Source of the DNA: Spirochaetia bacterium
GTDB lineage: Bacteria > Spirochaetota > Leptospiria > Turneriellales > JAOUOS01
DNA length: 64,000 nt
Direction: 5' to 3'
Assembly: GCA_029880265.1 (NCBI GenBank)
Contig: JAOUOT010000010.1
Coordinates: forward strand, 1 to 64,000
A program made the position numbers and the translations under genes. This document shows, one piece after another, positions 1 through 64,000 of the stretch. The notes beneath the pieces are model-generated. The model saw nothing but the letters and a program-made list of their open reading frames with translations. It was not told where the DNA came from and did no database searches. The stretch's first letter is position 1. Each line of letters begins with the position of its first letter.

Positions 1-1182
1 TATGGCGGGCGGAGCTTCATTTGCCCCTAAACGATGATCGTTTCCCGCTGTCGCTATGGCTACTCTTAATTCTGTAGAATGTTCATAAACAGCTTTAATG
101 ACCGTTGTTAAAAAAAGCAAAAATTGTAAATTTGCCTGCGGAGTATTTCCTGGTTCTAGTAAGTTCTCTCCTGTATCTGTAGCCATGCTCCAGTTATTGT
201 GTTTTCCGGTGCCGTTGACGCCTGCAAAGGGTTTTTCATGAAAAAGGCATGCGAGATCCATTCTTTTGGCTATTCTATCCATTAAATCCATTAAAATTTG
301 GTTGTGATCTACGGCTACGTTGGCCTCTTCAAAAATGGGGGCCACTTCAAACTGGTTTGGGGCCACCTCGTTGTGTCTGGTTTTTAACGGAATTCCAAGT
401 TTGTATGCGGCAGTCTCTAGGTTTGTCATAAATTCAAAAGCTTTTTCGCAGATATTTCCGAAGTATTGATCTTCAAGCTGCTGGTGCTTTCCCGGGGGTT
501 TCCCGAAAAGCGTTCGCCCGGTTTGCATGATGTCGGGGCGCGTATTTGCGTAATCTCTTTTAATTAGAAAAAATTCCTGTTCGCTGCCCAGGGTTGATAA
601 AACCTTTTTTGCCGGGTTCTTAAATAATCTTAAAATATCTAAGGCCGCTTTATTTAAAACTTCAATTGATCGTATAAGGGGGGCCTTTTTATCAAGAGTT
701 TCGCCTGTATAAGAAATAAAAATACTTGGTATGCATAAGGTGTTTCCGTGCGGGTATTCAATAACAAAAGCCGGGCTTGAAGGATCCCAAATTGTGTAAC
801 CGCGGGCCTCAAATGTCGTGCGAATTCCTCCCGAGGGAAAAGATGACGCGTCGGGCTCGCCTTTTATTAATTCTCTGCCTGAAAAACTTTCGATTATTTT
901 TCCGTCAGAAGAATAATTGATGAAGGAATCGTGTTTTTCTGCCGTATAACCCGTCATTGGTTGAAACCAATGGGTATAATGGGTGCAGCCTCTTGATATC
1001 GCCCAGTCTCTCATCGCTATGGCCACGTTATTTGCCGTTTGCGGGTCTAGCTGTTTATTGTCATTAATAGCCGTTAATAAATTGTTATATGTGTCAGAGG
1101 GAAGCGCTCGTTGCATTTTCTCAAGATTGAAAACATTTACGCCAAATATTTCTGATACTGTTTTTTGATTTTTGTTGCTCAT
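1..1182 (-). CDS. glnN: Type III glutamine synthetase (GlnN), 3' end cut off by the window
   Basis: Glutamine synthetase makes glutamine from glutamate, ammonia and ATP. The gene runs off the left edge, so the ORF track missed it. Translating the minus strand from ATG at 1182 gives 394 uninterrupted codons of a family usually near 700 residues. Visible GSIII features are [18 protein letters not shown] near residue 60, the catalytic GSEQEFFL segment, [11 protein letters not shown], and [15 protein letters not shown] at the very edge. These fit the long GSIII type rather than GSI or GSII. No strong Shine-Dalgarno lies before the ATG. It is divergent from the TRAP operon, with 118 bp between. 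The family call is certain; the missing C-terminal part cannot be judged. Confidence 0.95.
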
Positions 1183-1300
1183 TAATGACCTGTCTTAAAA
1201 TAGACTATAAGCAGTCAATTTTTAATATAAATAAACAAAAATTTTAACTTGTAAAAGCAAAGCTATTTTTTTTTATAGCATTTAATAAAGAACATTAATT

Positions 1301-2200
1301 ATGTTTATTATTAAATTTACCAAATTTAGTTTTTTGGCGTTATTGATAGGCTGCTCTCTTAAGAAGATGACCGCTAATATGGTTGCAGATTCTTTAACGG
1401 GAGAAAGTCTGGCGTTCGTTTCAGACGAAGATCCTGAATTAATTAAAGAGGCGCTTCCTTTTGGTTTAAAAACTTATGAAAGCCTTTTAGAAACGACGCC
1501 AGAACATGAAGGCCTTCTTTTGTCGGCTGCAATGGGTTTTACTTCTTACGCCTATCTTTTAAATAATGAAGCCGATGAAATCGATTCTTTAGACTATAAA
1601 AAAGCAAAGCATTTAAGAAAAAGAAGCAGCAGGCTTTTTTTAAGAGGCAGAAATTACGCGATGCGCGGCATAGAATTAAAACATAAAAATTTTTCTGAAG
1701 ATTTAATTAAAAAAAAGAAAGAGATTCTTGCAGAGACAGATAAAGAAGAAGCCGCTTTTTTATACTGGGCAGGGGTTTCATGGGCAGGGGCCATATCGGC
1801 AGATAAAGGCAACGCTAAACTTATTGCCGATTTACCCGTTGCCGGCGCCTTGGTAGAGCGTGTTTTGAAATTAGACGATACCTTTGACGAAGGGGCCGCA
1901 TATGAATTTTTAATCGCCTATGAAGCCGCTCGTCCACAGGGTGACTTGAAATTAGCCAGAGAATACTATGAAAAAGCCTTGAATCTATCGGGCGGCCAAA
2001 GGGCGTCTGTATATTTGAACTTAGCCGAAAGCGTTTCTGTTAAAGAACAAAATATGGTAGAATTTAATAAATTAATTGATTTGGCTCTAGCCGTAAAAAC
2101 TGAAGAGTATCCTAAGTATCGTTTGGTAAATACGATATCTCAAAATAGAGCAATATGGCTTAAAAAAAATATATCTAATTTATTTTTTGAAGCAGATTAA
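1301..2200 (+). CDS. tatT: TRAP transporter T-component lipoprotein (TatT-like)
   Basis: This is a 299-residue lipoprotein. The signal peptide ends in a lipobox LLIGC with Cys18, followed by an all-helical region of TPR-like character, including AREYYEKALNLSGG. In Treponema pallidum the homologous TatT (Tp0956) is a trimeric TPR lipoprotein that binds the partner receptor TatP (Tp0957) and is thought to help pass hydrophobic ligands through the periplasm. Gene order supports the call: the next gene is a DctP-type receptor, then a fused DctQM permease, all on the same strand with short gaps. The N-terminal motif of a lipobox followed by MTANMVADSL is typical of the family. The ligand cannot be read from the sequence. 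The ATG start is the only one that keeps the full signal peptide. Confidence 0.88.
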   Translation: MFIIKFTKFSFLALLIGCSLKKMTANMVADSLTGESLAFVSDEDPELIKEALPFGLKTYESLLETTPEHEGLLLSAAMGFTSYAYLLNNEADEIDSLDYKKAKHLRKRSSRLFLRGRNYAMRGIELKHKNFSEDLIKKKKEILAETDKEEAAFLYWAGVSWAGAISADKGNAKLIADLPVAGALVERVLKLDDTFDEGAAYEFLIAYEAARPQGDLKLAREYYEKALNLSGGQRASVYLNLAESVSVKEQNMVEFNKLIDLALAVKTEEYPKYRLVNTISQNRAIWLKKNISNLFFEAD

Positions 2201-2248
2201 GAATCATTATAAATTAGCATAAAAGAAAAAAGAATGAGGAGAATTAAA

Positions 2249-3250
2249 ATGAAGAAGATATTATATTTATTACTGATAGGCCTTATTGCGTTTTCAAGCA
2301 TGGGATTTTCAAGGGTGCAAACCATTAAAATGGGAACTTTGGCTCCCGAGGGTTCGGTATGGCATAACGCGCTTAGAGAAATGGGCGAAGAATGGCAGAG
2401 GGTCTCAGACGGTAATGTTCGTATGCGTTTATATTCGGGTGGGGTCGCAGGCGACGAAATGGATATGGTTAGAAAAATGCGAATAAGCCAGCTTCATGGG
2501 GCCGCTCTTACCGGTAACGGTCTTGCGGGAATTGCTCAAGAAAACGCCATTTTTCAAATGCCCATGTTTTTAAGAACAGACGAAGAACTTGATCATGTTC
2601 TGCATGAATTATCTCCGAAAATTGAAAAAATTATGGAAGAAAAAGGCTTCAAGCTTCTTTACTGGTCAGAGATAGGCCGAGTATATTTATTTTCAAATAA
2701 ACCGGTAGTAACGCCTGAAGATTTAAAGCCGCTTAAAATATGGGTTTGGACAGGAGACGCCGTTTGGGCAGACGCTTTAAAAGATCGCGGCTATAAACCG
2801 GTGCCTTTGCCGTCAACAGAAATACACACAGGTTTAAGCTCGGGTCTTATTGATACTGTATCGGCCCCTCCTGTCGCCGCTTTATCTTATCAGTGGTTCG
2901 GTCTCGCGAAAAATATGATGTCTATGAAATGGGGGCCTTTAACGGCAGCCGTTGTCATATCAAAAAAAGAGTGGGAAAAAATTCCGGCAAATTTGCGTCC
3001 TCAAATACATGCAGCCGCCGTAAAGGCAGGCGCGGGCGCCAAAGAGCGAATTAGAAAACTTGAATCTGAAGCAATCAAGGCCATGCAGGGTTACGGGCTA
3101 AAGGTAAATAAAGTAAGCCCGCAAGTTGCGGCAACATGGCAGTCTGAAATAGAAAAAACATATCCCAATTTATTAGGAAAGTCTATTCCAAAAGAGATTT
3201 ATCAAGAGGCCTCTAAAATATTAAAAGAGTTTCGAAAGAAAAATAAGTAA
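2249..3250 (+). CDS. tatP: TRAP transporter substrate-binding protein (DctP family, TatP-like)
   Basis: This is a periplasmic extracytoplasmic solute receptor of a tripartite ATP-independent (TRAP) transporter. After a signal peptide (MKKILYLLLIGLIAFSSMGF) comes the DctP fold: IKMGTLAPEGSVWHNAL, GGVAGDEMDMVRKMR, then LKIWVWTGD and the PLPSTEIHTGLSSGLIDT stretch typical of the ligand cleft. The ORF track starts at 2234, but a clear AGGAG lies at 2237-2241, eight bases before the ATG at 2249, so the true start is MKKILYL. It sits between the TatT lipoprotein and DctQM, and its stop codon is directly followed by the permease ATG, which implies translational coupling. The TatT neighbour makes a TatPT-type system likely. 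The substrate is unknown. Confidence 0.92.
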   Translation: MKKILYLLLIGLIAFSSMGFSRVQTIKMGTLAPEGSVWHNALREMGEEWQRVSDGNVRMRLYSGGVAGDEMDMVRKMRISQLHGAALTGNGLAGIAQENAIFQMPMFLRTDEELDHVLHELSPKIEKIMEEKGFKLLYWSEIGRVYLFSNKPVVTPEDLKPLKIWVWTGDAVWADALKDRGYKPVPLPSTEIHTGLSSGLIDTVSAPPVAALSYQWFGLAKNMMSMKWGPLTAAVVISKKEWEKIPANLRPQIHAAAVKAGAGAKERIRKLESEAIKAMQGYGLKVNKVSPQVAATWQSEIEKTYPNLLGKSIPKEIYQEASKILKEFRKKNK

Positions 3251-5059
3251 ATGAATAACGATAATATTTTCAATAATATTTTCAGCTTTATAAAAAAAAT
3301 AGAAAATAGCCTTGGCATTGTCGCGCTTTTGCTCATGGCTTTTTTGCCTGTTCTTGAAATTATCTTACGGGCCTTTTTTAATACGGGTATTACCGGTTCC
3401 AGCGAATTTGTACAGAATTTGACATTGTGGGTAGGTTTTCTTGGGGCGGCGTTAGCCTCATTTGAGGGGCGCCATTTGAACTTATCTTCGGGCATAAAAA
3501 TAATTCCCGATAAATACGCAAATATTTCAAAAGCTTTTGCGGGAATCGTATCAACAGCGATATCAACGGGCTTATTATGGGGTTCGTACCAGTATGTTGT
3601 ATTTGAAATGGAATCAGACGTTCTCATTGGCGCGTTAATTCCCGTCTGGATAGTCGCGTTGATTTTGCCTATATCTTTTTTTCTTATCACCGTCAGATTT
3701 ATTTTTGACGCGGGAACATTAAGCGGTCGACTTATTTCGTTGATTGGCATTCCTTTGGCGTATGCCTACGGGTTTTGGCTTGAGCCGTTTGCGCCGGCGT
3801 TTGTCTGGCCCTTGACCGCTATTCTACTTTTTGCAGCCTTATTAGGCTCGCCCATCTTTATTCTTTTAGGCGGTCTGGCGCTGATTTTATTTTCTGCGGA
3901 CGGTATTTCTGTCGCTGCTATTCCGGTTGAAACTTATCGTATAGTCGTCTCTCCTTCTATACCGGCTATCCCATTATTTACTTTGGCGGGTTTTGTTTTA
4001 GCCGAAAGTAAGGCTTCTGACAGACTTGTTCGACTATTTCGGGCTTTTTTCGGATGGATACCGGGCGGTATGGTTATATCTACCACATTGGTATGCGCAT
4101 TTTTTTCTACATTTACCGGCGCTTCAGGCGTAACAATCTTAGCTTTGGGAGGGTTATTGTATCCAATTTTAAAAAGCGGCGGTTATTCAGATAGATTTTC
4201 AACGGGTATTTTAACTTCTACAGGTTCCATTGGTCTTTTATTTCCTCCTTCGTTGGCCGTTATTTTATATGCCGTTATAGCCCAAATACCTATTCCCGAT
4301 TTATTTGTCGCGGGCATTGTTCCCGGTATTATTATGCTGGTCGTCGTTACCGTTTACGGAGTCTGGCAGGGAAAAACTCAAAAAATTGAGCGCGAAGCCT
4401 TTAACCCCAAAGAGGCCATAAAAGCGATAAAAACGGCTAAATATGAAATTATACTTCCGATTGTAGTTTTGGGCGCTATTTTCGGAGGTTTTACATCACT
4501 TATCGAAGCGTCTGCCATTGCCGCCGTTTACACGCTTCTTGTTGAGATTGTTATTTATAAAGATATCGATATAAAACGCGATTTATCGGGCATTCTTCTT
4601 AAATGTCTTGTAATGCTAGGGGGCATATTTGTCATTTTTGGCGTGGCAATGGGTTTGACCAATTATATTGTAGACGCCATGATTCCCATGCAGGCCGCCG
4701 AGTGGGTAAAAGAAAACATTGAATCAAAAATAGTTTTTCTTCTGGCTCTGAATATTTTTCTTCTTCTGGTAGGGGCCGCAATGGATATTTTTGCGGCTAT
4801 TGTTGTCGTTGTCCCTTTAATAATTCCTATTTCAGAGGTTTTCGGAATTCACCCGCTTCATTTGGGCATGATTTTTCTTGTGAATCTTCAATTGGGTTAT
4901 TTAACTCCTCCGGTGGGTATGAATTTATTTTTGGCCTCGTATAGATTTAACAAACCGCTCATTGAAGTTTATAAAGCGGCTCTGCCGTTTCTGCTTGTCT
5001 TAGCGGGCGTGGTCATTATCGTAACGTATATTCCTTCTTTGATTGTAGGTGTTCCTTAG
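3251..5059 (+). CDS. dctQM: Fused TRAP transporter permease (DctQ-DctM)
   Basis: This 602-residue inner-membrane protein carries both TRAP membrane subunits in one chain. Roughly the first 165 residues match the small DctQ subunit, including ITGSSEFVQNLTLWVGFLGAA. The rest is the large DctM subunit, with GFVLAESKASDRLVRLFRAF, TFTGASGVTILALGGLLYPIL, STGSIGLLFPPSLAVILYA and a C-terminal LGYLTPPVGMNLFLASYRF. DctM-type proteins drive substrate uptake with a sodium or proton gradient. The ATG follows the receptor stop with no spacer. The 3' end overlaps a minus-strand remnant of a trehalose gene by a few tens of bases. Length and motifs are complete, so I expect a working permease. Confidence 0.94.
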   Translation: MNNDNIFNNIFSFIKKIENSLGIVALLLMAFLPVLEIILRAFFNTGITGSSEFVQNLTLWVGFLGAALASFEGRHLNLSSGIKIIPDKYANISKAFAGIVSTAISTGLLWGSYQYVVFEMESDVLIGALIPVWIVALILPISFFLITVRFIFDAGTLSGRLISLIGIPLAYAYGFWLEPFAPAFVWPLTAILLFAALLGSPIFILLGGLALILFSADGISVAAIPVETYRIVVSPSIPAIPLFTLAGFVLAESKASDRLVRLFRAFFGWIPGGMVISTTLVCAFFSTFTGASGVTILALGGLLYPILKSGGYSDRFSTGILTSTGSIGLLFPPSLAVILYAVIAQIPIPDLFVAGIVPGIIMLVVVTVYGVWQGKTQKIEREAFNPKEAIKAIKTAKYEIILPIVVLGAIFGGFTSLIEASAIAAVYTLLVEIVIYKDIDIKRDLSGILLKCLVMLGGIFVIFGVAMGLTNYIVDAMIPMQAAEWVKENIESKIVFLLALNIFLLLVGAAMDIFAAIVVVVPLIIPISEVFGIHPLHLGMIFLVNLQLGYLTPPVGMNLFLASYRFNKPLIEVYKAALPFLLVLAGVVIIVTYIPSLIVGVP

Positions 5060-5692
5060 CATAGAATTGATTTTCTTTACTCTGTAATTTTATCAGCTGC
5101 ATAATAAAAGGCAGTACGTCTTCGTGTGATTTTAATCTGTAAGAAGCGCGGCTTCTTCCTTCGCCTACTTTTATACAAATACCTTTTGATTCTACGGCTC
5201 TTGCTTCGACAACTTTTTTCCCTTTTATATTAGTCACAGGCAGGCTTGAAAGTCCTGTTTCAAGCTCTTCATGCAGCTTTCTTGCCTGAAATTCGGCATA
5301 ATAACGCGGCGATTTTCGATAATGCCAGCAGATAGAATGTTTTTTCTCTTCAACAAAGCTTCCCGGTACCCGAAGCGAATAATATTTCATGATTTGTTTT
5401 ACCATAGAATACCATTCTTTTTGTTTTTGATGAAATTTGATTTGTTGAAAACAATTCCCGCAAAAAAGAGTCTGCCCATATTTTTGAATCATATGAGCTT
5501 AGATAGTTCATCATTGGTTTTAGAAGAGCCAGCTTTTCTTTTTTATTAAAATTTAAGGCAATATGCAATTTTGCCGCAGATTCTTCGGCATTCCAAGGGT
5601 TTTTCTAAATATTTTTAATTTTAAATCAATGCTTTTATGTAATCAAGTCTGTCAATTCCCAGAATAAGTTTTTTACCTTTGTAAGGTAGGTT
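5060..5692 (-). pseudogene. Remnant of a bifunctional trehalose-6-phosphate synthase/phosphatase
   Basis: Pieces of a GT20 synthase fused to a trehalose phosphatase survive in order but in different frames. Just after the GH15 stop comes LILGIDRLDYIKALI then a stop, which is the GT20 signature. Next is NPWNAEESAAKLHIALNF...SKIWADSFLREL, the synthase C-terminus (ORF track 5350..5568). Then follow YYSLRVPGSFVEEKKHS and GKKVVEARAVESKGICIK of the phosphatase, joined directly to the extreme C-terminal VGEGRSRASYRLKSHEDVLPF (ORF track 5016..5492). The synthase N-terminus, the phosphatase catalytic start and the GDDxTDE-type region are missing. At least three internal deletions plus frame changes are needed to explain this, so no active enzyme can be made. 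Confidence 0.85.
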
Positions 5693-7498
5693 TTATCTAA
5701 ATTCAAGCAGAAAATCGGGTTTATCAAGTTTGCGGTATATTCTAAATGCCGCGTTCATTAATCCTACATGACTGTAGGTCTGCGGAAAGTTGCCCCACTG
5801 GCATCCGCTGTTTTCGTTTACGTCTTCGCTCATAAGGCCTAAGTGATTTGTATATTTTAATAAATTCTCAAACCTCTCAATGGCTTCGTCGGTTCTGCCG
5901 ACGCAGGCTAACGCTTCAATATACCAGAATGAGCATATTAAAAATGTTGATTCGGGCGTTCCAAAATCGTCAGAATTTTTGTATCGGTAAAACAATCCGT
6001 TTTTTCCCATTAGTTCTTTCTCAAGAGCGTTAAGATGCAGTTTTGCTTTTTCGCTGTCGTGTTCTAAGTAATTTAAAGTTATTAATTGAAGAAGACTGGC
6101 GTCAAGAATATCGCTTCCCTGAGCCTGCGCGTATGCTTTTAATTTTTTGTTATAGCATAGCTCTATATTTTCAGACGCTTCTTTAGATAGCTTTTTAGCT
6201 TTATTAAACATGTTTTCATCGTTTAGTTTTTCTGCGATTCTCATTGCCGAATTCGTGCCTGCCCAATGAAAAAGATAAGTATAGCAGTGCTTTTGACGGA
6301 TGTTTCTGAATTCCCAAAGTCCGGCGTCGGGTTCGTTCATTGTTTTTTCAATTAATAATAAAATGTTGTTGATTTGATTTAATAAGTAAGCAGAGGCTTT
6401 GTAATTAAATTTTTTATCAAGAAAAAGCGGCAGCAAAGAAACTAATATTTGTCCGTAGACATCGTTTTGATTATGGGTCTTTGCCTGGTTACCGATTCTA
6501 ACCGGCTTGTTCCCTAAGTAACCTTCAAGAGGCAGTATAATTTCTTCAAAATCGGTTTCTCCTAGTATTGAATAAACAGGGGCGATGCTGCCGTCGGGGT
6601 TTGGCTTTAAGTTATGCAAATATTCGGCAAATTTTTCAAGTTCGTCCCCGTGACCTATATTCATTAAAGCAGATATCGTATAATAAGAATCGCGAATCCA
6701 GCAGTATCTGTAATCCCAGTTTCTGCCCGAACCCGGATGTTCCGGTAGGCTCGTTGTTCCTGAAGCTATAATGGCGCCGGTATCTTCATATTGATGCAAT
6801 TTTAAAACCAAAGCCGAACGAATTAAGGCATCCTGTTGAAAATTGCCGATAGTCGCGTGTTTTACCCACCTGTGCCAGTATGAAATTGTTTTGCTTAAAA
6901 AATCTTCGGCAGTAGCGGGCAGGGGAGCTTCAAGAGGATTGCCGTAAGTTAAAGCCAGATATTGATTCTCAGTCAGTAAAAAATCTTTTTTATGCATAAT
7001 ATAATTTAAAGGAATTGAAGATGTAAGTCTTAAGTTATCGCTTAATCCGCTGTAACTGATATGGCAGCTGCCCTGGTGTACCGCGGGAATAATCTCCCCG
7101 TAATTATCGCGCGGTTCGCATATGATTTTTACTCGCGGATTTCCTTCGATTAACTCTATTTTTCGAAAGAATTTTAACGGCTTAAAATACCGGTCATATT
7201 GAAGAAAGCGCGGCGCGTAATCAATTACCCTGAATTTACCGTTGGCTGTCTCAAATTCTGTGCATAAAATATTGGTATTTTCAAGATAGTATTGTTTGTT
7301 GTCGAGAATTTCGGCGATAGGGTATACGCCAAAACATCCGCCTTTTTCTGTATCAAGCAGTTTACCGAATATAAAAGAACTGTCAAATTTGGGCCAGCAA
7401 AGCCAGATAACTTCGGCTTGTTTGTTAATTGCCGCGTTAAAAGCGCAGTTACCGACTATACCAAAATCATAGAGATGAGGAGAATTATGATTTTTCAT
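5693..7498 (-). CDS. Glycoside hydrolase family 15 protein (glucoamylase/trehalase-like)
   Basis: GH15 enzymes release glucose from alpha-glucosides or trehalose with inversion. The protein has the usual N-terminal beta-sandwich (LYDFGIVGNCAFNAAINKQ, WLCWPKFDSSFIFGKLLD) followed by the alpha/alpha barrel: GRNWDYRYCWIRDSYYTISA, NDVYGQILVSL, DAGLWEFRNIRQKHCYTYLF, and a C-terminal QWGNFPQTYSHVGLMNAAF that carries the catalytic-base region of the family. The ORF track begins at 7609. I chose ATG 7498 because MKNHNSPHLYDFG aligns with family N-termini and the upstream 37 residues are unlike them; no Shine-Dalgarno decides it. The next gene downstream was a trehalose-6-phosphate synthase/phosphatase and is now a remnant, so a role in trehalose breakdown is plausible. 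The substrate is not proven. Confidence 0.88.
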   Translation of the reverse strand: MKNHNSPHLYDFGIVGNCAFNAAINKQAEVIWLCWPKFDSSFIFGKLLDTEKGGCFGVYPIAEILDNKQYYLENTNILCTEFETANGKFRVIDYAPRFLQYDRYFKPLKFFRKIELIEGNPRVKIICEPRDNYGEIIPAVHQGSCHISYSGLSDNLRLTSSIPLNYIMHKKDFLLTENQYLALTYGNPLEAPLPATAEDFLSKTISYWHRWVKHATIGNFQQDALIRSALVLKLHQYEDTGAIIASGTTSLPEHPGSGRNWDYRYCWIRDSYYTISALMNIGHGDELEKFAEYLHNLKPNPDGSIAPVYSILGETDFEEIILPLEGYLGNKPVRIGNQAKTHNQNDVYGQILVSLLPLFLDKKFNYKASAYLLNQINNILLLIEKTMNEPDAGLWEFRNIRQKHCYTYLFHWAGTNSAMRIAEKLNDENMFNKAKKLSKEASENIELCYNKKLKAYAQAQGSDILDASLLQLITLNYLEHDSEKAKLHLNALEKELMGKNGLFYRYKNSDDFGTPESTFLICSFWYIEALACVGRTDEAIERFENLLKYTNHLGLMSEDVNENSGCQWGNFPQTYSHVGLMNAAFRIYRKLDKPDFLLEFR

Positions 7499-7682
7499 TT
7501 GTAATTCAATGTATGAGTATAATAAATAAATAATCATCCAGCAAAATATTATTCCAAAATTAGGCAATAAAATTAAAAAGCAGGCGGGTGTGATTGTAAC
7601 CATACACAAAGCAGGTCAGCTGTTTTATAAATTAAATATTTTTCAACACAGCTTTCTTTTTCTTTTTGGTTATTTATAGATA

Positions 7683-7840
7683 TAGGGGCCGTGTAAAAAG
7701 ACCGTTTTTCTTCTCGACTTCGCATGCCGGTGGCAACTGCGTAACGAAGAACATTGATTTATCGCACCCTGAGCGGCTTGTGCTGAGCGTAGCCGAAGCA
7801 AGTCGAAGGGCGCGATTAGCATGTTTCTACACAACCCCTA
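7683..7840. mobile_element. MITE-like element with 17-bp imperfect terminal inverted repeats
   Basis: The left end TAGGGGCCGTGTAAAAA (7683-7699) and the right end TTTCTACACAACCCCTA (7824-7840) are inverted copies matching at 14 of 17 positions. The 158-bp body has no ORF but holds GC-rich hairpin sequence: CTCGACTTCGCATG followed by a GCC-ggt-GGC hairpin, and a second imperfect palindrome around CCCTGAGCGGCTTGTGCTGAGC. Its right end stops 23 bp before the next ATG, next to an AAGGAG ribosome-binding site. The termini resemble those of the element at 42654..42796 (both contain TGTGTAA-type ends). No target-site duplication was clearly seen, so a mobile origin is inferred from form only. Confidence 0.55.
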
Positions 7841-7863
7841 ATTAATCATAAGGAGATTATACA

Positions 7864-8745
7864 ATGAGAAATGTTTTTGATTATCAAATAGAATACAGCG
7901 GACTTCAAAACCGTATGGCGCAGATGTTTGACCCGAAATCGGGACACACTGTTATGCTTGCCGTCGATCACGGCTACTTTCAGGGGGCGCCAGCCGGTCT
8001 TATAAATTTAAGAGAAACCGTAGAACCGCTTTTGCCTTATTGCGACGCGGTAAGCCCTACTATAGGGGGTCTTAAAACAAGTTTTAATTCTAACATGAGA
8101 ACGCCTATTATTTTAAGAGCGACCGGCGGCAACAGCATGAGAATGCCTGACGAGCTTGACGATGAAATTATCACTGTTTCAGTTGAAGAGATGCTGCGCG
8201 TAAACGCTGTCGGTTTTACCGTTTCATGCTATGTCGGTTTAGACTGCCAAAGCCAGACAATTCAAAGCCTTACCGATTTAACCGACGAGGCTCATAAATA
8301 CGGTCTTGTTTCAATCGGCATTACCGCAGTGGGCGCCGACCCTGTTCTTACAAAATTTGTCAAAGGCGAAAGAGAAGACGGCGGCGAATTGACGGCCGAC
8401 GATAAAAAAGAGGCCATAAAATATCTAAAGCACGCAAGCCGCGTTCTTTCTGAAAACGGCGCCGATATCATTAAAACCTATTATTGCGACGGTTTTGAAG
8501 AAGTTGTAGAGGCCTGTCTTGCCCCTATCGTGATTGCCGGGGGAACAAAACGCCCGACAAAAGAGGCGCTTGAGTTTACCTCTAACGCTATAAAAGCCGG
8601 GGCCGTAGGCGTCGATATGGGAAGAAACATCTTTCAAAACGAACATCCCGTGGCCATGATTCAGGCGGTTAGAGCTATTGTGCATGACAACAAAAGCCCG
8701 AAAGAAGCTCTTGAGTTTTACGAAGAAATTAAAAATAAATCTTAA
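7864..8745 (+). CDS. LsrF-like class I aldolase/thiolase (DhnA-type TIM barrel)
   Basis: This 293-residue protein closely matches the LsrF/DhnA aldolase family. It contains FDPKSGHTVMLAVDHGYFQG near the N-terminus, the Schiff-base lysine region ADIIKTYYCDGFEEVVEAC, then PIVIAGGTKRPTKEAL and GAVGVDMGRNIFQNEHPVAM. In enteric bacteria LsrF transfers an acetyl group from phosphorylated AI-2 breakdown product to CoA; related proteins are fructose-bisphosphate aldolases. The ATG is preceded by a clear AAGGAG. No other lsr gene is nearby. Instead it heads an operon with a zinc dehydrogenase and HisF, so the substrate may differ from AI-2. Family membership is certain, the reaction is not. Confidence 0.85.
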   Translation: MRNVFDYQIEYSGLQNRMAQMFDPKSGHTVMLAVDHGYFQGAPAGLINLRETVEPLLPYCDAVSPTIGGLKTSFNSNMRTPIILRATGGNSMRMPDELDDEIITVSVEEMLRVNAVGFTVSCYVGLDCQSQTIQSLTDLTDEAHKYGLVSIGITAVGADPVLTKFVKGEREDGGELTADDKKEAIKYLKHASRVLSENGADIIKTYYCDGFEEVVEACLAPIVIAGGTKRPTKEALEFTSNAIKAGAVGVDMGRNIFQNEHPVAMIQAVRAIVHDNKSPKEALEFYEEIKNKS

Positions 8746-8751
8746 AAAGCT

Positions 8752-9783
8752 ATGCAAAAGATGAGAGCCGGCGTTTACTATAACAATAAAGACGTCCGCG
8801 TTGAAGAAAAACCAATACCAGAAATTGGCGATAACGACGTTTTAATCAAGGTAAAAGCATGCGGTATTTGCGGCAGCGATATTATGGAGTGGTACCGCAT
8901 TAAAAAAGCTCCGCTGGTATTAGGCCACGAGCTTACGGGCGAAATTGTCAAAGCCGGAGCCAATGTTTCTCATCTTAAAGAGGGCGACAGGGTTTTTGCC
9001 ATACATCATGTGCCATGCGACAAATGCGACGAATGCATAAAGGGGCATCCTTCTGCATGTAAAGACTTTCAGGGTATCAATAATTTTGAACCCGGCGGAT
9101 TTTCAGAATACTTAAAAGTTACCGGTAAAAGCGTTCAAACGGGCGTGATGAAAATTCCCGATGAAATCAGCTTTGAAGAAGGTACGTTCATTGAACCTGT
9201 TGGCACCGTATTGCGGGGCCAAAGGGCCGCCGATATAAAACCCGGCGAAAGCGTATTGGTCATAGGCTGCGGATTGTCGGGTCTTTTGCATATTAAAACT
9301 GCCAAAGCTCTTGGCGCGGGTCTCATTATGGGATGCGACGTCGAAGAAACCAGGCTTGAATCGGCAAAAAAATTCGGGGCGGGTTCTGTCTTTAAGCCCG
9401 GTTCAAACCTTCCCGAAATGATTGCCGAAAAAAACGGCGGCAGATTGGCCGATAAGGTCATTGTATGCGCGGGAGCGGTTTCGGCCATTGAAAGCGCTTT
9501 ATCATGCGTTGAACGCGGAGGGCTGGTTTTAATTTTTGCCGTGCCAAAGCCGGGCGAAACCGTAAGCGTCGATTTTAACCCCCACTGGAGAAACGATATA
9601 TCTATAAAGACAAGCTACGGCTCGACGCCATTAGATCACATTCAGGCAATTGAACTTTTAAAGAATAAAAGAATCGAAGTAAACGATATGATAACCCACA
9701 GAATGCCTCTCTCTGATATTCAAAAAGGTTTTGCGGCCGCCTGCGATCCGAAAAGCTGTCTTAAAGTATTGATTGAATTGTGA
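8752..9783 (+). CDS. Zinc-dependent medium-chain alcohol/polyol dehydrogenase
   Basis: This 343-residue MDR-family enzyme oxidises an alcohol or polyol with NAD(P). Catalytic-zinc motifs are visible as CGICGSD and LGHELTGEI near residues 35-65. The structural zinc loop follows as [15 protein letters not shown] near residue 85-105. The Rossmann motif is [14 protein letters not shown] near residue 170. The sequence is closest in style to sorbitol, threonine or butanediol dehydrogenases. It starts 6 bp after the LsrF-like gene and its stop overlaps the hisF start (GTGA), so the three genes are co-transcribed. A second ATG at 8761 (MRAGVYYNN) is an equally good start. The substrate cannot be named. 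Confidence 0.88.
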
Positions 9784-10547
9784 GCGCGAAAAGAATCATT
9801 CCATGCCTTGACGTAAAAGACGGCCGGGTCGTTAAAGGGGTAAACTTTGTCGATCTTATCGACGCCGGGGATCCTGTTGAAAACGCGCTTATATATGATA
9901 AAGAAGGCGCCGACGAACTTGTATTTCTGGATATCACGGCCTCTTCTGACAGAAGAAATATTGTATTAGATTTGGTAAAAAAAGTATCTGAGCAGGTTTT
10001 TATACCCTATTGCGTCGGCGGCGGAATTCGCACCGAAGAAGACATGAGGCTTATCTTAAGCGAAGGCGCCGATAAGGTTGCCCTGAACACGGCCGCTTTT
10101 GAAAACCCTGAAATTTTAACCAAGGGCGCAGAGAGATTCGGCAGCCAGTGTATCGTATGCGCCGTTGACGCGAAATTTAACGGCGAATTTTTTGAAGTTT
10201 ACTTACACGGCGGCAGAACCCCTACGGGAAAAGACGCCGTAAAATGGTGCATAGAGGCCGAAAAAAGAGGCGCCGGCGAAATTCTTTTAACCAGTATGGA
10301 TAGAGACGGCACCAAGCAGGGCTTTGATTTGAAGCTCTTAAATGAAGTTATTGGCAGCGTCAGAGTTCCGGTTATTGCATCGGGCGGCGTGGGAACCATG
10401 AAACATATTTTAGAGGCTTTTGAAATCGGGGCAAGCGCCGCATTAGCGGCTTCAATTTTTCATTTTCAGGAAATCAATATTCATGATATCAAAGAATATC
10501 TCACAAAAAATGGCGTTCATGTAAGGCCCCATGAGATAGTAAAGTAA
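9780..10547 (+). CDS. hisF: Imidazole glycerol phosphate synthase cyclase subunit HisF
   Basis: HisF uses ammonia passed from HisH to turn PRFAR into imidazole glycerol phosphate and AICAR in histidine synthesis. The 255-residue TIM barrel is complete: [20 protein letters not shown] with the catalytic Asp near residue 11, [29 protein letters not shown] with the second catalytic Asp, [14 protein letters not shown], and [12 protein letters not shown]. The start is GTG at 9780, overlapping the dehydrogenase stop by four bases (GTGA), and [11 protein letters not shown] aligns with the usual N-terminus. HisH and other his genes are not in the window, so this copy is separated from the pathway. The family contains specialised paralogues, but both catalytic residues are kept. 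Confidence 0.93.
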
Positions 10548-10631
10548 GATTGCAAGCGTTATTGACGGCGGTTCTGTTTAAGCGACGCCTGAAAACGGTT
10601 TGCTTCATATAAATTCATAGTTTATTTTTTC

Positions 10632-10660
10632 TTTACATCTTAAAAATATTATTGTATACT
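10632..10660 (+). promoter_or_regulatory. Sigma70-type promoter for the GGDEF gene
   Basis: TTTACA (10632-10637) and TATACT (10655-10660) are separated by 17 bp, close to the sigma70 consensus. They lie in the 223-bp gap before the diguanylate cyclase ATG at 10771, which would give a leader of about 100 bases. This rests on consensus matching only. Confidence 0.5.
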
Positions 10661-10770
10661 ATTAAATAGATATCGTAAAAAAGTTCAGGCGAAATTATTT
10701 GCCGACAAACAGAGTAAGCTTTTTCGCGAGTAGATTTAAAAAATAAATAGAACCTTTTGAAAACCGAGAT

Positions 10771-12771
10771 ATGCTAAAAAGAAAGAACAATCGAAAAATA
10801 AATTTATATCTGTTTATTATATTGCTTCTTGTATTTGCCGCCTCTGCGGCGATGTATTTTACTCTTGAAGCTATTGAAAAGAAAGTTCGTCAAAATTATC
10901 TTTCTTCTCTTAAATCAATCTTAAACGTGACTCACGAGTCGCTGCAAATCTGGAAAAAAAATACAACAGAACGCATAAAGATATTTTCTAAAGACGATGA
11001 ATTAAATAAGATGATAAAAAAACAGCTTGAATATAAAAATGGTATTCAAAAATTAAATTCTTCGGCTTCAATAAAAAAGATGAAGAGTTATTTTAACAAA
11101 CGTTTTTTATCTGAAGAAGAAAACGGTTTTTTTGTAATTGATTTAGAATATGTAAATATTGCTTCTTCTCGCGAATCTAATATTGGGCTTCAAAATTTTC
11201 TTGCTCAAAACCATAAACAATATATTCAAAGAGCTTTTAAAGGCGAAACCGTTTTTATTCCGCCGGTAAAGTCAGATGTGGCAGTAAAGACGAATTCAGG
11301 AAAACAGATTTCTGGCTACCCGTCTATTTATGTTTTGACCCCGGTATATTCAGATAGTATCGTTATTTCTGTTTTGGGAGCGCAGATAGATCCGTATAAT
11401 ACCTTCAGCAAGATTGCGCATATAGGACGAATGGGAAATTCTGGAGAAACTTATTTTTTCAACTCAGATGCAAAGCTTTTAACTTCAAGCCGTTTTGAAG
11501 AGCGTCTTGTTCAAATGGGATTATTAAAAGAAGAGACGCCCAGCATATTAAATGTTGATATACGCGACCCTGGGGGTAACCTGCTTGAAGGGTACGTTTC
11601 TGAAATGCCGCGCGAAAAGCAGCCTTTTACGGTTATGGCGCAAAGCGCTCTTAAGAAAAATAACTCAAGCAATGATTCGGGCTATAACGACTATCGAGGC
11701 GTTTTGGTCATTGGCGCGTGGCTTTGGGATAACAATATTGATATCGGTATAACTACAGAAATTGATCTGGAAGAGGCGCTTGAATCTTATCATCGAACCA
11801 GAATAACGGTTATATTTATGCTTGCCGTTGTCTTGTTTTTTGTTTTTGGAATGTTCGGCATTATCTTGATATATCGCCACAAAAATGAAGCGTCTCTTAG
11901 ACAGGCCGCCGCTGTTTTTAGCAACATTAAAGAAGGTATAGTGATTACAGATACCAGAGGCGTTATTGAAGATATAAATTCGGCTTTTGAAGAGATTACC
12001 GGTTATAGCGCCAAAGATGTTTTAGGAAAAAACATTAATATTTTAAACACGGGAACGTTAAACGAAGACTTTTACATGAAAATGTGGAACGAGTTAAGAG
12101 AAAAAGGCTCATGGAAGGGCGATTTCAGGAATAAAAAAGCAAACGGCGAAATGTTTGTTCAGGAAAGCTCTATTGTCGCCATAAGAAACCATAAAGGAAA
12201 TATTATAAGATATGCCAGTATATTCAGCGATATTACCGAAAGAAAAGACGCTGAACTGGTTCTTAAAAAAATGTCAATAACCGACGGTCTTACGGGTATC
12301 CCGAACAGAAGAATGTTTGACGATATCCTGAAAGAAGAGACAAACCGTATGATGCGCACAAAAGGTTCTCTGGCCCTGGTTTTAATTGATGTTGATTTTT
12401 TTAAGCAATACAACGATAAATACGGTCATCTTGCCGGAGACGAATGTCTTCAAAAGCTGGCGCGAGTTTTTCAAAACGCCGCAAGGCGCTCCGGAGAGCT
12501 TTCGGCGCGCTACGGCGGCGAAGAGTTTGCCGTCATACTGCCTTCAATTGAAAAAGACAGGGCATTTGAATTTGCCGAAAGAATTCGCCTCGATGTTGAA
12601 AAACTTAAAATACCCCATGAGCTTTCAAAAGCAGCCTCTTATGTCACTATAAGTCTTGGCGTAGGGTACGCAGACGGAAGCGTGAAAATTACCGCCGAAG
12701 AACTGCTAAAAAAAACCGACGCTTCATTATACGAAGCGAAAAAACAGGGGCGCAACCGGGTCGTAGGGTAG
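10771..12771 (+). CDS. Membrane sensor diguanylate cyclase (Cache-like, PAS, GGDEF)
   Basis: This 666-residue protein should make cyclic di-GMP. An N-terminal membrane segment (LYLFIILLLVFAASAAMYFT) and a second one near residue 350 (ITVIFMLAVVLFFVFGMFG) bracket a periplasmic sensory region with double-Cache features such as IYVLTPVYSDSIVISVLGAQID. A PAS domain follows (SNIKEGIVITDTRGVIEDIN to FSDITERKDAE). The GGDEF domain has DGLTGIPNRRMFDD, DVDFFKQYNDKYGH and the active-site loop YGGEEF beginning at residue 582. The allosteric I-site position five residues before GGEEF reads RSGE rather than RxxD, so product inhibition may be weak or absent. It is transcribed alone from a promoter near 10632. 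Confidence 0.92.
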   Translation: MLKRKNNRKINLYLFIILLLVFAASAAMYFTLEAIEKKVRQNYLSSLKSILNVTHESLQIWKKNTTERIKIFSKDDELNKMIKKQLEYKNGIQKLNSSASIKKMKSYFNKRFLSEEENGFFVIDLEYVNIASSRESNIGLQNFLAQNHKQYIQRAFKGETVFIPPVKSDVAVKTNSGKQISGYPSIYVLTPVYSDSIVISVLGAQIDPYNTFSKIAHIGRMGNSGETYFFNSDAKLLTSSRFEERLVQMGLLKEETPSILNVDIRDPGGNLLEGYVSEMPREKQPFTVMAQSALKKNNSSNDSGYNDYRGVLVIGAWLWDNNIDIGITTEIDLEEALESYHRTRITVIFMLAVVLFFVFGMFGIILIYRHKNEASLRQAAAVFSNIKEGIVITDTRGVIEDINSAFEEITGYSAKDVLGKNINILNTGTLNEDFYMKMWNELREKGSWKGDFRNKKANGEMFVQESSIVAIRNHKGNIIRYASIFSDITERKDAELVLKKMSITDGLTGIPNRRMFDDILKEETNRMMRTKGSLALVLIDVDFFKQYNDKYGHLAGDECLQKLARVFQNAARRSGELSARYGGEEFAVILPSIEKDRAFEFAERIRLDVEKLKIPHELSKAASYVTISLGVGYADGSVKITAEELLKKTDASLYEAKKQGRNRVVG

Positions 12772-12910
12772 ACGACGATATCTCAGATATTTAGACATTT
12801 TTGGCCGATAATATAAAAAAATAATAGCAAAACTCTAAAATAGCGTTAAAAGATTTATTATTTTCTATACAAAATCTTTTTAATTTACGGTTATACTATA
12901 TTAATAAACG

Positions 12911-14515
12911 ATGAAAAAAATTAAATTAGTATTTTTACTGGCTTGTATTTTAATGGTCAATTGTACGTCTACGGGCTGGATAAGGCCCGATTTGAAAGAC
13001 GATTTAGAAGGCGATGAGAAAACGCAAATTCGAAATCTTGAAAACCAAAAAAAAGAATTAGCCAATGAAAAAATACAAACCGAAAAAATTGAAAAATCTG
13101 TCGCGATTTCGCCGGTTGAAGATAAAAACCCCGAAGCTCTTCTTTTTAAGAAAAATGATGATTTGCCTTCGACCAAAATACAAAACGGAAAATATCCGGT
13201 TCAGCTATCGGGCGATCGATTTGTCAGAGAAGTTAAATTTCATCCGCGAGTAAAGAAAGAAACAACCGTCATTACAATTATGGGAAACGCGCAAATAAAA
13301 TACGGCAATATGATATTGAAAGCCCCTATATTTGAAGTTTTAGGAGAGAAACAGCAATTAGCTGTCGCGAAAAAGGGAATTACTTTTGAAGATAAAAAAG
13401 AGAAGATCGATTTAATAGCCGGTTTTGCCGAATATTTTAAGAATGAAGAAAGGCTGATTGCGCGAAATAAACCGCAGATTAAATGGCGGCGCATAAAAGA
13501 GCGCGATGAAATTAAGATTCGTTCAAATGAAATAGAAAGAATTTTTGCTTCAAAAATGACAACAGCCTGGGGCAACGTATATGTCGAAAACGACGAGATT
13601 TATTTGTTTGCCCAAAAAGCTTCGTTATATGAAAAAGAAAAAAAACTGACGGCAGAAAAAGAGCCTAAAATATTTCAGAAAGAAAATATTATATCAGCCG
13701 GATTTATGACCTATTATATTGATAAGAAGAAAGTTATATTAACTAATCCCGTTAAAATTTTATTTACCGCTCCCGAAGGCGCGGGTTCAGAAATTATAAA
13801 TACAGAGCAAAACAATGAAGGGTCTCAAAACGCTGAAAGGGGAAAAGTAACCGGCGCAATAGAAAGCTATGAAGCCGTTTATGAGTTTTCTAAAGATATA
13901 CCCGAAAAGAAAGTCATATTATTAAATTCGGGAAATAATAAGCCGGTAAGAGTTGAGAACGACGATTTTTTTATGACATGTCAAAAAGTTAAGGCCGCAG
14001 GAGAAAAACAGGAGAGAATTACAGCTCAGGGGAATATAAAGGGATATATTAAAAAAAGCAATTTATGGATATTTTCAGAGTTGGCCGATTATTTTCGGGA
14101 AGAAAAAAAACTTATTATTCAAACTGTTGAAAATAAAGATAAAAAAGAAATAATGCCGCAAATTGACGTATATTCCGGCGGAAATAAAAAAAATATGAGT
14201 TTAAGCGCGAGAATCATTGAAAGAATAATTCCCGAAAAAAAAATAATCGCAAGAGGAAACGTTCAAATTGAATACTGGGGAGAGCTTCAAACCGGCATTC
14301 TTGACGATTCAAAAAGCGGCGGAGAAAATGGAAAGGTCGTTATGGGCGGCGAATGGGCAGAAATGACAGACGACGATGAAACGGTTGAAATAACGGGAAG
14401 CCCCTTTATCAAGAGCGGAAAAAATAAAATCTATGCGACGAAAATAATATTATTCAGCAAAGAGAAAAGAGCAGAGATAAAAGGCAAGATTCACGGTTCT
14501 TTGGGAAAAGAATAG
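12911..14515 (+). CDS. Large lipoprotein with repeated OstA/LptA-like segments
   Basis: This 534-residue protein has a signal peptide and the sequence LMVNC at Cys18. The Asn at -1 is outside the classic lipobox but within the looser spirochaete pattern. After a charged, Lys/Glu-rich linker the body shows several segments in the style of OstA/LptA beta-jellyroll repeats: TIMGNAQIKYGNMILKAPIF, MTTAWGNVYVENDEIYLFAQ, ITAQGNIKGYIKKSN, IIARGNVQIEYWGELQTG and a final VEITGSPFIKSGKNKIYATK. LptA-like proteins bridge LPS between membranes. At roughly three times LptA length with a lipid anchor, this one may be a spirochaete-specific envelope variant. The next gene is a YihY-family membrane protein. 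The start follows a short, unremarkable leader. Confidence 0.72.
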   Translation: MKKIKLVFLLACILMVNCTSTGWIRPDLKDDLEGDEKTQIRNLENQKKELANEKIQTEKIEKSVAISPVEDKNPEALLFKKNDDLPSTKIQNGKYPVQLSGDRFVREVKFHPRVKKETTVITIMGNAQIKYGNMILKAPIFEVLGEKQQLAVAKKGITFEDKKEKIDLIAGFAEYFKNEERLIARNKPQIKWRRIKERDEIKIRSNEIERIFASKMTTAWGNVYVENDEIYLFAQKASLYEKEKKLTAEKEPKIFQKENIISAGFMTYYIDKKKVILTNPVKILFTAPEGAGSEIINTEQNNEGSQNAERGKVTGAIESYEAVYEFSKDIPEKKVILLNSGNNKPVRVENDDFFMTCQKVKAAGEKQERITAQGNIKGYIKKSNLWIFSELADYFREEKKLIIQTVENKDKKEIMPQIDVYSGGNKKNMSLSARIIERIIPEKKIIARGNVQIEYWGELQTGILDDSKSGGENGKVVMGGEWAEMTDDDETVEITGSPFIKSGKNKIYATKIILFSKEKRAEIKGKIHGSLGKE

Positions 14516-14553
14516 GGTATATCGTTTAAGACTTATCTATAGGCGTGTATTGA

Positions 14554-14582
14554 TTGACAGCCTTGCTCTTAAACAATAAAAA
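14554..14582 (+). promoter_or_regulatory. Possible promoter before the YihY-family gene
   Basis: A perfect TTGACA (14554-14559) is followed after 17 bp by TAAAAA (14577-14582), matching the -10 consensus at four of six positions. It lies in the 89-bp gap before the ATG at 14605. The weak -10 box makes this tentative. Confidence 0.33.
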
Positions 14583-14604
14583 TCCCTAAAATATTTAACT
14601 AAAA

Positions 14605-16974
14605 ATGAAAGAAGAGAAAGAAAAGAAAGAAAAGACCAAACAACCTTTAAAAAATAAGAAACAAAATATTTTTAATAAGATAAAAAAGTTTGGGCTTGAA
14701 ATATTAAAAGAAGAAGAGGCCGCCGCCGATAGCGCGAAAAAAATAGCAAAAAATCTTGTAAAAGGTTTTATCGCGGCTGTGCATAAATTCATTAAAGACG
14801 AAGCTTTAATTAGAGCGACTTCGGTCAGTTATTCTCTGGTTATAAGCTTTATTCCCGCTTTAGTTGTGGCCTTGATTATCGGCTCAAAATATATCGATAA
14901 AGAACTGGTTTTTTTATACGCGCAGGAGTTCTTAAGAAAAGAAAATATACAAATTGATTTAATGCCGTATAAAGAAGTTATCGATACGCTTTTTCAAAAC
15001 GCGAACGCCATCGGCGGTATCGGTTTTATGGTTATGTTTTTCTCGGCGACCAGCGTTTTAAGAAATCTTGAGAATGCTTTAAATAAAATATGGAAAGTTC
15101 AAAAACAAAGACCCTTTATTCAGAAGATTTCTGGGTTTATGATGGTTATGATATTTGGCCCCATGCTTTTAGCCTTGGGCATATCGTTTGCCGATTCGTT
15201 GTTTTCAAAATTTGTATCTCCTGATTTAAACGTTATAAAATACATTGAAGACGATCCCGTTATTTTGGGCGAAAAGAATGTCTGGTTGAAAAGAACGGGT
15301 AACGCATGGCAATATTTAAGCGTTATTGATAAAGTAGACGAACAGGCTCAAAAAGAACCTGTTATATTTAACGCCTCAGTAAATAAAATTTATGAAGGCG
15401 AAGAAAAAGAAAAATATAAAGCCAACGCGGCTTATGCCGATTTATCGTCTTTGAAAACGGCCTCTTTTAAAGACGCCGCAAAGATAAAAAATAAGATTTG
15501 GCTTATTGCCGATCAAGGCGTCATGCTTTATTCAAAGAATAACGGCAAAACATGGGATGTTCAAAAATTTTGGCGCGAAGATATTATGCTATTTGAGCCC
15601 TCATTTAATAAAATAAAGATGTTTGACGAAAACAGGGGAGTTATTATAGGCAAAAAAGGTTTAATTTTAGTAACTGAAGACGGCGGAAAAAAGTGGCGGC
15701 CCAATTACCATCCGCATGTAAGAGAGAATTTTAACGATATTGTAACGATAAATCAAGATACTCTGGTTATTGCGGGCGATTCTTATGCGCTTTTAACGAG
15801 CAAAGACAGCGGAAAATCATGGGAGATTCCCGTTAATTTTGAAGCGACCCGAACAATAGAAAACGAAAATTTAAGAAGCGTCTACGTTTTAAAAGATAAA
15901 ATAATGATATGCGGCGATCAAGGCGTGTTATTGACAAGTTCTGATGCGGGCGTAAATTGGCAGAAAAAAAGACTAGGCGCGCGAAAGTATGATTTCAATA
16001 AAATATTATTTATAAACGCCAAAAAAGGTTTAATCGCCGGAGAAGACGGAATAATGGCATATACAAAAAACGGCGGATATGACTGGCATTTTGTCGATTC
16101 TAAAATAACGCAAAATATTAACGATATTTTTCACATAGCTCATGAAAAAAAAATTTATGCCGTTGCAGACGCCTATCATATTTTAGCCGCGCATGAAGAT
16201 ACATTTTATGATTTTAATATCGCGCAAAAATCTCCGTTTTGGCGGCAGTTCATTTCGGCCGTGGCCAACTTTATTTTGCCATTTTTTGTCATTTGGATTG
16301 TTATCTTTCTGGTTTATAAAGTAATTCCGTATACGCAAATAAGCGGCAAAGCGGCAGGCATAGGCGCCGCGGCGGCTTCTCTTATGCTGGTCTTGTTTTC
16401 ATATTTTTTGAAATTTATTCCGTTTTTTTTCAAGGGAACAATCGCAATTTACGGTACCCTGGCGGCGATACCGATAGGTCTTTTGCTGGTTTATGCCATG
16501 ATTTTAATTGTATTGTTTGGGGCAGAGACGGCTTTCTTTGTTCAGTATCCCTATATGGCCAGGCTTTCATTAAAGCAAATGACGACCCAAACAGAAAAAA
16601 AACAAATCTGGTACGGCTTTAAGGTTCTTCAAATTATTTTTGAAGATTTTGAAAAGGGAAGGGGAAAGGTAAAAGAAACAAAATTATTAAAAGCCTGCGG
16701 TAATAATGAAGAAGAACTTGAGTTTATCTTAAATGCTCTTGAAAAGAGGTCTATACTTCAAAGAGTAGACAATATTTTCTGGATGCCCTCTTCTTCGGCA
16801 AAAAACATTTATTTAAAAGATCTTATTGAATTGCTTGACAAAACCGGTTTTGAAATTCCGGCTTTTAACAAAAATGACAAATTCATGAAAGCTTCAAAAG
16901 AGATATTTCAAAAGATTAAAAATCAACGCGTTGATGTCGTAAAAGACGCTACTTTTGAAGATATGATAAAGTAA
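14605..16974 (+). CDS. YihY/BrkB-family membrane protein with an inserted Asp-box beta-propeller-like domain
   Basis: This 789-residue protein has the YihY/BrkB membrane core split in two. After a basic cytoplasmic N-terminus, the first half holds three segments (SYSLVISFIPALVVALIIG, IGGIGFMVMFFSATSVLRNLE, GFMMVMIFGPMLLALGISFA). The second half, near residues 550-650, holds three more ending in FGAETAFFVQYPYMARLS. Between them lie about 330 residues with five Asp-box motifs (SKNNGKTW, TEDGGKKW, SKDSGKSW, SSDAGVNW, TKNGGYDW), as in BNR/YCF48-type propellers. Basic residues in the TM2-TM3 loop suggest the insertion faces the periplasm. A C-terminal region of about 130 residues looks like a small cytoplasmic winged-helix-type domain. 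The biochemical function of the YihY family is unsettled; the old RNase BN label is not supported. Confidence 0.82.
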   Translation: MKEEKEKKEKTKQPLKNKKQNIFNKIKKFGLEILKEEEAAADSAKKIAKNLVKGFIAAVHKFIKDEALIRATSVSYSLVISFIPALVVALIIGSKYIDKELVFLYAQEFLRKENIQIDLMPYKEVIDTLFQNANAIGGIGFMVMFFSATSVLRNLENALNKIWKVQKQRPFIQKISGFMMVMIFGPMLLALGISFADSLFSKFVSPDLNVIKYIEDDPVILGEKNVWLKRTGNAWQYLSVIDKVDEQAQKEPVIFNASVNKIYEGEEKEKYKANAAYADLSSLKTASFKDAAKIKNKIWLIADQGVMLYSKNNGKTWDVQKFWREDIMLFEPSFNKIKMFDENRGVIIGKKGLILVTEDGGKKWRPNYHPHVRENFNDIVTINQDTLVIAGDSYALLTSKDSGKSWEIPVNFEATRTIENENLRSVYVLKDKIMICGDQGVLLTSSDAGVNWQKKRLGARKYDFNKILFINAKKGLIAGEDGIMAYTKNGGYDWHFVDSKITQNINDIFHIAHEKKIYAVADAYHILAAHEDTFYDFNIAQKSPFWRQFISAVANFILPFFVIWIVIFLVYKVIPYTQISGKAAGIGAAAASLMLVLFSYFLKFIPFFFKGTIAIYGTLAAIPIGLLLVYAMILIVLFGAETAFFVQYPYMARLSLKQMTTQTEKKQIWYGFKVLQIIFEDFEKGRGKVKETKLLKACGNNEEELEFILNALEKRSILQRVDNIFWMPSSSAKNIYLKDLIELLDKTGFEIPAFNKNDKFMKASKEIFQKIKNQRVDVVKDATFEDMIK

Positions 16975-16983
16975 TTGATTCAA

Positions 16984-17790
16984 GTGAAATTTGCTTTTAC
17001 CATTCAGTACTCTGGTCATTCTTTTTATGGGTTTCAAAGACAGAAAGATTTTCGTACTGTTCAAGAAACTATTGAAAATGCCTTATTTACCCTTTTGCGT
17101 CAGAATATTCGCATTCATGCCGCCGGCAGAACCGATACGGGCGTTCACGCCGTCGGTCAGGTCATTCATTTTTCATACGGCGGCAAAAGCGCTTTGTTAA
17201 ATGATTTGCATAAGTTTATTTATGCCGTTAATTCGGTACTGCCGCCTGAGGTTTCTTTTGTTTACGGCAGGCCGGTATCTAACGATTTTCACGCGCGTTT
17301 TTCGTGCAAGGGCAGAGATTATTTATATAGAATTTTAAACAGCCCTTACAGAATGGCCCTGTACCGCGAAACGTCTCATTGGGTAAGATCAAAGCTTTAT
17401 ATAAAAAGAATGCGCGAAGCGGCTGAAAGATTGATTGGCGAGCATGATTTTGCCGCCTTTACAAAAGCAATATATAAAAAAAACGGAGAGAAAACCGTAA
17501 GAAGAATCGATAAAATTTATATTGTTGAAAGTTATCCTTTTGTCGATTTTTATTATTGCGGTTCGGGCTTTCTTCATAACATGATTCGAATTATTACGGG
17601 AACCCTATTACAGGCAGGCAAAGGCAAACTGACGCCAGACGATATTTCAAATATACTAAATGATCAGCAAAGAGATTTAGCCGGCCAGACCATACCGCCG
17701 TGCGGGCTGCATTTTATAAACGCGTATTATGACGAATATGAAACGCCCGTTGAATTATTGCCGTTTAGCGCAGACAAGGTCGTCGAGTGA
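16984..17790 (+). CDS. truA: tRNA pseudouridine38-40 synthase TruA
   Basis: TruA converts uridines 38-40 of the tRNA anticodon stem to pseudouridine. The family landmarks are present: FTIQYSGHSFYGFQRQ, the catalytic AGRTDTGVHAVGQV with its Asp, NDFHARFSCKGRDYLYRI, and GFLHNMIRIITGTLLQAGKG. The ORF track opens with TTG at 16975, directly after the previous stop. I prefer GTG at 16984 because MKFAFTIQYSG aligns with usual TruA starts, though neither has a good ribosome-binding site. It is tightly packed behind the YihY-family gene and probably shares its transcript. The length of about 268 residues is normal. Confidence 0.94.
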   Translation: MKFAFTIQYSGHSFYGFQRQKDFRTVQETIENALFTLLRQNIRIHAAGRTDTGVHAVGQVIHFSYGGKSALLNDLHKFIYAVNSVLPPEVSFVYGRPVSNDFHARFSCKGRDYLYRILNSPYRMALYRETSHWVRSKLYIKRMREAAERLIGEHDFAAFTKAIYKKNGEKTVRRIDKIYIVESYPFVDFYYCGSGFLHNMIRIITGTLLQAGKGKLTPDDISNILNDQQRDLAGQTIPPCGLHFINAYYDEYETPVELLPFSADKVVE

Positions 17791-17954
17791 TTTATACGCC
17801 GCATTGGCCCGCGGTATGCTTCGTTTATTATACAAAAATTTAATATTTTTTACTCGTCACGCTGACTCAAACATAATTTTAATGCAAGCTCAAAGCGCGG
17901 CGATTAAGAACGGTTGTATCTCAGGCGCTAAGAGGGCTAAAAGAGAGAAAGAAC

Positions 17955-19082
17955 TTGTCTGAAAAGTTGATAAATCCGTATCCTGTATTAAAAATTTCGC
18001 GTAAGGCTTTAAGAAATAATCTTGAAGTTTTAAAAAAAGTTATTTCAAGATCAGATAAAGACGTAAAAGTCTTAATACCGGTAAAGGCAAACGCCTACGG
18101 TTTCGGAATTTCAACTCTGTTGCCTTTTTTTCAGGAAGAAAAAATAGAATATCTCGGGGTGGCAAACCCTTATGAAGGCGAGATGCTGCGAAACTTAGGT
18201 TGGCGGCATGAAATATTAAACCTCGGCGGATTTTATCGCGAAAACGCGGACGATTTTTTTAAGAATAAGATCATACCGTCTGTTACCGATATTTGGCAGA
18301 TATCTCTGTTAAACGAAAGAGCCAAAGCATATAATCAAAAGGCAAATATTCAATTAAAGCTTGATTTTGGCATGGGCAGAATAGGCTTCAAAGAAGAAAG
18401 TTTTCATGAAATGATAACAGAGATTAAAAAAGCCGAAAATCTTAAAGTTACGGGTATTTTCATTCATTTGCCCTCGGCCGATTCTGACGATATGAACGCG
18501 ACCAGAAAAATAATTGAAAAATTCTCAGGCGGCGCAAAATATTTAATTAACGAACTGAATTTAAAAGAAAACGAAGTTTTACTTCATGCGGCAAACAGTT
18601 ACGGAACTCTCTTGTATCCTGAAAGTCATTTTGATATGATAAGACCGGGGCTCGTTTTTTACGGATACTTTCAAAACCGAAAAGATAAAGAAAAGCTTGA
18701 AAAAAAATATCCAATAAAACCCGCGTTATCTTTATGGGCAAAACCAATAAGCGTTAGAGATTTAAAAAAAGGCGATACCATATCTTATGGCTCGACTTAT
18801 ACGGTAGAAAAAGAGAATATAAACGCGGGAGTCTTTCCTCTTGGGTATGCCGACGGCATTTTAAGGGCCCTTTCAAATAATATTGTTTTTGAAGATTATC
18901 CTTTATTGGGCAGGGTCACAATGGATCAAATCGTATTGGGCGGCGTTTACGAAAAAGAAAAGTATGTTCAAATTATAGGCGAAAAATCGCCGCCTCTTGA
19001 ATATTGGGCAGATGCGGCAAATACGATTACATATGAAATATTAACCGGTTTCGGCGGCAGGCTTCAAAGAGAACTGGTTTAG
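17955..19082 (+). CDS. alr: Alanine racemase
   Basis: This PLP enzyme interconverts L- and D-alanine for peptidoglycan synthesis. The PLP lysine lies in PVKANAYGFG (Lys44), followed by the fold-III barrel signature KLDFGMGRIGF, then HAANSYGTLLYPESHFDMIRPG and the second-base tyrosine region ISYGSTYTVEKE. The beta-domain ends with GYADGILRAL, LGRVTMDQIVL and GFGGRLQREL. The start is TTG at 17955, preceded by the purine-rich AGAGAGAAAG; no ATG nearby preserves the N-terminal strand. The 3' end overlaps the convergent gene at 19041 by 42 bp. The length of 375 residues is typical. Confidence 0.94.
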   Translation: MSEKLINPYPVLKISRKALRNNLEVLKKVISRSDKDVKVLIPVKANAYGFGISTLLPFFQEEKIEYLGVANPYEGEMLRNLGWRHEILNLGGFYRENADDFFKNKIIPSVTDIWQISLLNERAKAYNQKANIQLKLDFGMGRIGFKEESFHEMITEIKKAENLKVTGIFIHLPSADSDDMNATRKIIEKFSGGAKYLINELNLKENEVLLHAANSYGTLLYPESHFDMIRPGLVFYGYFQNRKDKEKLEKKYPIKPALSLWAKPISVRDLKKGDTISYGSTYTVEKENINAGVFPLGYADGILRALSNNIVFEDYPLLGRVTMDQIVLGGVYEKEKYVQIIGEKSPPLEYWADAANTITYEILTGFGGRLQRELV

Positions 19083-19529
19083 GGGATGCCCCTTGAAAAT
19101 AATTTCTTCTGATATAATTTTACTTCCGTTTAGTTTTACGCGCATAACGCCGTTTGATTTTAAAAATTTATCAAGCCCGTGAAGTTTCTCAAGAGCTTCC
19201 TGAAGATTTTCAAATTCATAATAAATTGCGTAATTTTGAGATTTGTAATTATATGGGTAAGGCATAATCATTAAAAGCGTTACTCTGTGAATATTTTGAG
19301 ATTCTTCTAACGCAATATGAGAGACCTTTCTTTGCCAGACTATTTTTTCAAATAAGGTATCTTTGAGGTTTACTTCTTCTCTTGGCGCAGTTTTTTGCCC
19401 GTTTTCAGAGAAAAGAGGAAAGCTCATGATAATAAATAAAAAAGAAAAAAATAAAAATACTCTTCGATTAAAATTAAAAAGCAATAAAAAGATATATTCT
19501 ATTTTTCTAGAAATTTGCCTTATATTCAT
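19041..19529 (-). CDS. Small exported protein of unknown function
   Basis: This is a 162-residue protein that I do not recognise. A hydrophobic stretch (RRVFLFFSFLFIIMSFPLFS) followed by ENGQKTAP looks like a signal peptide with cleavage after LFS, placing about 115 residues in the periplasm or at the surface. The mature part has mixed strands and helices (QNIHRVTLLMIMPYPYNY, LQEALEKLHGLDKFL) and no cysteines or known motif. The N-terminus is unusually long and basic, so translation may begin further in. It converges on alr with a 42-bp coding overlap and lies just downstream of the hemerythrin gene on the same strand. Coding potential is judged from the credible signal peptide and amino-acid balance. 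Confidence 0.6.
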   Translation of the reverse strand: MNIRQISRKIEYIFLLLFNFNRRVFLFFSFLFIIMSFPLFSENGQKTAPREEVNLKDTLFEKIVWQRKVSHIALEESQNIHRVTLLMIMPYPYNYKSQNYAIYYEFENLQEALEKLHGLDKFLKSNGVMRVKLNGSKIISEEIIFKGHPLNQFSLKPAAETG

Positions 19530-19549
19530 GCCTATAAGATCGGCATATT

Positions 19550-19972
19550 TTAAGATTTTTTTTCTTTTAAATAAGGAACATACTGCATATCAACCATGAG
19601 TATATGCGAGGTCAGCCATTCAAAAATAAAATCTTTTAATTCAGATAAATTGACCTCTTTATTCGCGTCAATATCGTCTTTATATTGCATTACTTTTAAT
19701 GTAAGCATATCATGCCCCAGCTTATGCTTTGTTAAATCAGGGTAATCGTTTAGCTCTAAAAGATTTTCTTCAAAAATAAAATGTTTTAAGGTGTAATCGA
19801 GAAGATCCATGACAACTTCAATAGCCATTGAATTGCCTTCTTCGTTATTTTTTAGTTGATTATTAAGTTTTTCCAGAAGATCAAAAATTCTTTTATGCTG
19901 ATCGTCTATGTCTTGATTGCCCGTTAAGTATTTCTCGTTCCAGGTTAATTCTGTCGTTGTGCTCATGTCCAT
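19550..19972 (-). CDS. Bacteriohemerythrin
   Basis: This 140-residue oxygen-binding protein has a non-haem di-iron site in a four-helix bundle. All expected ligands are seen: DDQHKRIFDLL, YTLKHFIFEENLL (His and Glu), TKHKLGHDML (His pair) and LTSHILMVDMQY (His and Asp). Single-domain bacteriohemerythrins store or deliver oxygen or help sense it, often in microaerophiles. There are two possible starts, ATG 19972 and ATG 19966. The second has AGGA nine bases upstream, while the first would be almost leaderless given the promoter at 19980-20009. It appears to be a single-gene unit between thrC and the exported small protein. Confidence 0.93.
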   Translation of the reverse strand: MDMSTTTELTWNEKYLTGNQDIDDQHKRIFDLLEKLNNQLKNNEEGNSMAIEVVMDLLDYTLKHFIFEENLLELNDYPDLTKHKLGHDMLTLKVMQYKDDIDANKEVNLSELKDFIFEWLTSHILMVDMQYVPYLKEKKS

Positions 19973-19979
19973 TAATCCT

Positions 19980-20009
19980 ATAATATAATATAAAAAAAAA
20001 TCAAGTCAA
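19980..20009 (-). promoter_or_regulatory. Promoter for the hemerythrin gene
   Basis: Reading the minus strand, TTGACT (20009-20004) is followed after 18 bp, mostly T, by TATTAT (19985-19980). Transcription would start within a few bases of the ATG at 19972, giving a very short or absent leader. The call comes from consensus matching only; the AT-rich context raises the chance of coincidence. Confidence 0.4.
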
Positions 20010-20026
20010 AAAAAAATGAAAATAAT

Positions 20027-21346
20027 TTAAAAATTTTCAAAAACAGCTTTTCTTACCTCGTCGATTTCAGAGTCTAATTCAAGCGGTTTGTTTTGATGTT
20101 TTACGGTTACATCGTCAAGAGAGCTTTCATGGTATTTTACCTTGAAATCGGCAAATTTTAAGCCGTTTGCCGTAGAAATAACCACTACCGACTCGTCTTT
20201 TGTAATAATATTTTGATTTTTTAGCTTCAGCAGAGCCGCAAGAGCCACGCCGGTATGGGGGTCGGTAAAGAGCCCCGATTTATCGGCAAGACCGGCTGCA
20301 TTTGAAAGCTCGTCTTCAGAAGCTTGCTCTACAATACCGTTAAATTCTTTCAGCGTGTTTACCGCCTTATCTATTGAAACGGGGTTTCCTATTTGTATGG
20401 CTGAGGCCAGAGTTTGACCGGCTTTAACCGGCTTGAAATTTTCAAAACCGTTTTTATAGGCAAGATACAGCGGGTTTGCTTTTTGCGTCTGGGCGACGGC
20501 AATGCGCGGTTTTTTTTGAATAAGACCCAAATCATAGAGCAGACTAATGCCCCTGCCTAAGGCCGATACATTGCCAAGGTTTCCGCCGGGTATGATAAAC
20601 CAGTCGGGAACCTGCCAGTTTAACTGCTGTATAACCTCTATGCCCACGGTTTTTTGCCCCTCAATTCTAAGACTGTTCATTGAATTGGCCAGGTAAATTT
20701 CTTTTTCAAGAGTCAGCTTTTGCACGATTTCCATACATCCGTCAAAATCTGTGTTTAACGATAAAACAAGAGCGTTATTTGCAACCGGTTGTATAAGCTG
20801 GGCGAGAGAGATTTTATTTTTAGGAAGTAAAATAACGCATGGGATATCTGCCTTTGCTGCATATGCGGCAAGAGCCGCGGATGTATCGCCGGTAGACGCG
20901 CAGGCGATGGCTTTTACGGGTTTCCCTCTTTTAATCATAGAGTTTACCTGGCTTACAAGTACTGTCATGCCCAAGTCTTTGAAAGAGCCTGTATGGCTGT
21001 TTCCGCAGAGTTTAACCCTCAGATCTTGATTAAAAAGGCTGTCAAGTTTTTCAGATTTATAAAGATAGGTATAACCTTCGCCCATTGAGACAATATGCTC
21101 GTTTTCAATTTCGGGAAGAACCCATTCTTTTTTCGACCATACCCCCGAATCGTCGGGAAAGTCTACCGAACGGTATCTGGCCGCAAATTCAGACTTCCAG
21201 CTTTCGGCAGATTTCTCTTTTAGTGCCGTTATGTCATGAAAGACTTCAAGAAGACTGTTGCAGTTTTTACACCGGTAAATTACTTGGTCGAGATTGTATT
21301 TTTCGCCGCATTTTGATATACACTGAAAATATGCCGTATTTTTCAT
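20027..21346 (-). CDS. thrC: Threonine synthase
   Basis: This PLP enzyme converts O-phosphohomoserine to threonine in the cytoplasm. The N-terminus has a zinc-ribbon-like pattern (CISKCGEKY ... YRCKNCNSLLEV), as in the longer threonine synthases of this branch. The PLP lysine is in NSHTGSFKDLGM, with ACASTGDTSAALAAYAA behind it and IIPGGNLGNVSALGRG later. The ORF track starts at a GTG (21370). I chose ATG 21346 because MKNTAYFQCIS begins at the zinc-binding segment; neither start has a clear Shine-Dalgarno. The C-terminal TKDESVVVISTANGLKF is normal for the family. It lies 49 bp after dgt on the same strand and may share its transcript. Confidence 0.93.
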   Translation of the reverse strand: MKNTAYFQCISKCGEKYNLDQVIYRCKNCNSLLEVFHDITALKEKSAESWKSEFAARYRSVDFPDDSGVWSKKEWVLPEIENEHIVSMGEGYTYLYKSEKLDSLFNQDLRVKLCGNSHTGSFKDLGMTVLVSQVNSMIKRGKPVKAIACASTGDTSAALAAYAAKADIPCVILLPKNKISLAQLIQPVANNALVLSLNTDFDGCMEIVQKLTLEKEIYLANSMNSLRIEGQKTVGIEVIQQLNWQVPDWFIIPGGNLGNVSALGRGISLLYDLGLIQKKPRIAVAQTQKANPLYLAYKNGFENFKPVKAGQTLASAIQIGNPVSIDKAVNTLKEFNGIVEQASEDELSNAAGLADKSGLFTDPHTGVALAALLKLKNQNIITKDESVVVISTANGLKFADFKVKYHESSLDDVTVKHQNKPLELDSEIDEVRKAVFENF

Positions 21347-21395
21347 GCAGGCATTTTTAAAAATGATCACATGTTTTCAATGATAATTTGATTTA

Positions 21396-22487
21396 TTAAT
21401 CTATACCTAATATCTGCTTGTTCCAATGAAGAGCGTACCTGTCGGTCATTCCGGCTATAAAATCTGCGACGACTCTGTAAAGACCGTCTGAATCAAGTCT
21501 TTCTTGATACTCGCCGGGCATTGCATGGGGCGATTTAACCAGAAAATTAAAAATTCTTTGAATAACTTCTTCGGCTCTTGAATTCATTTTTTCTACTTCG
21601 GGATGCCTGTACAGGTTTTTATGCAGATGTTTTTTTAATCGAGAGATTTTTATGGATGTATCATAGGTAAAAGAACATAGTTTTTCGGTATCGCTTTTGA
21701 AATTTAAAACATCCTCCAGTTTTTTTATTTTATACTTTTGTATATTATCGAGCATGTTCTCAATTAAATCGGTAACCATTTTATTGATTAGCATTCGAAT
21801 TGTCTGGCGAATAAGACTCTTTTCGCCGGCATTAATATGACTCTTTTTTGCTTCTGCCCAAACGTCGTTCCATATTTCAATTTCGTTTAGTTTGCTTAAA
21901 TTTAAAATTCCCGATTCAATGCCGTCGTCTAAATCATGGTTATTATAGGCAATCTCGTCGCATATATCTACAATAGACGCCTCGAGAGTATGGTTTAACC
22001 CTTTGATTCTTTTATGTTTTTGAAGGCCCATGAGCGTCGCCTCTGTTAAGTTTAATCCGTCAAAATCGGGATATCTTTTTTCAAGAACCTCTACAACCCG
22101 CAGGGTCTGTTCGTTATGATCAAAACCCCCGTGAGGTTTCATCAGCCTGTGAAGACTTCTCTCTCCGGCGTGGCCAAACGGGGGATGTCCCAAATCGTGC
22201 GCAAGCGCGATTGTTTCGGTAAGATCTTCGTTTAATTTAAGCGATCGCGCCACGGTTCTGGCCAATTGCGAAACCTCGATAGAATGCGTCAGGCGCGTTC
22301 TAAAGTTATCTCCAAGATGATTTACAAAAACCTGCGTTTTATATTCTAAGCGCCGAAAGGCCTTTGAATGAACAATTCTGTCTCTATCGCGTTGAAAATC
22401 AGAACGATAGGGATGAGACTCTTCTTGGTACTTTCTTTTTGAAAAAGAATCTACAGAAACGGCATATTCGGCATATTCTATCATCAT
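21396..22487 (-). CDS. dgt: dGTP triphosphohydrolase-like HD-domain protein
   Basis: dGTPase-family HD proteins hydrolyse dNTPs to nucleoside and triphosphate and help balance DNA precursors. The protein has the typical N-terminal HPYRSDFQRDRDRIVHSKAFRRLEYKTQVF, then the metal-binding HD motif across TRLTHSIEVSQLAR and LAHDLGHPPFGHAGERSLH, followed by GGFDHNEQTLRVVE and VDICDEIAYNNHDLDDG. The length of 363 residues fits the shorter, Dgt-like type found outside enterics, where activity may be broader than dGTP. It begins 5 bp after the VWA-FHA gene and is probably co-transcribed. Of the two adjacent ATG codons, the first is annotated. Confidence 0.92.
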   Translation of the reverse strand: MMIEYAEYAVSVDSFSKRKYQEESHPYRSDFQRDRDRIVHSKAFRRLEYKTQVFVNHLGDNFRTRLTHSIEVSQLARTVARSLKLNEDLTETIALAHDLGHPPFGHAGERSLHRLMKPHGGFDHNEQTLRVVEVLEKRYPDFDGLNLTEATLMGLQKHKRIKGLNHTLEASIVDICDEIAYNNHDLDDGIESGILNLSKLNEIEIWNDVWAEAKKSHINAGEKSLIRQTIRMLINKMVTDLIENMLDNIQKYKIKKLEDVLNFKSDTEKLCSFTYDTSIKISRLKKHLHKNLYRHPEVEKMNSRAEEVIQRIFNFLVKSPHAMPGEYQERLDSDGLYRVVADFIAGMTDRYALHWNKQILGID

Positions 22488-22492
22488 CGGGT

Positions 22493-23998
22493 TTACTTAT
22501 AGATTTTTCTAAAAATTAACCGCGTATAGCCCATTCTAATTTCGTCAAAATCGTTAATTTCTTTGGGTCTTAGAAGTTTCTTACCGTTTAAATATGTTCC
22601 CGTGTCTGAAATAAGATCATATAAAATAAATTTCATGTTTTTTTTCTTTATTTTTGCGTGTGCTGGCGATATCGCCGGGTCAAAAATAGGAATTGTATTG
22701 TGTGTACTTGAGCCTATTGTTGCTTCTTCTTTAACAAGCCCGTATTTTTTACCGACATTAGGGCCTTCTTTTTCAACTAGATAGGCAAACCTTAATACGG
22801 TAACTTTTTTAAGTTTTGGCGGCATGGGCGTTACGGCAACAGGTTTCGGCCTTGAAGAATACATCGGGGTCAGGTCAATTTTATCGGCGTAAGGTCTGGT
22901 TTCAATAAATTCGTCGGGAAGATATTCGTTATATTCGTCTTGATTTCTGGTATCTTCAATGCCTTTTCCTAAATATTTTATAAAAAGAATTATTATAATA
23001 AGACCCAAAACGGCGACCGTATAATAGAGAAGTTTCTTGTTATTAATAAACTTTTCCCATAATTCATGAGCGTAATTATCTTTTATGTAAAAACGAATTC
23101 TGTCAGAGGTCTCTGTTTCATTGTGTCTGAGAATAATCTTAAACTCTACTAAGTCTTGCGGCTTGGTCGTTTCTATCGCTCTGCTTTCATATTCAATAAG
23201 ATATGTATTATTAACTAATTCTCCTATCAATAAATAGATTTTAGATAAATCGCTTAGTTCATTGACAAAATACATTTGACCGCCGCTTAAACGCGTAAAT
23301 CTGCTTAAATCTTTAATATATTCGCCTTTTGACGAGCTAATCGTATAAAGAACGATATTTTTCTTTTGTAATTCTTCGATAACGTCTTCAAGTCTCATGT
23401 TAGAGGGAGAACTTGCGCCATTTGTAAAAAAAATAACCGAATTCTGAGATTGATTATTTCGCGAAGCCGAATAAATAGTATCAAGAAACACGTCGTATAA
23501 CATTGGTTTTTCGTCTGATTGCTCTATCTTTTTAAGGCTTTCTAAAAGAAAAATTTTATTTGTCGCGGGAGGGCTGATGTTAAAAAAATTTTTTCTAAAA
23601 CCGGTTAACGATATTTTATTTTGAGGATGAGTTCTCATTATAAAGTCTTTAACCGATTCGATTTGTTGTTCAAATTCTTTGGTTGAAATATCCGCAGAAG
23701 CGTTGATAACAATATTAATATATTTCGTAGGCGTGTAATCGCTTGACGATTTAACTTTAAAGTACCCTACCTTCCAGTCGTTTTCATATAAAGTGAAATT
23801 TGAATTATCAAGATTTAATAGAGGAGTTATTTGAGAAACCGAAACTTCAAGCTGAACTTTAGGAAATTCTCTTGTATCTACTCTGTGTATTTTTATTTTG
23901 CCTTCGGCTTTTTCTTTTTCTTCTTCTTTTTCTTCTAAAGTAGATATCTGTTGTATAAAGAATAGAAAAAATAATATGAAATATAAAATGCGTTTCAT
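22493..23998 (-). CDS. VWA-domain and FHA-domain membrane protein
   Basis: This 501-residue protein spans the membrane once. It has an N-terminal signal sequence (MKRILYFILFFLFFIQQIS), a very acidic/basic linker, and a von Willebrand A-like region on the outside (KYINIVINASADISTKEFEQ, VIFFTNGASSPSNMRLEDVIE). The membrane segment lies near residue 325 (LLYYTVAVLGLIIIILFI). A cytoplasmic C-terminus holds a forkhead-associated domain (GLVKEEATIGSSTHNTIPI, SPAHAKIKKKN, DTGTYLNGKKL). FHA domains bind phosphothreonine, so a Ser/Thr-kinase partner is likely but none lies here. The canonical MIDAS DxSxS reads NASAD, so metal binding may be altered. It may belong to a signalling link between envelope state and cytoplasm. 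Confidence 0.83.
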   Translation of the reverse strand: MKRILYFILFFLFFIQQISTLEEKEEEKEKAEGKIKIHRVDTREFPKVQLEVSVSQITPLLNLDNSNFTLYENDWKVGYFKVKSSSDYTPTKYINIVINASADISTKEFEQQIESVKDFIMRTHPQNKISLTGFRKNFFNISPPATNKIFLLESLKKIEQSDEKPMLYDVFLDTIYSASRNNQSQNSVIFFTNGASSPSNMRLEDVIEELQKKNIVLYTISSSKGEYIKDLSRFTRLSGGQMYFVNELSDLSKIYLLIGELVNNTYLIEYESRAIETTKPQDLVEFKIILRHNETETSDRIRFYIKDNYAHELWEKFINNKKLLYYTVAVLGLIIIILFIKYLGKGIEDTRNQDEYNEYLPDEFIETRPYADKIDLTPMYSSRPKPVAVTPMPPKLKKVTVLRFAYLVEKEGPNVGKKYGLVKEEATIGSSTHNTIPIFDPAISPAHAKIKKKNMKFILYDLISDTGTYLNGKKLLRPKEINDFDEIRMGYTRLIFRKIYK

Positions 23999-24098
23999 GA
24001 AGTAATTTTAGCCTTATTATCGGCCATTTTTTGAGCTCTCTCAAGCAAGTATTGCAGGTCACATCGCGTATTAAGCGGTATATGCATTTGATTTATTG

Positions 24099-24965
24099 TC
24101 AATAGACTCGGTCAAAAATTCTTCCCCAGCGAACAAAAGCATCCCCTGCGTCATATTTAAAGATAATCTTAAACAAATTTATAAAAGGATTTTCGGGTTC
24201 TCTTTTTGTGATTTCTTTGCCCCAGTATACAGAAAAATAAATCATAAAAACTTTGCCTTGAATATTATCTAAATCGACATACCCCCATTTTCTTGAATCG
24301 CTTGAATTATCGCGGTTATCGCCCATGACCAGATATTTCTTGTTTGGAATTTTCCATATTTTTTTCGGGGTACGCATTTCGTCATTATAGCGAATTTCTT
24401 CTTCGGGCATTTTCAGCATATAATGTTCTACAAGCTCTTCTTTTGTATGCGGATCGATAATTTTCTCTTTGAAAAGCCCCCCAATTGAGTCTTTTTGTTT
24501 TCGATACCTCGCGGGATATTCGTCTTCTTCTAATATAGATAGATCTTGCATCTTTTGAACGGGATATTTGATTCCGTTGATATAAATTTCATCGTCTATA
24601 ACTTTAACTGTATCGCCGGGAACTCCTACAACTCTTTTTACCAGAGTTTTGTCGCGTAAATCGGGCTCATCGGGCGGTATAAAAGTTACAATGTCTCCCC
24701 GTTTAGGGTACGCTATTCGAAAAATTTCTATATCGGTAAAAGGAACTCGAAAAGAAAACCGCATTTTATTGACAAAAAGAAAATCTCCTACTTTTAACGT
24801 GGGCACCATTGAGCTTGTGGGTATATTGTTTGCGTCAATGATAGAGCTTTTTACCGCAAAAACGCCGATAAATAAAAAGGCGATAGATAGTATAAAGTGA
24901 ACAAAAGAATTGTTTTCATAGAACACTTTTCTTTTTTCATGAAAATCGTAATATTTTTTTAGCAT
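24099..24965 (-). CDS. lepB: Signal peptidase I
   Basis: LepB removes signal peptides from secreted proteins at the outer face of the inner membrane. The Ser-Lys dyad is visible: Ser52 in IPTSSMVPTL and Lys110 in KTLVKRVVGVPGD, with box E MGDNRDNSSDSRKWG near residue 220. One N-terminal membrane segment (FILSIAFLFIGVFAVKSSI) precedes the catalytic region. At 288 residues it has an insertion between boxes D and E, as in many Gram-negative LepB proteins. The ATG at 24965 lies 6 bp after the cytochrome gene stop, so the two are likely one transcript. About 100 non-coding bases separate it from the VWA-FHA gene. Confidence 0.95.
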   Translation of the reverse strand: MLKKYYDFHEKRKVFYENNSFVHFILSIAFLFIGVFAVKSSIIDANNIPTSSMVPTLKVGDFLFVNKMRFSFRVPFTDIEIFRIAYPKRGDIVTFIPPDEPDLRDKTLVKRVVGVPGDTVKVIDDEIYINGIKYPVQKMQDLSILEEDEYPARYRKQKDSIGGLFKEKIIDPHTKEELVEHYMLKMPEEEIRYNDEMRTPKKIWKIPNKKYLVMGDNRDNSSDSRKWGYVDLDNIQGKVFMIYFSVYWGKEITKREPENPFINLFKIIFKYDAGDAFVRWGRIFDRVY

Positions 24966-24971
24966 AATCGG

Positions 24972-25463
24972 TTATTCTCTGGTTTCATCGGGAAGAGTTT
25001 TGATATGACAGGCTCTGCAGTTATTCAATATTATCATGTATGAATCTTGAATTTTATCCCAGTCAATCTGGCGCTTCTTTTGTAATTGATCGTTAAGATA
25101 GTTATACATTTTCGCCGACTCAAGATTTATAGAGGTTAAAAACTGCAGCAAACCCCGACCCCTTAGTTTTTCAATTACTCTTTTCATATTTTCTTGATAT
25201 TTGGGCATTTGCAAGACTTTAATAGACGTTCCCAAAAAGAATATGCGTCTTGTCTCAAAAGCGTTTTGCATAGAAATCATCGAGGCTAAATTTCTTATAT
25301 CAATATCCATATCAATCATTTCTCGTTTAATCGCCTTTTTTTCGTCAATAGTCAAAAGTAAATTTGAATTTGCGGCTTTTGCGCCATACCATATGGCCAA
25401 AATCAAAAAAGCAGACATCATGAAAAACAATTTAGAAAGAGAAAAATGCCGATATCTTTTCAT
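24972..25463 (-). CDS. Exported monohaem c-type cytochrome (c'/c556-like)
   Basis: I start the gene at ATG 25463, giving about 163 residues: the ORF-track extension upstream to 25592 has no signal-peptide logic, while MKRYRHFSLSKLFFMMSAFLILAIWYGAKA is a good one. The mature part is helical and ends with a single haem c motif NNCRACH about twelve residues from the C-terminus. A lone C-terminal CxxCH after a helical bundle is the arrangement of cytochrome c' and c556, which bind haem in a four-helix fold and serve in electron transfer or NO/O2 binding. I cannot tell which. The gene is followed directly by lepB. Together with hemerythrin it hints at respiratory or redox capacity. Confidence 0.72.
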   Translation of the reverse strand: MKRYRHFSLSKLFFMMSAFLILAIWYGAKAANSNLLLTIDEKKAIKREMIDMDIDIRNLASMISMQNAFETRRIFFLGTSIKVLQMPKYQENMKRVIEKLRGRGLLQFLTSINLESAKMYNYLNDQLQKKRQIDWDKIQDSYMIILNNCRACHIKTLPDETRE

Positions 25464-25567
25464 GCCAAATGAACAAAGATACAATCTTTTATGACATGTC
25501 AAGGCAACTAACTGCAAAACACAGGGCAAGAAATAAGTCTTCAGCAGGCTTGCGTTTAATTGAAAAA

Positions 25568-25613
25568 AATAGGTAATTTTACCTATTGACAAAAAGAATA
25601 AATAGGCTATAAG
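25568..25613 (+). promoter_or_regulatory. Promoter with an abutting 20-bp palindromic operator
   Basis: TTGACA (25586-25591) and TATAAG (25608-25613) are separated by 16 bp and point to the hybrid kinase gene at 25730. A perfect inverted repeat AATAGGTAA-TT-TTACCTATT occupies 25568-25587, its last two bases being the first two of the -35 box. This is the position expected for a dimeric regulator. The leader would be about 110 bases. Confidence 0.55.
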
Positions 25614-25729
25614 TTATTGTTAATTTGAAAGAAACGAGCGATTTTCGAAACCATCTTATTATAAATATTTTTTAATATGCAAAATGAATAAAGTGTTGGC
25701 ATTTGTAACTTAATTTTGAAATTTTTAAT

Positions 25730-27742
25730 ATGCATTGTTCAAAGTCATACATAGCGATTGTTGAAGACGATAAGATTCAACGCGAAATCATTAAAAAGAC
25801 CCTAAAGAAAGAGCATTTTCATTGTAAATTTAAAGAATATGAAACGCCCAGGAAGGCCCTTGGCGACATAAAAGCCGCTCCTGATGAATATTGCCTTATT
25901 CTCGTAGATTATCATCTGCCGCAAATGAACGGAATTTCTTTTACCAAAGAAATTAGAAAGAATAAAATAAGCGTTCCTGTAGTTTTTTTAACGGCCGAAG
26001 GCGACGAACATATTGCCGTAAAAGCATTAAAAGCCGGAGCGTACGATTATATTACAAAAAGCGATTACGCCAAGCATCCCGATATTTTATTGCATACAAT
26101 ACAAAAAACCCTGAAAGATTATCATGAATCAAATAGTAAAAGTTTTTTTGAAGACGCTTTTAAAGAAAGCGAAAAACGATATCAAAGGCTGGTTAGCCTT
26201 TCTCCTTTCGGAATTATTATTCATGATACAAAAAGAATATTATTTGCCAACCAGGCGGCCTCGTTTATTTTACAGGCAGAAACTGCAATCGATTTGATTA
26301 ATAAAAAAATAATGCCATCTTTATCGCTTTTATCAAAAGATCTTATTCATAAATATATCAGCGGGTTATCTGAAAATCGAAAAGAACATCCTAAAAAAGA
26401 GTTAAGAATAAAAACATTTAAAAATAAAACGATTGATATAGAAGCGGGAGCGTCTATTGTAGAATATGAAGGGAGTGCCGCCATACAAACCGTTTTTCAC
26501 GATATAACAGAACGAAAGAAATATGAAAGAGATTTAAGAAAAGCAAAGCAAGAAGCCGAGGCTGCCAGTTTGCTGAAATCTCGCTTTATTGCCAATCTAA
26601 GTCATGAAATAAGAACGCCTTTAAACGCAATACTTGGTTTAAGCCAATTGTTGGGCAATATGATACAGGGTCAGGAAGAAAAAGAATATATTGGCACAAT
26701 TAATGTCAGCGGAAAAATTCTTCTTAAAATGCTAAATGATATTTTAGATATATCAAAAATGGAGTCAAAAAAAATAAGAATGACTTATTCTCCCGTAAAT
26801 ATTAGAAAGCTAATAAGTGAAATCAAGGCATTGTTTGAGCATTCTGTTAAGGTAAAGAATCTTAAATTTGAAATCATAATATCAAAAACTTTGCCTGAAA
26901 TTTGTATATCTGATGAACTAAGGTTAAAGCAGGTTCTCATAAATTTAGTCGGCAACGCGATAAAATTTACGGAAGAAGGATATGTGAAAATTTCGGTTAA
27001 AGAACAGAACTCAAAGGCTGATAAAGACAGAAAAAATCTTGTATTTTCGGTAGAAGATTCCGGTATCGGAATACCAAAAAGTCAGCATGAAAAAATATTC
27101 CATGAATTTACCCAGCAAGATATGCAATGCGAGAGCTTTAGCGGCACAGGCTTGGGGCTTTCTATTACAAAGAGATTGGTAAAATTACTAAACGGCAGTA
27201 TTTCTTTAAAGAGCGAAGCAAAAAAAGGAAGCCTTTTTACAGTCATTCTTAATGATATTAAATGTTTTAATAAATCTTTATTTAAGACAAGAAATGACGA
27301 AATTGAATCCAGAGAAATTCAAGTTTCTGATTTTCAAAAGGCTACTATTCTAATAACTGACGACGTAGAAACAAATCGTATTCTTCTAAGAAAATATTTA
27401 GAATATCCGTCAATACAAATTTTAGAGGCTGTTAACGGGCTTGAAGCCGTAAATATCGCTAAAGAAAAGAAACCTGATTTAATACTTATGGATATTCGCA
27501 TGCCCGTAATGAGCGGAGATAAAGCGATACAACTGATAAAAAAAGATAAAAGAATAAATTCTATACCTATCATTGTCGTAACGGCAAGCGCTTTAGACGA
27601 AGAAGAAAAAGCAATCAAAAAGATGAGCGACGGATATCTAAGAAAACCTGTCAGTAAAGAACAATTGATCGGCGAAGTCTTAAAATATATAAAATCAAGT
27701 TCGCCTCAAAAGGCAAGAAAAACAGTAAATTTAACGCATTAA
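25730..27742 (+). CDS. Hybrid histidine kinase (REC-PAS-HisKA-HATPase-REC)
   Basis: This is a 670-residue cytoplasmic signalling protein with no membrane segment. Receiver 1 (residues ~5-125) has VEDD, the phosphoryl-acceptor Asp in LILVDYHLPQMNG and Lys in YDYITKSDY. A PAS domain follows (YQRLVSLSPFGIIIHDTKRI to HDITERKKYE). The HisKA domain has the phospho-His in ANLSHEIRTPLNAILG. The HATPase has LVGNAIKFTEEGYVKI (N box), VEDSGIGIPKSQHEKIF and FSGTGLGLSITKRLV. Receiver 2 near the C-terminus has LITDDVETN, DLILMDIRMPVMSGD and YLRKPVSKEQL. Flanking receivers suggest a relay node fed by another kinase. It is a single gene with its own promoter and palindromic operator, convergent with yidD. 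Confidence 0.94.
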   Translation: MHCSKSYIAIVEDDKIQREIIKKTLKKEHFHCKFKEYETPRKALGDIKAAPDEYCLILVDYHLPQMNGISFTKEIRKNKISVPVVFLTAEGDEHIAVKALKAGAYDYITKSDYAKHPDILLHTIQKTLKDYHESNSKSFFEDAFKESEKRYQRLVSLSPFGIIIHDTKRILFANQAASFILQAETAIDLINKKIMPSLSLLSKDLIHKYISGLSENRKEHPKKELRIKTFKNKTIDIEAGASIVEYEGSAAIQTVFHDITERKKYERDLRKAKQEAEAASLLKSRFIANLSHEIRTPLNAILGLSQLLGNMIQGQEEKEYIGTINVSGKILLKMLNDILDISKMESKKIRMTYSPVNIRKLISEIKALFEHSVKVKNLKFEIIISKTLPEICISDELRLKQVLINLVGNAIKFTEEGYVKISVKEQNSKADKDRKNLVFSVEDSGIGIPKSQHEKIFHEFTQQDMQCESFSGTGLGLSITKRLVKLLNGSISLKSEAKKGSLFTVILNDIKCFNKSLFKTRNDEIESREIQVSDFQKATILITDDVETNRILLRKYLEYPSIQILEAVNGLEAVNIAKEKKPDLILMDIRMPVMSGDKAIQLIKKDKRINSIPIIVVTASALDEEEKAIKKMSDGYLRKPVSKEQLIGEVLKYIKSSSPQKARKTVNLTH

Positions 27743-27771
27743 TGTTTTTAGAACCGCAAAGATGAAATAAC

Positions 27772-28089
27772 TTACTTAAGATATTTATCTATAACCTCAT
27801 GATCGTCTTGAGAAATTCCGGGAGGATAATCAAACCCTCCTTCGCAATAGGGATGACAACGAAAAATTCTTTTTATTGTGTAATAAAAGGCCTTGTACAT
27901 GGGCAGAAAGCAAAAGCAAAGATATGCGTATGAAGAACATGTCGGATAATAGCGGCATTGATTTCCCACGTAGGGGCTTAGAACTTTTTTATACAATCGA
28001 ATTAAAAGTAAAATAAAAGATCGAAAAATGCCCCAGCGTCTTTTTAGTTTATTTTCTTTTGTTTTTGTCAAAATTTTATTCTTTGGCAA
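27772..28089 (-). CDS. yidD: Membrane protein insertion efficiency factor YidD
   Basis: YidD is a small membrane-associated protein that aids YidC-dependent insertion. The 105-residue sequence has the conserved core LIRLYKKVLSPYVGNQCRYYPTCSSYAYLC and RIFRCHPYCEGGFDYPPG, including the cysteines and the HPxxxGGxDPP-like end. It overlaps the rnpA 3' end by 14 bp, and rpmH lies just upstream, so this is the classical rpmH-rnpA-yidD order. YidC, which normally follows, is absent here: the next gene is the convergent hybrid kinase. The N-terminus carries extra basic residues compared with enteric YidD. Confidence 0.93.
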   Translation of the reverse strand: MPKNKILTKTKENKLKRRWGIFRSFILLLIRLYKKVLSPYVGNQCRYYPTCSSYAYLCFCFLPMYKAFYYTIKRIFRCHPYCEGGFDYPPGISQDDHEVIDKYLK

Positions 28090-28465
28090 AGATTTTCTTT
28101 TTTGAAAGAATTTGATTTATTAAAAAATCAAATTCTAAAACTCTTTTTTCAAAAGGCAGATTTTCAAATTCAGGTCTTAGAATAACGGCTATCTGTAAAC
28201 CGGTTTTTTCTAGATTATAATCTTCTTTGTCTTTTAGGGAGTTAAAAAGAGCGGCTTTTGCGACGCGCTTTAAGCGATTTCTCAGAACGCTTGATTTTAT
28301 TTTCTTTGGAACGGCCCATAAAATATTCATGGCCGAAAAAGAAGGGCTTTCAGCCGTTAAAAATTTTGCATTTATATATTTACTCTTAACAGGTATTCCG
28401 TCATTAAATACCTGTTTTATGTTTTTTTTTAATTTAAGACTGGTAAACAGCTGTTTTTGTTTCAA
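28076..28465 (-). CDS. rnpA: Ribonuclease P protein component
   Basis: RnpA is the protein subunit of RNase P, which cleaves the 5' leader from pre-tRNAs and helps the catalytic RNA bind its substrate. The 129-residue sequence keeps the signature SSVLRNRLKRVAKAAL (the RNR motif) and the basic N-terminal segment FTSLKLKKNIKQVFNDG. The start is TTG at 28465, two bases after the rpmH stop; no nearby ATG preserves the N-terminal strand. Such tight spacing points to coupling with rpmH. The protein is more divergent than usual in the central strand but full-length. The RNA partner (rnpB) is not in the window. Confidence 0.92.
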   Translation of the reverse strand: MKQKQLFTSLKLKKNIKQVFNDGIPVKSKYINAKFLTAESPSFSAMNILWAVPKKIKSSVLRNRLKRVAKAALFNSLKDKEDYNLEKTGLQIAVILRPEFENLPFEKRVLEFDFLINQILSKKKIFAKE

Positions 28466-28467
28466 GA

Positions 28468-28635
28468 TTACTTTACAATATGAAACCGACGACGTTCGTC
28501 TGATACCGTAAGCTTTAACCGGCCTTTTTGACGTCTTCTTTTTAAAAGTCTTCTACCGGCTTTAGTCGCCATTTTGGCTCTAAACCCGAGTTTTCTGGTT
28601 CTTTTTATATTCGAAGGCTGAAAAGTTCTTTTCAT
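28468..28635 (-). CDS. rpmH: 50S ribosomal protein L34 (too short for the ORF track)
   Basis: Translating the minus strand from ATG 28635 gives 55 residues beginning [20 protein letters not shown] and continuing [18 protein letters not shown], the unmistakable L34 sequence. About ten extra residues at the C-terminus ([14 protein letters not shown]) extend beyond the usual 44-46. L34 is a small, basic large-subunit protein. It heads the rpmH-rnpA-yidD operon. A promoter and an inverted repeat lie just upstream. Confidence 0.97.
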
Positions 28636-28644
28636 AGAATATCC

Positions 28645-28672
28645 ATATTATGAATTCTTGACAGGATGTCAA
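28645..28672 (-). promoter_or_regulatory. Promoter of the rpmH operon with an inverted repeat
   Basis: On the minus strand, TTGACA (28672-28667) is followed after 16 bp by TAATAT (28650-28645), ending ten bases before the rpmH ATG. The -35 box is one arm of a perfect TTGACA-GGA-TGTCAA inverted repeat at 28658-28672, in the 65-bp gap shared with the divergent aminotransferase gene. The palindrome could be chance. Confidence 0.45.
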
Positions 28673-28700
28673 TGAATTTGCAGCTAACAATTCATCGTAT

Positions 28701-29828
28701 ATGAATCAATACCTTTCAAAATCCATTCATTTTTTAGATACCAGCGAAATTCGTAAAGTATTTGATCTGGCTTCAAAAATTGAAAATCCGATTAATTTAT
28801 CGATAGGGCAGCCCGATTTTCCCGTTCCTGAAAATATAAAAGAAGCGATTAAAAAGGCTTTAACCGATAATTTTACCTCTTACACTCCAACCCAGGGGCT
28901 ATTGCAGCTTCGCGAAGCATTAAGCGTCCAGTGGAAAGAACGAGATAATATCGAGATACATCCAGACGATATTATGATTTCAGCCGGGGTCGCTTCTTTA
29001 TTATATCTGCTTTTTGACGTTTTTTTTGACGAAGGAGACACTATCTTGCTTGTAGATCCGTATTTTCTGATTTACGAGGCTTTGTCAAAATATCATCGTT
29101 TAAATATCGTATATATAAACGAAGATTTTACCGAAGACGATTTAGACGCTCTGTCTGAAAAAACAAAAACTTCAAGAATAAAAGCGGCTTTTTATTCGAC
29201 GCCGTCAAACCCCAGCGGCAAAATATTGTCAAAAGAACAGCTTCAGGCCCTGGCGAACTTTTCGAGAAAAACCGGAACGCTTTTAATTTCAGATGAAATT
29301 TACAGAGATTTTGATTATGATAACAAGTTTACGTCTACCGCCTGCTTTTGCCCTGAAAATACCATTACCTTAGGGGGCTTTTCAAAATCGCACGCTATGA
29401 CGGGGTTAAGAATCGGCTATATGGGAGTTCCCGAAAACTTAAGAGATATCTTAAAAAAAACAGCGGCTCTTCAGCAGTACTCAATAGTATGCTCGCCACA
29501 GCCGATGCAATGGGGGGCCCTAGAGGCCGTCAAAACGTCTATGGCAAAAGAAATCGCTCTTATGAAAAAAAGAAGAGATATCGTCTCTGAAAGCCTGAAT
29601 AATATAACGCCTTATTCGCAGCCCGACGGAGCTTTTTATCTGTTTGCTCAAACGCCGTTTGACGGTTCTGAATTTGTAAAGAGAGCCATTGAAAAAAAAC
29701 TGCTTATTGTTCCCGGTTTTATATTCAGCCAAAATAAAAATACCGTTAGAATCAGTTACGCTCAAAAAGAAGATCTCTTAAGAGAAGGCTTAGCGATTTT
29801 TTCTGATCTTATAAAAAATGGAGCTTGA
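28701..29828 (+). CDS. Class I/II PLP-dependent aminotransferase
   Basis: This 375-residue fold-type I aminotransferase resembles the aspartate/alanine aminotransferase group. Landmarks are NLSIGQPDFPVPENIKEA near the N-terminus, FTSYTPTQGLLQLREALS, AFYSTPSNPSGKILSKEQL, LISDEIYRDFDY, and the PLP lysine in LGGFSKSHAMTGLRIGYMG near residue 230. The final domain ends with NTVRISYAQKEDLL. The amino-acid substrate cannot be determined. The stop codon overlaps the following CYTH gene by 11 bp, so the two are translated as a unit. It is divergent from rpmH. The ATG is the first in frame and gives a normal N-terminus. Confidence 0.92.
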   Translation: MNQYLSKSIHFLDTSEIRKVFDLASKIENPINLSIGQPDFPVPENIKEAIKKALTDNFTSYTPTQGLLQLREALSVQWKERDNIEIHPDDIMISAGVASLLYLLFDVFFDEGDTILLVDPYFLIYEALSKYHRLNIVYINEDFTEDDLDALSEKTKTSRIKAAFYSTPSNPSGKILSKEQLQALANFSRKTGTLLISDEIYRDFDYDNKFTSTACFCPENTITLGGFSKSHAMTGLRIGYMGVPENLRDILKKTAALQQYSIVCSPQPMQWGALEAVKTSMAKEIALMKKRRDIVSESLNNITPYSQPDGAFYLFAQTPFDGSEFVKRAIEKKLLIVPGFIFSQNKNTVRISYAQKEDLLREGLAIFSDLIKNGA

Positions 29829-30429
29829 AGCAAAATTTGAACTTCTAAAAAAATCCGACTTCAAGCTTCCCGAAAAAATCGCTTTCTACGAAACTGGTTT
29901 CTTCGCATGGCCGCTTGAAATCGCGAATCTTCAAGAAAAATATCCGCCCGAAATATTTCTTGTGCAGCATGATATTTACCATGATGACGATAAAGCGGCC
30001 CTGAAGAATAACGATAGGGTTCTTAGAAACCGAAGAGAAACGCTTTTTACTTTCAATGAAAAAAATGAAGCGCAAAAAAAAACCCGAAATTTAATTACAT
30101 ATAAAGGCGGCCGGCAAAAATCGAAATATAAACTTAGAGAAGAAATTGAATTTGAGATAAACCCTTTAATTTGGAATGTTTTCGATAATCTCGGCTTTCA
30201 AAAAACAATGAGCGTAAAAAAATTTCGATGGATAAGCCGCATTCAAAAAGAAATTGACGTAAGTCTTTGCTTTGATCTGGTCGAGAACCTGGGAGCTTAT
30301 CTTGAAGTTGAAACCGCGCTGACAGAAGATACGGCAAACCATGAAGAAAAATTTACACGTTTCTTAAAAGAAGAAAATTTAACCCGGTATAAAATTGAAA
30401 AAGAACCTTATACCCGGTTATTATCATAA
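29818..30429 (+). CDS. CYTH-domain protein (CyaB/thiamine triphosphatase-like)
   Basis: This 203-residue protein belongs to the CYTH superfamily, which binds triphosphates and two metal ions in a beta tunnel. The signature ExExK is visible as MELEAKFELL at the very N-terminus. It is followed by basic strand residues (DRVLRNRRETLFTF, LITYKGGRQKS), the acidic REEIEFEI, the basic KKFRWISRIQ, and the late acidic GAYLEVETAL. Members include class IV adenylate cyclase, thiamine triphosphatase and inorganic triphosphatases, and the sequence does not decide among them. The ATG lies within the end of the aminotransferase gene (11-bp overlap). No Shine-Dalgarno is obvious, consistent with coupling. Confidence 0.8.
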   Translation: MELEAKFELLKKSDFKLPEKIAFYETGFFAWPLEIANLQEKYPPEIFLVQHDIYHDDDKAALKNNDRVLRNRRETLFTFNEKNEAQKKTRNLITYKGGRQKSKYKLREEIEFEINPLIWNVFDNLGFQKTMSVKKFRWISRIQKEIDVSLCFDLVENLGAYLEVETALTEDTANHEEKFTRFLKEENLTRYKIEKEPYTRLLS

Positions 30430-30566
30430 CGTCTAAAGCAAAATTCTAACAGAAAATATAAACAACTTGACGCGATAACTATATATATCTTTTTTATGTC
30501 ACATGCGCTAAAGATGTGTTTGAGATTTGCGGGTAATGTAGGGCGGCCTGTGATTAATTAAAGAAT

Positions 30567-31691
30567 ATGTCGGTACAACTTATAAAAAAAATCATATACT
30601 ATAATTTATCAGAAAAGCGGCAAATAACCGCAGCGGCGATTCAAAATGTAATTCAAAGTTACGATTTAAATATAAAATACAGCTTTGAATCATCGCCTTT
30701 TGTTTTAAAAGAAAATATACAAAAAGATACTCTTTTAGTTTCTAGCGACGAAAATTTATCGCAGTTATATTCTATCATGTTTGAAAAAGGCGTTTCTTTT
30801 TTTATGAAATGGGAAAATTTCAGATCGTCTTATCAGGATATTTTACAATTAAGAACGATTAATTCGGCTTTTCCGGTAATATTGGCTTTTTTGCCCGTTC
30901 AGTTAAATAATTTTTTAGACAATATTTTTAAATTATACGGATATAACGTTATCGTCATAGATAACTTCTCTGATTTGCAAAAAAATATTTGCGAAAAGCC
31001 GGGCTATATCATCTTAAATCAAGACTTCAACCTTCTGCCTAAAAAACCGGGCAGGCCCCCTCTTAAAAAAGAGAAAATTTTCAGATATCTGCAAAGTAAA
31101 AAAGCCGAGAACTCTGATCTGATTATTTCGGTAATCAAAGATTTTAACCAGGGGAGTCTGTTTGACGATATATCTTCTTCGGTAAAGAATATTTGCAGCC
31201 TTCTTTTAAGCCCTGAAGAATATATTTTATTTATTAAAAGATTTCTTTATGAGTATTCAGTGAAAAAAATTACAGATTTCTATGAGACAGATAATCTTAT
31301 ATCTTCAAGCGTTTTTGCCGAAACGGGAAAAGTCAAAAATGAAAAAATGTTTTTAAATTTATTAAAAGATCATAAAAAAATCTATAAAGAAATTATCGAT
31401 AAACTGGAAGATTCAAAAATAAAAACAAAAATTGCGTTTTTTGAGCAGTACTGCGAAGAACTAAAAACCCTGCAAACAAAGAATTCTCTTTTAAAATGGA
31501 TTGCCGAATTTTTTAATGAATCTGAAGAAAGAAAAAACCGCGCTTCGTTTTCTTTTATAGATAAAAGCGCAGATACCTTTGATAAATTAATTCAACTTAC
31601 CTCAAAAAATGAAACAAAATCCGCCGCGAATAACTCGACTATTCCCGTTTCGAAATCTGTTGATTTTCCCGACTTGTCGGGAATGCGGTAA
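30567..31691 (+). CDS. Unknown protein with an AT-hook-like PGRPP motif
   Basis: This is a 374-residue protein that I do not recognise. It has no signal peptide or membrane segment, so it is likely cytoplasmic. Two alpha/beta-looking stretches at the N-terminus (IIYYNLSEKRQITAAAIQNV; VILAFLPVQLNNFLDNIFKLYGYNVIVIDN) could be degenerate receiver-like folds, but lack an acceptor Asp pattern. Near residue 165 comes KKPGRPPLKKEK, whose GRP core in a basic setting is the minor-groove AT-hook. The C-terminal half is helical and charged (LKDHKKIYKEIIDKLEDSKI), followed by a Ser/Asn-rich tail. It stands alone, with 137 bp before it and the repeat-rich accessory zone after it. Codon use resembles its neighbours, so recent acquisition is not evident. 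Confidence 0.62.
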   Translation: MSVQLIKKIIYYNLSEKRQITAAAIQNVIQSYDLNIKYSFESSPFVLKENIQKDTLLVSSDENLSQLYSIMFEKGVSFFMKWENFRSSYQDILQLRTINSAFPVILAFLPVQLNNFLDNIFKLYGYNVIVIDNFSDLQKNICEKPGYIILNQDFNLLPKKPGRPPLKKEKIFRYLQSKKAENSDLIISVIKDFNQGSLFDDISSSVKNICSLLLSPEEYILFIKRFLYEYSVKKITDFYETDNLISSSVFAETGKVKNEKMFLNLLKDHKKIYKEIIDKLEDSKIKTKIAFFEQYCEELKTLQTKNSLLKWIAEFFNESEERKNRASFSFIDKSADTFDKLIQLTSKNETKSAANNSTIPVSKSVDFPDLSGMR

Positions 31692-31697
31692 TGGGTT

Positions 31698-31876
31698 TAT
31701 TTTATAACTTTTTTCACCCTGCCGGGTACGAGCAAAAAAGTTTTTCAAAAACATAATTTACTTTCTTTCTTTTTTTTGTAAAAAAGAAAGAAAGTAACAA
31801 AGAAAGAAAAAACCCGCTCCGCTGTGCCTCGTGCACAGAGTCGCTCCGGTGGCGCGTACATCCTTGTACGCGCGGG
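31698..31876. repeat. Composite hairpin repeat, copy A
   Basis: This is a series of hairpins with no ORF. They are AACTTTTTT/AAAAAAGTT (31706-31714 with 31734-31742, enclosing CACCCTGCCGGGTACG), an 18-bp stem TTACTTTCTTTCTTTTTT with a TTGT loop (31758-31797), CTGTGC-ctcgt-GCACAG (31822-31838), and GCGCGTACA-TCCT-TGTACGCGC (31852-31873). The linkers AACCCGCTCCG and AGAGTCGCTCCGGTGGCG recur exactly or nearly so in copy B at 32559, while the stem arms differ in a compensated way. It lies directly behind the AT-hook-like gene. Confidence 0.7.
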
Positions 31877-31958
31877 TACTGAAATAATATTTTGTTAAAA
31901 AGTTAAAAACGACACACTCATGTCGCGCGGGGTTTTCTATTTTTTGTATAATAAAAAT

Positions 31959-32075
31959 ATGAAACCGTTTTCAGAAGAAATAAAAGATTTTATTAAAAAC
32001 GAAAACTGGATATTTGCCAAGACATACGCTAAAACATGGCCGCATGAATATATCATTCGCGACAGGGTTAGGCTT
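31959..32075 (+). pseudogene. 5' fragment of a small conserved gene
   Basis: From ATG 31959 the reading is MKPFSEEIKDFIKNENWIFA then KTYAKTWPHEYIIRDRV, which resembles the N-terminus of short conserved hypothetical proteins carrying a WIFAKT...PHEY pattern. After about 37 residues the frame passes into sequence (RLSIKIIIALLSAHMF) unlike that family, so the gene appears cut and joined to the next remnant. The recognition is from memory of the motif only, and function is unknown. Confidence 0.4.
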
Positions 32076-32133
32076 TCAATTAAAATAATAATTGCTTTAC
32101 TTTCAGCTCATATGTTTCTTATATACTACAATA

Positions 32134-32363
32134 ATGAAAAAAATAAGAATATATTTAGATACTTCTGTTATAGGCGGTTGTTTTGATGAAGAGTTTAAAG
32201 AATATTCAACACGATTAATAAATGAAATAGAAAACTCGATTAAGCAAGGCGTTATATCAGATATTACAATTCGAGAACTTCAATATGCGCCATCAATTTA
32301 AGAATGGGTTATAAAACACTGGCAATATATTCGCCGCGAGAGGTGCTTGAAAATGAAGAATAA
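32134..32363 (+). pseudogene. PIN-domain (VapC-like) toxin with its middle deleted
   Basis: ATG 32134 opens MKKIRIYLDTSVIGGCFDEE and reads through VISDITIRELQYAP, a typical PIN-domain N-terminus with the first catalytic Asp in YLDTSVIGG. It then hits a stop at 32299-32301. About 15 bases later another frame gives GYKTLAIYSPREVLENEE and a stop at 32363, which is the C-terminus of the same kind of protein. The middle of roughly 80 residues, with the remaining acidic active-site residues, is missing. PIN toxins are Mg-dependent ribonucleases, and this one cannot work. The companion gene follows with overlap. Confidence 0.7.
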
Positions 32364-32529
32364 AAAAGATTTTGACTGCGTCAAAATGAAAAATGATATC
32401 CAGAGTACGTTATATGAAGAACATAAAGATTTAAATTTTAAAGAATACATAAAAAATATTTCAGAAGAAGCGAAAAGATCAGATTTGTATAAAGAAATTA
32501 TGAAAAAGAAAACCGTTTCTCAGTCATAG
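32353..32529 (+). CDS. Small antitoxin-like protein paired with the PIN remnant
   Basis: This is a 58-residue protein starting at ATG 32353, inside the last codons of the PIN remnant: MKNKKDFDCVKMKNDIQSTL followed by a charged helical region. Small proteins with the KxFDCVxMKxxxQ pattern commonly follow PIN-domain genes and are taken to be their antitoxins. Here the antitoxin-like frame is open while the toxin is broken. The ORF track begins two codons earlier at a TTG. Function is inferred from position and motif only. Confidence 0.55.
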   Translation: MKNKKDFDCVKMKNDIQSTLYEEHKDLNFKEYIKNISEEAKRSDLYKEIMKKKTVSQS

Positions 32530-32558
32530 TATTACTTCTGCGAGGTCAGAACAACCGG

Positions 32559-32801
32559 CCGGGGTTTATAACTTTTTAGTAAAAAGTTAGCCAAAACAAT
32601 TTTGCAACCCATTTCTTTTTCACCCTTCGGGTACGCGGTGTAAAAGAAACAGGTGGCGGCCAAAGACTTGTGCTGGCGAAGCCAGTGAAAACCCGCTCCG
32701 CTGTTCATCCCCTCGACTTCGCATGGCTTCGCCAACTTCGTAACGGGACGAGCCATGAACAGAGTCGCTCCGGTGGCGCCATGCATCCTTGCATGCGCGG
32801 G
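32559..32801. repeat. Composite hairpin repeat, copy B with nested insert
   Basis: Hairpins are AACTTTTT-agt-AAAAAGTT (32570-32588), TTTCTTTT/AAAAGAAA enclosing CACCCTTCGGGTACG (32612-32649), CTGGC-gaa-GCCAG (32673-32685), CTGTTCAT/ATGAACAG (32701-32708 with 32755-32762) and CATGCA-TCCT-TGCATG (32780-32795). The 46 bases inside the CTGTTCAT stem are an extra module (CTCGACTTCGCATG, a GGC-ttc-GCC hairpin, AACTTCGTAACG) that also occurs in the element at 7683..7840. The linkers match copy A. No protein is encoded; the ORF-track entry 32532..32816 is a shadow. Confidence 0.7.
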
Positions 32802-32805
32802 AGTT

Positions 32806-33012
32806 CTAAACAGCAAGTCTCAATTTTTCTTCTTCAATTGATTTGACTGACTTTTGAATAAGAGCCAACGCATTTTCTTCAAAAACAGGCTCGCCGCATT
32901 GTACGCATACAAAAGCAGGTAACGCATTATAGTGAATCTGATAGTCTTTTCTTTCAACGGTAAAGGGCGCTGTTTTTTTTTCAAGTTTGCCTTTACAAAA
33001 AATATATTCCAT
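32806..33012 (-). CDS. YgiT/MqsA-type zinc-finger antitoxin, one ligand missing
   Basis: This 68-residue protein resembles the N-terminal zinc-finger domain of YgiT/MqsA-type antitoxins: MEYIFCKGKLEKKTAPFTVE, then YNALPAFVCVQCGEPVFEEN. Family members start with a CxxC knuckle (for example KCIFC); here the first position is Tyr3 rather than Cys, leaving C6, C36 and C39. One G-to-A change would explain the loss, so zinc binding is probably impaired. The partner toxin, normally a small neighbouring gene, is not seen: copy B of the hairpin repeat starts immediately downstream and may have replaced it. It is probably a decaying module. Confidence 0.62.
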   Translation of the reverse strand: MEYIFCKGKLEKKTAPFTVERKDYQIHYNALPAFVCVQCGEPVFEENALALIQKSVKSIEEEKLRLAV

Positions 33013-33061
33013 TTTATTTTCTCATTTTGTAATCATTTGACCATCTATTTAATTTACCGAA

Positions 33062-33388
33062 TTATACATTTTGATCGCCTTTAACTCTATCTTTAAGCTG
33101 TTTCTCTACATAATCGGGATCTCTGTGCGCATGCGTTACCGCCATGATTTTAATCTCTAGTTTACTTTCATGATAATAAATTAAAAAAGGAAATCTTGGT
33201 ATTAATATTTTTCGTATACCTTCATAACATTCGACGCCTGCGGCCGGATATCTGGAAATTGTTAATAATGTTTCATCTATCTCAAGTATAAATTCTTCGC
33301 CCAAGCCGATGTGTTTATCTTCATACCATGAATATATAATCTCTAAATCTTTTACCGCAAAGTCAGATAAATTAATGTTCTTTATCAC
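33062..33388 (-). CDS. ParE/RelE-superfamily toxin
   Basis: This is a 108-residue type II toxin of the ParE/RelE fold. Recognisable are VKDLEIIYSWYEDKHIGLGEEFILEIDETL, ISRYPAAGVECYEGIRKILI and FPFLIYYHESKLEIKIMAVTHAHRDPDYV, the usual C-terminal strand and helix pattern. ParE members poison DNA gyrase and RelE members cut mRNA on the ribosome, and which applies cannot be read here. The preceding antitoxin gene overlaps its start by 17 bp, the standard TA operon layout. The frame is intact, making this the only apparently complete TA pair in the accessory zone. Confidence 0.82.
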   Translation of the reverse strand: MIKNINLSDFAVKDLEIIYSWYEDKHIGLGEEFILEIDETLLTISRYPAAGVECYEGIRKILIPRFPFLIYYHESKLEIKIMAVTHAHRDPDYVEKQLKDRVKGDQNV

Positions 33389-33602
33389 CTAATAGCCTTT
33401 TCTTTACAGTTTCCCATGATTGAAAACCGGCCTTTCCCGATTTTATTGCTGAAAGTCTCTCATCAAGCATTACTTTATGAGAGACTGGGATTTTTTCATT
33501 GATAACATTTTCAGCTATATCATCCCAGAGTGAATCTAATATTGCAAATTTTGTATTGATATCCTGCCTTTTTATTTCTTCAAGCGCGCTTTCTATACTC
33601 AT
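33372..33602 (-). CDS. Addiction-module antitoxin (ParE partner)
   Basis: This is a 76-residue acidic helical protein: MSIESALEEIKRQDINTKFA, ILDSLWDDIAENVIN, HKVMLDERLSAIKSGKAGFQ and SWETVKKRLL. The pattern of an early LxxLW-like helix, a central LDERL and a terminal SWEEVKxRL-like element is that of short 'putative addiction module component' antitoxins found before ParE/RelE toxins. It overlaps the toxin by 17 bp and lies first in the operon. No promoter box is clear upstream. It probably neutralises the toxin and represses its own operon, as in the family. Confidence 0.8.
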   Translation of the reverse strand: MSIESALEEIKRQDINTKFAILDSLWDDIAENVINEKIPVSHKVMLDERLSAIKSGKAGFQSWETVKKRLLGDKEH

Positions 33603-33651
33603 AATAACTATTATACTAAATTGAGATGAAGTTGTAAAGTAAATTGCAGGT

Positions 33652-33740
33652 GTTGGTTTAACTTTTTTGTTAAAAAGTTCGGGATGGTTTTTGACGCGAT
33701 TAGAGAATTACAAAATCACCCTGATGGTACGCGGTTGCCA
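33652..33740. repeat. Composite hairpin repeat, decayed copy C
   Basis: AACTTTTT-tgtt-AAAAAGTT (33660-33679) is the same first hairpin as in copies A and B. It is followed by CACCCTGATGGTACGCGG, which matches the CACCCTnnnGGGTACG block of the other two with one stem base lost. The GC-rich downstream modules are missing. This is therefore a partial or eroded copy. Confidence 0.6.
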
Positions 33741-33785
33741 GAGAAGAAGAAACGGAAAATTGGCTTTGATTAGGAAAAAGTTAAT

Positions 33786-33829
33786 TTTTTTTGTTAGCCA
33801 CGGGTTTAAACCCGTGGCTAACAAAAAAA
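33786..33829. repeat. Perfect 44-bp REP-like palindrome
   Basis: A GTTAGCCACGGGTTTAAACCCGTGGCTAAC core flanked by T7 and A7 forms a perfect 22-bp inverted repeat centred between 33807 and 33808. Such GC-rich palindromes with T and A flanks are typical of REP elements spread by RAYT transposases, and of bidirectional terminators. No ORF or transposase is adjacent. It could end transcription from either side, but the nearest stop codons are distant. Confidence 0.65.
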
Positions 33830-34001
33830 CAATCCTGTCTTATTCTGCCCGATGTATATTGATGTAATTTCTCTCGACAAATTATAAAAAATAAAAAATA
33901 AGACATCTATTTAAGAACAATGAAAACGGTATTGTCTATAAATAAGGTTACAATTCGTTTAACCTCTGAACGTTAGAAACATTATTTAAAAGGAATATAT
34001 T

Positions 34002-34253
34002 ATGGCAAAAACAGAAGTAATAAAAAATGAAATATATGAAATACTTAACCATGTAAAAAAACTCGATATGTCAAAGCTGTACTTTGATTATGATAAAGAA
34101 GCCGATGTCATGTACGTGTCTTTTGAAAAACCGCAAAAGTCTGATAATTCTGAACTTATGGAAGACGGTACTATTTTAAGATATTTCAAAAATAAAATTG
34201 TCGGGTTGACAATCATGAATTACAGTAAAAGAAATCTGGTATCACAAACTTAA
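34002..34253 (+). CDS. DUF2283-family small protein
   Basis: This is an 83-residue protein with the DUF2283 core LYFDYDKEADVMYVSFEKPQKSDNSE followed by GTILRYFKNKIVGLTIMNYS. The function is unknown; members often sit beside DUF4258 toxin-like genes and are suspected antitoxins. Here no DUF4258 gene is seen: two short unrecognised ORFs follow instead. The ATG is preceded by AAAGGA at good spacing. The N-terminal 25 residues add a helical segment (VIKNEIYEILNHVKKL) not always present. The frame is intact and codon use matches its surroundings. Confidence 0.75.
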   Translation: MAKTEVIKNEIYEILNHVKKLDMSKLYFDYDKEADVMYVSFEKPQKSDNSELMEDGTILRYFKNKIVGLTIMNYSKRNLVSQT

Positions 34254-34274
34254 GCATATTCTTTCATAGTAAAT

Positions 34275-34394
34275 ATGGCAAACCGCGATTTAGAACAAAT
34301 GTCAAAATTCAGCGATAAATGGTCGTTCATGTATTTTGAGAAAGACCCATGTGTTTATCGGCAATATGAACGCGAGCAAAAGAAAGAAAAGTAA
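34275..34394 (+). CDS. Possible 39-residue small protein
   Basis: An ATG at 34275 opens 39 residues, MANRDLEQMSKFSDKWSFMY then FEKDPCVYRQYEREQKKEK, ending four bases before the next ATG. It was too short for the ORF track. The composition (aromatic and charged, few rare residues) is protein-like and the spacing fits an operon with the DUF2283 gene. No ribosome-binding site is evident and I know no homologue. It may also be the worn start of something longer. Confidence 0.3.
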   Translation: MANRDLEQMSKFSDKWSFMYFEKDPCVYRQYEREQKKEK

Positions 34395-34398
34395 TAAT

Positions 34399-34731
34399 AT
34401 GCAAAAATTAAGAATTGTTCCTATTTCAGAACTTAAAGAAAAATATACAGAAAAATTAATTCGTGAGATTTTATTTATACTTTCAAATTTAGAAGATTTT
34501 GTTCCCGCGGCAGATTTGAAAGGCAAGACAGAAACCACGCCTCTTGAAAAATTATTAGAATATAACCGTGAACCATTTTTTTATTTTGAATCAATAAGAA
34601 AAAGAAAAGATAATATAATCGCGCTCATTGGCCACGGTATTGATTTAGCGGCCATGGGCGAAAGATTTGTTTTCAAGAAAACAGAAGAAGGCTTAAAATT
34701 AATTTCCAGAGACGCTCTATGGCTATCTTGA
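34399..34731 (+). CDS. Hypothetical protein of 110 residues
   Basis: I do not recognise this protein. I chose ATG 34399 over the ORF-track start (a TTG at 34336) because the upstream codons overlap another small frame. The protein reads MQKLRIVPISELKEKYTEKL with a central helix (IREILFILSNLEDF), an acidic middle, and a well-behaved C-terminus (ALIGHGIDLAAMGERFVFKKTEEGLKLIS). There is no signal peptide or cysteine motif. It is the last gene before a repeat-rich gap. It could belong to the accessory group with DUF2283, but nothing shows what it does. Confidence 0.5.
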   Translation: MQKLRIVPISELKEKYTEKLIREILFILSNLEDFVPAADLKGKTETTPLEKLLEYNREPFFYFESIRKRKDNIIALIGHGIDLAAMGERFVFKKTEEGLKLISRDALWLS

Positions 34732-34840
34732 GCCTTTAATGTTCTTTGACAACTTACTATACAAGTATTTCTAAATTTTCCACACCCGTGGGGATGAATA
34801 GGCAAAATCCCGCTGGCATTTGCCATAATGCCGGGCGGCG

Positions 34841-34932
34841 TCTCGACTCCGCTCGACAACCATGTTACTAGCCGAAAATTTAAAAGAGTAGTAGTCATCG
34901 AGCGGCGCCTTGGTCATCGAGCGGAGTCGAGA
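34841..34932. repeat. Inverted repeat TCTCGACTCCGCTCGA in a hairpin-rich gap
   Basis: TCTCGACTCCGCTCGA (34841-34856) and its exact reverse complement (34917-34932) enclose 60 bases. A shortened direct copy of the right arm (GTCATCGAGCGGCGCC, from 34894) lies between them. Just upstream are smaller hairpins such as GGCAT-ttgccata-ATGCC. The style is that of dispersed intergenic repeats. No transposase is present. Confidence 0.6.
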
Positions 34933-35005
34933 TGACCCGCTAAGGTGAAAAAGAAATGGCTGGCAAATCTATTTTATAAAACTTTTAACATAATAAAAGT
35001 TTTAG

Positions 35006-35407
35006 TTAATCTCTGATTCTGTTTACTTTCGTTTTTGCCGTAAGAAGCGGAATAAAATAATCTCTGTGAAACCACATTAGAAAAACCTGCATGCCGGCTA
35101 CCACGAGCCCCATAGGAATGCCCGAAGGGTTCAGAAAAATATGAAGCAGTAAGATATTTACGACAATGGGGGCCAGCACAATAAGAGCAAGGGGAACAAA
35201 TGTTCTTGCTATAAGAAGCCCTCCGCATACGATTTCTACGATTCTCACAAAGTCCATAAAATAACCGCTCAGGCTCATTGCTTCTAAAAAGACTTTTGCT
35301 TTTAAAGAAGCGGGCGGCGGCGATACGAAATGAAAAAAATGATTTAAACCCATAAATACAAAAATTCCGCCAAATAAAATTTGAATAACCAGTATTGTGT
35401 ATTTCAT
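35006..35407 (-). CDS. DoxX-like small membrane protein
   Basis: This 133-residue protein has four predicted membrane helices in DoxX arrangement: ILVIQILFGGIFVFMGLNHF, FLEAMSLSGYFMDFVRIVEIVCGGLLI, LALIVLAPIVVNILLLHIFL and GLVVAGMQVFLMWFHRDYF. DoxX relatives are linked to quinone or sulfur redox chemistry and oxidative stress, but most, like this one, have no tested role. Conserved GxNHF and GGLLI segments support the family. It lies 40 bp downstream of the Ig-like lipoprotein gene on the same strand. The overlapping ORF-track entry 34974..35417 is an out-of-frame shadow. Confidence 0.78.
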   Translation of the reverse strand: MKYTILVIQILFGGIFVFMGLNHFFHFVSPPPASLKAKVFLEAMSLSGYFMDFVRIVEIVCGGLLIARTFVPLALIVLAPIVVNILLLHIFLNPSGIPMGLVVAGMQVFLMWFHRDYFIPLLTAKTKVNRIRD

Positions 35408-35447
35408 AATATAGCATAGTGCAGGTATCAGATGTCAGGGGTCAAGT

Positions 35448-35879
35448 TTATTTTACCAAAAAACCTATTACCTGCGTATAGTCTGAAGACATATTTTTGC
35501 CCTCTGCGCTTGAAACAAGATTTGTAACTTTTATTTTATACGTGCTTCCTGAAAGAAGCGAGATATTTGGATAAAAAATAAATTTCGTGTCGTTATCGCT
35601 CGCCAAAGGGTCGCCGTTAAAGGGCGCGCAGGTTGCAAAGTCGTCGTCTGAAATTTGAATCGTTCCGAAGCAATCGGTTGTAGCGTCATGATTTCCAAAA
35701 ATTGTATCTTTGCTCATAGGCTCGTTAAAAGATACGGCAACCGATGTCGAGCACTGAACGTTTAATTGACCGTCATCGGGGGTAGTCTCTGTAACCATTG
35801 TCTCTGAAAAATAGAGATTTGTACATTGGGCAAGCCAAAAAGGCAAGAGTATGCCAAGTTTCCATTTTTTAATTCTCAT
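35448..35879 (-). CDS. Lipoprotein with a bacterial Ig-like domain
   Basis: This 143-residue protein has a signal peptide and lipobox LAQC (Cys19). The mature part is one Big_5-type Ig-like module: ETTPDDGQLNVQCSTSVAVSFNEPMSKDTI, then FIFYPNISLLSGSTYKIKVT. The pattern of P-x-D-G near the start and FNEPM in strand B is typical of these domains in surface lipoproteins, including many spirochaete ones. Four cysteines after the anchor may form disulfides. It is shorter than most such proteins and may be one domain of a once larger lipoprotein, but start and stop look clean. It is probably co-transcribed with the DoxX gene. Confidence 0.75.
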   Translation of the reverse strand: MRIKKWKLGILLPFWLAQCTNLYFSETMVTETTPDDGQLNVQCSTSVAVSFNEPMSKDTIFGNHDATTDCFGTIQISDDDFATCAPFNGDPLASDNDTKFIFYPNISLLSGSTYKIKVTNLVSSAEGKNMSSDYTQVIGFLVK

Positions 35880-36008
35880 AAGTTTTCTTTTTTTTTATCT
35901 CCTCGTCGTTTAATTTCATAAATAATATCAAAATATCTAAAATGCGACAATAAAATCATGTGAAATTCTTTAAAAATGATTTTTTTTCTAAATGGGACAT
36001 AATTTTTC

Positions 36009-36036
36009 TTGTCATATTAAATTACAAAATTATAAT
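36009..36036 (+). promoter_or_regulatory. Promoter for nrdJ
   Basis: TTGTCA (36009-36014) and a perfect TATAAT (36031-36036) are separated by 16 bp. The ATG at 36174 would follow a leader of about 130 bases, ending in a strong GGGGGG-type ribosome-binding stretch (ACGGGGGGCAT). I saw no cobalamin riboswitch landmarks in this leader. Confidence 0.5.
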
Positions 36037-36173
36037 ATCCAGCTGACTTAAAACGACTAGAGAATTAAAGAACGATAAAAACTTGCGGCATACGCTTGTT
36101 TCTCTGGCCCAGAAAACAAAATAATAACAGCGTAACAATTAATTAAATATGAAAATGCATAAACGGGGGGCAT

Positions 36174-39100
36174 ATGAAAATTAAAAGACATTTTACCAAG
36201 GCAAATCAAGATATTTATAAAAATATATTATTTGAAAAAAGGCGTTCGCAGATAAAAAACGCCGACAGCTCGCTTCTTTATGAGGTAAGCGATGTAGAAG
36301 TTCCGTCGTTCTGGTCGCAGGTTGCGACAGATATTCTGGCGCAAAAATACTTTCGAAAAGCGGGAATTCCCAAGTTTAGAAGAAAAGTTCCTGAAGAAGG
36401 TATGCCCGAATGGCTTCAAAAAAGCGAGCCCGAAGAAGAGGCCTTAAAGAATCTTCCTGAAGAAGAAAGATATACGCGTGAAACAAGCGTAAAAGAAATT
36501 GTTCACCGCCTTGCCGGAACCTGGACATACTGGGGGTATAAGCACAAGTATTTTGATACTGAAGAAGACGCAAGAGCCTTTTATGACGAACTTAGATATA
36601 TGCTTACATATCAAATGGCGGCTCCCAATTCGCCGCAATGGTTTAATACCGGTTTAAACTGGGCATACGGTATAGACGGGCCGTCGCAGGGGCATTTTTA
36701 TGTAGATCCTGTAAGTAAAAAAATGGTCAAATCAAAATCGGCCTATGAACATCCTCAGCCCCATGCGTGCTTTATACAGTCAATTGACGATGATTTGGTA
36801 AATGAAAACGGTATTATGGATTTATGGGTGCGCGAAGCAAGACTATTTAAGTATGGCTCGGGCACGGGAACAAATTTTTCGTCTTTAAGGGGCAAAGACG
36901 AACCCTTGTCTGGCGGCGGTAAAAGTTCGGGCATGATGAGTTTCTTAAAAATCGGAGACGCGGCTGCAGGTGCCATAAAATCGGGCGGCACCACGCGAAG
37001 AGCGGCTAAGATGGTCGTGCTTGATATAGATCATCCCGATATTGAAGATTTCATCAACTGGAAGGTCGTCGAAGAAGAAAAAGTCGCGGCTCTTGTTGCG
37101 GGGTCAAAACAGATAAAAAAATCTATCACAGAAATCATGCATGCAGTCGCCGGATGCAAAGAAAATCCCGAGTTGTTAGATATTAAGAAAAACCAGAAAT
37201 TAAAAACCGCTTTGATTACGGCCAGAGAAAAGAGCGTTCCCGACAGTTATATTCAGCGCCTTTTAGAGTACGCAAAGCAGGGGTATACCGATGTTGAGTT
37301 CCCCGAATATAACGCCGACTGGAACAGCGAAGCTTACCAGACCGTAAGCGGGCAGAATTCTAATAATTCTCTAAGGTTAAACAACGCTTTCTTAAAAGCT
37401 GTTGAAGAAGACAGAACATGGGATTTAATTCGCAGAAAAGACCGAAAAATAAGCAAAACGTTAAGAGCCCGCGATTTATTTAACCAGGTATCATACGCGG
37501 CATGGTCGTGCGCCGACCCCGGCGTTCAGTTTGACACCACTATCAACGAATGGCACACATGCCCTGAAGACGGCAGAATTAACGCTTCAAACCCTTGCAG
37601 CGAGTATATGTTTTTAGACGATACGGCGTGCAATCTTGCGTCTTTAAATTTATTGAAATTTTACGACGAAGAAAAGAACAAGATGAATCTTGACTCTTAT
37701 ACTTACGCGATTCGCTTGTGGACAACCGTGCTTGAAATCTCTGTTTTAATGGCGCAGTATCCTTCAGAGAAAGTTGCCGAACTTTCATATAAATTTAGAA
37801 CATTGGGCCTGGGTTATGCCAATCTTGGTTCTTTGCTTATGGTATCGGGCATTCCTTATAATTCAATGGCGGCAAACGCGATTACCGGATGTTTATCGGC
37901 AATTATGACCGCCGTAAGCTATAAAACAAGCGCCGAGATGGCAAAAGAACTCGGGGCCTTCGAAGGGTATAAAAGAAATAAAGAAAGCATGCTTCGGGTA
38001 ATGCGAAATCATAAAAGAGCCGCATATAGTTCAGACGCCAAAGAGTTTGAAGGCTTGAGTGTTCTTCCTACGGGCATCAGCGAAAAGGCGGCTCCTCAGT
38101 ACTTGTTAGACGAGGCAAAAAAGTCATGGGATGAAGCGGTGCAGTGGGGCGAACAATACGGATACCGTAATGCTCAAACAACTGCCATTGCCCCTACGGG
38201 TACGATAGGTCTTTTGATGGACTGCGACACTACGGGCATTGAGCCTGATTATGCGCTGGTAAAATATAAGACTCTGGCAGGCGGGGGATATTTTAAGATT
38301 GTGAACAAGTCTGTTCCTCAAGCTTTGAGTAAGCTTGGTTACGCAAAAGATGAAATAACCAAAATACAGGAATACATGATAGGCAGCGGAACATTTGAAA
38401 ACGCTCCTTATATTAATACAAAAACCTTAACAGAGGCAGGCTTTGATCTGGCAACCATTGAAAAAATGGAAAAAGCTCTTTCAACGGCTTTTGATTTAAG
38501 TTATGTGGTAAACAGATGGGTTGTTGAAGATTCGTTTTTAATCAATAATCTCAATATATCTGAAGAAATGTTTAAAGACCCTTCGTTTGATCTTCTGCGC
38601 CATTTGGGGTTTTCAGACGAGCAGATTCAAAAGGCAAGCGAAGTGATTTGCGGCACAATGATGATTGAAGGCGCTCCTTTTATTAAAAAAGAGCATCTGG
38701 CGGTTTTTGACTGCGCTCAAAAATGTGGTAAAACCGGCAAGCGATATATTCCCTATCAGGCGCATATTCAAATTATGGCGGCCGCCCAGCCTTTTATATC
38801 GGGGGCCATTTCAAAAACGGTAAACATGCCGCATGATTCGTCTATTGAAGACGTAAAAAACGCATATCTTTCTTCATGGAAGTTAATGCTGAAATCAAAC
38901 GCCTTATACCGCGACGGTTCGAAACTCTCGCAGCCTTTATCTTCTCTCGGCGAAAGCATATTCTCTGAACTTGAAGAAGATACTTCTGAAATACTTTCAT
39001 CGGCTGTTATGCAAAAATCAGAAATGCTTGCCGAAAAAGTAATTCAATATATCGCTCAAAGAAAGAAACTGCCTCAAAGAAGAAGCGGTTATACGCAAAA

Positions 39101-39731
39101 GGCCGTTATCGGCGGTCATAAGGTATATCTAAGAACGGGCGAATATGAAGACGGATCTCTTGGCGAAGTTTTTCTTGATATGTACAAAGAAGGGGCGGCC
39201 TTTAGAAGTTTAATGAACGGTTTTGCCATCGCGATATCGCTTGGCTTGCAGTACGGCGTTCCTCTTGAAGAGTTTGTTGAAGCTTTTGTTTTTACCAAAT
39301 TTGAGCCAAACGGTATCGTTCAGGGTAACGACCGCATTAAAATGACTACATCGATTATGGATTATATTTTTAGAGAACTTGCTATTACATATTTGGGCCG
39401 GCATGATTTAGGTCATGTGCTTCCCGAAGATTTGATTTCTGAAACGGCTAAAGATAAATCGATAAAAGAAGAAGTATCAAAAATTCCGTCGCCCGACGAC
39501 GATAATTTAAAAAAAAGCGTCTCTAAAACACCCGAGGGAAGCCCCGTTCTAAAGAAAACCGTTCTTGTTAAATCGAAGTCTTCGGTTCGCGAAGAGGCGG
39601 CTAAAATAAGAGAAGCGCGCCTGAAAGGCTATGAAGGCGAGATGTGTCCCGAATGCGGTCAAATGACCTTGGTAAGAAACGGTTCTTGTCTGAAATGCGA
39701 AACCTGCGGAGGCACCACGGGTTGTTCTTGA
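36174..39731 (+). CDS. nrdJ: Adenosylcobalamin-dependent ribonucleotide reductase (class II)
   Basis: NrdJ reduces ribonucleotides to deoxyribonucleotides with a radical from coenzyme B12 and needs no oxygen. At 1185 residues it is the large NrdJ type. Visible are [32 protein letters not shown] with the first reducing cysteine, [15 protein letters not shown], the radical site [20 protein letters not shown], and [20 protein letters not shown]. The C-terminus ends in a zinc-ribbon with redox cysteines ([23 protein letters not shown]). No N-terminal ATP-cone is evident. The gene has a good promoter and ribosome-binding site. The B12 nucleotide-loop genes cobS/T/U/C lie at the end of the same window, consistent with its cofactor need. 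Confidence 0.96.
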
Positions 39732-39761
39732 CACGAGACAGTAGTCATGAAATAATATCTC

Positions 39762-41291
39762 GTGATTGAGAAAAAACCCGTAGTCTGCTTAATCGGCTGC
39801 GGCCGAACGGGCGGTCTTTTAATAGATCGCCTGAAAGATACGTGGCAGCTTACCGTTATCGATAAAAATCCGCTGGAGCTCAAAAAGCTTAAGGCAAAAT
39901 ATTCAGATTCAGATATTTTATTTCACGAAGGCGACGCCGTAAGCTACATTGAGTTAAAAAAAGTCGATATAGAAAAAGCTTATCAAATTATAATAACCGT
40001 CGATAAAGACGCCGTTTCTATTGAAATATTAAAAGTTTTATTAAACCGATTTCAGAAAAAAAATATCATTTGCAGATTAAGCGATTCGAACATTGCGCAT
40101 CAGATGAGAAAAAAGGGCGTTTATGTTATCACCCCTTATGAAACGATGGCCAATATCATCATTAACCAGATGAACTTAGGCGAAGTTGTCGCTTTAAATA
40201 TAGGCAAAGGAGAAGGCGAAATACTTCAAATTGAGCTGACAAAAAGTTCGCCTATCGTAGGCAGGGTTTTGCGGGAACTTCCTCCTAAGAACTGGCTTAT
40301 CGGGGCCATTTATCGTCCAAAAAAGAAATTAAAGTATAAAACTGAAATGCCTTATTTTCAAAAATTTCAAATTTCAAACGAAGACGAACTTATTATTCCT
40401 TCGGGTGATACCGTTCCTAAAGTGGGCGATAAACTTATCTTAATCGGAGATCCGCATATACTTCGCTCTACCGCTCAGTATTTAAAAGCGGGGGCCCCTG
40501 TTTTTCCCGTTCGTCACGGCGAGCTGGTCGTTACATTTTTTCATTCAAAAAAAATTGAATCTGAAGTTTTTAAAGAATATATGTGGCTTTTAGAAAATAT
40601 GGAGCCCGCTCGAATGCTTTATTTTTATAACCATGATTCGATAAGCGATTTTATTAAGAATATAAAGCTGCCAAAAAACTGGGACGATAAAACCGAAGCC
40701 AGAAAAGAAGCTTATAAAATACCTCTGAGAAAAAATCTCGATTATATCAAAAATCTGGTTAAAACAGAAAGAATAGGCCTGATAATATATCCGGAACCAT
40801 CGGGATGGTTTGAAAAAAGAATTCACAGATATTATTTATTTTCATCTCTTAAGAAAGTACTGCGCAAAAATTCAATTCCGCTTTGGATCATTCGAAATAA
40901 GGCCCCTATAAAAAAAGTAACTTTAATGGTCGCTCCTCATGAAGGTACTCTTGAAGCGGCAGAGCTGGCTATTGACGCAGCCATGAAATTTAAACTTGAA
41001 TTTCGAGCGGTTCAGGTAAATCCGCCGGGCTTGATAGCCGGTAATTTACAGCTTGAAAGCGCTAAGAAAATGATGCAGTCGGTCTATGAAGTCGCGATTA
41101 TGTACGGGTTATCGGTTCAAGAAAACGTATTTACGGGAAACCCCGTAAAAGAAATTATTAAATGGGTGTCAAAAGACGAACTTTTGGTTTTATCTCTTCC
41201 TAAAGACAGCAAAAGCGGCGTGATGATACCGAACAGCGCTAAACTTTTAGCGAAAAAATTCCCCGGAAGTCTTTTAATCTTAGCCACGTAA
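39762..41291 (+). CDS. RCK (TrkA-N/TrkA-C) and UspA-like regulatory protein of an ion transporter
   Basis: This is a 509-residue cytoplasmic protein. The N-terminus is an NAD(H)-binding RCK domain (VVCLIGCGRTGGLLIDRL, VIDKN). A TrkA-C domain follows near residues 145-240 (IELTKSSPIVGRVLREL, GDKLILIGDP). The C-terminal part has UspA-like features (KKVTLMVAPHEGTLEAAELAIDAA, SVQENVFTGNPVKEIIKW). RCK proteins gate K+ channels and K+/H+ antiporters in response to nucleotides. The next gene, 10 bp downstream, is a CPA2 antiporter lacking its own RCK domain, so this is most likely its regulatory subunit. The start is GTG at 39762. Confidence 0.85.
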   Translation: MIEKKPVVCLIGCGRTGGLLIDRLKDTWQLTVIDKNPLELKKLKAKYSDSDILFHEGDAVSYIELKKVDIEKAYQIIITVDKDAVSIEILKVLLNRFQKKNIICRLSDSNIAHQMRKKGVYVITPYETMANIIINQMNLGEVVALNIGKGEGEILQIELTKSSPIVGRVLRELPPKNWLIGAIYRPKKKLKYKTEMPYFQKFQISNEDELIIPSGDTVPKVGDKLILIGDPHILRSTAQYLKAGAPVFPVRHGELVVTFFHSKKIESEVFKEYMWLLENMEPARMLYFYNHDSISDFIKNIKLPKNWDDKTEARKEAYKIPLRKNLDYIKNLVKTERIGLIIYPEPSGWFEKRIHRYYLFSSLKKVLRKNSIPLWIIRNKAPIKKVTLMVAPHEGTLEAAELAIDAAMKFKLEFRAVQVNPPGLIAGNLQLESAKKMMQSVYEVAIMYGLSVQENVFTGNPVKEIIKWVSKDELLVLSLPKDSKSGVMIPNSAKLLAKKFPGSLLILAT

Positions 41292-41301
41292 AATTTAAAC
41301 T

Positions 41302-42525
41302 ATGAAAGAGTTTGCCTTATATCTTTTTATCTTCAGTGTAGGCGCGTTTGTAATTCCTATTCTCAGTCGTTTTATAAGAATTCCCATCTTAGTCGGAGAA
41401 ATTATATACGGAATGCTTTTAAGATTGTTTTTATATGAACAAAACATTGATTTTAGCCTTATTAATTTTCTCTCAGATATGGGTTTTATTTTTATTATGT
41501 TTTTAGCCGGCTTAGAAATTAACTTTGATAACTTAAAATTAAAGCAGATGTTTAAATCAGGTTCGATGGTTTTGATATATTACGTCGCAGCCGTTTTGAT
41601 TTTTGCGTTTTTTTTCGAATCAAAAAAAATCTTTATTTTAATTTTACTGACAGCGTCTTCGGTGGGCATTATTTTTTTGGGCTTAAAATCAAATAAAACC
41701 GAAAGCGATTCTCTGGGCCAAACTCTAATATGGACAGGCACCTTAGGAGAGCTTTTAAGCATTGTTCTTCTTATGATATTTGAGCTGTATCATTTTCATG
41801 AAAATTCGTTATCGTTAGATTTTGCTCTCGATATTTCGGGTATTATATTGCTTCTTATTGGCGCTTATGTTCTAATAAGGCTGGTACTTCTTTTCTTATG
41901 GTGGTTTCCTGAGTCTGTAGAGCTCTTAGAAGAATCGGGCGACGTTTCTGAGCTGGGCGTAAGGTTGTCTTTTCTGGTTTTATTAACAATGGTCGCTCTG
42001 TCGGCTTATTTTAATCTTGAATTTATCATCGGAGCGTTTTTAGGCGGCATGATGCTTTCTTTTGTTTTTAGAGATAAAAAAATTCTGGAACAAAAGCTGT
42101 CTTCAATAGGCTACGGGTTTTTTATTCCTTTCTTTTTTATGAAACTGGGCTGGGATTTCAATCTTGATATAAATAATCTATCTAAAGTCTTTCTGTTGGC
42201 CTTTCAAATGTATTTTTATATTTTCTTAACCCGATTTGCCGCTTCTGTGATACTAATTCGCGATTATCCCGAGTTTAGTTTAATCGATAAATTTAGAACG
42301 GCGTTAGCGGGATCATTTTTATTGGCGGCGCCTTTAACCATTCTAGTGGCCTCGGCCCAATTGGGTTTTAAAATCGAAGAGATAGACGAAATAACATATA
42401 AATCGTTTATTCTTTGTTCCATGATAGGCGGATTTTTGGGTCCTTTGGGATATTCTTTTTTCTACCCCAAAGATTCTTATTTTCGTTTAAAAAGAGCGCG
42501 AAACAAATCGACAATTCTGTCTTGA
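41302..42525 (+). CDS. CPA2-family monovalent cation:proton antiporter
   Basis: This 407-residue inner-membrane protein has about twelve membrane segments in the KefB/NhaA-like CPA2 arrangement. Typical stretches are IPILVGEIIYGMLL in the first helix pair, SDMGFIFIMFLAGLEINFDNL, LLTASSVGIIFLGLKSNK, and FNLEFIIGAFLGGMMLSFVF. It lacks the cytoplasmic TrkA-N domain found at the C-terminus of KefB/KefC, which here is supplied by the separate upstream gene. Together they probably form a K+ or Na+/H+ antiporter gated by nucleotide. The ion cannot be decided. The ATG follows the RCK gene by 10 bp. Confidence 0.87.
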   Translation: MKEFALYLFIFSVGAFVIPILSRFIRIPILVGEIIYGMLLRLFLYEQNIDFSLINFLSDMGFIFIMFLAGLEINFDNLKLKQMFKSGSMVLIYYVAAVLIFAFFFESKKIFILILLTASSVGIIFLGLKSNKTESDSLGQTLIWTGTLGELLSIVLLMIFELYHFHENSLSLDFALDISGIILLLIGAYVLIRLVLLFLWWFPESVELLEESGDVSELGVRLSFLVLLTMVALSAYFNLEFIIGAFLGGMMLSFVFRDKKILEQKLSSIGYGFFIPFFFMKLGWDFNLDINNLSKVFLLAFQMYFYIFLTRFAASVILIRDYPEFSLIDKFRTALAGSFLLAAPLTILVASAQLGFKIEEIDEITYKSFILCSMIGGFLGPLGYSFFYPKDSYFRLKRARNKSTILS

Positions 42526-43020
42526 TGGCGAATATTGCGCGGTTCAAGGTATAGAATTTTATTTTTAATTAATGTTTCTTTTGACGGTAATTTCTTGCCG
42601 TCAAAAATAGAATTATTCTTACCGTTTTCTTCTTCTTTCATATCGCCGCGGGTCTGTGTAATAAGTCGTATTTCGATACATTTTCCGCCGTTCATCGAGT
42701 GAAAATTGCCGAAAATAAGGCATTTTTCGTATCGTAAGCAAGGCTTGTCGAAGGCTTATGAGGCGGAAAACACTCAATAACCGACTTATTACACAGCGCC
42801 AATATTAATATCGGACGCGCAATATTTGAAACTTAAAGGGTTGCCCTGATTTCTGGTTCACTTTATAGGGGTCCAATCGGGCGATTTGCCTGTTAAAGCG
42901 CAAGAACGCCCTTAGATTGACTGCATCGCCAGGCGTTACAACGCGCTTATTTACGCAAAATGATTGTGGAAAACCAAAAAAAAGAATTGAAATTTTTGCT
43001 AAGTTTTCCAATGTGACATA
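42526..43020. other. 495-bp gene-free stretch with nested inverted repeats
   Basis: This lies between the antiporter and the giant coiled-coil gene. It holds an outer inverted repeat AATATTGCGCG (42531-42541) with CGCGCAATATT (42816-42826), and inside it the MITE-like element at 42654..42796. The minus-strand ORFs 42477..42695 and 42805..43011 cross repeat arms or show no recognisable protein and are not called. The last 190 bases show no feature I can name, although they must contain the promoter of the next gene. Confidence 0.6.
42654..42796. mobile_element. MITE-like element with 15-bp perfect terminal inverted repeats
   Basis: CTGTGTAATAAGTCG (42654-42668) is repeated exactly in reverse complement at 42782-42796. 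A second inner pair, TTTTCCGCC and GGCGGAAAA, lies inside. The 143-bp element has no ORF. Its TGTGTAA-type ends and the internal GCAAG..TCGAAGG block resemble the element at 7683..7840. This suggests one family of non-autonomous elements, or alternatively a long stem-loop that acts in RNA. Confidence 0.6.
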
Positions 43021-46000
43021 ATGCTTGAATTTATCCTTCCGTTTTTTGGTTCTGTAAGCGTATTTTTGCTTTTAAGAAGACTTGATAAATCAAATTTAAA
43101 TTTAAGAAAGCTTAAAACAATCATTGAAAGAGAGCAGAAAGAAATAATTGAGATAGCGTTAAAGAAAAAAGAAGAGTTAAAAGACGCTACCACCGATTTT
43201 GATCTTATACAGGTAAATTCGGCAAAGTATCTTGAAAAAATCAAGGGCGAGCTTGAAACCGCAAAACATTCCATAACCGAAGTCGAACATCGTCGCCTTG
43301 AGCTTATCGGCATGGGCAAAGATTTGCAAATTCTTGAAGAAACCACTATATCTGTAAAAGAACAGTTAAAATTTATAAACGATTCTCTTGATAGAGTAGA
43401 CAGTCACCATAAAAAGGTTAAATGGCTTGAAGAACATATAAAGGCGATTGACGACGACGCGACAAGAATGGTTCAAATATTTCAAAGTTCGCTAAAAGAA
43501 AAATCTGACGAGATGAGCGAGTTTCTCGAAAAGAAAGTCGAAAAGATGAGTCTTGAAACTATCGAATATCAAAAAGAATTAAGAGAAGCGGTTATTGAAA
43601 AGCAGGAAGATTTATCTAAAAAGATTTCGGCCGATTATAAAGACCTTGAAGTTGTTCTTAAAAAAAGCGCGAAACAGCTTACCGACGAACTTGAAAAACG
43701 CATTGATACATATTTTTCTCAAATAAACGAAATGAGTTCGCGCATCGAGGTAAACGAAGAAATCATTCAAAATAGAATTCCCTCAATGGTTGAAGATATC
43801 AAAAATTCTCTAAAGACAGACCTGTCGACCGAAGAAGAAAAGCTTGAAGCCGTAAAAATTGAAATGGAACGGCTTGAAGAAAATTTAATCAAGAAGCTAA
43901 ACGCCTTTAAAATTGAAATGGAATCTCACAGGGCGGCTTTGTTTGGCGACGTCTCTGAAGAAGCCGAGAATATTCGAAATCAAATTCAAAATCTTGATTT
44001 AGAGGCTCTCGCGAAAAAAGACGAACTGATAAAGGCGACCAGGGCCGAAGCGAAAAAAGTCGAAGGCTATATTTATAAACTTGAAGAATTTTATCAAAAA
44101 GCAGGCGAGGGTTTATTTAATACCGCCAAAAAGAAAGAAGATGAAATCGAAAAAAAGACAATGGCTTTTGAAGAAAAAAGCTCCGAAGCGTTGTCTGATA
44201 TTTATGAAATGAAAAAAGAGATTTTTTCACAGGTTAAAAGTACCGTTGAAGAAACCCTGCAGGAAATTGAAGCAAGGGCGGGCAAAATTTTAGACGTTAA
44301 CTTTGATTCGGTTGAAAACAGGGCCGAAGAATTAAAAACTCAAATCGGTAAAAATATTTCTGAACTCGAAAATGTCGTGAAAAACTCAATTGTAGAAATT
44401 GAGAAACGCTCAAATGAAATCTTGAAAAATAATTTCGCCGATGTATCGGGCGAAGCCGAAAAACTTCGGCTTGAAATGCATAAAAATACTCAAGAGATTG
44501 AAGAGGCTGTCGGCGAAGCCTTATCTCATATTGAAAATAAAACAATGCAGATGTTAAAAGAAAACGGCGGCGATTTTCAAAAAGAAATAGAAACGGCTCG
44601 AGATGAACTAAAGCATAATATCGCAGCGTTTGAAAATATGCTTGAAGAAGCTCTTATTCATATTGATGAAAAAGCCGAAAGTCTTATTAAAGATAATAAC
44701 GATAAGTTTTTCAAAGAAATAGACAGGGCCAAACTTGAGATTGCAAACAGCTTATCTGCAGTTGAAGAATTGGTCGAGAATGCGTCTTCTGAAATTCAAA
44801 ATAAAACAAAAGAAATAATTTCTGAAAATATAGAAGTCATAACGGCTGAAAAAGACAGCTTTTCAATAAATGCGAAAGAGATTTCTCTTTTAATAGAAAA
44901 TTCTCTTGAAGAGGCTATAGCAAGCATTAAAGAAAAATCAGAACAATTGGCCCAAGCAAGCTACCATTCTTTTTTTGAAAAAGCCGAAAAGCTTCAGCAT
45001 GATATAAGAAAAGATCTCTTGCAGATAAATGAGTCTCTTGAAAACGCGTTGCGTCAAATTGAAGAGAAAACTCAGTCGGCTGTGTCGTTTAATATCGAGA
45101 ATATTGCAAAAGAAATTGAACAGCTGCAGGCCGAGGCCAGCGAAAACATTTCTATGATTGATAACGCGTTAAACGAGGCTATGGCTAAGATTGAAGAAAA
45201 ATCGAACGACTTTTTATCAATAAGCAAAAATGACGTTATTAAAGAAATTGAACAATTAAAAGTATTATCTAAAGAAAACGTTTCTTCTATTGAAGAAACG
45301 TTTCAAAAAGCAATTGCGGCAATTGAAGAAAAATCGGCTCAAGTAACAGAACTGCAATCAAAAGATATTAATTCTGAAGCCGAAAAAGCAAAATTAGAAA
45401 TAGAAGAGCAGGCCGCTTTATTTAGCGAAGAAATAAACAAAAATATTCATGAAATAAGCGATAAGTCTTCAGAATTATTTGAACAGCATAAGGCCGATTT
45501 TGATAAAAATACCCTACAGTTGTCTTCTGAATATGAAATTATAAAATCGCAATTTGAAGAAATTCATAAAAATTTAATTGATAAGTATACGGCAATAGAA
45601 GAAAAAATTCATCTTTTAAATTCAGAGTCAGAAACACATTTCTCTGAATATCTAAAAAAACTACAAGAAGCGCAAGAGTTAAGCGCCGGCGAGTTTGCCC
45701 GACAGCATGACGATTTTATAAAAAAAGTAGATATTATAACCGACGAAATAAGCCTGAAATTAGAATCTATTAATGAAATAGAAGAGGGCGTCAAGAATAC
45801 ATGCGAACAGTATTTGTCAAAAGTCAATGAATCGGCGAAAGACGCATTGTCTGACATTTCAAATTACGCCGAAGACTTTAAGCAAACAGCTCTGCAAATA
45901 AACGACGAACTTCTTGAACTGCTTGAAAAAAATCAAGAAGCCGAACCTTCTCTTAAACAGCATTTTGATAATTTATTAAACGAGCTTCTCGCGACCCAAG

Positions 46001-48645
46001 GGGCGGCAAAAGAAGAAATTAATTTAATGATAGAAAACCTAACCTCATCGGGCAGCGGTATAAAAAACGAAATTATTGAATACGCTCAAAATGCAAGGGC
46101 GTTTGAAGAAACCTTAAAGAATAATTTTGACGAATATCTAGATGATATTAAAGAAGCCGAGGCTGCGGCTAAAGAAAATATCGGCAAGAATGTTGTTGAA
46201 TTTGATAATTTTGTCGCAGAGGCTAAAAACGAGATATTGTCGAATGTAACGCAGGCAGATGACCGGTTCAATGACCTTGATAACCGTATTGGGTCATATG
46301 CGCAAAATATCAGAGATTTTGAGAAAGAAGCCGAGACTGTTTTTAGCGATTCAAGAAAACAATTTGAAGTTATGGCAAAGGGCGTTATCGAAAATATAAA
46401 TTCGCATCTTCAAAAACTTGAATCTTCAGAAGATATTCTTGATAAAAAACTCCATGAATATTCCGTTCTTTTAAAAAACTCAGAAAAGATATCGCGCGAA
46501 GATCTTAAAAAGCATTCTGACGAATTGATGAAAATATCTTCTAACATAATGTCAGAATTTAACGCAAGCTTTAATAAGTTTGAAGGTTTCGAAAAACAAT
46601 TTAACGGACAATACGAAGAGTATCTCGCAAAACTAGAGGCCTCTGAAAAAAATTCTAAAAATGAAATAAATAAACAAATAAAAACGCTTGAAGATCGCCT
46701 GCTTAAGGCAGATAAATTTGAAGAAAATCTGCAAGAAAAGCTGGATGATTTTGGGGTGCAGGTTGAAGAATCGACAAAAGACGCTAAAAAACAATTTGAT
46801 AAGTATCTGTTTGAATTGAAAACTTCATCACAGGCGTATAAAGAAGAGTTTGAAAATGAACTTAACGAACAATATTTGAAAATCTCTGAACAAATAGCGG
46901 CTCTAGAAGACGATATGAAAGATATTCATGAGAAATCAGGTTTAGATTTTGGCAAGAAAGTTCAAGACGTTTATTCTAAAATACAGCTTGTCGAGAAAAA
47001 TCTTTTACAGTCTCAAGAAATGCTGGTTAAGAAATGGGATGAAGACGCCGGAGTCGTTCTTAAAAGAATTGAAGAAAAAGAAGCTCTTTTTGAGCAAAGC
47101 GCCGAAAAATGGCAGACAAAACTCGAGACAAACTTTCAATCGGTTCGCGAAGATATACATAAGAAATATATTGAATTAGAGAAAAAAGGCTCTGAAATAT
47201 CTTCAGGCATTGAAAATCAGATTGAAAATGAAATTCTGCGCATAAAAGAGATGTCTGAAGAAAAGCGAAAAGAAAATGAAGAAAGTATGGCCGTTTCTGT
47301 AAACGCATTTAAAGATAAAATTATTCAAAAAGAAAATCAGGTACTCGAAGATTTAAACCAATTTTCGGGTAAAATTCAAGCATTTAAAACAGAATTTGAA
47401 AGCGGAAATTCTAAGTTAATACAGATCATTGAAGACGAGAAAAAGAAAAAAGTAATTGAAATTCAAAGCATTGCCGAAAAACAGCTGAATCTTTTCAGCG
47501 AAGAAATGGATACCATTGCGTCTTCATATTTAAGCGATTTTAGCGAGAAGTCAAAAGAAAATCTCGAAAATATATCGTCGATTCAAGAAGAATTAGAAAG
47601 TTCTCTGGCCGAATTCAGAGAAAAACAGCAAGATGTAATGTCGTCTATTGTAGACGAAACTGAAAAAACCGGAGATGAAATTCAGTTTCTGCAAGATATG
47701 CTTAAAGAACTGAAGCAAGAAACAAAAATCGCTCAAAAAGCGCAGGCAAGCGCTTCTGAGATAAGAAAACTTATCTCAGAATTTGACCAAAAGTTAAAAC
47801 TTGTAAAAGAGAAAAATACAAGTTTAGACGAAATATTCGCCAAGGTTGAAAGCATGAAAGATCTAAGGGTGCGCCTAGATTCTGAGCTAGCCGTGATTTC
47901 TCAAAAAAGAGATAAGGTCGACAAATTAGAAGAACAGCTTCAGTTAATATTAAATTTAAGAGATGAAATTGAAGAAAAAGGCGAAAGTTTAGAGCGCATA
48001 AACGAGAAAGTAAACGAAATAAGTTCCGTATATAAAAACTTATCGACAGAGAAAGAGAATCTTGACGAAGTATTAAATGAATTTATGAACCAGCATAAAC
48101 TTGTCGAAAAAGCGATTGAATCTATCGGCTCTCAAAATAAAGGCATCGAAAACCTGCAGGAACAATTTGCCCATCTATCGGGGCTGCTTGAAAAACTAGA
48201 CAATAAGACTTCTGTTATGAACGGCGAAGTTGAAGAGCTTTCAGAGCAAATGAGCGCGTTAAAAAAACACGAAAGCGAAATAGAAGACGTCAAGAAGAAA
48301 TTTCTTGAAATTGAAGATTTAATAGAAGACGTTGATAAGCGAAAGCAGCAGATAGATATACTAAAGAAAAGATTCGACGAGTTAAGATTAGAGATGACCT
48401 CAAGCGTTGAGGCTATTGAAATGATAGAACAAAACGCCGAATCTAAAGTTAAAAAAATGTCAGAATTTATTTCGGCTGTCGACGAAAAGTTATCTTCGCC
48501 TAAGATTGTCAAAGATTTTGGGGTAGGCGATAAAAAAGAAGTCGTATTAAGATTGGGCAAAATGGGCTGGACAGTAGACGAGATTGCCGATAAAATCAAT
48601 ATCGACAAAGGCACAATTGAAACAATCATTTCGACTTTTGATTAA
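43021..48645 (+). CDS. Giant SpiroCoCo-type coiled-coil protein
   Basis: This protein has 1874 residues. A single N-terminal hydrophobic segment (LEFILPFFGSVSVFLLL) is followed by over 1700 residues of nearly uninterrupted coiled coil rich in Glu, Lys, Ile and Leu, with almost no Pro, Cys or Trp. Residues 412-851 consist of ten tandem 44-residue units (see separate entry). The last 40 residues (VVLRLGKMGWTVDEIADKIN then IDKGTIETIISTF) form a helix-turn-helix-like tail. This layout matches the spirochaete-specific SpiroCoCo family, whose role is not established; a cell-body filament or envelope tether is a reasonable guess. Its length would span a few hundred nanometres if extended. It is followed by recG after 52 bp. 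Confidence 0.88.
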   Translation: MLEFILPFFGSVSVFLLLRRLDKSNLNLRKLKTIIEREQKEIIEIALKKKEELKDATTDFDLIQVNSAKYLEKIKGELETAKHSITEVEHRRLELIGMGKDLQILEETTISVKEQLKFINDSLDRVDSHHKKVKWLEEHIKAIDDDATRMVQIFQSSLKEKSDEMSEFLEKKVEKMSLETIEYQKELREAVIEKQEDLSKKISADYKDLEVVLKKSAKQLTDELEKRIDTYFSQINEMSSRIEVNEEIIQNRIPSMVEDIKNSLKTDLSTEEEKLEAVKIEMERLEENLIKKLNAFKIEMESHRAALFGDVSEEAENIRNQIQNLDLEALAKKDELIKATRAEAKKVEGYIYKLEEFYQKAGEGLFNTAKKKEDEIEKKTMAFEEKSSEALSDIYEMKKEIFSQVKSTVEETLQEIEARAGKILDVNFDSVENRAEELKTQIGKNISELENVVKNSIVEIEKRSNEILKNNFADVSGEAEKLRLEMHKNTQEIEEAVGEALSHIENKTMQMLKENGGDFQKEIETARDELKHNIAAFENMLEEALIHIDEKAESLIKDNNDKFFKEIDRAKLEIANSLSAVEELVENASSEIQNKTKEIISENIEVITAEKDSFSINAKEISLLIENSLEEAIASIKEKSEQLAQASYHSFFEKAEKLQHDIRKDLLQINESLENALRQIEEKTQSAVSFNIENIAKEIEQLQAEASENISMIDNALNEAMAKIEEKSNDFLSISKNDVIKEIEQLKVLSKENVSSIEETFQKAIAAIEEKSAQVTELQSKDINSEAEKAKLEIEEQAALFSEEINKNIHEISDKSSELFEQHKADFDKNTLQLSSEYEIIKSQFEEIHKNLIDKYTAIEEKIHLLNSESETHFSEYLKKLQEAQELSAGEFARQHDDFIKKVDIITDEISLKLESINEIEEGVKNTCEQYLSKVNESAKDALSDISNYAEDFKQTALQINDELLELLEKNQEAEPSLKQHFDNLLNELLATQGAAKEEINLMIENLTSSGSGIKNEIIEYAQNARAFEETLKNNFDEYLDDIKEAEAAAKENIGKNVVEFDNFVAEAKNEILSNVTQADDRFNDLDNRIGSYAQNIRDFEKEAETVFSDSRKQFEVMAKGVIENINSHLQKLESSEDILDKKLHEYSVLLKNSEKISREDLKKHSDELMKISSNIMSEFNASFNKFEGFEKQFNGQYEEYLAKLEASEKNSKNEINKQIKTLEDRLLKADKFEENLQEKLDDFGVQVEESTKDAKKQFDKYLFELKTSSQAYKEEFENELNEQYLKISEQIAALEDDMKDIHEKSGLDFGKKVQDVYSKIQLVEKNLLQSQEMLVKKWDEDAGVVLKRIEEKEALFEQSAEKWQTKLETNFQSVREDIHKKYIELEKKGSEISSGIENQIENEILRIKEMSEEKRKENEESMAVSVNAFKDKIIQKENQVLEDLNQFSGKIQAFKTEFESGNSKLIQIIEDEKKKKVIEIQSIAEKQLNLFSEEMDTIASSYLSDFSEKSKENLENISSIQEELESSLAEFREKQQDVMSSIVDETEKTGDEIQFLQDMLKELKQETKIAQKAQASASEIRKLISEFDQKLKLVKEKNTSLDEIFAKVESMKDLRVRLDSELAVISQKRDKVDKLEEQLQLILNLRDEIEEKGESLERINEKVNEISSVYKNLSTEKENLDEVLNEFMNQHKLVEKAIESIGSQNKGIENLQEQFAHLSGLLEKLDNKTSVMNGEVEELSEQMSALKKHESEIEDVKKKFLEIEDLIEDVDKRKQQIDILKKRFDELRLEMTSSVEAIEMIEQNAESKVKKMSEFISAVDEKLSSPKIVKDFGVGDKKEVVLRLGKMGWTVDEIADKINIDKGTIETIISTFD
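44254..45573 (+). repeat. Ten exact 44-residue (132-bp) tandem units in the coiled-coil gene
   Basis: From residue 412 the protein splits into ten consecutive units of exactly 44 residues, starting TLQEIEAR, SIVEIEKR, ALSHIENK, ALIHIDEK, ASSEIQNK, AIASIKEK, ALRQIEEK, AMAKIEEK, AIAAIEEK and NIHEISDK. Position 5 is Ile and position 8 is Lys or Arg in all ten, with no insertion or deletion over 1320 bp. Forty-four is four times eleven, fitting hendecad coiled coils. The DNA copies have diverged widely, so the period is kept by selection on protein structure. Confidence 0.85.
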
Positions 48646-48697
48646 AACTGTCCGTTTTGTTATAAAAATCTTTTGATTTTTTTGTTTATTTTTACCA

Positions 48698-50755
48698 ATG
48701 ACCCCTATAGCTGAACTTTCTTTTTTATCATCGGCGCAAAAAGCCGCTTTTAAAAAAAGGGGCGTTAATAATATTCGCGATCTTTTGTTTTATTTTCCGC
48801 GAAAATATATTGATCGAAATAAAAAACTTGAAATAAGCAAAATTCAACCCGATGAAATTGTCACATTCATCGGGTTGATTCAGGCCGCAAAAGTAAATTA
48901 TGGCAGAAAAAGAAGATTATCGATTACATGCGTTTATGAAAGAAATCTTATCGAAATTACTTTTTTTCAGAGAATTTCTTATTATCAAAAAATATTAAAA
49001 CCCGGCGTCGAGGCCGCGTTTTCAGGAAAAATAGATTTATTCAGGGGCAGACTGTCAATGACGCATCCCGAGTTTGAAATCGTAACAGAAGACGACTTTA
49101 TTCATACGGGAAAAATAATTCCTGTTTATAAAATTACCGAATTAATGCAGAAAAATTTTCTCACAAGCAGAGTAATTAGAGATACCGTTCATAAAGTATT
49201 GAAAAAATATTCGGTTTTTATCGAAGAATATTTGCCCAATGATATTATAAAGAAATACGAATTTCAAAGTCTATCGTCTTCTATTGAAACGATGCATTTT
49301 CCCGGGTCATGGGAAAATCTATCGGCGGCGAAAAAGAGACTCGCCTTTGACGAGCTCATCGTTTTTTCTTGTATTATGCATGAAGAAAAAGAAAACAGAA
49401 AAAAAATTAAAAAAAAATATAATATAAATTCAAGAGAGTCGGCTAAATACGAAAAAAATATATTAGAGAACCTGTCTTTTAAGTTGACCAAAGATCAACA
49501 AAAAGCCTGCGATATTTTATATTCTTTGTCTGAGAAACCGTATCCGTTTGCCGCTTTGCTGCAGGGCGATGTCGGCTGCGGAAAGACGCTGGTAGCTTTG
49601 CTTTCGGCTATTCATTATTGTGAAGCGGGAATTCAAACGGCGCTTATGGCGCCTACCGAGATTTTAGCCAGACAGCATTACAAAAATTTTTTGTCTTATC
49701 TTTCGTCTGTTCCGTTTTTTCCTATTGATATATTATTGGGTGCAGAGAAGGCTAAAGAAAGAGCTTCTAAACTTGAAAGGCTCAAACGCGGAGAAACAAA
49801 GCTTATCATAGGAACGCATAGTCTATTTCAAAATGACGTCGCTTTTTATAACCTCGGTTATGTTATTATTGACGAACAGCACCGCTTTGGCGTTGAGCAA
49901 AGAGAGGCCCTAAGAGCAAAAGGCGAAAACCCTGATTTGCTGGCCATGACCGCGACGCCTATTCCCAGAAGTCTTACGCTTACGCTGTACGGAGATTTAG
50001 AGACCGTTCTTATCAAAGAAAAACCCGCCGGCAGAAAGCCTATTGAAACAAAGCTTTTTGACGAATTTGAACTTTCTCGCCTGTATAAAGGCGTTAAAAA
50101 ATATGTGGATGAAGGCAGGCAGGCGTATATCGTTTATCCGGTAATTGACGAAAGCGAAAATATTGCGTGGGCCTCATTAATGGCAGATTATGAAAAACTG
50201 GAAAAAAATGAATTTAAAGGTTACCGTTTAGGCATTTTGCACGGACGTTTAAGCGGCGAAGAAAAAGAAAGGGCTATGCAGAAATTTAAAGAAGGGCTCA
50301 TTCAAATTCTTATCGCTACAACGGTCGTAGAGGTCGGGGTTGACGTTGCTAACGCTACGGTAATGCTGATTAGAAACGCTGAAAGGTTCGGCTTATCGCA
50401 GCTGCATCAGCTTAGGGGGCGCGTAGGCAGAGCAGACTTAAAAAGTTTTTGCATACTCGTAAAATCAAACAAAATAACCATAGAGGCCGAAAAAAGATTA
50501 GAAGCGATGATAGAATCTGAAGACGGATTTTATTTGGCGCAAAAAGATCTTGAAATAAGGGGCCCCGGAGAGCTTTTAGGCATAAAGCAGGCAGGTTTTT
50601 CAGAATTTAAGGTCGCAGACTTAAGATATCATTCAGACCTGGCAGAAAAAGCAAATCAGACAATATTAGAAGTTCCGTCTCTTCGAGAAAAAATTAAATC
50701 AATTAAAAACTGGCAAAAAGATTTAAAAAAAGGGTTTCTTATTATGCAAAACTAA
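48698..50755 (+). CDS. recG: ATP-dependent DNA helicase RecG
   Basis: RecG regresses stalled replication forks and branch-migrates Holliday junctions. The 685-residue protein is complete. It has an N-terminal wedge/OB region (FYFPRKYIDRNKKLEISKI, VTFIGLI), Walker A in LLQGDVGCGKTLVALL, motif Ia APTEILARQHY, motif II as DEQHRFGV (DEQH), motif III MTATPIPRSLTLTLYGD, and LIATTVVEVGVDVANATVM with QLRGRVGRADLKSFC toward the C-terminus. It follows the giant coiled-coil gene by 52 bp and converges with prmC with only four bases between their stops. The ATG start agrees with the family N-terminus. Confidence 0.96.
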   Translation: MTPIAELSFLSSAQKAAFKKRGVNNIRDLLFYFPRKYIDRNKKLEISKIQPDEIVTFIGLIQAAKVNYGRKRRLSITCVYERNLIEITFFQRISYYQKILKPGVEAAFSGKIDLFRGRLSMTHPEFEIVTEDDFIHTGKIIPVYKITELMQKNFLTSRVIRDTVHKVLKKYSVFIEEYLPNDIIKKYEFQSLSSSIETMHFPGSWENLSAAKKRLAFDELIVFSCIMHEEKENRKKIKKKYNINSRESAKYEKNILENLSFKLTKDQQKACDILYSLSEKPYPFAALLQGDVGCGKTLVALLSAIHYCEAGIQTALMAPTEILARQHYKNFLSYLSSVPFFPIDILLGAEKAKERASKLERLKRGETKLIIGTHSLFQNDVAFYNLGYVIIDEQHRFGVEQREALRAKGENPDLLAMTATPIPRSLTLTLYGDLETVLIKEKPAGRKPIETKLFDEFELSRLYKGVKKYVDEGRQAYIVYPVIDESENIAWASLMADYEKLEKNEFKGYRLGILHGRLSGEEKERAMQKFKEGLIQILIATTVVEVGVDVANATVMLIRNAERFGLSQLHQLRGRVGRADLKSFCILVKSNKITIEAEKRLEAMIESEDGFYLAQKDLEIRGPGELLGIKQAGFSEFKVADLRYHSDLAEKANQTILEVPSLREKIKSIKNWQKDLKKGFLIMQN

Positions 50756-50776
50756 TGCGTTATTTTTTAACGCATT
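50754..50776. terminator. Hairpin shared by the recG and prmC ends
   Basis: AATGCGTTA-TTTTT-TAACGCATT is a perfect 9-bp stem spanning both stop codons of the convergent genes. No clear T-tract follows on either strand, so efficiency as an intrinsic terminator is uncertain. Its position is right for a bidirectional one. Confidence 0.45.
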
Positions 50777-51620
50777 TAATAAATCTGTTTTTTTCAGATA
50801 AATCTTTTTTAATTTCAATATCTGAAAATCCCGCTTCTGATAATAAATTTCTTTTAAGTTCAATCAAAAGAGGGTTTGTTTCTAAATAAAAAGTTCCGCC
50901 GCCTTTTAACAGGCTAAAAACGTTTTGAAAAAAAGTCTTAAAAAATACTTCGGGATTTTTTACAAGCAGCCCTTTTTTTGGTTCAAAGTCTTTTACGCTT
51001 TTGTCTAATTGCTTAAACTCGTCTATTAATACATAGGGGGGGTTTGATACGGCCATATCAAATGGTCTGAAATCTTTCATGTTTAAAAAATTATTTTTAA
51101 TATATTCAATATTGGCCGCGTCATTTAAAATGAGTTTTTCAACATTCTTTTGACAAACTTTAAGAGCCTTTCTTGAAATATCAATAAAGGTCAAACAATT
51201 GATATTTAATTCTAAGAAAAGAGTAATGCCTATACAGCCCGAACCGCAGCCGATATCGATTAGGTCTAATTTTTCTTTTTTTTCTTTTGAAGTATTGTAA
51301 ATAATCCATTCTATGAGTTCTTCTGTTTCGGGCCGGGGAATGAGAACATTCTTGTTGACGAGAAAATTTCGAGAGAAAAATTCTTTTTCGCCGGTAATAT
51401 AAGCCGTAGGATATCCCTTGATCTTTTTTTTAAATAAGCTTTTTAAAGTTCTATAATCTCTTGAACTTATTACCTCTTTTTCTTTTGTGAAAATCTGCGT
51501 AGGAAGCAGATTTAACGCTCTGCAAAACAAGATGCGCGTTTCAAGGCGGGCATTTTCAATTTTATAATCTTTCAAATAATTTTCAAATACCGTAAAAGCT
51601 TCTTTTATAGTCAAGTTCAT
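50760..51620 (-). CDS. prmC: Peptide chain release factor glutamine methyltransferase
   Basis: PrmC (HemK) methylates the Gln of the GGQ motif in RF1 and RF2, using S-adenosylmethionine. The 286-residue protein has the N-terminal helical domain (ENARLETRILFCRALNL), LIPRPETEELIEWII, the SAM-binding DLIDIGCGSGCIGITLFLE and the substrate-binding NPPYVLID, all in the expected order. The start at ATG 51620 gives a normal N-terminus. It is convergent with recG, and divergent from the DHH gene with 166 bp between. It is a single-gene unit as far as the window shows. Confidence 0.95.
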   Translation of the reverse strand: MNLTIKEAFTVFENYLKDYKIENARLETRILFCRALNLLPTQIFTKEKEVISSRDYRTLKSLFKKKIKGYPTAYITGEKEFFSRNFLVNKNVLIPRPETEELIEWIIYNTSKEKKEKLDLIDIGCGSGCIGITLFLELNINCLTFIDISRKALKVCQKNVEKLILNDAANIEYIKNNFLNMKDFRPFDMAVSNPPYVLIDEFKQLDKSVKDFEPKKGLLVKNPEVFFKTFFQNVFSLLKGGGTFYLETNPLLIELKRNLLSEAGFSDIEIKKDLSEKNRFIKCVKK

Positions 51621-51786
51621 AAATTTCAGTTAAGAAAGAGTATCAAAAGATTAAAAAGCAAACCTCTTTGACTTTAGAAAATATCTTTTGATGTCATGAT
51701 TCATGTTCATAATTGAAACAATAATGAAAAATCATTGTCTGCATGAATAGTAATTTTTTATTTTCCTATAGTTGAGAAGTTAAAAT

Positions 51787-52845
51787 ATGAATAATCGAAA
51801 ACTTGCTAAAAGTCTTTTGCAGAAATATAGGCCCTCGTCTTCTATTCTGCCTAAAATAAAAACCTTTATTGAAAAAAACAAGAGATTTATTTTAACGACG
51901 CATATAGGTGCCGATCCCGACGGGTTATCAAGTGAAGTGGCCCTCTATTATTTATTAAAAAAATTAAAAAAAGAAGTAATTATATTAAATTGCGAAAAAC
52001 CCCCCGAGCTTTTAACGTTTATTGACTTTGAAAATAAAATTAATTTTATTAAAGATCATTATAAAGACTATAATCGCTGGCGCGCAAAACTAAACGATTA
52101 TGCGTTAATTGTTCTCGATTGTTCCGAATTAAAGCGCCTTGACTGCATATCAAATTTAATCAGAGATTTAAATATAAACTGGATATCTATCGACCATCAC
52201 TTAACTCCGGTTAAAAAAAACCTGTTTATAGATACGTCGTATCCGGCGACTACCGAAATTATATGGGATTTGTTTCATTATATGAAAATTCCTCTAAATA
52301 AGAATATCGCCAATATTTTATACGCGGGTCTTATCGCAGACAGCGGCAACTTCAGATACAACAAAACCTCGTTTCGAACCCACCTTGCCGCAGGAGAGCT
52401 ATTAGAATTCGGTATTGATTCTGATTTGATGTATAAAAAAATATTTGAGGCGCATCCGCCCGACAGGCTCGTATTATTAAAAAGATTACTTAAAAAAATG
52501 ACTTTAAATAAAGAGTTTGGCTATGTTTTTGCTGAATATAAAAAAAACGCCGGCAAGAATCTTGACCTGGGAGATTCTGCGACTGACGGCATTGTCAATA
52601 CGCTATTAGCGGTAAGAGATATTAAAATTGCTGCCTTAATCACCGAAACCATAGAAGGCGAATTAAAGTGCTCATTGCGCTCGATAGGAGACGTAAATGT
52701 CGCTAAAATTGCCGAGAATTTCGGAGGCGGGGGACATAAAAACGCCGCGGGATGCCGAATTCAAGAGCCTTACAAAAAAGCAAAAAAGAAAATAGTAGCG
52801 GGTATTGAAAATTATCTTAAAGGCGTTGAAGCCGAGCAAAAATAA
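51787..52845 (+). CDS. DHH/DHHA1 phosphoesterase (NrnA-like)
   Basis: This is a 352-residue DHH-superfamily phosphoesterase. The metal-binding motifs are THIGADPDGLSSEVAL, LIVLDCSELKRL, the DHH signature SIDHHLTP, and YAGLIADSGNFRY. The C-terminal DHHA1 domain has GGGGHKNAAGCRI. NrnA-type members degrade short oligoribonucleotides and/or pAp, and others hydrolyse cyclic dinucleotides; this one lacks the membrane and PAS parts of GdpP, so an NrnA-like role is most likely. The ATG has GAGAAG about eight bases upstream. It converges with the ABC permease gene 12 bp downstream. Confidence 0.9.
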   Translation: MNNRKLAKSLLQKYRPSSSILPKIKTFIEKNKRFILTTHIGADPDGLSSEVALYYLLKKLKKEVIILNCEKPPELLTFIDFENKINFIKDHYKDYNRWRAKLNDYALIVLDCSELKRLDCISNLIRDLNINWISIDHHLTPVKKNLFIDTSYPATTEIIWDLFHYMKIPLNKNIANILYAGLIADSGNFRYNKTSFRTHLAAGELLEFGIDSDLMYKKIFEAHPPDRLVLLKRLLKKMTLNKEFGYVFAEYKKNAGKNLDLGDSATDGIVNTLLAVRDIKIAALITETIEGELKCSLRSIGDVNVAKIAENFGGGGHKNAAGCRIQEPYKKAKKKIVAGIENYLKGVEAEQK

Positions 52846-52857
52846 GAATAATATAAA

Positions 52858-54249
52858 TTAATCTTTTTTCACAAGCTGGATGGTTTTTTTGGCCGTTAAA
52901 ATGATTGTCGGAAGCAGCGAAAAACATCCAGCTAAAAGCGCCGTCGCAAATATTAAACTCAATTTTTCTTTGGCCGTAATAAGAAGATTATTTTGATTAA
53001 TGATCGTTTCGCCAATTAAGGGCAGATTTTTTGCGCTTTGCTGAATATAGACAAACATATTTTCTGAAATATAAAAAGCGGCCAGAGAATAAATGAATCC
53101 CCAGATTGCGCCCTCAAGAAACATTATGAACCAAATAAAGTAAATTGAACTCCCGAAAACCATACATAGGCCAAATTCATATTTATTTTTAATTGCGATG
53201 AGCGAAAACGAGTTAAACAATGAAATTAAACTGACGATTAAAAGAATAAGAGCCGCCGACCAGAAAATAATATCTATTTGACTTAATTTTTCGTATAACT
53301 GAGAATATTCAGTTTCTCTCTCATTTAAAAGATATCCCCGTTTTTGCGCTATTTTTCTTATCTCTTCGGCTTTTTCGGTATTTGACGCCGTTATAAATAC
53401 CTGATCATATGAGTTTAAAGCGTTTATCATTTTCCATTGACGGTGTTTGCCCTGAACCCATAAAAGAGGAACCCCAGCCGAAGAGATAAACCGGTCGGGC
53501 ACAAATCCGCATAATTTTATATTCACTATTTCTTTTAATTCGGCGTTTCTCATTAAAACACTTCTGCCTATTTGAACGGGCATTTCTATGCCAATGGCGC
53601 TTTCTTTTTTTATAACCGGAATAGACGGAATCATTACGGCATACGACTGAATCAAGTCAATATAAGACTCGGGAACCACAATTGGTATGACGGTTCTTTG
53701 TCCGCCTTTTGGCAAGATTTTACGCTTTGGCCTGAAATCATTCATGCATGACAGATAGGGTTTTACGACAGACGCGTCTATTCCCTGAAAGATCATATCC
53801 ATTTGAAAAGCGACGCTTGAAAGAGCCGGATGTTCGACGTACATCAGGGCGGGCGACTGTAAAACTTGGGTATAAGTTACTTTTTCAACGTGGGGCCATT
53901 TTTTCATTTCGCGAATTTGGCGGGTAGAGATTCCCATATTGACCCCTTGCTTTGAGCCGAATAGAGAAAACAAAAGAGATTTTTCGGGAGCTTTTTTTGA
54001 TTTTATTTTTATAAATTCTGCGGGAAGAGAAGTTTTCAGCGTCTCTATAAACTTTGATTTCAGGGGGCGAATCATGCCTAGAGAAAAAATTAAAATTATA
54101 AGCGTTAGAAAAAGGCCGAAGGTGGCGGCAATGTTTTTAAGAGCGTGTTTTTTAAGCAAAAAAATAATCAGATAAATTCTTTTGAAAAGAAAAGAGAAAA
54201 GAATATTCAGGTATAAAATCATTTTTCTAAAAATAATATTTTCTTTCAT
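52858..54249 (-). CDS. ABC transporter permease of the FtsX/LolC/MacB type
   Basis: This 463-residue inner-membrane protein has one N-terminal membrane segment (IAATFGLFLTLIILIFSLGM), a large extracytoplasmic domain of about 270 residues, and three C-terminal segments (IDIIFWSAALILLIVSLISL, FIWFIMFLEGAIWGFIYSLA, LSLIFATALLAGCFSLLPTI). This is the FtsX-like topology of LolC/E and MacB permeases, which move lipoproteins or other envelope substrates without crossing the inner membrane in the usual way. The next gene upstream encodes the matching ATPase and overlaps the start by 4 bp. The substrate is unknown; a single permease gene suggests a homodimer. Confidence 0.85.
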   Translation of the reverse strand: MKENIIFRKMILYLNILFSFLFKRIYLIIFLLKKHALKNIAATFGLFLTLIILIFSLGMIRPLKSKFIETLKTSLPAEFIKIKSKKAPEKSLLFSLFGSKQGVNMGISTRQIREMKKWPHVEKVTYTQVLQSPALMYVEHPALSSVAFQMDMIFQGIDASVVKPYLSCMNDFRPKRKILPKGGQRTVIPIVVPESYIDLIQSYAVMIPSIPVIKKESAIGIEMPVQIGRSVLMRNAELKEIVNIKLCGFVPDRFISSAGVPLLWVQGKHRQWKMINALNSYDQVFITASNTEKAEEIRKIAQKRGYLLNERETEYSQLYEKLSQIDIIFWSAALILLIVSLISLFNSFSLIAIKNKYEFGLCMVFGSSIYFIWFIMFLEGAIWGFIYSLAAFYISENMFVYIQQSAKNLPLIGETIINQNNLLITAKEKLSLIFATALLAGCFSLLPTIILTAKKTIQLVKKD

Positions 54250-54944
54250 GTTTTTATTTTTCTTTTTTTGTCTTTAATTTTAATTAATTTGCCATTTTCA
54301 AGGCTTAAAATCATATCTGATTTTTCTTTAATAAGATTGCTATGCGTTACGCATATAATGGTAAAATTTTCTTTTTTCAGATTTAAGAGCAAAGATAATA
54401 TCTCTTTTTCTGTTTTTTCGTCAAGGTTTCCCGTCGGTTCGTCTAATAAAAGCAAGGGCGGTTTTAAAAGAAGGGCCCTGCCTAATGCCGTTCTTTGGGC
54501 CTCGCCTCCTGAAATATCTTTCGGATAAGCGTCTTTTCTGTGCAGAATTCCGAGTTTGTTCATGACCTCTAAAATTTCGATTTTCTTCACTTTTTTTGAA
54601 GTAAAAAAAGACGGAAACTGTATATTGCGATATACGCTCAGGTAAGAAACTAATCTGAAATCTTGAAACACATAGCCGATATTTTCTTTGCGGAACTTTC
54701 CCATTTTAAATTCGCCGGCCCTGTGGTAAGGCTTATCTTTAAAGAAATATTCTCCTTTTTGTGCTTTTAGAAAACCTCCTAATAAATAAAGCAGGGTACT
54801 TTTTCCCGAGCCCGATTTGCCTATAAGGCTTACCATAGAGCCTTGATTTATTTCAAGATTTATTTCATTTAAAATATTTCTTTTGCCGTATGAAAAAGAA
54901 ATATTTTTTAAAAGTATCATTTGCGAGGCGGTCTTTTCTTTCAT
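54246..54944 (-). CDS. ABC transporter ATPase (LolD/MacB-like)
   Basis: This 232-residue ATPase powers the adjacent FtsX-type permease. Motifs are Walker A LIGKSGSGKSTLLYLLGG, the Q-loop in GYVFQDFRLVSYLSVYRNI, the ABC signature ISGGEAQRTALGRALLL (SGGE in place of SGGQ) and Walker B LLLLDEPTGNLDEKT, with the switch His in ICVTHSN. The PTGNLD sequence after Walker B is characteristic of the LolD/MacB/FtsE group. The gene overlaps the response-regulator stop and the permease start by about 4 bp each, so it lies inside a four-gene translationally coupled operon headed by a histidine kinase. Confidence 0.93.
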   Translation of the reverse strand: MKEKTASQMILLKNISFSYGKRNILNEINLEINQGSMVSLIGKSGSGKSTLLYLLGGFLKAQKGEYFFKDKPYHRAGEFKMGKFRKENIGYVFQDFRLVSYLSVYRNIQFPSFFTSKKVKKIEILEVMNKLGILHRKDAYPKDISGGEAQRTALGRALLLKPPLLLLDEPTGNLDEKTEKEILSLLLNLKKENFTIICVTHSNLIKEKSDMILSLENGKLIKIKDKKRKIKT

Positions 54945-55978
54945 ATTTGAAATACCGATATGTTTTTGTATGGTATATTTTGAACAGGATTATATAGGCA
55001 TATGACTTCGGTTTTTTTATCTTTTTGTATGTTAAATATCACTTGCGTTAAATGTTCACGCAATAAAAAAATTCCTCTGCCGTGTGTATCTGATAAGCCT
55101 TTCGGCAGTCCCGTTTCTGAACAAAGAGCCGTATGCCGGTAAAGACGGTATAGTATTTCTTTCTTAGATAAAGAGCCGTGCGGATCCTGGCAGACTAAAA
55201 TTATCCAATCGTTATAAAAGCCGTATTGAAGAATAAAAGCGTCTTCGTCTTGCAAAACAATATTTTCATGCGGAATCAGTTTGTCTGATTCTTCTATTAT
55301 TTCCTGATATTTATAACTGCCGTCTTTGTGGCGTGGAGCTCTTATCATGGCATTGGCGGTAATTTCGTCTAAAACAAGCTTGCTTAAAGAAATCGGTATT
55401 TTTTTCTTATCTTTTAGAATTTTACAGATTCTTTCAGTCCACATAATCTTATCGTTCATGCTTCTAATGATTACGCTGTAGACTTCTTTATTTTCAGGCT
55501 CAATTGTTCTTTTCATTTCGGGAGGGAAGTAAATCTTAATATCATTAAAATACTTTTCTATGCCGAAGATATCCTGAGTTATGCTTTTATAGGCCATTAC
55601 AAAAATATCGTGAAGGCTTAAATTTGAATGTTTCGTCATTACCTGATCAATTTCTTCGTTTTTTATAAATTCTATATAGTCATTTATATCGTAAGAGGTT
55701 ATTAAAGCTATTTTAGTTTTGAGATTCTTTTTTTTTATGATCTTGACAAGTTCCAGACCGCTTTTATCAGATAAATTAATATCAGAAATAACTAAATCAT
55801 AAGGTTTTTTCTCTTCTATTGACTTTTGAATCAAGTCTTCAGCGTTTGTTAAAGAATCCGTTGCGTCGACGATAAAATAGGGCATTAAATAATCTTTAAT
55901 CGCCAATAATATTGATTCTACGTCTTCTACAATAAGAATCTTATATTTTTTCAGGTCTTCAAAATCTTTAACGGGCAT
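54941..55978 (-). CDS. Response regulator with a serine-kinase-type HATPase output domain
   Basis: This 345-residue protein has an N-terminal receiver (KILIVEDVESILLAIKDYL, acceptor Asp in LVISDINLSDKSGLEL, then LITSYD and MTKHS). Its C-terminal HATPase-like domain resembles anti-sigma-factor kinases: KLVLDEITANAMIRAPRHK (N box), DDxG-like segment DPHGSLSKKEI, and SDTHGRGIFLLREHLTQVIF (G box). This output type is usual where phosphorylation controls a partner-switching or protein-protein step rather than DNA binding. It lies between its likely cognate kinase (16 bp upstream) and the ABC genes (4-bp overlap), so signalling may control the transporter directly. Confidence 0.82.
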   Translation of the reverse strand: MPVKDFEDLKKYKILIVEDVESILLAIKDYLMPYFIVDATDSLTNAEDLIQKSIEEKKPYDLVISDINLSDKSGLELVKIIKKKNLKTKIALITSYDINDYIEFIKNEEIDQVMTKHSNLSLHDIFVMAYKSITQDIFGIEKYFNDIKIYFPPEMKRTIEPENKEVYSVIIRSMNDKIMWTERICKILKDKKKIPISLSKLVLDEITANAMIRAPRHKDGSYKYQEIIEESDKLIPHENIVLQDEDAFILQYGFYNDWIILVCQDPHGSLSKKEILYRLYRHTALCSETGLPKGLSDTHGRGIFLLREHLTQVIFNIQKDKKTEVICLYNPVQNIPYKNISVFQI

Positions 55979-55994
55979 TTTTAATTAACGATTT

Positions 55995-57095
55995 TCAATA
56001 AAATTTTAATCGAAATCGCGTGTGTTTTCCTCTTGAGTCTGTTTCAATAACGGCGTTGTGTTCGAATAATATTTTCTGAACCAGAAACAATCCTAATCCG
56101 CTTCCGCTTTTTCCTTTCTTAGTCGTAAAATAAGGATCAAAAATTCGGCTGATAATATCGCCCGAAATTCCGCCTGCGTTATCGATGTATTGAACCTCTA
56201 AGAACTTTTTATCGTCTTCTGATTTTGAGTCATTTGCCATTCTGCCTATAAGCCATACGGTTACAGTAGATTCGGGTTCGGCAGCTTCTAAGCTATTTTT
56301 AAATAAGTTAATAAAAACCTGTATTATTTTAGACTTATTTCCGCTGATTTGATAGTCTTTTCCCAGGCGCCATTTAAATTGAATTTTTAATTTCTTTTTA
56401 TAAATTCGTTTAATTTCTTTTATTGACTCTCTAAGAGTTTCATAAATTATTATTTTATCAATCTCATAAGTTTCTTTTGTATGAAAGCTTTTAATGTCAG
56501 ATATTATATGCGATGTTTTTTTTAAATCTGTCTTTAAAAGCCTGATTTTATTTTTAATATAATCGCTGTTTATTGAAACTTCTTTGTCAATTTTTTCTTC
56601 TATATTTTGAAGCGTTAAACTTAAACCCGTTAAGGGGTTTGCAAGTTCATGCGCTACAGATTGAATTAATGTGCCCAAGGCTATTAGTTTCGAATTTCGG
56701 GCATATTCTTCTTCGTCTTGACGGTAACGCGTTATATCAGATATAACTTCAATGACGACTGGCTTATTCTCGTCATCATATACGATATGCTGTTTGATAT
56801 TAAAATATCGAAGTCTGCCTACAGGGTCGTCGGGTTCTTCAATCGAGATCTCAAACGAATTGTTTAAATTATTTTTAATAGACGCTGCATTATTGTCAAA
56901 GATATTACAAAAATCGCAGGGTTCTTTTCTTGAAAATAACGCCTTATAGCATAAATGTTTTTCGAGTTCTTTGCGTTTTTTCTTTCCTGAAAAATCTAGC
57001 GCCGGCTTATTCGCGTTAATAATTTTTCTTGAACTGTTTACGGCAAAAATGAGATCATTTGAATAATCAAACAAGTTTTGCGAATTTATCTGCAT
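55995..57095 (-). CDS. PAS-domain sensor histidine kinase
   Basis: This is a soluble kinase of about 366 residues from ATG 57095; the ORF track uses a TTG at 57131, for which I see no support. The PAS domain (FDYSNDLIFAVNSSRKIINAN to ISDITRYRQDEE) contains the common Cys-rich insertion CYKALFSRKEPCDFC, which may bind metal or sense redox. The HisKA domain carries the phospho-His in QSVAHELANPLTGLSL. The HATPase has NLFKNSLEAAEP (N box), YIDNAGGISGDIISRIFDPY and FTTKKGKSGSGLGLFLVQKI. No membrane segment is present. It heads an operon with a receiver-HATPase protein and a LolD-like ABC transporter. Confidence 0.9.
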   Translation of the reverse strand: MQINSQNLFDYSNDLIFAVNSSRKIINANKPALDFSGKKKRKELEKHLCYKALFSRKEPCDFCNIFDNNAASIKNNLNNSFEISIEEPDDPVGRLRYFNIKQHIVYDDENKPVVIEVISDITRYRQDEEEYARNSKLIALGTLIQSVAHELANPLTGLSLTLQNIEEKIDKEVSINSDYIKNKIRLLKTDLKKTSHIISDIKSFHTKETYEIDKIIIYETLRESIKEIKRIYKKKLKIQFKWRLGKDYQISGNKSKIIQVFINLFKNSLEAAEPESTVTVWLIGRMANDSKSEDDKKFLEVQYIDNAGGISGDIISRIFDPYFTTKKGKSGSGLGLFLVQKILFEHNAVIETDSRGKHTRFRLKFY

Positions 57096-57166
57096 TATAG
57101 CACGAAACTTTATAGAGGGTTTCGTTGACAAGAAATTTTTAAGCGCCAGATTTGTTTTGATTATAA

Positions 57167-57193
57167 AGAAACCGGCATATTAGGCCGGTTTCT
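57167..57193 (-). terminator. Intrinsic terminator after the exported-protein gene
   Basis: AGAAACCGGC and GCCGGTTTCT form a perfect 10-bp stem with a 7-base loop, 18 bp beyond the stop of the minus-strand gene at 57211. On that strand the stem is followed by TTATAATC, a short T-rich run. It also separates this gene from the kinase operon. Confidence 0.7.
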
Positions 57194-57210
57194 CTGTTTC
57201 ATGACTCTTT

Positions 57211-57891
57211 TTAGTAGCCCGCCAAAGATTTTTTTAAGTCTTCAATCAGGTTATCGGTTGTGCTTGTTCCGTATCTCGCCTGATATCCTATGGTATACGT
57301 GTACATCTTCTGAAAATATGCTAGATTTTTTAAATAAAATTCTCTTTTGAATTTAATTCTTAAAGGGTTACTTATTGTGTTTTGCATACTTTTTAAGGCT
57401 ACCGTTATAGGTCTTCCGTCGTTAAAAATATTGGTAATTTCAATATCTTGCGAATCTTCAGTTTGAGGGCTCGGATCTACAACTTTATTTTCAATCTTGG
57501 TCTGTTGTTGAAAATTTTCTTCAATCACCGTAGTCTCGATTTTTTTAAGAGAGTTTCCGCTGTAGTATAGCCTCATTATTTTAGATTTCATGCCGACAAC
57601 CTCTCCTGTATTTCTGGTGTGGTTGATAAACGAATAGCTTTCAAGCTCTATGTAATCTTCTGCCTGACGAAATCTTGTTTGAGCCGGAGAATAATTTACG
57701 TCTTTTCCTTTTAACGAATAAAAGTCTGTAAACTCTTTGTTCATATCTACTATTTTTTTATCCAATTTTTTTTCGGTTTCTTCAAGCTCTTTAGACAATT
57801 GACTGTCGTCGCTTTTTGCTTTTTGAGAGTAAAGCTGGGTGATAAAAAGCGTCGCCATAATCATTCCCGTTATTAATGGTTTAGTTCTCAT
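57211..57891 (-). CDS. Exported protein of unknown function
   Basis: This is a 226-residue protein that I do not recognise. The ATG has a strong AAGGAAG ribosome-binding site, so the start is firm. A signal peptide (TKPLITGMIMATLFITQLYSQ) is followed by a charged helix (DDSQLSKELEETEKKLDKKI), then a region rich in beta-strand character with regular polar spacing (YIELESYSFINHTRNTGEVV; KIMRLYYSGNSLKKIETTVI). It ends GTSTTDNLIEDLKKSLAGY. No cysteine or enzyme motif is seen. It is monocistronic with its own terminator, 320 bp from the kinase reading frame's end of regulation. It is probably periplasmic. Confidence 0.72.
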   Translation of the reverse strand: MRTKPLITGMIMATLFITQLYSQKAKSDDSQLSKELEETEKKLDKKIVDMNKEFTDFYSLKGKDVNYSPAQTRFRQAEDYIELESYSFINHTRNTGEVVGMKSKIMRLYYSGNSLKKIETTVIEENFQQQTKIENKVVDPSPQTEDSQDIEITNIFNDGRPITVALKSMQNTISNPLRIKFKREFYLKNLAYFQKMYTYTIGYQARYGTSTTDNLIEDLKKSLAGY

Positions 57892-58140
57892 GATCTTCCT
57901 TCCTTCTTTTTTATTAATTCATTATACTTTATAATGACGAAACAAAGTTATTTTTAATAACAATATTTTTTTATATTACCATATTTTTTCTGAGTTTAAT
58001 CGATATTTTCTCATTTTGCCCAAGATTTTCTATGTATTCTTGTTTTATCTTATTAAAACCTTTAAAAAACGGCAACAATTGTTTTCTATATAAAGAAAAT
58101 AATGCCCATAAACGGCCCGAAAATTTCGCCTATCTAGGTT

Positions 58141-61113
58141 TTAATATCTGCAGATATCGTGATAAAGGCAATTCTCGCAAATGTCTTTTACTTTAGAATA
58201 TTTGTCTTTTTTGAAGTACTCTGAAACAGGAAGAAACCTCTTTTCTAATAATATGTTATAAAGCGTATGAAATGATTCTTTGTATTTTTTCATAAAGTCA
58301 AAATTATTTATTTCTTCACGGCTTAGGTTTTGCAGAAACGCGGCAGGCGTAATTTTCTCGCGCCCATAATCTTGAATAAAAGAAATCGCCGCCGAAAACA
58401 AACTTTTATCTTTTGTTGAGCCGAAGTTTTCTTCGGCCGCTTTGATATAAATTATCAGCTGCAAATCAAATAAATTGTCAAAGAAAAGATTTTCATTTTT
58501 TGCGGTTTGTTTTCCAGTTTTATAATCAATGATTGTAAAAAGTTTTTTTTCTAAATTATAATCTATTCTGTCTATTCTGCCGCGAATATAAAAAGGCTCT
58601 ATATAAATATCTTCAAACTTATATTCTGTATCAAAAGGAATATTTTCAGAAAAAGGATGCTTGTTTTCTCGGGCCAATAGAAAAAAATTTTCAAAAAATT
58701 CAATAAATCTAATTCTTTGAAGCGATTCGTCGGCCGTCAAAAGTCTGCCGGTTTGTCCGGGAATTTTTATATTAAACAGCGCCTTATCAAAAGAATCGTT
58801 TAACAGTTCTCTTAAATGTTTCTTTTCAATTTTTAAGGCGAATTGACGATATGAAGAGTTTTTATCTTCTTTTTTAAGGCTCTTCATTAGATGAGCGGCG
58901 GCCGAATGAAATAATTCTCCGCGTAGAGAGCCTGTATAATTAAAATTAGATTTTTTAGAAAGGTTATTTTTCAAATTTAATCTATTTTGAAACCAATATT
59001 TTTTGGGACATTCAGACAATGTAATAAGATTTGAAACAGAAATTTTGTTTTCAATAATTTGATCTTTCTTATCGAGACCGTTTTTAAGGTCGTTTTCTTT
59101 TTCGTTAACAGCGAATTGTTTTATGTTTTTTTCATAACGCTTTAATAATATATTTGAACTATTATTTACTGAGATCGTTTCTCCCTCGAAAATCATCTTT
59201 TCATAAAAAGGTATGCAATCAATTATTTCTTCAACCGAGGCGCTTTCTTTGTTTTTTAAGGCGTTATTCGCGTTTTCAAAAGAGAAATTTCGAAAAATTT
59301 CAATTATAATATCGCTGGGATATGGCTCTTTTTCAACATTGTAAGAAAGCGTAAGATATTTTGCAGTCGTGAAATATTCGATATTTTTAGATATCTCGTA
59401 AAATTTATTTGATTTGATTAGTTTTTTTGTAAATTCGCTTTCGAAATCAAGAATACCTGAAATCGAAGAAAATGAAGGATACGCAAAGTTCAAGGCGCAG
59501 ACAATTAATTCATGGGGGGCAGAATGAAGACCTTCAGAGACATGTCTTATGGTAATGCCCAATGAATCGTCTTTATTCATATCGTTTGCCCGATAAATAT
59601 TGTGCGCGGTTGAATTTATTTCTCTTTTTAACATTTCGAAAAATTTGTCTCTTTTGATATTTTCGGGATAAATTTCGTCTAAGAATCTGAATTGGTCTAA
59701 TAACTTAAAAATATCTTTTACATAATGTTCATGGTCTTTATTTATTCCCGCAGAGATTGTTTCTTTTGTAAAAGAATATTTTCGAATAATACGATGCAAT
59801 ATATCGGCGTAATAAGAAGGCTTTTCAAAAGATTTGATAACTTTAATTTCATCGATTAATAAAGAAAGCGTATCAAAAAAATTAATTATTATTTTAGATG
59901 GATGATTTTTAATAATGCTTAGCAAAAACTCAAGATCGCCGGCCAAAAAATTAACTTTTTCGCTAAATTCTTTTTGCCACAAATAAGGGTCTGTTATTTT
60001 GTTCTTTAATTTTCTATGAAGAAAAGATTTTTTAAAAAATGCAGACGTGAAGATTTTTAATAATTCGTCAATTTGAATTTTACGTCTGCTGAAAAAACCC
60101 AGGATTAAAATATCGATGACTTGCGCAATAAACCAGAAATATCCGAAAGTTTTATCTTTGACTTTATCTCTAATATCAAGGGGAATTTTTCTTTCATTAA
60201 ATAATTCGGCTAGATAGTGCAAAATATTCTTATCGGCGTACATTATTTGAATATCATAAAGAGGAATATTTCTCTCTATGGCCGATAAGGTTTTTTCCAG
60301 AGCAAGGCAGGCCTCTGAATATAGCGATTCTGTTTTGAAGATTTGTATTTTTGTATCGTTTTTATTTTTTTTGAAAGAGTATATTTTTTTATTTTCTATT
60401 TCAGTCAGAAATTTCTTTTGTAAACTATTCTCTGTTTTAGAGTTTATGGTCAATATGTTCCAGTTTAGTTTGTAAAAAAAATTTAATATTTCTAATTTAT
60501 GATATTCAACCTCGTTGAGCTCTAATGGGAAAAGCCATATAATATTTCTCGTTAATTGATTTTCAGTTTCATTGTTTTCCTGATTTAAAAATTCTTTTTT
60601 ATGCAATCGCAGGTAAGAAGGCAAATTTATATACCCGTGTTTTTTTAATTCGTTGTCTATTCTAGAAAAAATATCAAGTAAAGCGGCGGTTTTTGCCGAT
60701 TTTTTCTCTTGTGAAGATTTCATAAGAGTATCGTGAAGCCAGATATATTTTCTATAGAAATTTAATACTTCGGTTTTAAATCCTGAAAGATTTTCTATGG
60801 CGCTAAAATAAGAGTTCTCTTTTTTATTTTCGTTAATAACTTTTTCGAGAATAATTTCTTCTATAAAAGGAGAAGTTTGAATTTTTTCATGCCGGCCAAA
60901 TTCTTGAAAATATTGAATCGTATCTTTGAGCCAGTCGTCTAAAGTAAAAAAACGGACATTAAATAAAGATTCGATATTTAATTTCTTGTGTATATATATA
61001 CGCCATCTTATTATATCTGCCGTAGTTTGGCACAATAGTATCGTATTCGTCGAGCCTGGTTTTTCGAATTTAGGAATTAACTTTTCTAAGACTTCTTTTA
61101 TTTTATCTTCCAT
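58141..61113 (-). CDS. AddB/RecB-family PD-(D/E)XK nuclease with Fe-S cluster, helicase motifs degenerate
   Basis: This 990-residue protein resembles AddB. The C-terminal nuclease domain has YIRGRIDRIDY, FTIIDYKTGK (the PD-(D/E)XK core Asp and Lys) and LQLIIYIKAAEE. The four cysteines of an AddB-type 4Fe-4S cluster appear as SECPKKYWF near residue 700 and CENCLYHDIC at the C-terminus. The N-terminal region aligns in style with an inactivated superfamily I helicase (GSTNTILLCQTTADII), but no Walker A GKT is present. AddA is not in the window. It may work with a separate helicase in double-strand break end processing, or alone as a nuclease. The neighbouring genes are unrelated. Confidence 0.78.
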   Translation of the reverse strand: MEDKIKEVLEKLIPKFEKPGSTNTILLCQTTADIIRWRIYIHKKLNIESLFNVRFFTLDDWLKDTIQYFQEFGRHEKIQTSPFIEEIILEKVINENKKENSYFSAIENLSGFKTEVLNFYRKYIWLHDTLMKSSQEKKSAKTAALLDIFSRIDNELKKHGYINLPSYLRLHKKEFLNQENNETENQLTRNIIWLFPLELNEVEYHKLEILNFFYKLNWNILTINSKTENSLQKKFLTEIENKKIYSFKKNKNDTKIQIFKTESLYSEACLALEKTLSAIERNIPLYDIQIMYADKNILHYLAELFNERKIPLDIRDKVKDKTFGYFWFIAQVIDILILGFFSRRKIQIDELLKIFTSAFFKKSFLHRKLKNKITDPYLWQKEFSEKVNFLAGDLEFLLSIIKNHPSKIIINFFDTLSLLIDEIKVIKSFEKPSYYADILHRIIRKYSFTKETISAGINKDHEHYVKDIFKLLDQFRFLDEIYPENIKRDKFFEMLKREINSTAHNIYRANDMNKDDSLGITIRHVSEGLHSAPHELIVCALNFAYPSFSSISGILDFESEFTKKLIKSNKFYEISKNIEYFTTAKYLTLSYNVEKEPYPSDIIIEIFRNFSFENANNALKNKESASVEEIIDCIPFYEKMIFEGETISVNNSSNILLKRYEKNIKQFAVNEKENDLKNGLDKKDQIIENKISVSNLITLSECPKKYWFQNRLNLKNNLSKKSNFNYTGSLRGELFHSAAAHLMKSLKKEDKNSSYRQFALKIEKKHLRELLNDSFDKALFNIKIPGQTGRLLTADESLQRIRFIEFFENFFLLARENKHPFSENIPFDTEYKFEDIYIEPFYIRGRIDRIDYNLEKKLFTIIDYKTGKQTAKNENLFFDNLFDLQLIIYIKAAEENFGSTKDKSLFSAAISFIQDYGREKITPAAFLQNLSREEINNFDFMKKYKESFHTLYNILLEKRFLPVSEYFKKDKYSKVKDICENCLYHDICRY

Positions 61114-61167
61114 GATAATTTTATCCGATATTTTACACTTTTAACAAGGTAAATGACGGGGAAACAA

Positions 61168-61905
61168 CTATAAAATAAGAATCGCGCAAAAAAATAAGAT
61201 AAGGGTTTCGATTATTTCGTTAGAGGCTCCTAAAAGATCTCCGGTCACTCCTCCTATTTTTTTATAAAACCAGAAACCCAAAAGAGCGGTAAAAAGCATG
61301 CCGCCTGATAAAAAAGCAACGCCTGTAAAATTTAATAATACGTACAGCGTAAGCGCCGATACCATAAGCGCCGCAACAAAATGAGCGGTTTTCGCCCGCG
61401 TAACAATGTTATATCCTGTGCCTTGAGATCTGGCATATGGCAGAAAAACCGCCAAGAGAACCATTCCCGTGCGCGAAATAGCAAAAGGCATAAATAAAAA
61501 CATTTCATTATTATGATCTATCAGCCTGGCAATAGAAATAAGTTTTATAAGCGGTATTAAAAGTAAGGCAATCATTCCGAAGACGCCTATATGCGTATCT
61601 TTCATAATGGCGAGAATTTTATTTTTTTCATAGGCTCCGAAAAAACCGTCGGCCCAATCGGCAAGCCCGTCTAAATGCAAACCTCGGGTAAAAATAACGC
61701 TTAACAATAGAATGAAAACGGCAATCAGCTCAGAAGATACTACGTTTGCCGTTTTGAATATTAAAACAGAGAGCCAAAATAATAAAGATAAAAAAAATCC
61801 AATCGCGGGAAACCAGATAAGCGATTGAGCGTAATTATCTTGGCTCTTGCCGGGCAAATTAAAAACGGTTAGCGTTCGTAATGCCGTGAGAAAAGAAGAA
61901 TACAT
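61168..61905 (-). CDS. cobS: Adenosylcobinamide-GDP ribazoletransferase
   Basis: CobS joins alpha-ribazole (phosphate) to adenosylcobinamide-GDP, forming the lower ligand loop of cobalamin. The 245-residue membrane protein has the family signature RGLHLDGLADWADGFFGAYEK near residue 75, then MKDTHIGVFGMIAL, and five or six membrane segments, with GGVTGDLLGASNEIIET at the C-terminus. It overlaps cobT by one base (TGATG), so translation is coupled. As the last gene of the minus-strand cob cluster it lies 54 bp before the AddB-like gene. The length is normal. Confidence 0.95.
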   Translation of the reverse strand: MYSSFLTALRTLTVFNLPGKSQDNYAQSLIWFPAIGFFLSLLFWLSVLIFKTANVVSSELIAVFILLLSVIFTRGLHLDGLADWADGFFGAYEKNKILAIMKDTHIGVFGMIALLLIPLIKLISIARLIDHNNEMFLFMPFAISRTGMVLLAVFLPYARSQGTGYNIVTRAKTAHFVAALMVSALTLYVLLNFTGVAFLSGGMLFTALLGFWFYKKIGGVTGDLLGASNEIIETLILFFCAILIL

Positions 61906-62960
61906 CAGCTTTTTTCGGTTACCCCCGCAGAAGAGAAAGTGGCCATTTCGTTATAAATCTTAATTGACGCTTCTATGATAGAAATTGCCAAAGCAGCGCC
62001 GGTTCCTTCGCCAAGGCGCATGTCTAAATTTAAAATAGGTTTCTCGTTTAATTCTTCGAGTAATCTTATGTGTCCCTTTTCTTTAGAAAGGTGGCTGAAA
62101 AAAAGATAATCTTTGATATCTTCATTCAGACGTACGGCCGTTAAAGCGGCGGCTGATGATATAAATCCGTCGACAACAACGGGAATTTTACGAATTGCGG
62201 CGCCTAGAATAAGCCCTAAAATTCCCGCAATTTCAAAACCTCCGACAGATGTTAAAACTTCAAGAGGGTTTTTATCTTTCGCGTTATTGATTTCAAGGGC
62301 TTTTTCAATGATTTCAGCCTTTATTTTTATTTTATCTTCAGAAAGACCTGTTCCCGCGCCTGTTACGTCGTATACGGGGCAGGGCAAAAGGCACGCGTAA
62401 ATAGCCGAAGAGGGGGTCGTGTTGGCAATGCCCATCTCTCCTGTGCCAAGAATATCAACTCCCTTTTCTGCGGCGGCCTCTGCGCAGTCTATGCCCGCTT
62501 TTATCGCCTGAAGACATTCTTCTTCGGTCATAGCGGGGCCCTTGAGCATATTGGCTGTGCCTTCTTTTACTTTCTTTTTTTCTAACAGGGGATGATCTGC
62601 AAATTCATTGATAACGCCGATATCGACAATTACATTTTCAATGCCCCCGTGTTTTGACAGAACATTAACGGCGGCTCCTTCGGTTATCATATTTAAAACC
62701 ATCTGGTAAGTTACCGCCTGCGGAAAAGCCGACACGCCTTCTTCGGCAATACCGTGATCGCCTGCAAAGGTATAAATCGCCTTTTTTTGCAAGGCCGGTT
62801 TTGTTGTATTCTGAATTAAACAGAATTTTTCTGCGAAATTTTCAAGCCTTCCGAGACTGCCCTGTGGTTTGGTTAAGTCGTCTTGATGTTTTTGAATTTC
62901 TTCTTTTAAGTTTTTATCTGTCGGATTTATGTTTTTAGCAAGTTCAATTATCTCTTTCAT
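61905..62960 (-). CDS. cobT: Nicotinate-nucleotide-dimethylbenzimidazole phosphoribosyltransferase
   Basis: CobT activates the lower base (for example dimethylbenzimidazole) with phosphoribose from nicotinate mononucleotide. The 351-residue sequence has QDDLTKPQGSLGRLENFAEK, TFAGDHGIAEEGVSAFPQAV, ILGTGEMGIANTTPSSAI, VLTSVGGFEIAGILG, and the catalytic Glu region LDMRLGEGTGAALAIS. The ATG is preceded by AAGGA. It lies between cobU and cobS in the usual order. All features of an active enzyme are present. The lower base used by this organism cannot be told. Confidence 0.96.
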   Translation of the reverse strand: MKEIIELAKNINPTDKNLKEEIQKHQDDLTKPQGSLGRLENFAEKFCLIQNTTKPALQKKAIYTFAGDHGIAEEGVSAFPQAVTYQMVLNMITEGAAVNVLSKHGGIENVIVDIGVINEFADHPLLEKKKVKEGTANMLKGPAMTEEECLQAIKAGIDCAEAAAEKGVDILGTGEMGIANTTPSSAIYACLLPCPVYDVTGAGTGLSEDKIKIKAEIIEKALEINNAKDKNPLEVLTSVGGFEIAGILGLILGAAIRKIPVVVDGFISSAAALTAVRLNEDIKDYLFFSHLSKEKGHIRLLEELNEKPILNLDMRLGEGTGAALAISIIEASIKIYNEMATFSSAGVTEKS

Positions 62961-62973
62961 TTTTTTTCCTTTT

Positions 62974-63489
62974 TTATTTAATTTTTAAGGGCAGTCCGCT
63001 TACCATAAAGTAAGCCTCGCCCGATTTTTGCGCCGTTTTTTGATTTAGTGTTCCCATCTCGTCTCTAAACTGGCGCGCTATTTTGTTTTCGGGAACAATT
63101 CCCATGCCTAATTCATTGCTGATAATAATGAGAGGCTTTGAAAAAGAGCATAAAGATTTCAGAAAAAAATCAATTTCAAACGCTCTTTCTTTTTCATCTT
63201 TTACAAATAAATTCGAAAGCCAAAGCGTTAAACAGTCAATAATTACAACGTCATATTGTTCTTGAATATTTAACAAGACAGGGCCAAGGCGGTATGGCTC
63301 TTCAATCGTCAGATAGCTTTTATCTCTTTGGGCCTTGTGAAGCTCGATTCTTTGTTTCATCTCGTTGTCGCAAGCTTCAGCCGTGGCAATATATATCTTA
63401 TTTTGGTACGAAGAGGCCAGGGTTAAAGCGTAACCGCTTTTTCCGCTTCTTGCGCCGCCGGCTATGTATATTATGTTATTTTTTTTCAT
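62974..63489 (-). CDS. cobU: Adenosylcobinamide kinase / guanylyltransferase
   Basis: CobU phosphorylates adenosylcobinamide and adds GMP, making adenosylcobinamide-GDP. I start at ATG 63489 rather than the ORF-track 63528, because MKKNNIIYIAGGARSGKSGY places the P-loop (GGARSGKS) at the usual position, and the upstream codons belong to the end of cobC. The following IYIATAEACDNEMKQRIELH and RDKSYLTIEEPYRL carry the guanylation His region. VVIIDCLTLWLSNLF and IISNELGMGIVPENKIARQF are typical of the family. It overlaps cobC by 14 bp and is followed by cobT. Confidence 0.95.
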   Translation of the reverse strand: MKKNNIIYIAGGARSGKSGYALTLASSYQNKIYIATAEACDNEMKQRIELHKAQRDKSYLTIEEPYRLGPVLLNIQEQYDVVIIDCLTLWLSNLFVKDEKERAFEIDFFLKSLCSFSKPLIIISNELGMGIVPENKIARQFRDEMGTLNQKTAQKSGEAYFMVSGLPLKIK

Positions 63490-64000
63490 AGGTAATATTA
63501 AGAGCCGAAAGGGTTCCGTATTTTTCAAATAAGTTTAAAATACTTAAAGAACCGGTGCTTACCTGAAAAGCCGCATATTTTTGATAAGGAATTCCCAGAA
63601 AACGGCAGAGAAGAAAAGTGATAACACCCTTATGGGCGACGGCCGCAATTTCTTTGTTTTTACTTAAAATAAAGAAATCGGCCAGTTCTTCAATGCGTTT
63701 AATGAAGTTTTTAACGCTTTCGCCTTCGGGAAATGCGAAGTTTTCAAAATCGTTTTCCCATTTATTAATCATCTCTTTATTCTTTTTTGTTATTTCTTTG
63801 AGGCGCTGATTTTCCCAAAGGCCAAAATCTATTTCGCATAGTTTTGGCAGAGATTCTATTTTTCTGTCTTTAAATAGTATTTCTGCCGATTGTCTGGCCC
63901 TTAGCAACGGGCTGTGCAGTATAAGGGCGTTTTCAGATAACTTAAATTGCGCGGCCATGGTTTCCATTTCTCTTACGCCAGATTTCGTTAAAGGCAGATC
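63476..64000 (-). CDS. cobC: Alpha-ribazole phosphatase / histidine phosphatase (CobC), 5' end outside the window
   Basis: This is a partial histidine-phosphatase-superfamily protein; the frame is open to the right edge (DLPLTKSGVREMETMA upstream of the ORF-track Met), so the N-terminal RHG motif lies outside. The visible part has LHSPLLRARQSAEIL, LCEIDFGLWENQRLKEI, the catalytic Glu region FPEGESVKNFIKRI, and VAHKGVITFLLCRFLG with the second catalytic His. CobC removes phosphate from alpha-ribazole phosphate in cobalamin loop assembly. Its place directly before cobU, with a 14-bp overlap, makes CobC more likely than phosphoglycerate mutase. Confidence 0.88.
   Translation of the reverse strand, partial: DLPLTKSGVREMETMAAQFKLSENALILHSPLLRARQSAEILFKDRKIESLPKLCEIDFGLWENQRLKEITKKNKEMINKWENDFENFAFPEGESVKNFIKRIEELADFFILSKNKEIAAVAHKGVITFLLCRFLGIPYQKYAAFQVSTGSLSILNLFEKYGTLSALNITYEKK

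Follow-up and report, generated by a model that had tools for sequence, protein, structure and literature searches.

The window, meaning the whole 64,000-nucleotide stretch of DNA analyzed here, carries the gene for a giant SpiroCoCo coiled-coil protein with recG as its downstream neighbor (Table 1), and recG adjoins the SpiroCoCo gene across the order to which this genome belongs. The gene is single copy in its own genome, as judged from one match to the N-domain. Upstream of it, positions 39762-42525 encode a TrkA-domain protein and, after it, a sodium/hydrogen exchanger, and a B12-dependent class II ribonucleotide reductase is encoded at 36174-39731. Toward the far end, genes at 61168-63528 look, by reading only, like CobS, CobT, and CobU of cobalamin synthesis.

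Table 1. Coordinates of the SpiroCoCo gene, its parts, its neighbor and related loci (window positions unless a locus is named)
Feature	Position	Strand	Basis
SpiroCoCo coiled-coil protein, 1874 aa	43021..48645	+	ORF; NF047515 SpiroCoCo_C 131.9 bits, cut-off 125
N-terminal transmembrane segment MLEFILPFFGSVSVFLLLRR	43021..43080	+	Sequence
SpiroCoCo_N domain, residues 5-219	43033..43677	+	NF047514 69.3 bits; NF047516 69.3 bits
Coiled-coil segment, residues 220-411	43678..44253	+	Hydrophobic period 3.625
Array of ten 44-residue units, residues 412-851	44254..45573	+	Hydrophobic period 3.665 (11/3)
Second periodic segment, residues 870-1290	45628..46890	+	18/54-residue periodicity, hydrophobic period 3.600 (18/5)
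Coiled-coil segment, residues 1290-1543	46888..47649	+	Period 3.645
SpiroCoCo_C domain, residues 1543-1870	47647..48630	+	NF047515
C-terminal helix-turn-helix, residues 1836-1873	48526..48639	+	AlphaFold2 bundle; Pfam over 50 relatives; PDB folds
recG, downstream neighbor	48698..50755	+	RecG_wedge, DEAD, Helicase_C
Short TM-coil-DUF6115 protein, L192	2375-2896	-	Flagellar operon near flhF/flhG
Short TM-coil-DUF6115 protein, L193	8006-8626	+	Flagellar operon near flhF/flhG
Short TM-coil-DUF6115 protein, L194	6322-6885	-	Flagellar operon near flhF/flhG
Short TM-coil-DUF6115 protein, L195	5321-5875	+	Flagellar operon near flhF/flhG
Short TM-coil-DUF6115 protein, L196	8535-9176	+	Flagellar operon near flhF/flhG
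f47 proteins with acidic ends, L119, L122		+	Proteins read
f47 proteins with acidic ends, L117, L120, L121, L123		-	Proteins read

The first-pass annotation had named the product a spirochaete SpiroCoCo protein, and the profile searches agree: the C-domain exceeds its cut-off when scored directly and reaches 137.8 bits in the genome search. The N-domain falls just under the NF047514 cut-off of 75 bits with a full-length alignment (1-219/221), its NF047516 match is over the cut-off of 36, and relatives that are 41-72% identical align across all 230 residues; identity with the nearest relative is 72-75% in this domain. Between the two end domains runs a central coiled coil whose length varies among homologues. 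The transmembrane segment (TM) is followed by RR, with R19, R20, and D22 invariant in the window's order. Because these basic residues come after the TM, the sequence suggests that the rest, and hence the bulk, of the protein is cytoplasmic. The coil of the C-domain (47647-48390, residues 1543-1790) has a period of 3.455, more left-handed than a heptad; in G347, a 38-residue repeat near the C-terminal part (38/11 = 3.4545) may be compared with this value.

The 44-residue array and the variation of the rod

It had been proposed that the array consists of ten gap-free units of 44 residues, each of four hendecads and with Ile at position 5 and Lys or Arg at position 8 throughout. The observation of ten units is confirmed, with coordinates that are exact: the units are in phase, Ile occupies position 5 in 10/10 and position 8 is basic in 10/10 (8 K, 2 R). 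The dominant autocorrelation lags are 44 and 88, with 28% identity and a mean BLOSUM62 score of 1.22 at lag 44, while the next best lag scores 0.12. This periodicity has a z of 16.1 against 2000 composition shuffles and still 10.9 against shuffles retaining the hendecad position of each residue, and the pattern therefore amounts to more than four equal hendecads. Profiles built from nine units recovered the tenth in all ten cases at 9.4-40 bits, the background maximum of 5-11 bits lying below the unit's own score in every scan. In the Fourier analysis that had been suggested as a check, harmonics of 44 account for 59% of the spectral power in hydrophobicity and for 34% of that in charge, where 10% is expected.

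The view that other positions vary freely proved wrong. All ten units have a hydrophobic residue at positions 12, 20, 27, and 38, position 25 is acidic in 9/10, position 9 is S/T/A in 10/10, and position 16 is Asn in 6/10. The mostly hydrophobic seam follows positions 2, 5, 12, 13, 20, 24, 27, 31, 38, and 42, and the polar or small stretch at 9 and 16 occurs once per unit. The hydrophobic peak lies at 11/3 with none at 3.5, the period that a heptad filament of the intermediate-filament type would have. The expected nearly straight coiled coil is thus borne out, as is the figure of about 6.5 nm per unit, which follows from the standard helix rise.

At the DNA level the units are on average 45% identical (62% at codon position 2, 36-39% at positions 1 and 3), and Tandem Repeats Finder has no entry at the array. 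This absence of a DNA repeat excludes recent tandem duplication as its origin; as the units have next to no similarity in their DNA, the array is an old one maintained by pattern rather than by recent copying. AlphaFold2 predicts the array to be helical at low confidence (mean pLDDT 48.8), and this model was left out of the argument. Matches to SMC/Rad50 are generic coil noise far under the cut-offs.

The nearest relative (G121, locus L075) starts its array at the same residue and has eleven in-phase 44-residue units, followed directly by the same 18/54 periodicity. Position 5 is I/V/L in 11/11 of its units, and K/R at position 8 is retained in only 6/11, so the regular surface Lys/Arg of the window's array is lost there. 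Between these two genera the ends are about 70% identical and the arrays 25-30%, and the only indels are of 44, 11, and 1 residues. The array is specific to the window's family, f1. Elsewhere in the order there is no 44-mer array: two proteins have 69-residue units, and the others have short rods with about 1000 residues in total. Across the family unit lengths are lineage-specific (22, 33, 44, 54, 66, 69, 77, 109, and 120 residues), with mixtures of 22, 44, 66, and 121 elsewhere in the phylum, and protein length ranges about fourfold, from about 900 to 3550 residues. Three proteins (L106, L107, and L108, in G296, G346, and G305) reach 3414-3548 residues as almost pure hendecad rods of period 3.665 (power about 250-390), roughly 500 nm if straight.

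The constant features are the two conserved ends, a hydrophobic seam that is nearly straight, and indels mostly in multiples of 11. The hydrophobic period of every homologous rod measured is 3.635-3.67 (3.63 in one), with power at 3.5 at background; in the window the array and the segment after it average about 3.63. Of 38 rod indels in disjoint pairs, 24 have a size divisible by 11 (p about 3e-16 relative to 1/11, the pairs being partly non-independent as some share one ancestral event), a bias that slippage of repeats by 33 bases at a time would favor as well. We take this to mean that selection keeps the rod straight and leaves unit length free to drift. Since seam and ends are constant while unit length varies, a straight variable spacer is indicated and a fixed 6.5-nm ruler is unlikely; neither unit length nor unit number is conserved among homologues, and units of variable length in homologues were what the first-pass annotation had named as refuting its reading. 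The window's array is an ordinary, lineage-specific way of building a straight rod, and the first-pass interpretation is partly supported.

A single-protein scan of named genomes returned no relative, and an alignment scan with the N-domain returned 15, mostly named Turneriella, Leptospiraceae, Spirochaetes, or Spirochaetia MAGs, which places the window close to Turneriella. The literature searched yielded no paper using the name SpiroCoCo, and locus-tag searches led to unrelated apicomplexan papers only.

The C-terminal head and its distribution with flagella

The last 115 residues are predicted by AlphaFold2 to form a long helix and then a three-helix helix-turn-helix (HTH) bundle (pLDDT 82.9), and the PDB fold matches of this end are HTH domains (E-values 0.05-0.5, meaningful at fold level only). 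When 50 relatives were compared with Pfam, DUF6115 matched 45/50 (best 1e-9) and DUF2802 28/50 (5e-8); 52-residue pieces of relatives holding the HTH alone gave 3e-7 for DUF2802 and 1e-6 for DUF6115. The window's own HTH scores 20.8 bits against DUF6115, under the gathering score of 27, whereas relatives reach 28-33. For DUF2802 it has no match at E 0.05, and the best relative reaches 30.9 bits (gathering score 33.5). By these profiles, the SpiroCoCo head appears related to DUF6115 and to DUF2802, the domain of FipA.

FipA is a polar-flagellum protein of gammaproteobacteria with the order TM, coil, domain, in which DUF2802 binds FlhF and three residues are invariant, G110, E126, and L129 in Vibrio numbering (PMC11620751). 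At the same spacing (G-x15-E-x2-L), 81 SpiroCoCo heads have G in 73, E in 55, and L in 52, and most Spirochaetia have all three. The window's protein has G, T, and T at these positions, and its order retains G with mostly T and T otherwise. Its genome encodes both FliF and FlhF (FlhF at 201 bits).

Short TM-coil-DUF6115 proteins, close in sequence to the SpiroCoCo head, lie near flhF/flhG in Borrelia-like and Treponema-like genomes, inside the flagellar operons (Table 1), and look like paralogues of it. A TM and HTH protein of this sort in flagellar operons was noted in the FlgV paper (PMC11607428). Other DUF6115 matches outside SpiroCoCo were rejected as operon paralogues, those in G000 and G121 looking LuxR-type and that in G004 sigma-factor-like. 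In the window's class no short operon paralogue was identified, the HTH proteins besides SpiroCoCo being unrelated regulators.

The distribution of the C-domain was followed through 392 spirochaete genomes, with a strong match set at E below 1e-15, FliF as the flagellar marker, and the two sets of matches compared by hand. FlhF (TIGR03499) was discarded as a marker as it also detects related GTPases in every genome, and FliF and FlhA were used instead. A strong C-domain match is present in 326 of the 339 genomes with FliF, and the 13 without one are all fragmented drafts. Seven of the 53 genomes lacking FliF have a strong match; because all seven have FlhA, they are taken as flagellate with FliF lost to assembly gaps and not as true exceptions. 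The C-domain is absent from all of the remaining 46, and the nine of these tested also lack FlhA (9/9). These 46 belong mainly to family f47; the others are G373 and two genomes placed inside f48, which is otherwise flagellate. The RecG tree requires two separate losses (its row for G006, with a branch length of 10, is probably in the wrong frame and lies outside the groups counted), and the C-domain has been lost in at least two independent lineages. The co-loss accordingly rests on about two evolutionary events, which is few.

The N-domain survives in most of the aflagellate genomes checked that lack the C-domain. The f47 proteins read keep the TM and N-domain and carry an acidic tail in place of the HTH; some of these tails are repetitive, for example (EELPET)n or (DEPSDE)n, and a common tail resembles WVEYVPEGEEEEI. 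Since the N-domain persists where the HTH is gone, it is the head and not the anchor that goes with flagella. The gene itself lies outside the flagellar operon, beside recG or a HAD hydrolase. In the literature searched, no description was found of a flagella-linked head in a phylum-wide giant protein. The unexpected tie between head and flagella suggests that SpiroCoCo is a giant relative of proteins known to act in flagellar assembly and placement.

A proposed membrane-anchored rod and its possible functions

Our preferred but tentative reading is of a membrane-anchored, nearly straight, probably cytoplasmic coiled-coil rod that presents a flagella-linked head, a giant member of the flagellar TM-coil-HTH class. 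The repeats, the straight seam, the ends, the HTH similarity, and the co-loss with flagella are observed; we infer the topology, oligomer state, partner, and function that this reading assigns to SpiroCoCo. The conserved N-terminal membrane domain would anchor the rod, and the conserved C-terminal head would comprise coil and HTH, with the 44-residue array as the f1 version of the length-variable middle. Four hendecads would hold the seam slightly right-handed (3.665) and the 18/54 segment slightly left-handed (3.600), together averaging about 3.63, which other lineages attain with other unit lengths. The polar or small core stretch once per 44 residues (S/T/A at 9, Asn at 16) probably holds the chains in register. 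SpiroCoCo may then place, count, or activate periplasmic flagella away from the point where it is anchored in the membrane, a role proposed from the relationship between its head and the DUF6115/DUF2802 domain found in flagellar TM-coil-HTH proteins. Rather doubtful is the more specific version, a spirochaete-specific giant form of FipA/DUF6115 in which a straight rod of 100-500 nm carries the head far from the anchor and each lineage adjusts the rod length by whole hendecads, perhaps to fix where the periplasmic flagella sit with respect to the pole or how many there are. Against a flagellar role stand the location of the gene outside the flagellar operon, the sub-threshold DUF6115 score and two T residues among the three FipA motif positions of the window's HTH, and the small number of co-loss events together with the 13 fragmented flagellate genomes. 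The classical role may also already be filled in Spirochaetia by the short operon protein.

A general cytoskeletal or cell-shape filament, which would stiffen the long cell or organize the membrane with only an indirect link to flagella through helical shape, is unlikely. It would produce the same pattern of co-loss, because flagellar loss accompanies loss of helical shape, and it accords with the phylum-wide occurrence of SpiroCoCo, with a gene outside the flagellar operon, with the N-domain half of the protein that survives in aflagellate f47, and with rods whose estimated length exceeds the cell width and would have to run along the cell. However, the HTH head is common to flagellar-operon proteins, and the head rather than the anchor tracks flagella.

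We consider it distinctly unlikely that the rod is a nearly neutral spacer, its repeats growing and shrinking in hendecad steps under selection only for staying helical. The low identity of the arrays between genera beside well-conserved ends is what such drift would leave, as is the fourfold range in length, but the pattern specific to 44 residues goes beyond hendecads and has been kept at 45% DNA identity. A tether in which the HTH binds DNA and the rod links nucleoid to membrane is improbable: the head is absent from aflagellate genomes, which still segregate their chromosomes, and the related domain of FipA binds a protein, FlhF (PMC11620751), notwithstanding the HTH fold, the PDB matches to DNA-binding domains, and the likely cytoplasmic topology. 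Least credible is the original proposal that the 44-residue units act as docking sites or ruler marks spaced 6.5 nm apart, for which the gap-free, in-phase units of the nearest relative and a charge power on 44-harmonics 3.5 times expectation can be cited, since homologues use many other unit lengths, the two closest genomes differ in unit number (10 and 11), K/R at 8 is not retained, and the conserved positions are mainly core or core-adjacent.

SpiroCoCo is a concrete candidate for a part in how spirochaetes choose the position and number of their periplasmic flagella: it is phylum-wide, retains a head related to that of FipA only in flagellates, and changes its rod by straight-coil increments. 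The rods also provide a natural set of nearly straight coiled coils assembled from units of many lengths.

Among known systems, the window's protein resembles the SpiroCoCo family (NF047514, NF047515) in its C-domain over the cut-off, its N-domain just under, its central coil and its spirochaete phylum, and differs in the 44-residue array confined to f1. With FipA/DUF2802 it shares a single N-terminal TM, a cytoplasmic coil, a related HTH-like domain and, in most relatives, G-x15-E-x2-L; FipA, in contrast, has 163 residues and a coil of about 28, and the window's protein lacks the E and L of the motif. FipA itself has been reported absent from spirochaetes (PMC11620751). The DUF6115 proteins have the TM, the coil, and the same C-terminal HTH, with SpiroCoCo relatives over the Pfam cut-off, but the short operon proteins have 173-213 residues and lie inside the flagellar operon, whereas SpiroCoCo proteins have 900-3550 and lie outside. 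SwrB may resemble SpiroCoCo in architecture, as a lead only. In Bacillus subtilis, this small monotopic protein of the membrane promotes the assembly of flagella (PMC4526659). The apolipoproteins A1/A4/E (PF01442) have an 11/22-residue periodicity that accounts for a match below the cut-off (75 bits against 90); this is convergent amphipathic periodicity with no other support, and homology is rejected. The intermediate-filament-like proteins FilP and crescentin also form long coiled coils in the bacterial cell. Their coils are heptad-based, whereas SpiroCoCo has a period of 3.6-3.67 with 3.5 absent, and carries in addition a membrane anchor and an HTH.
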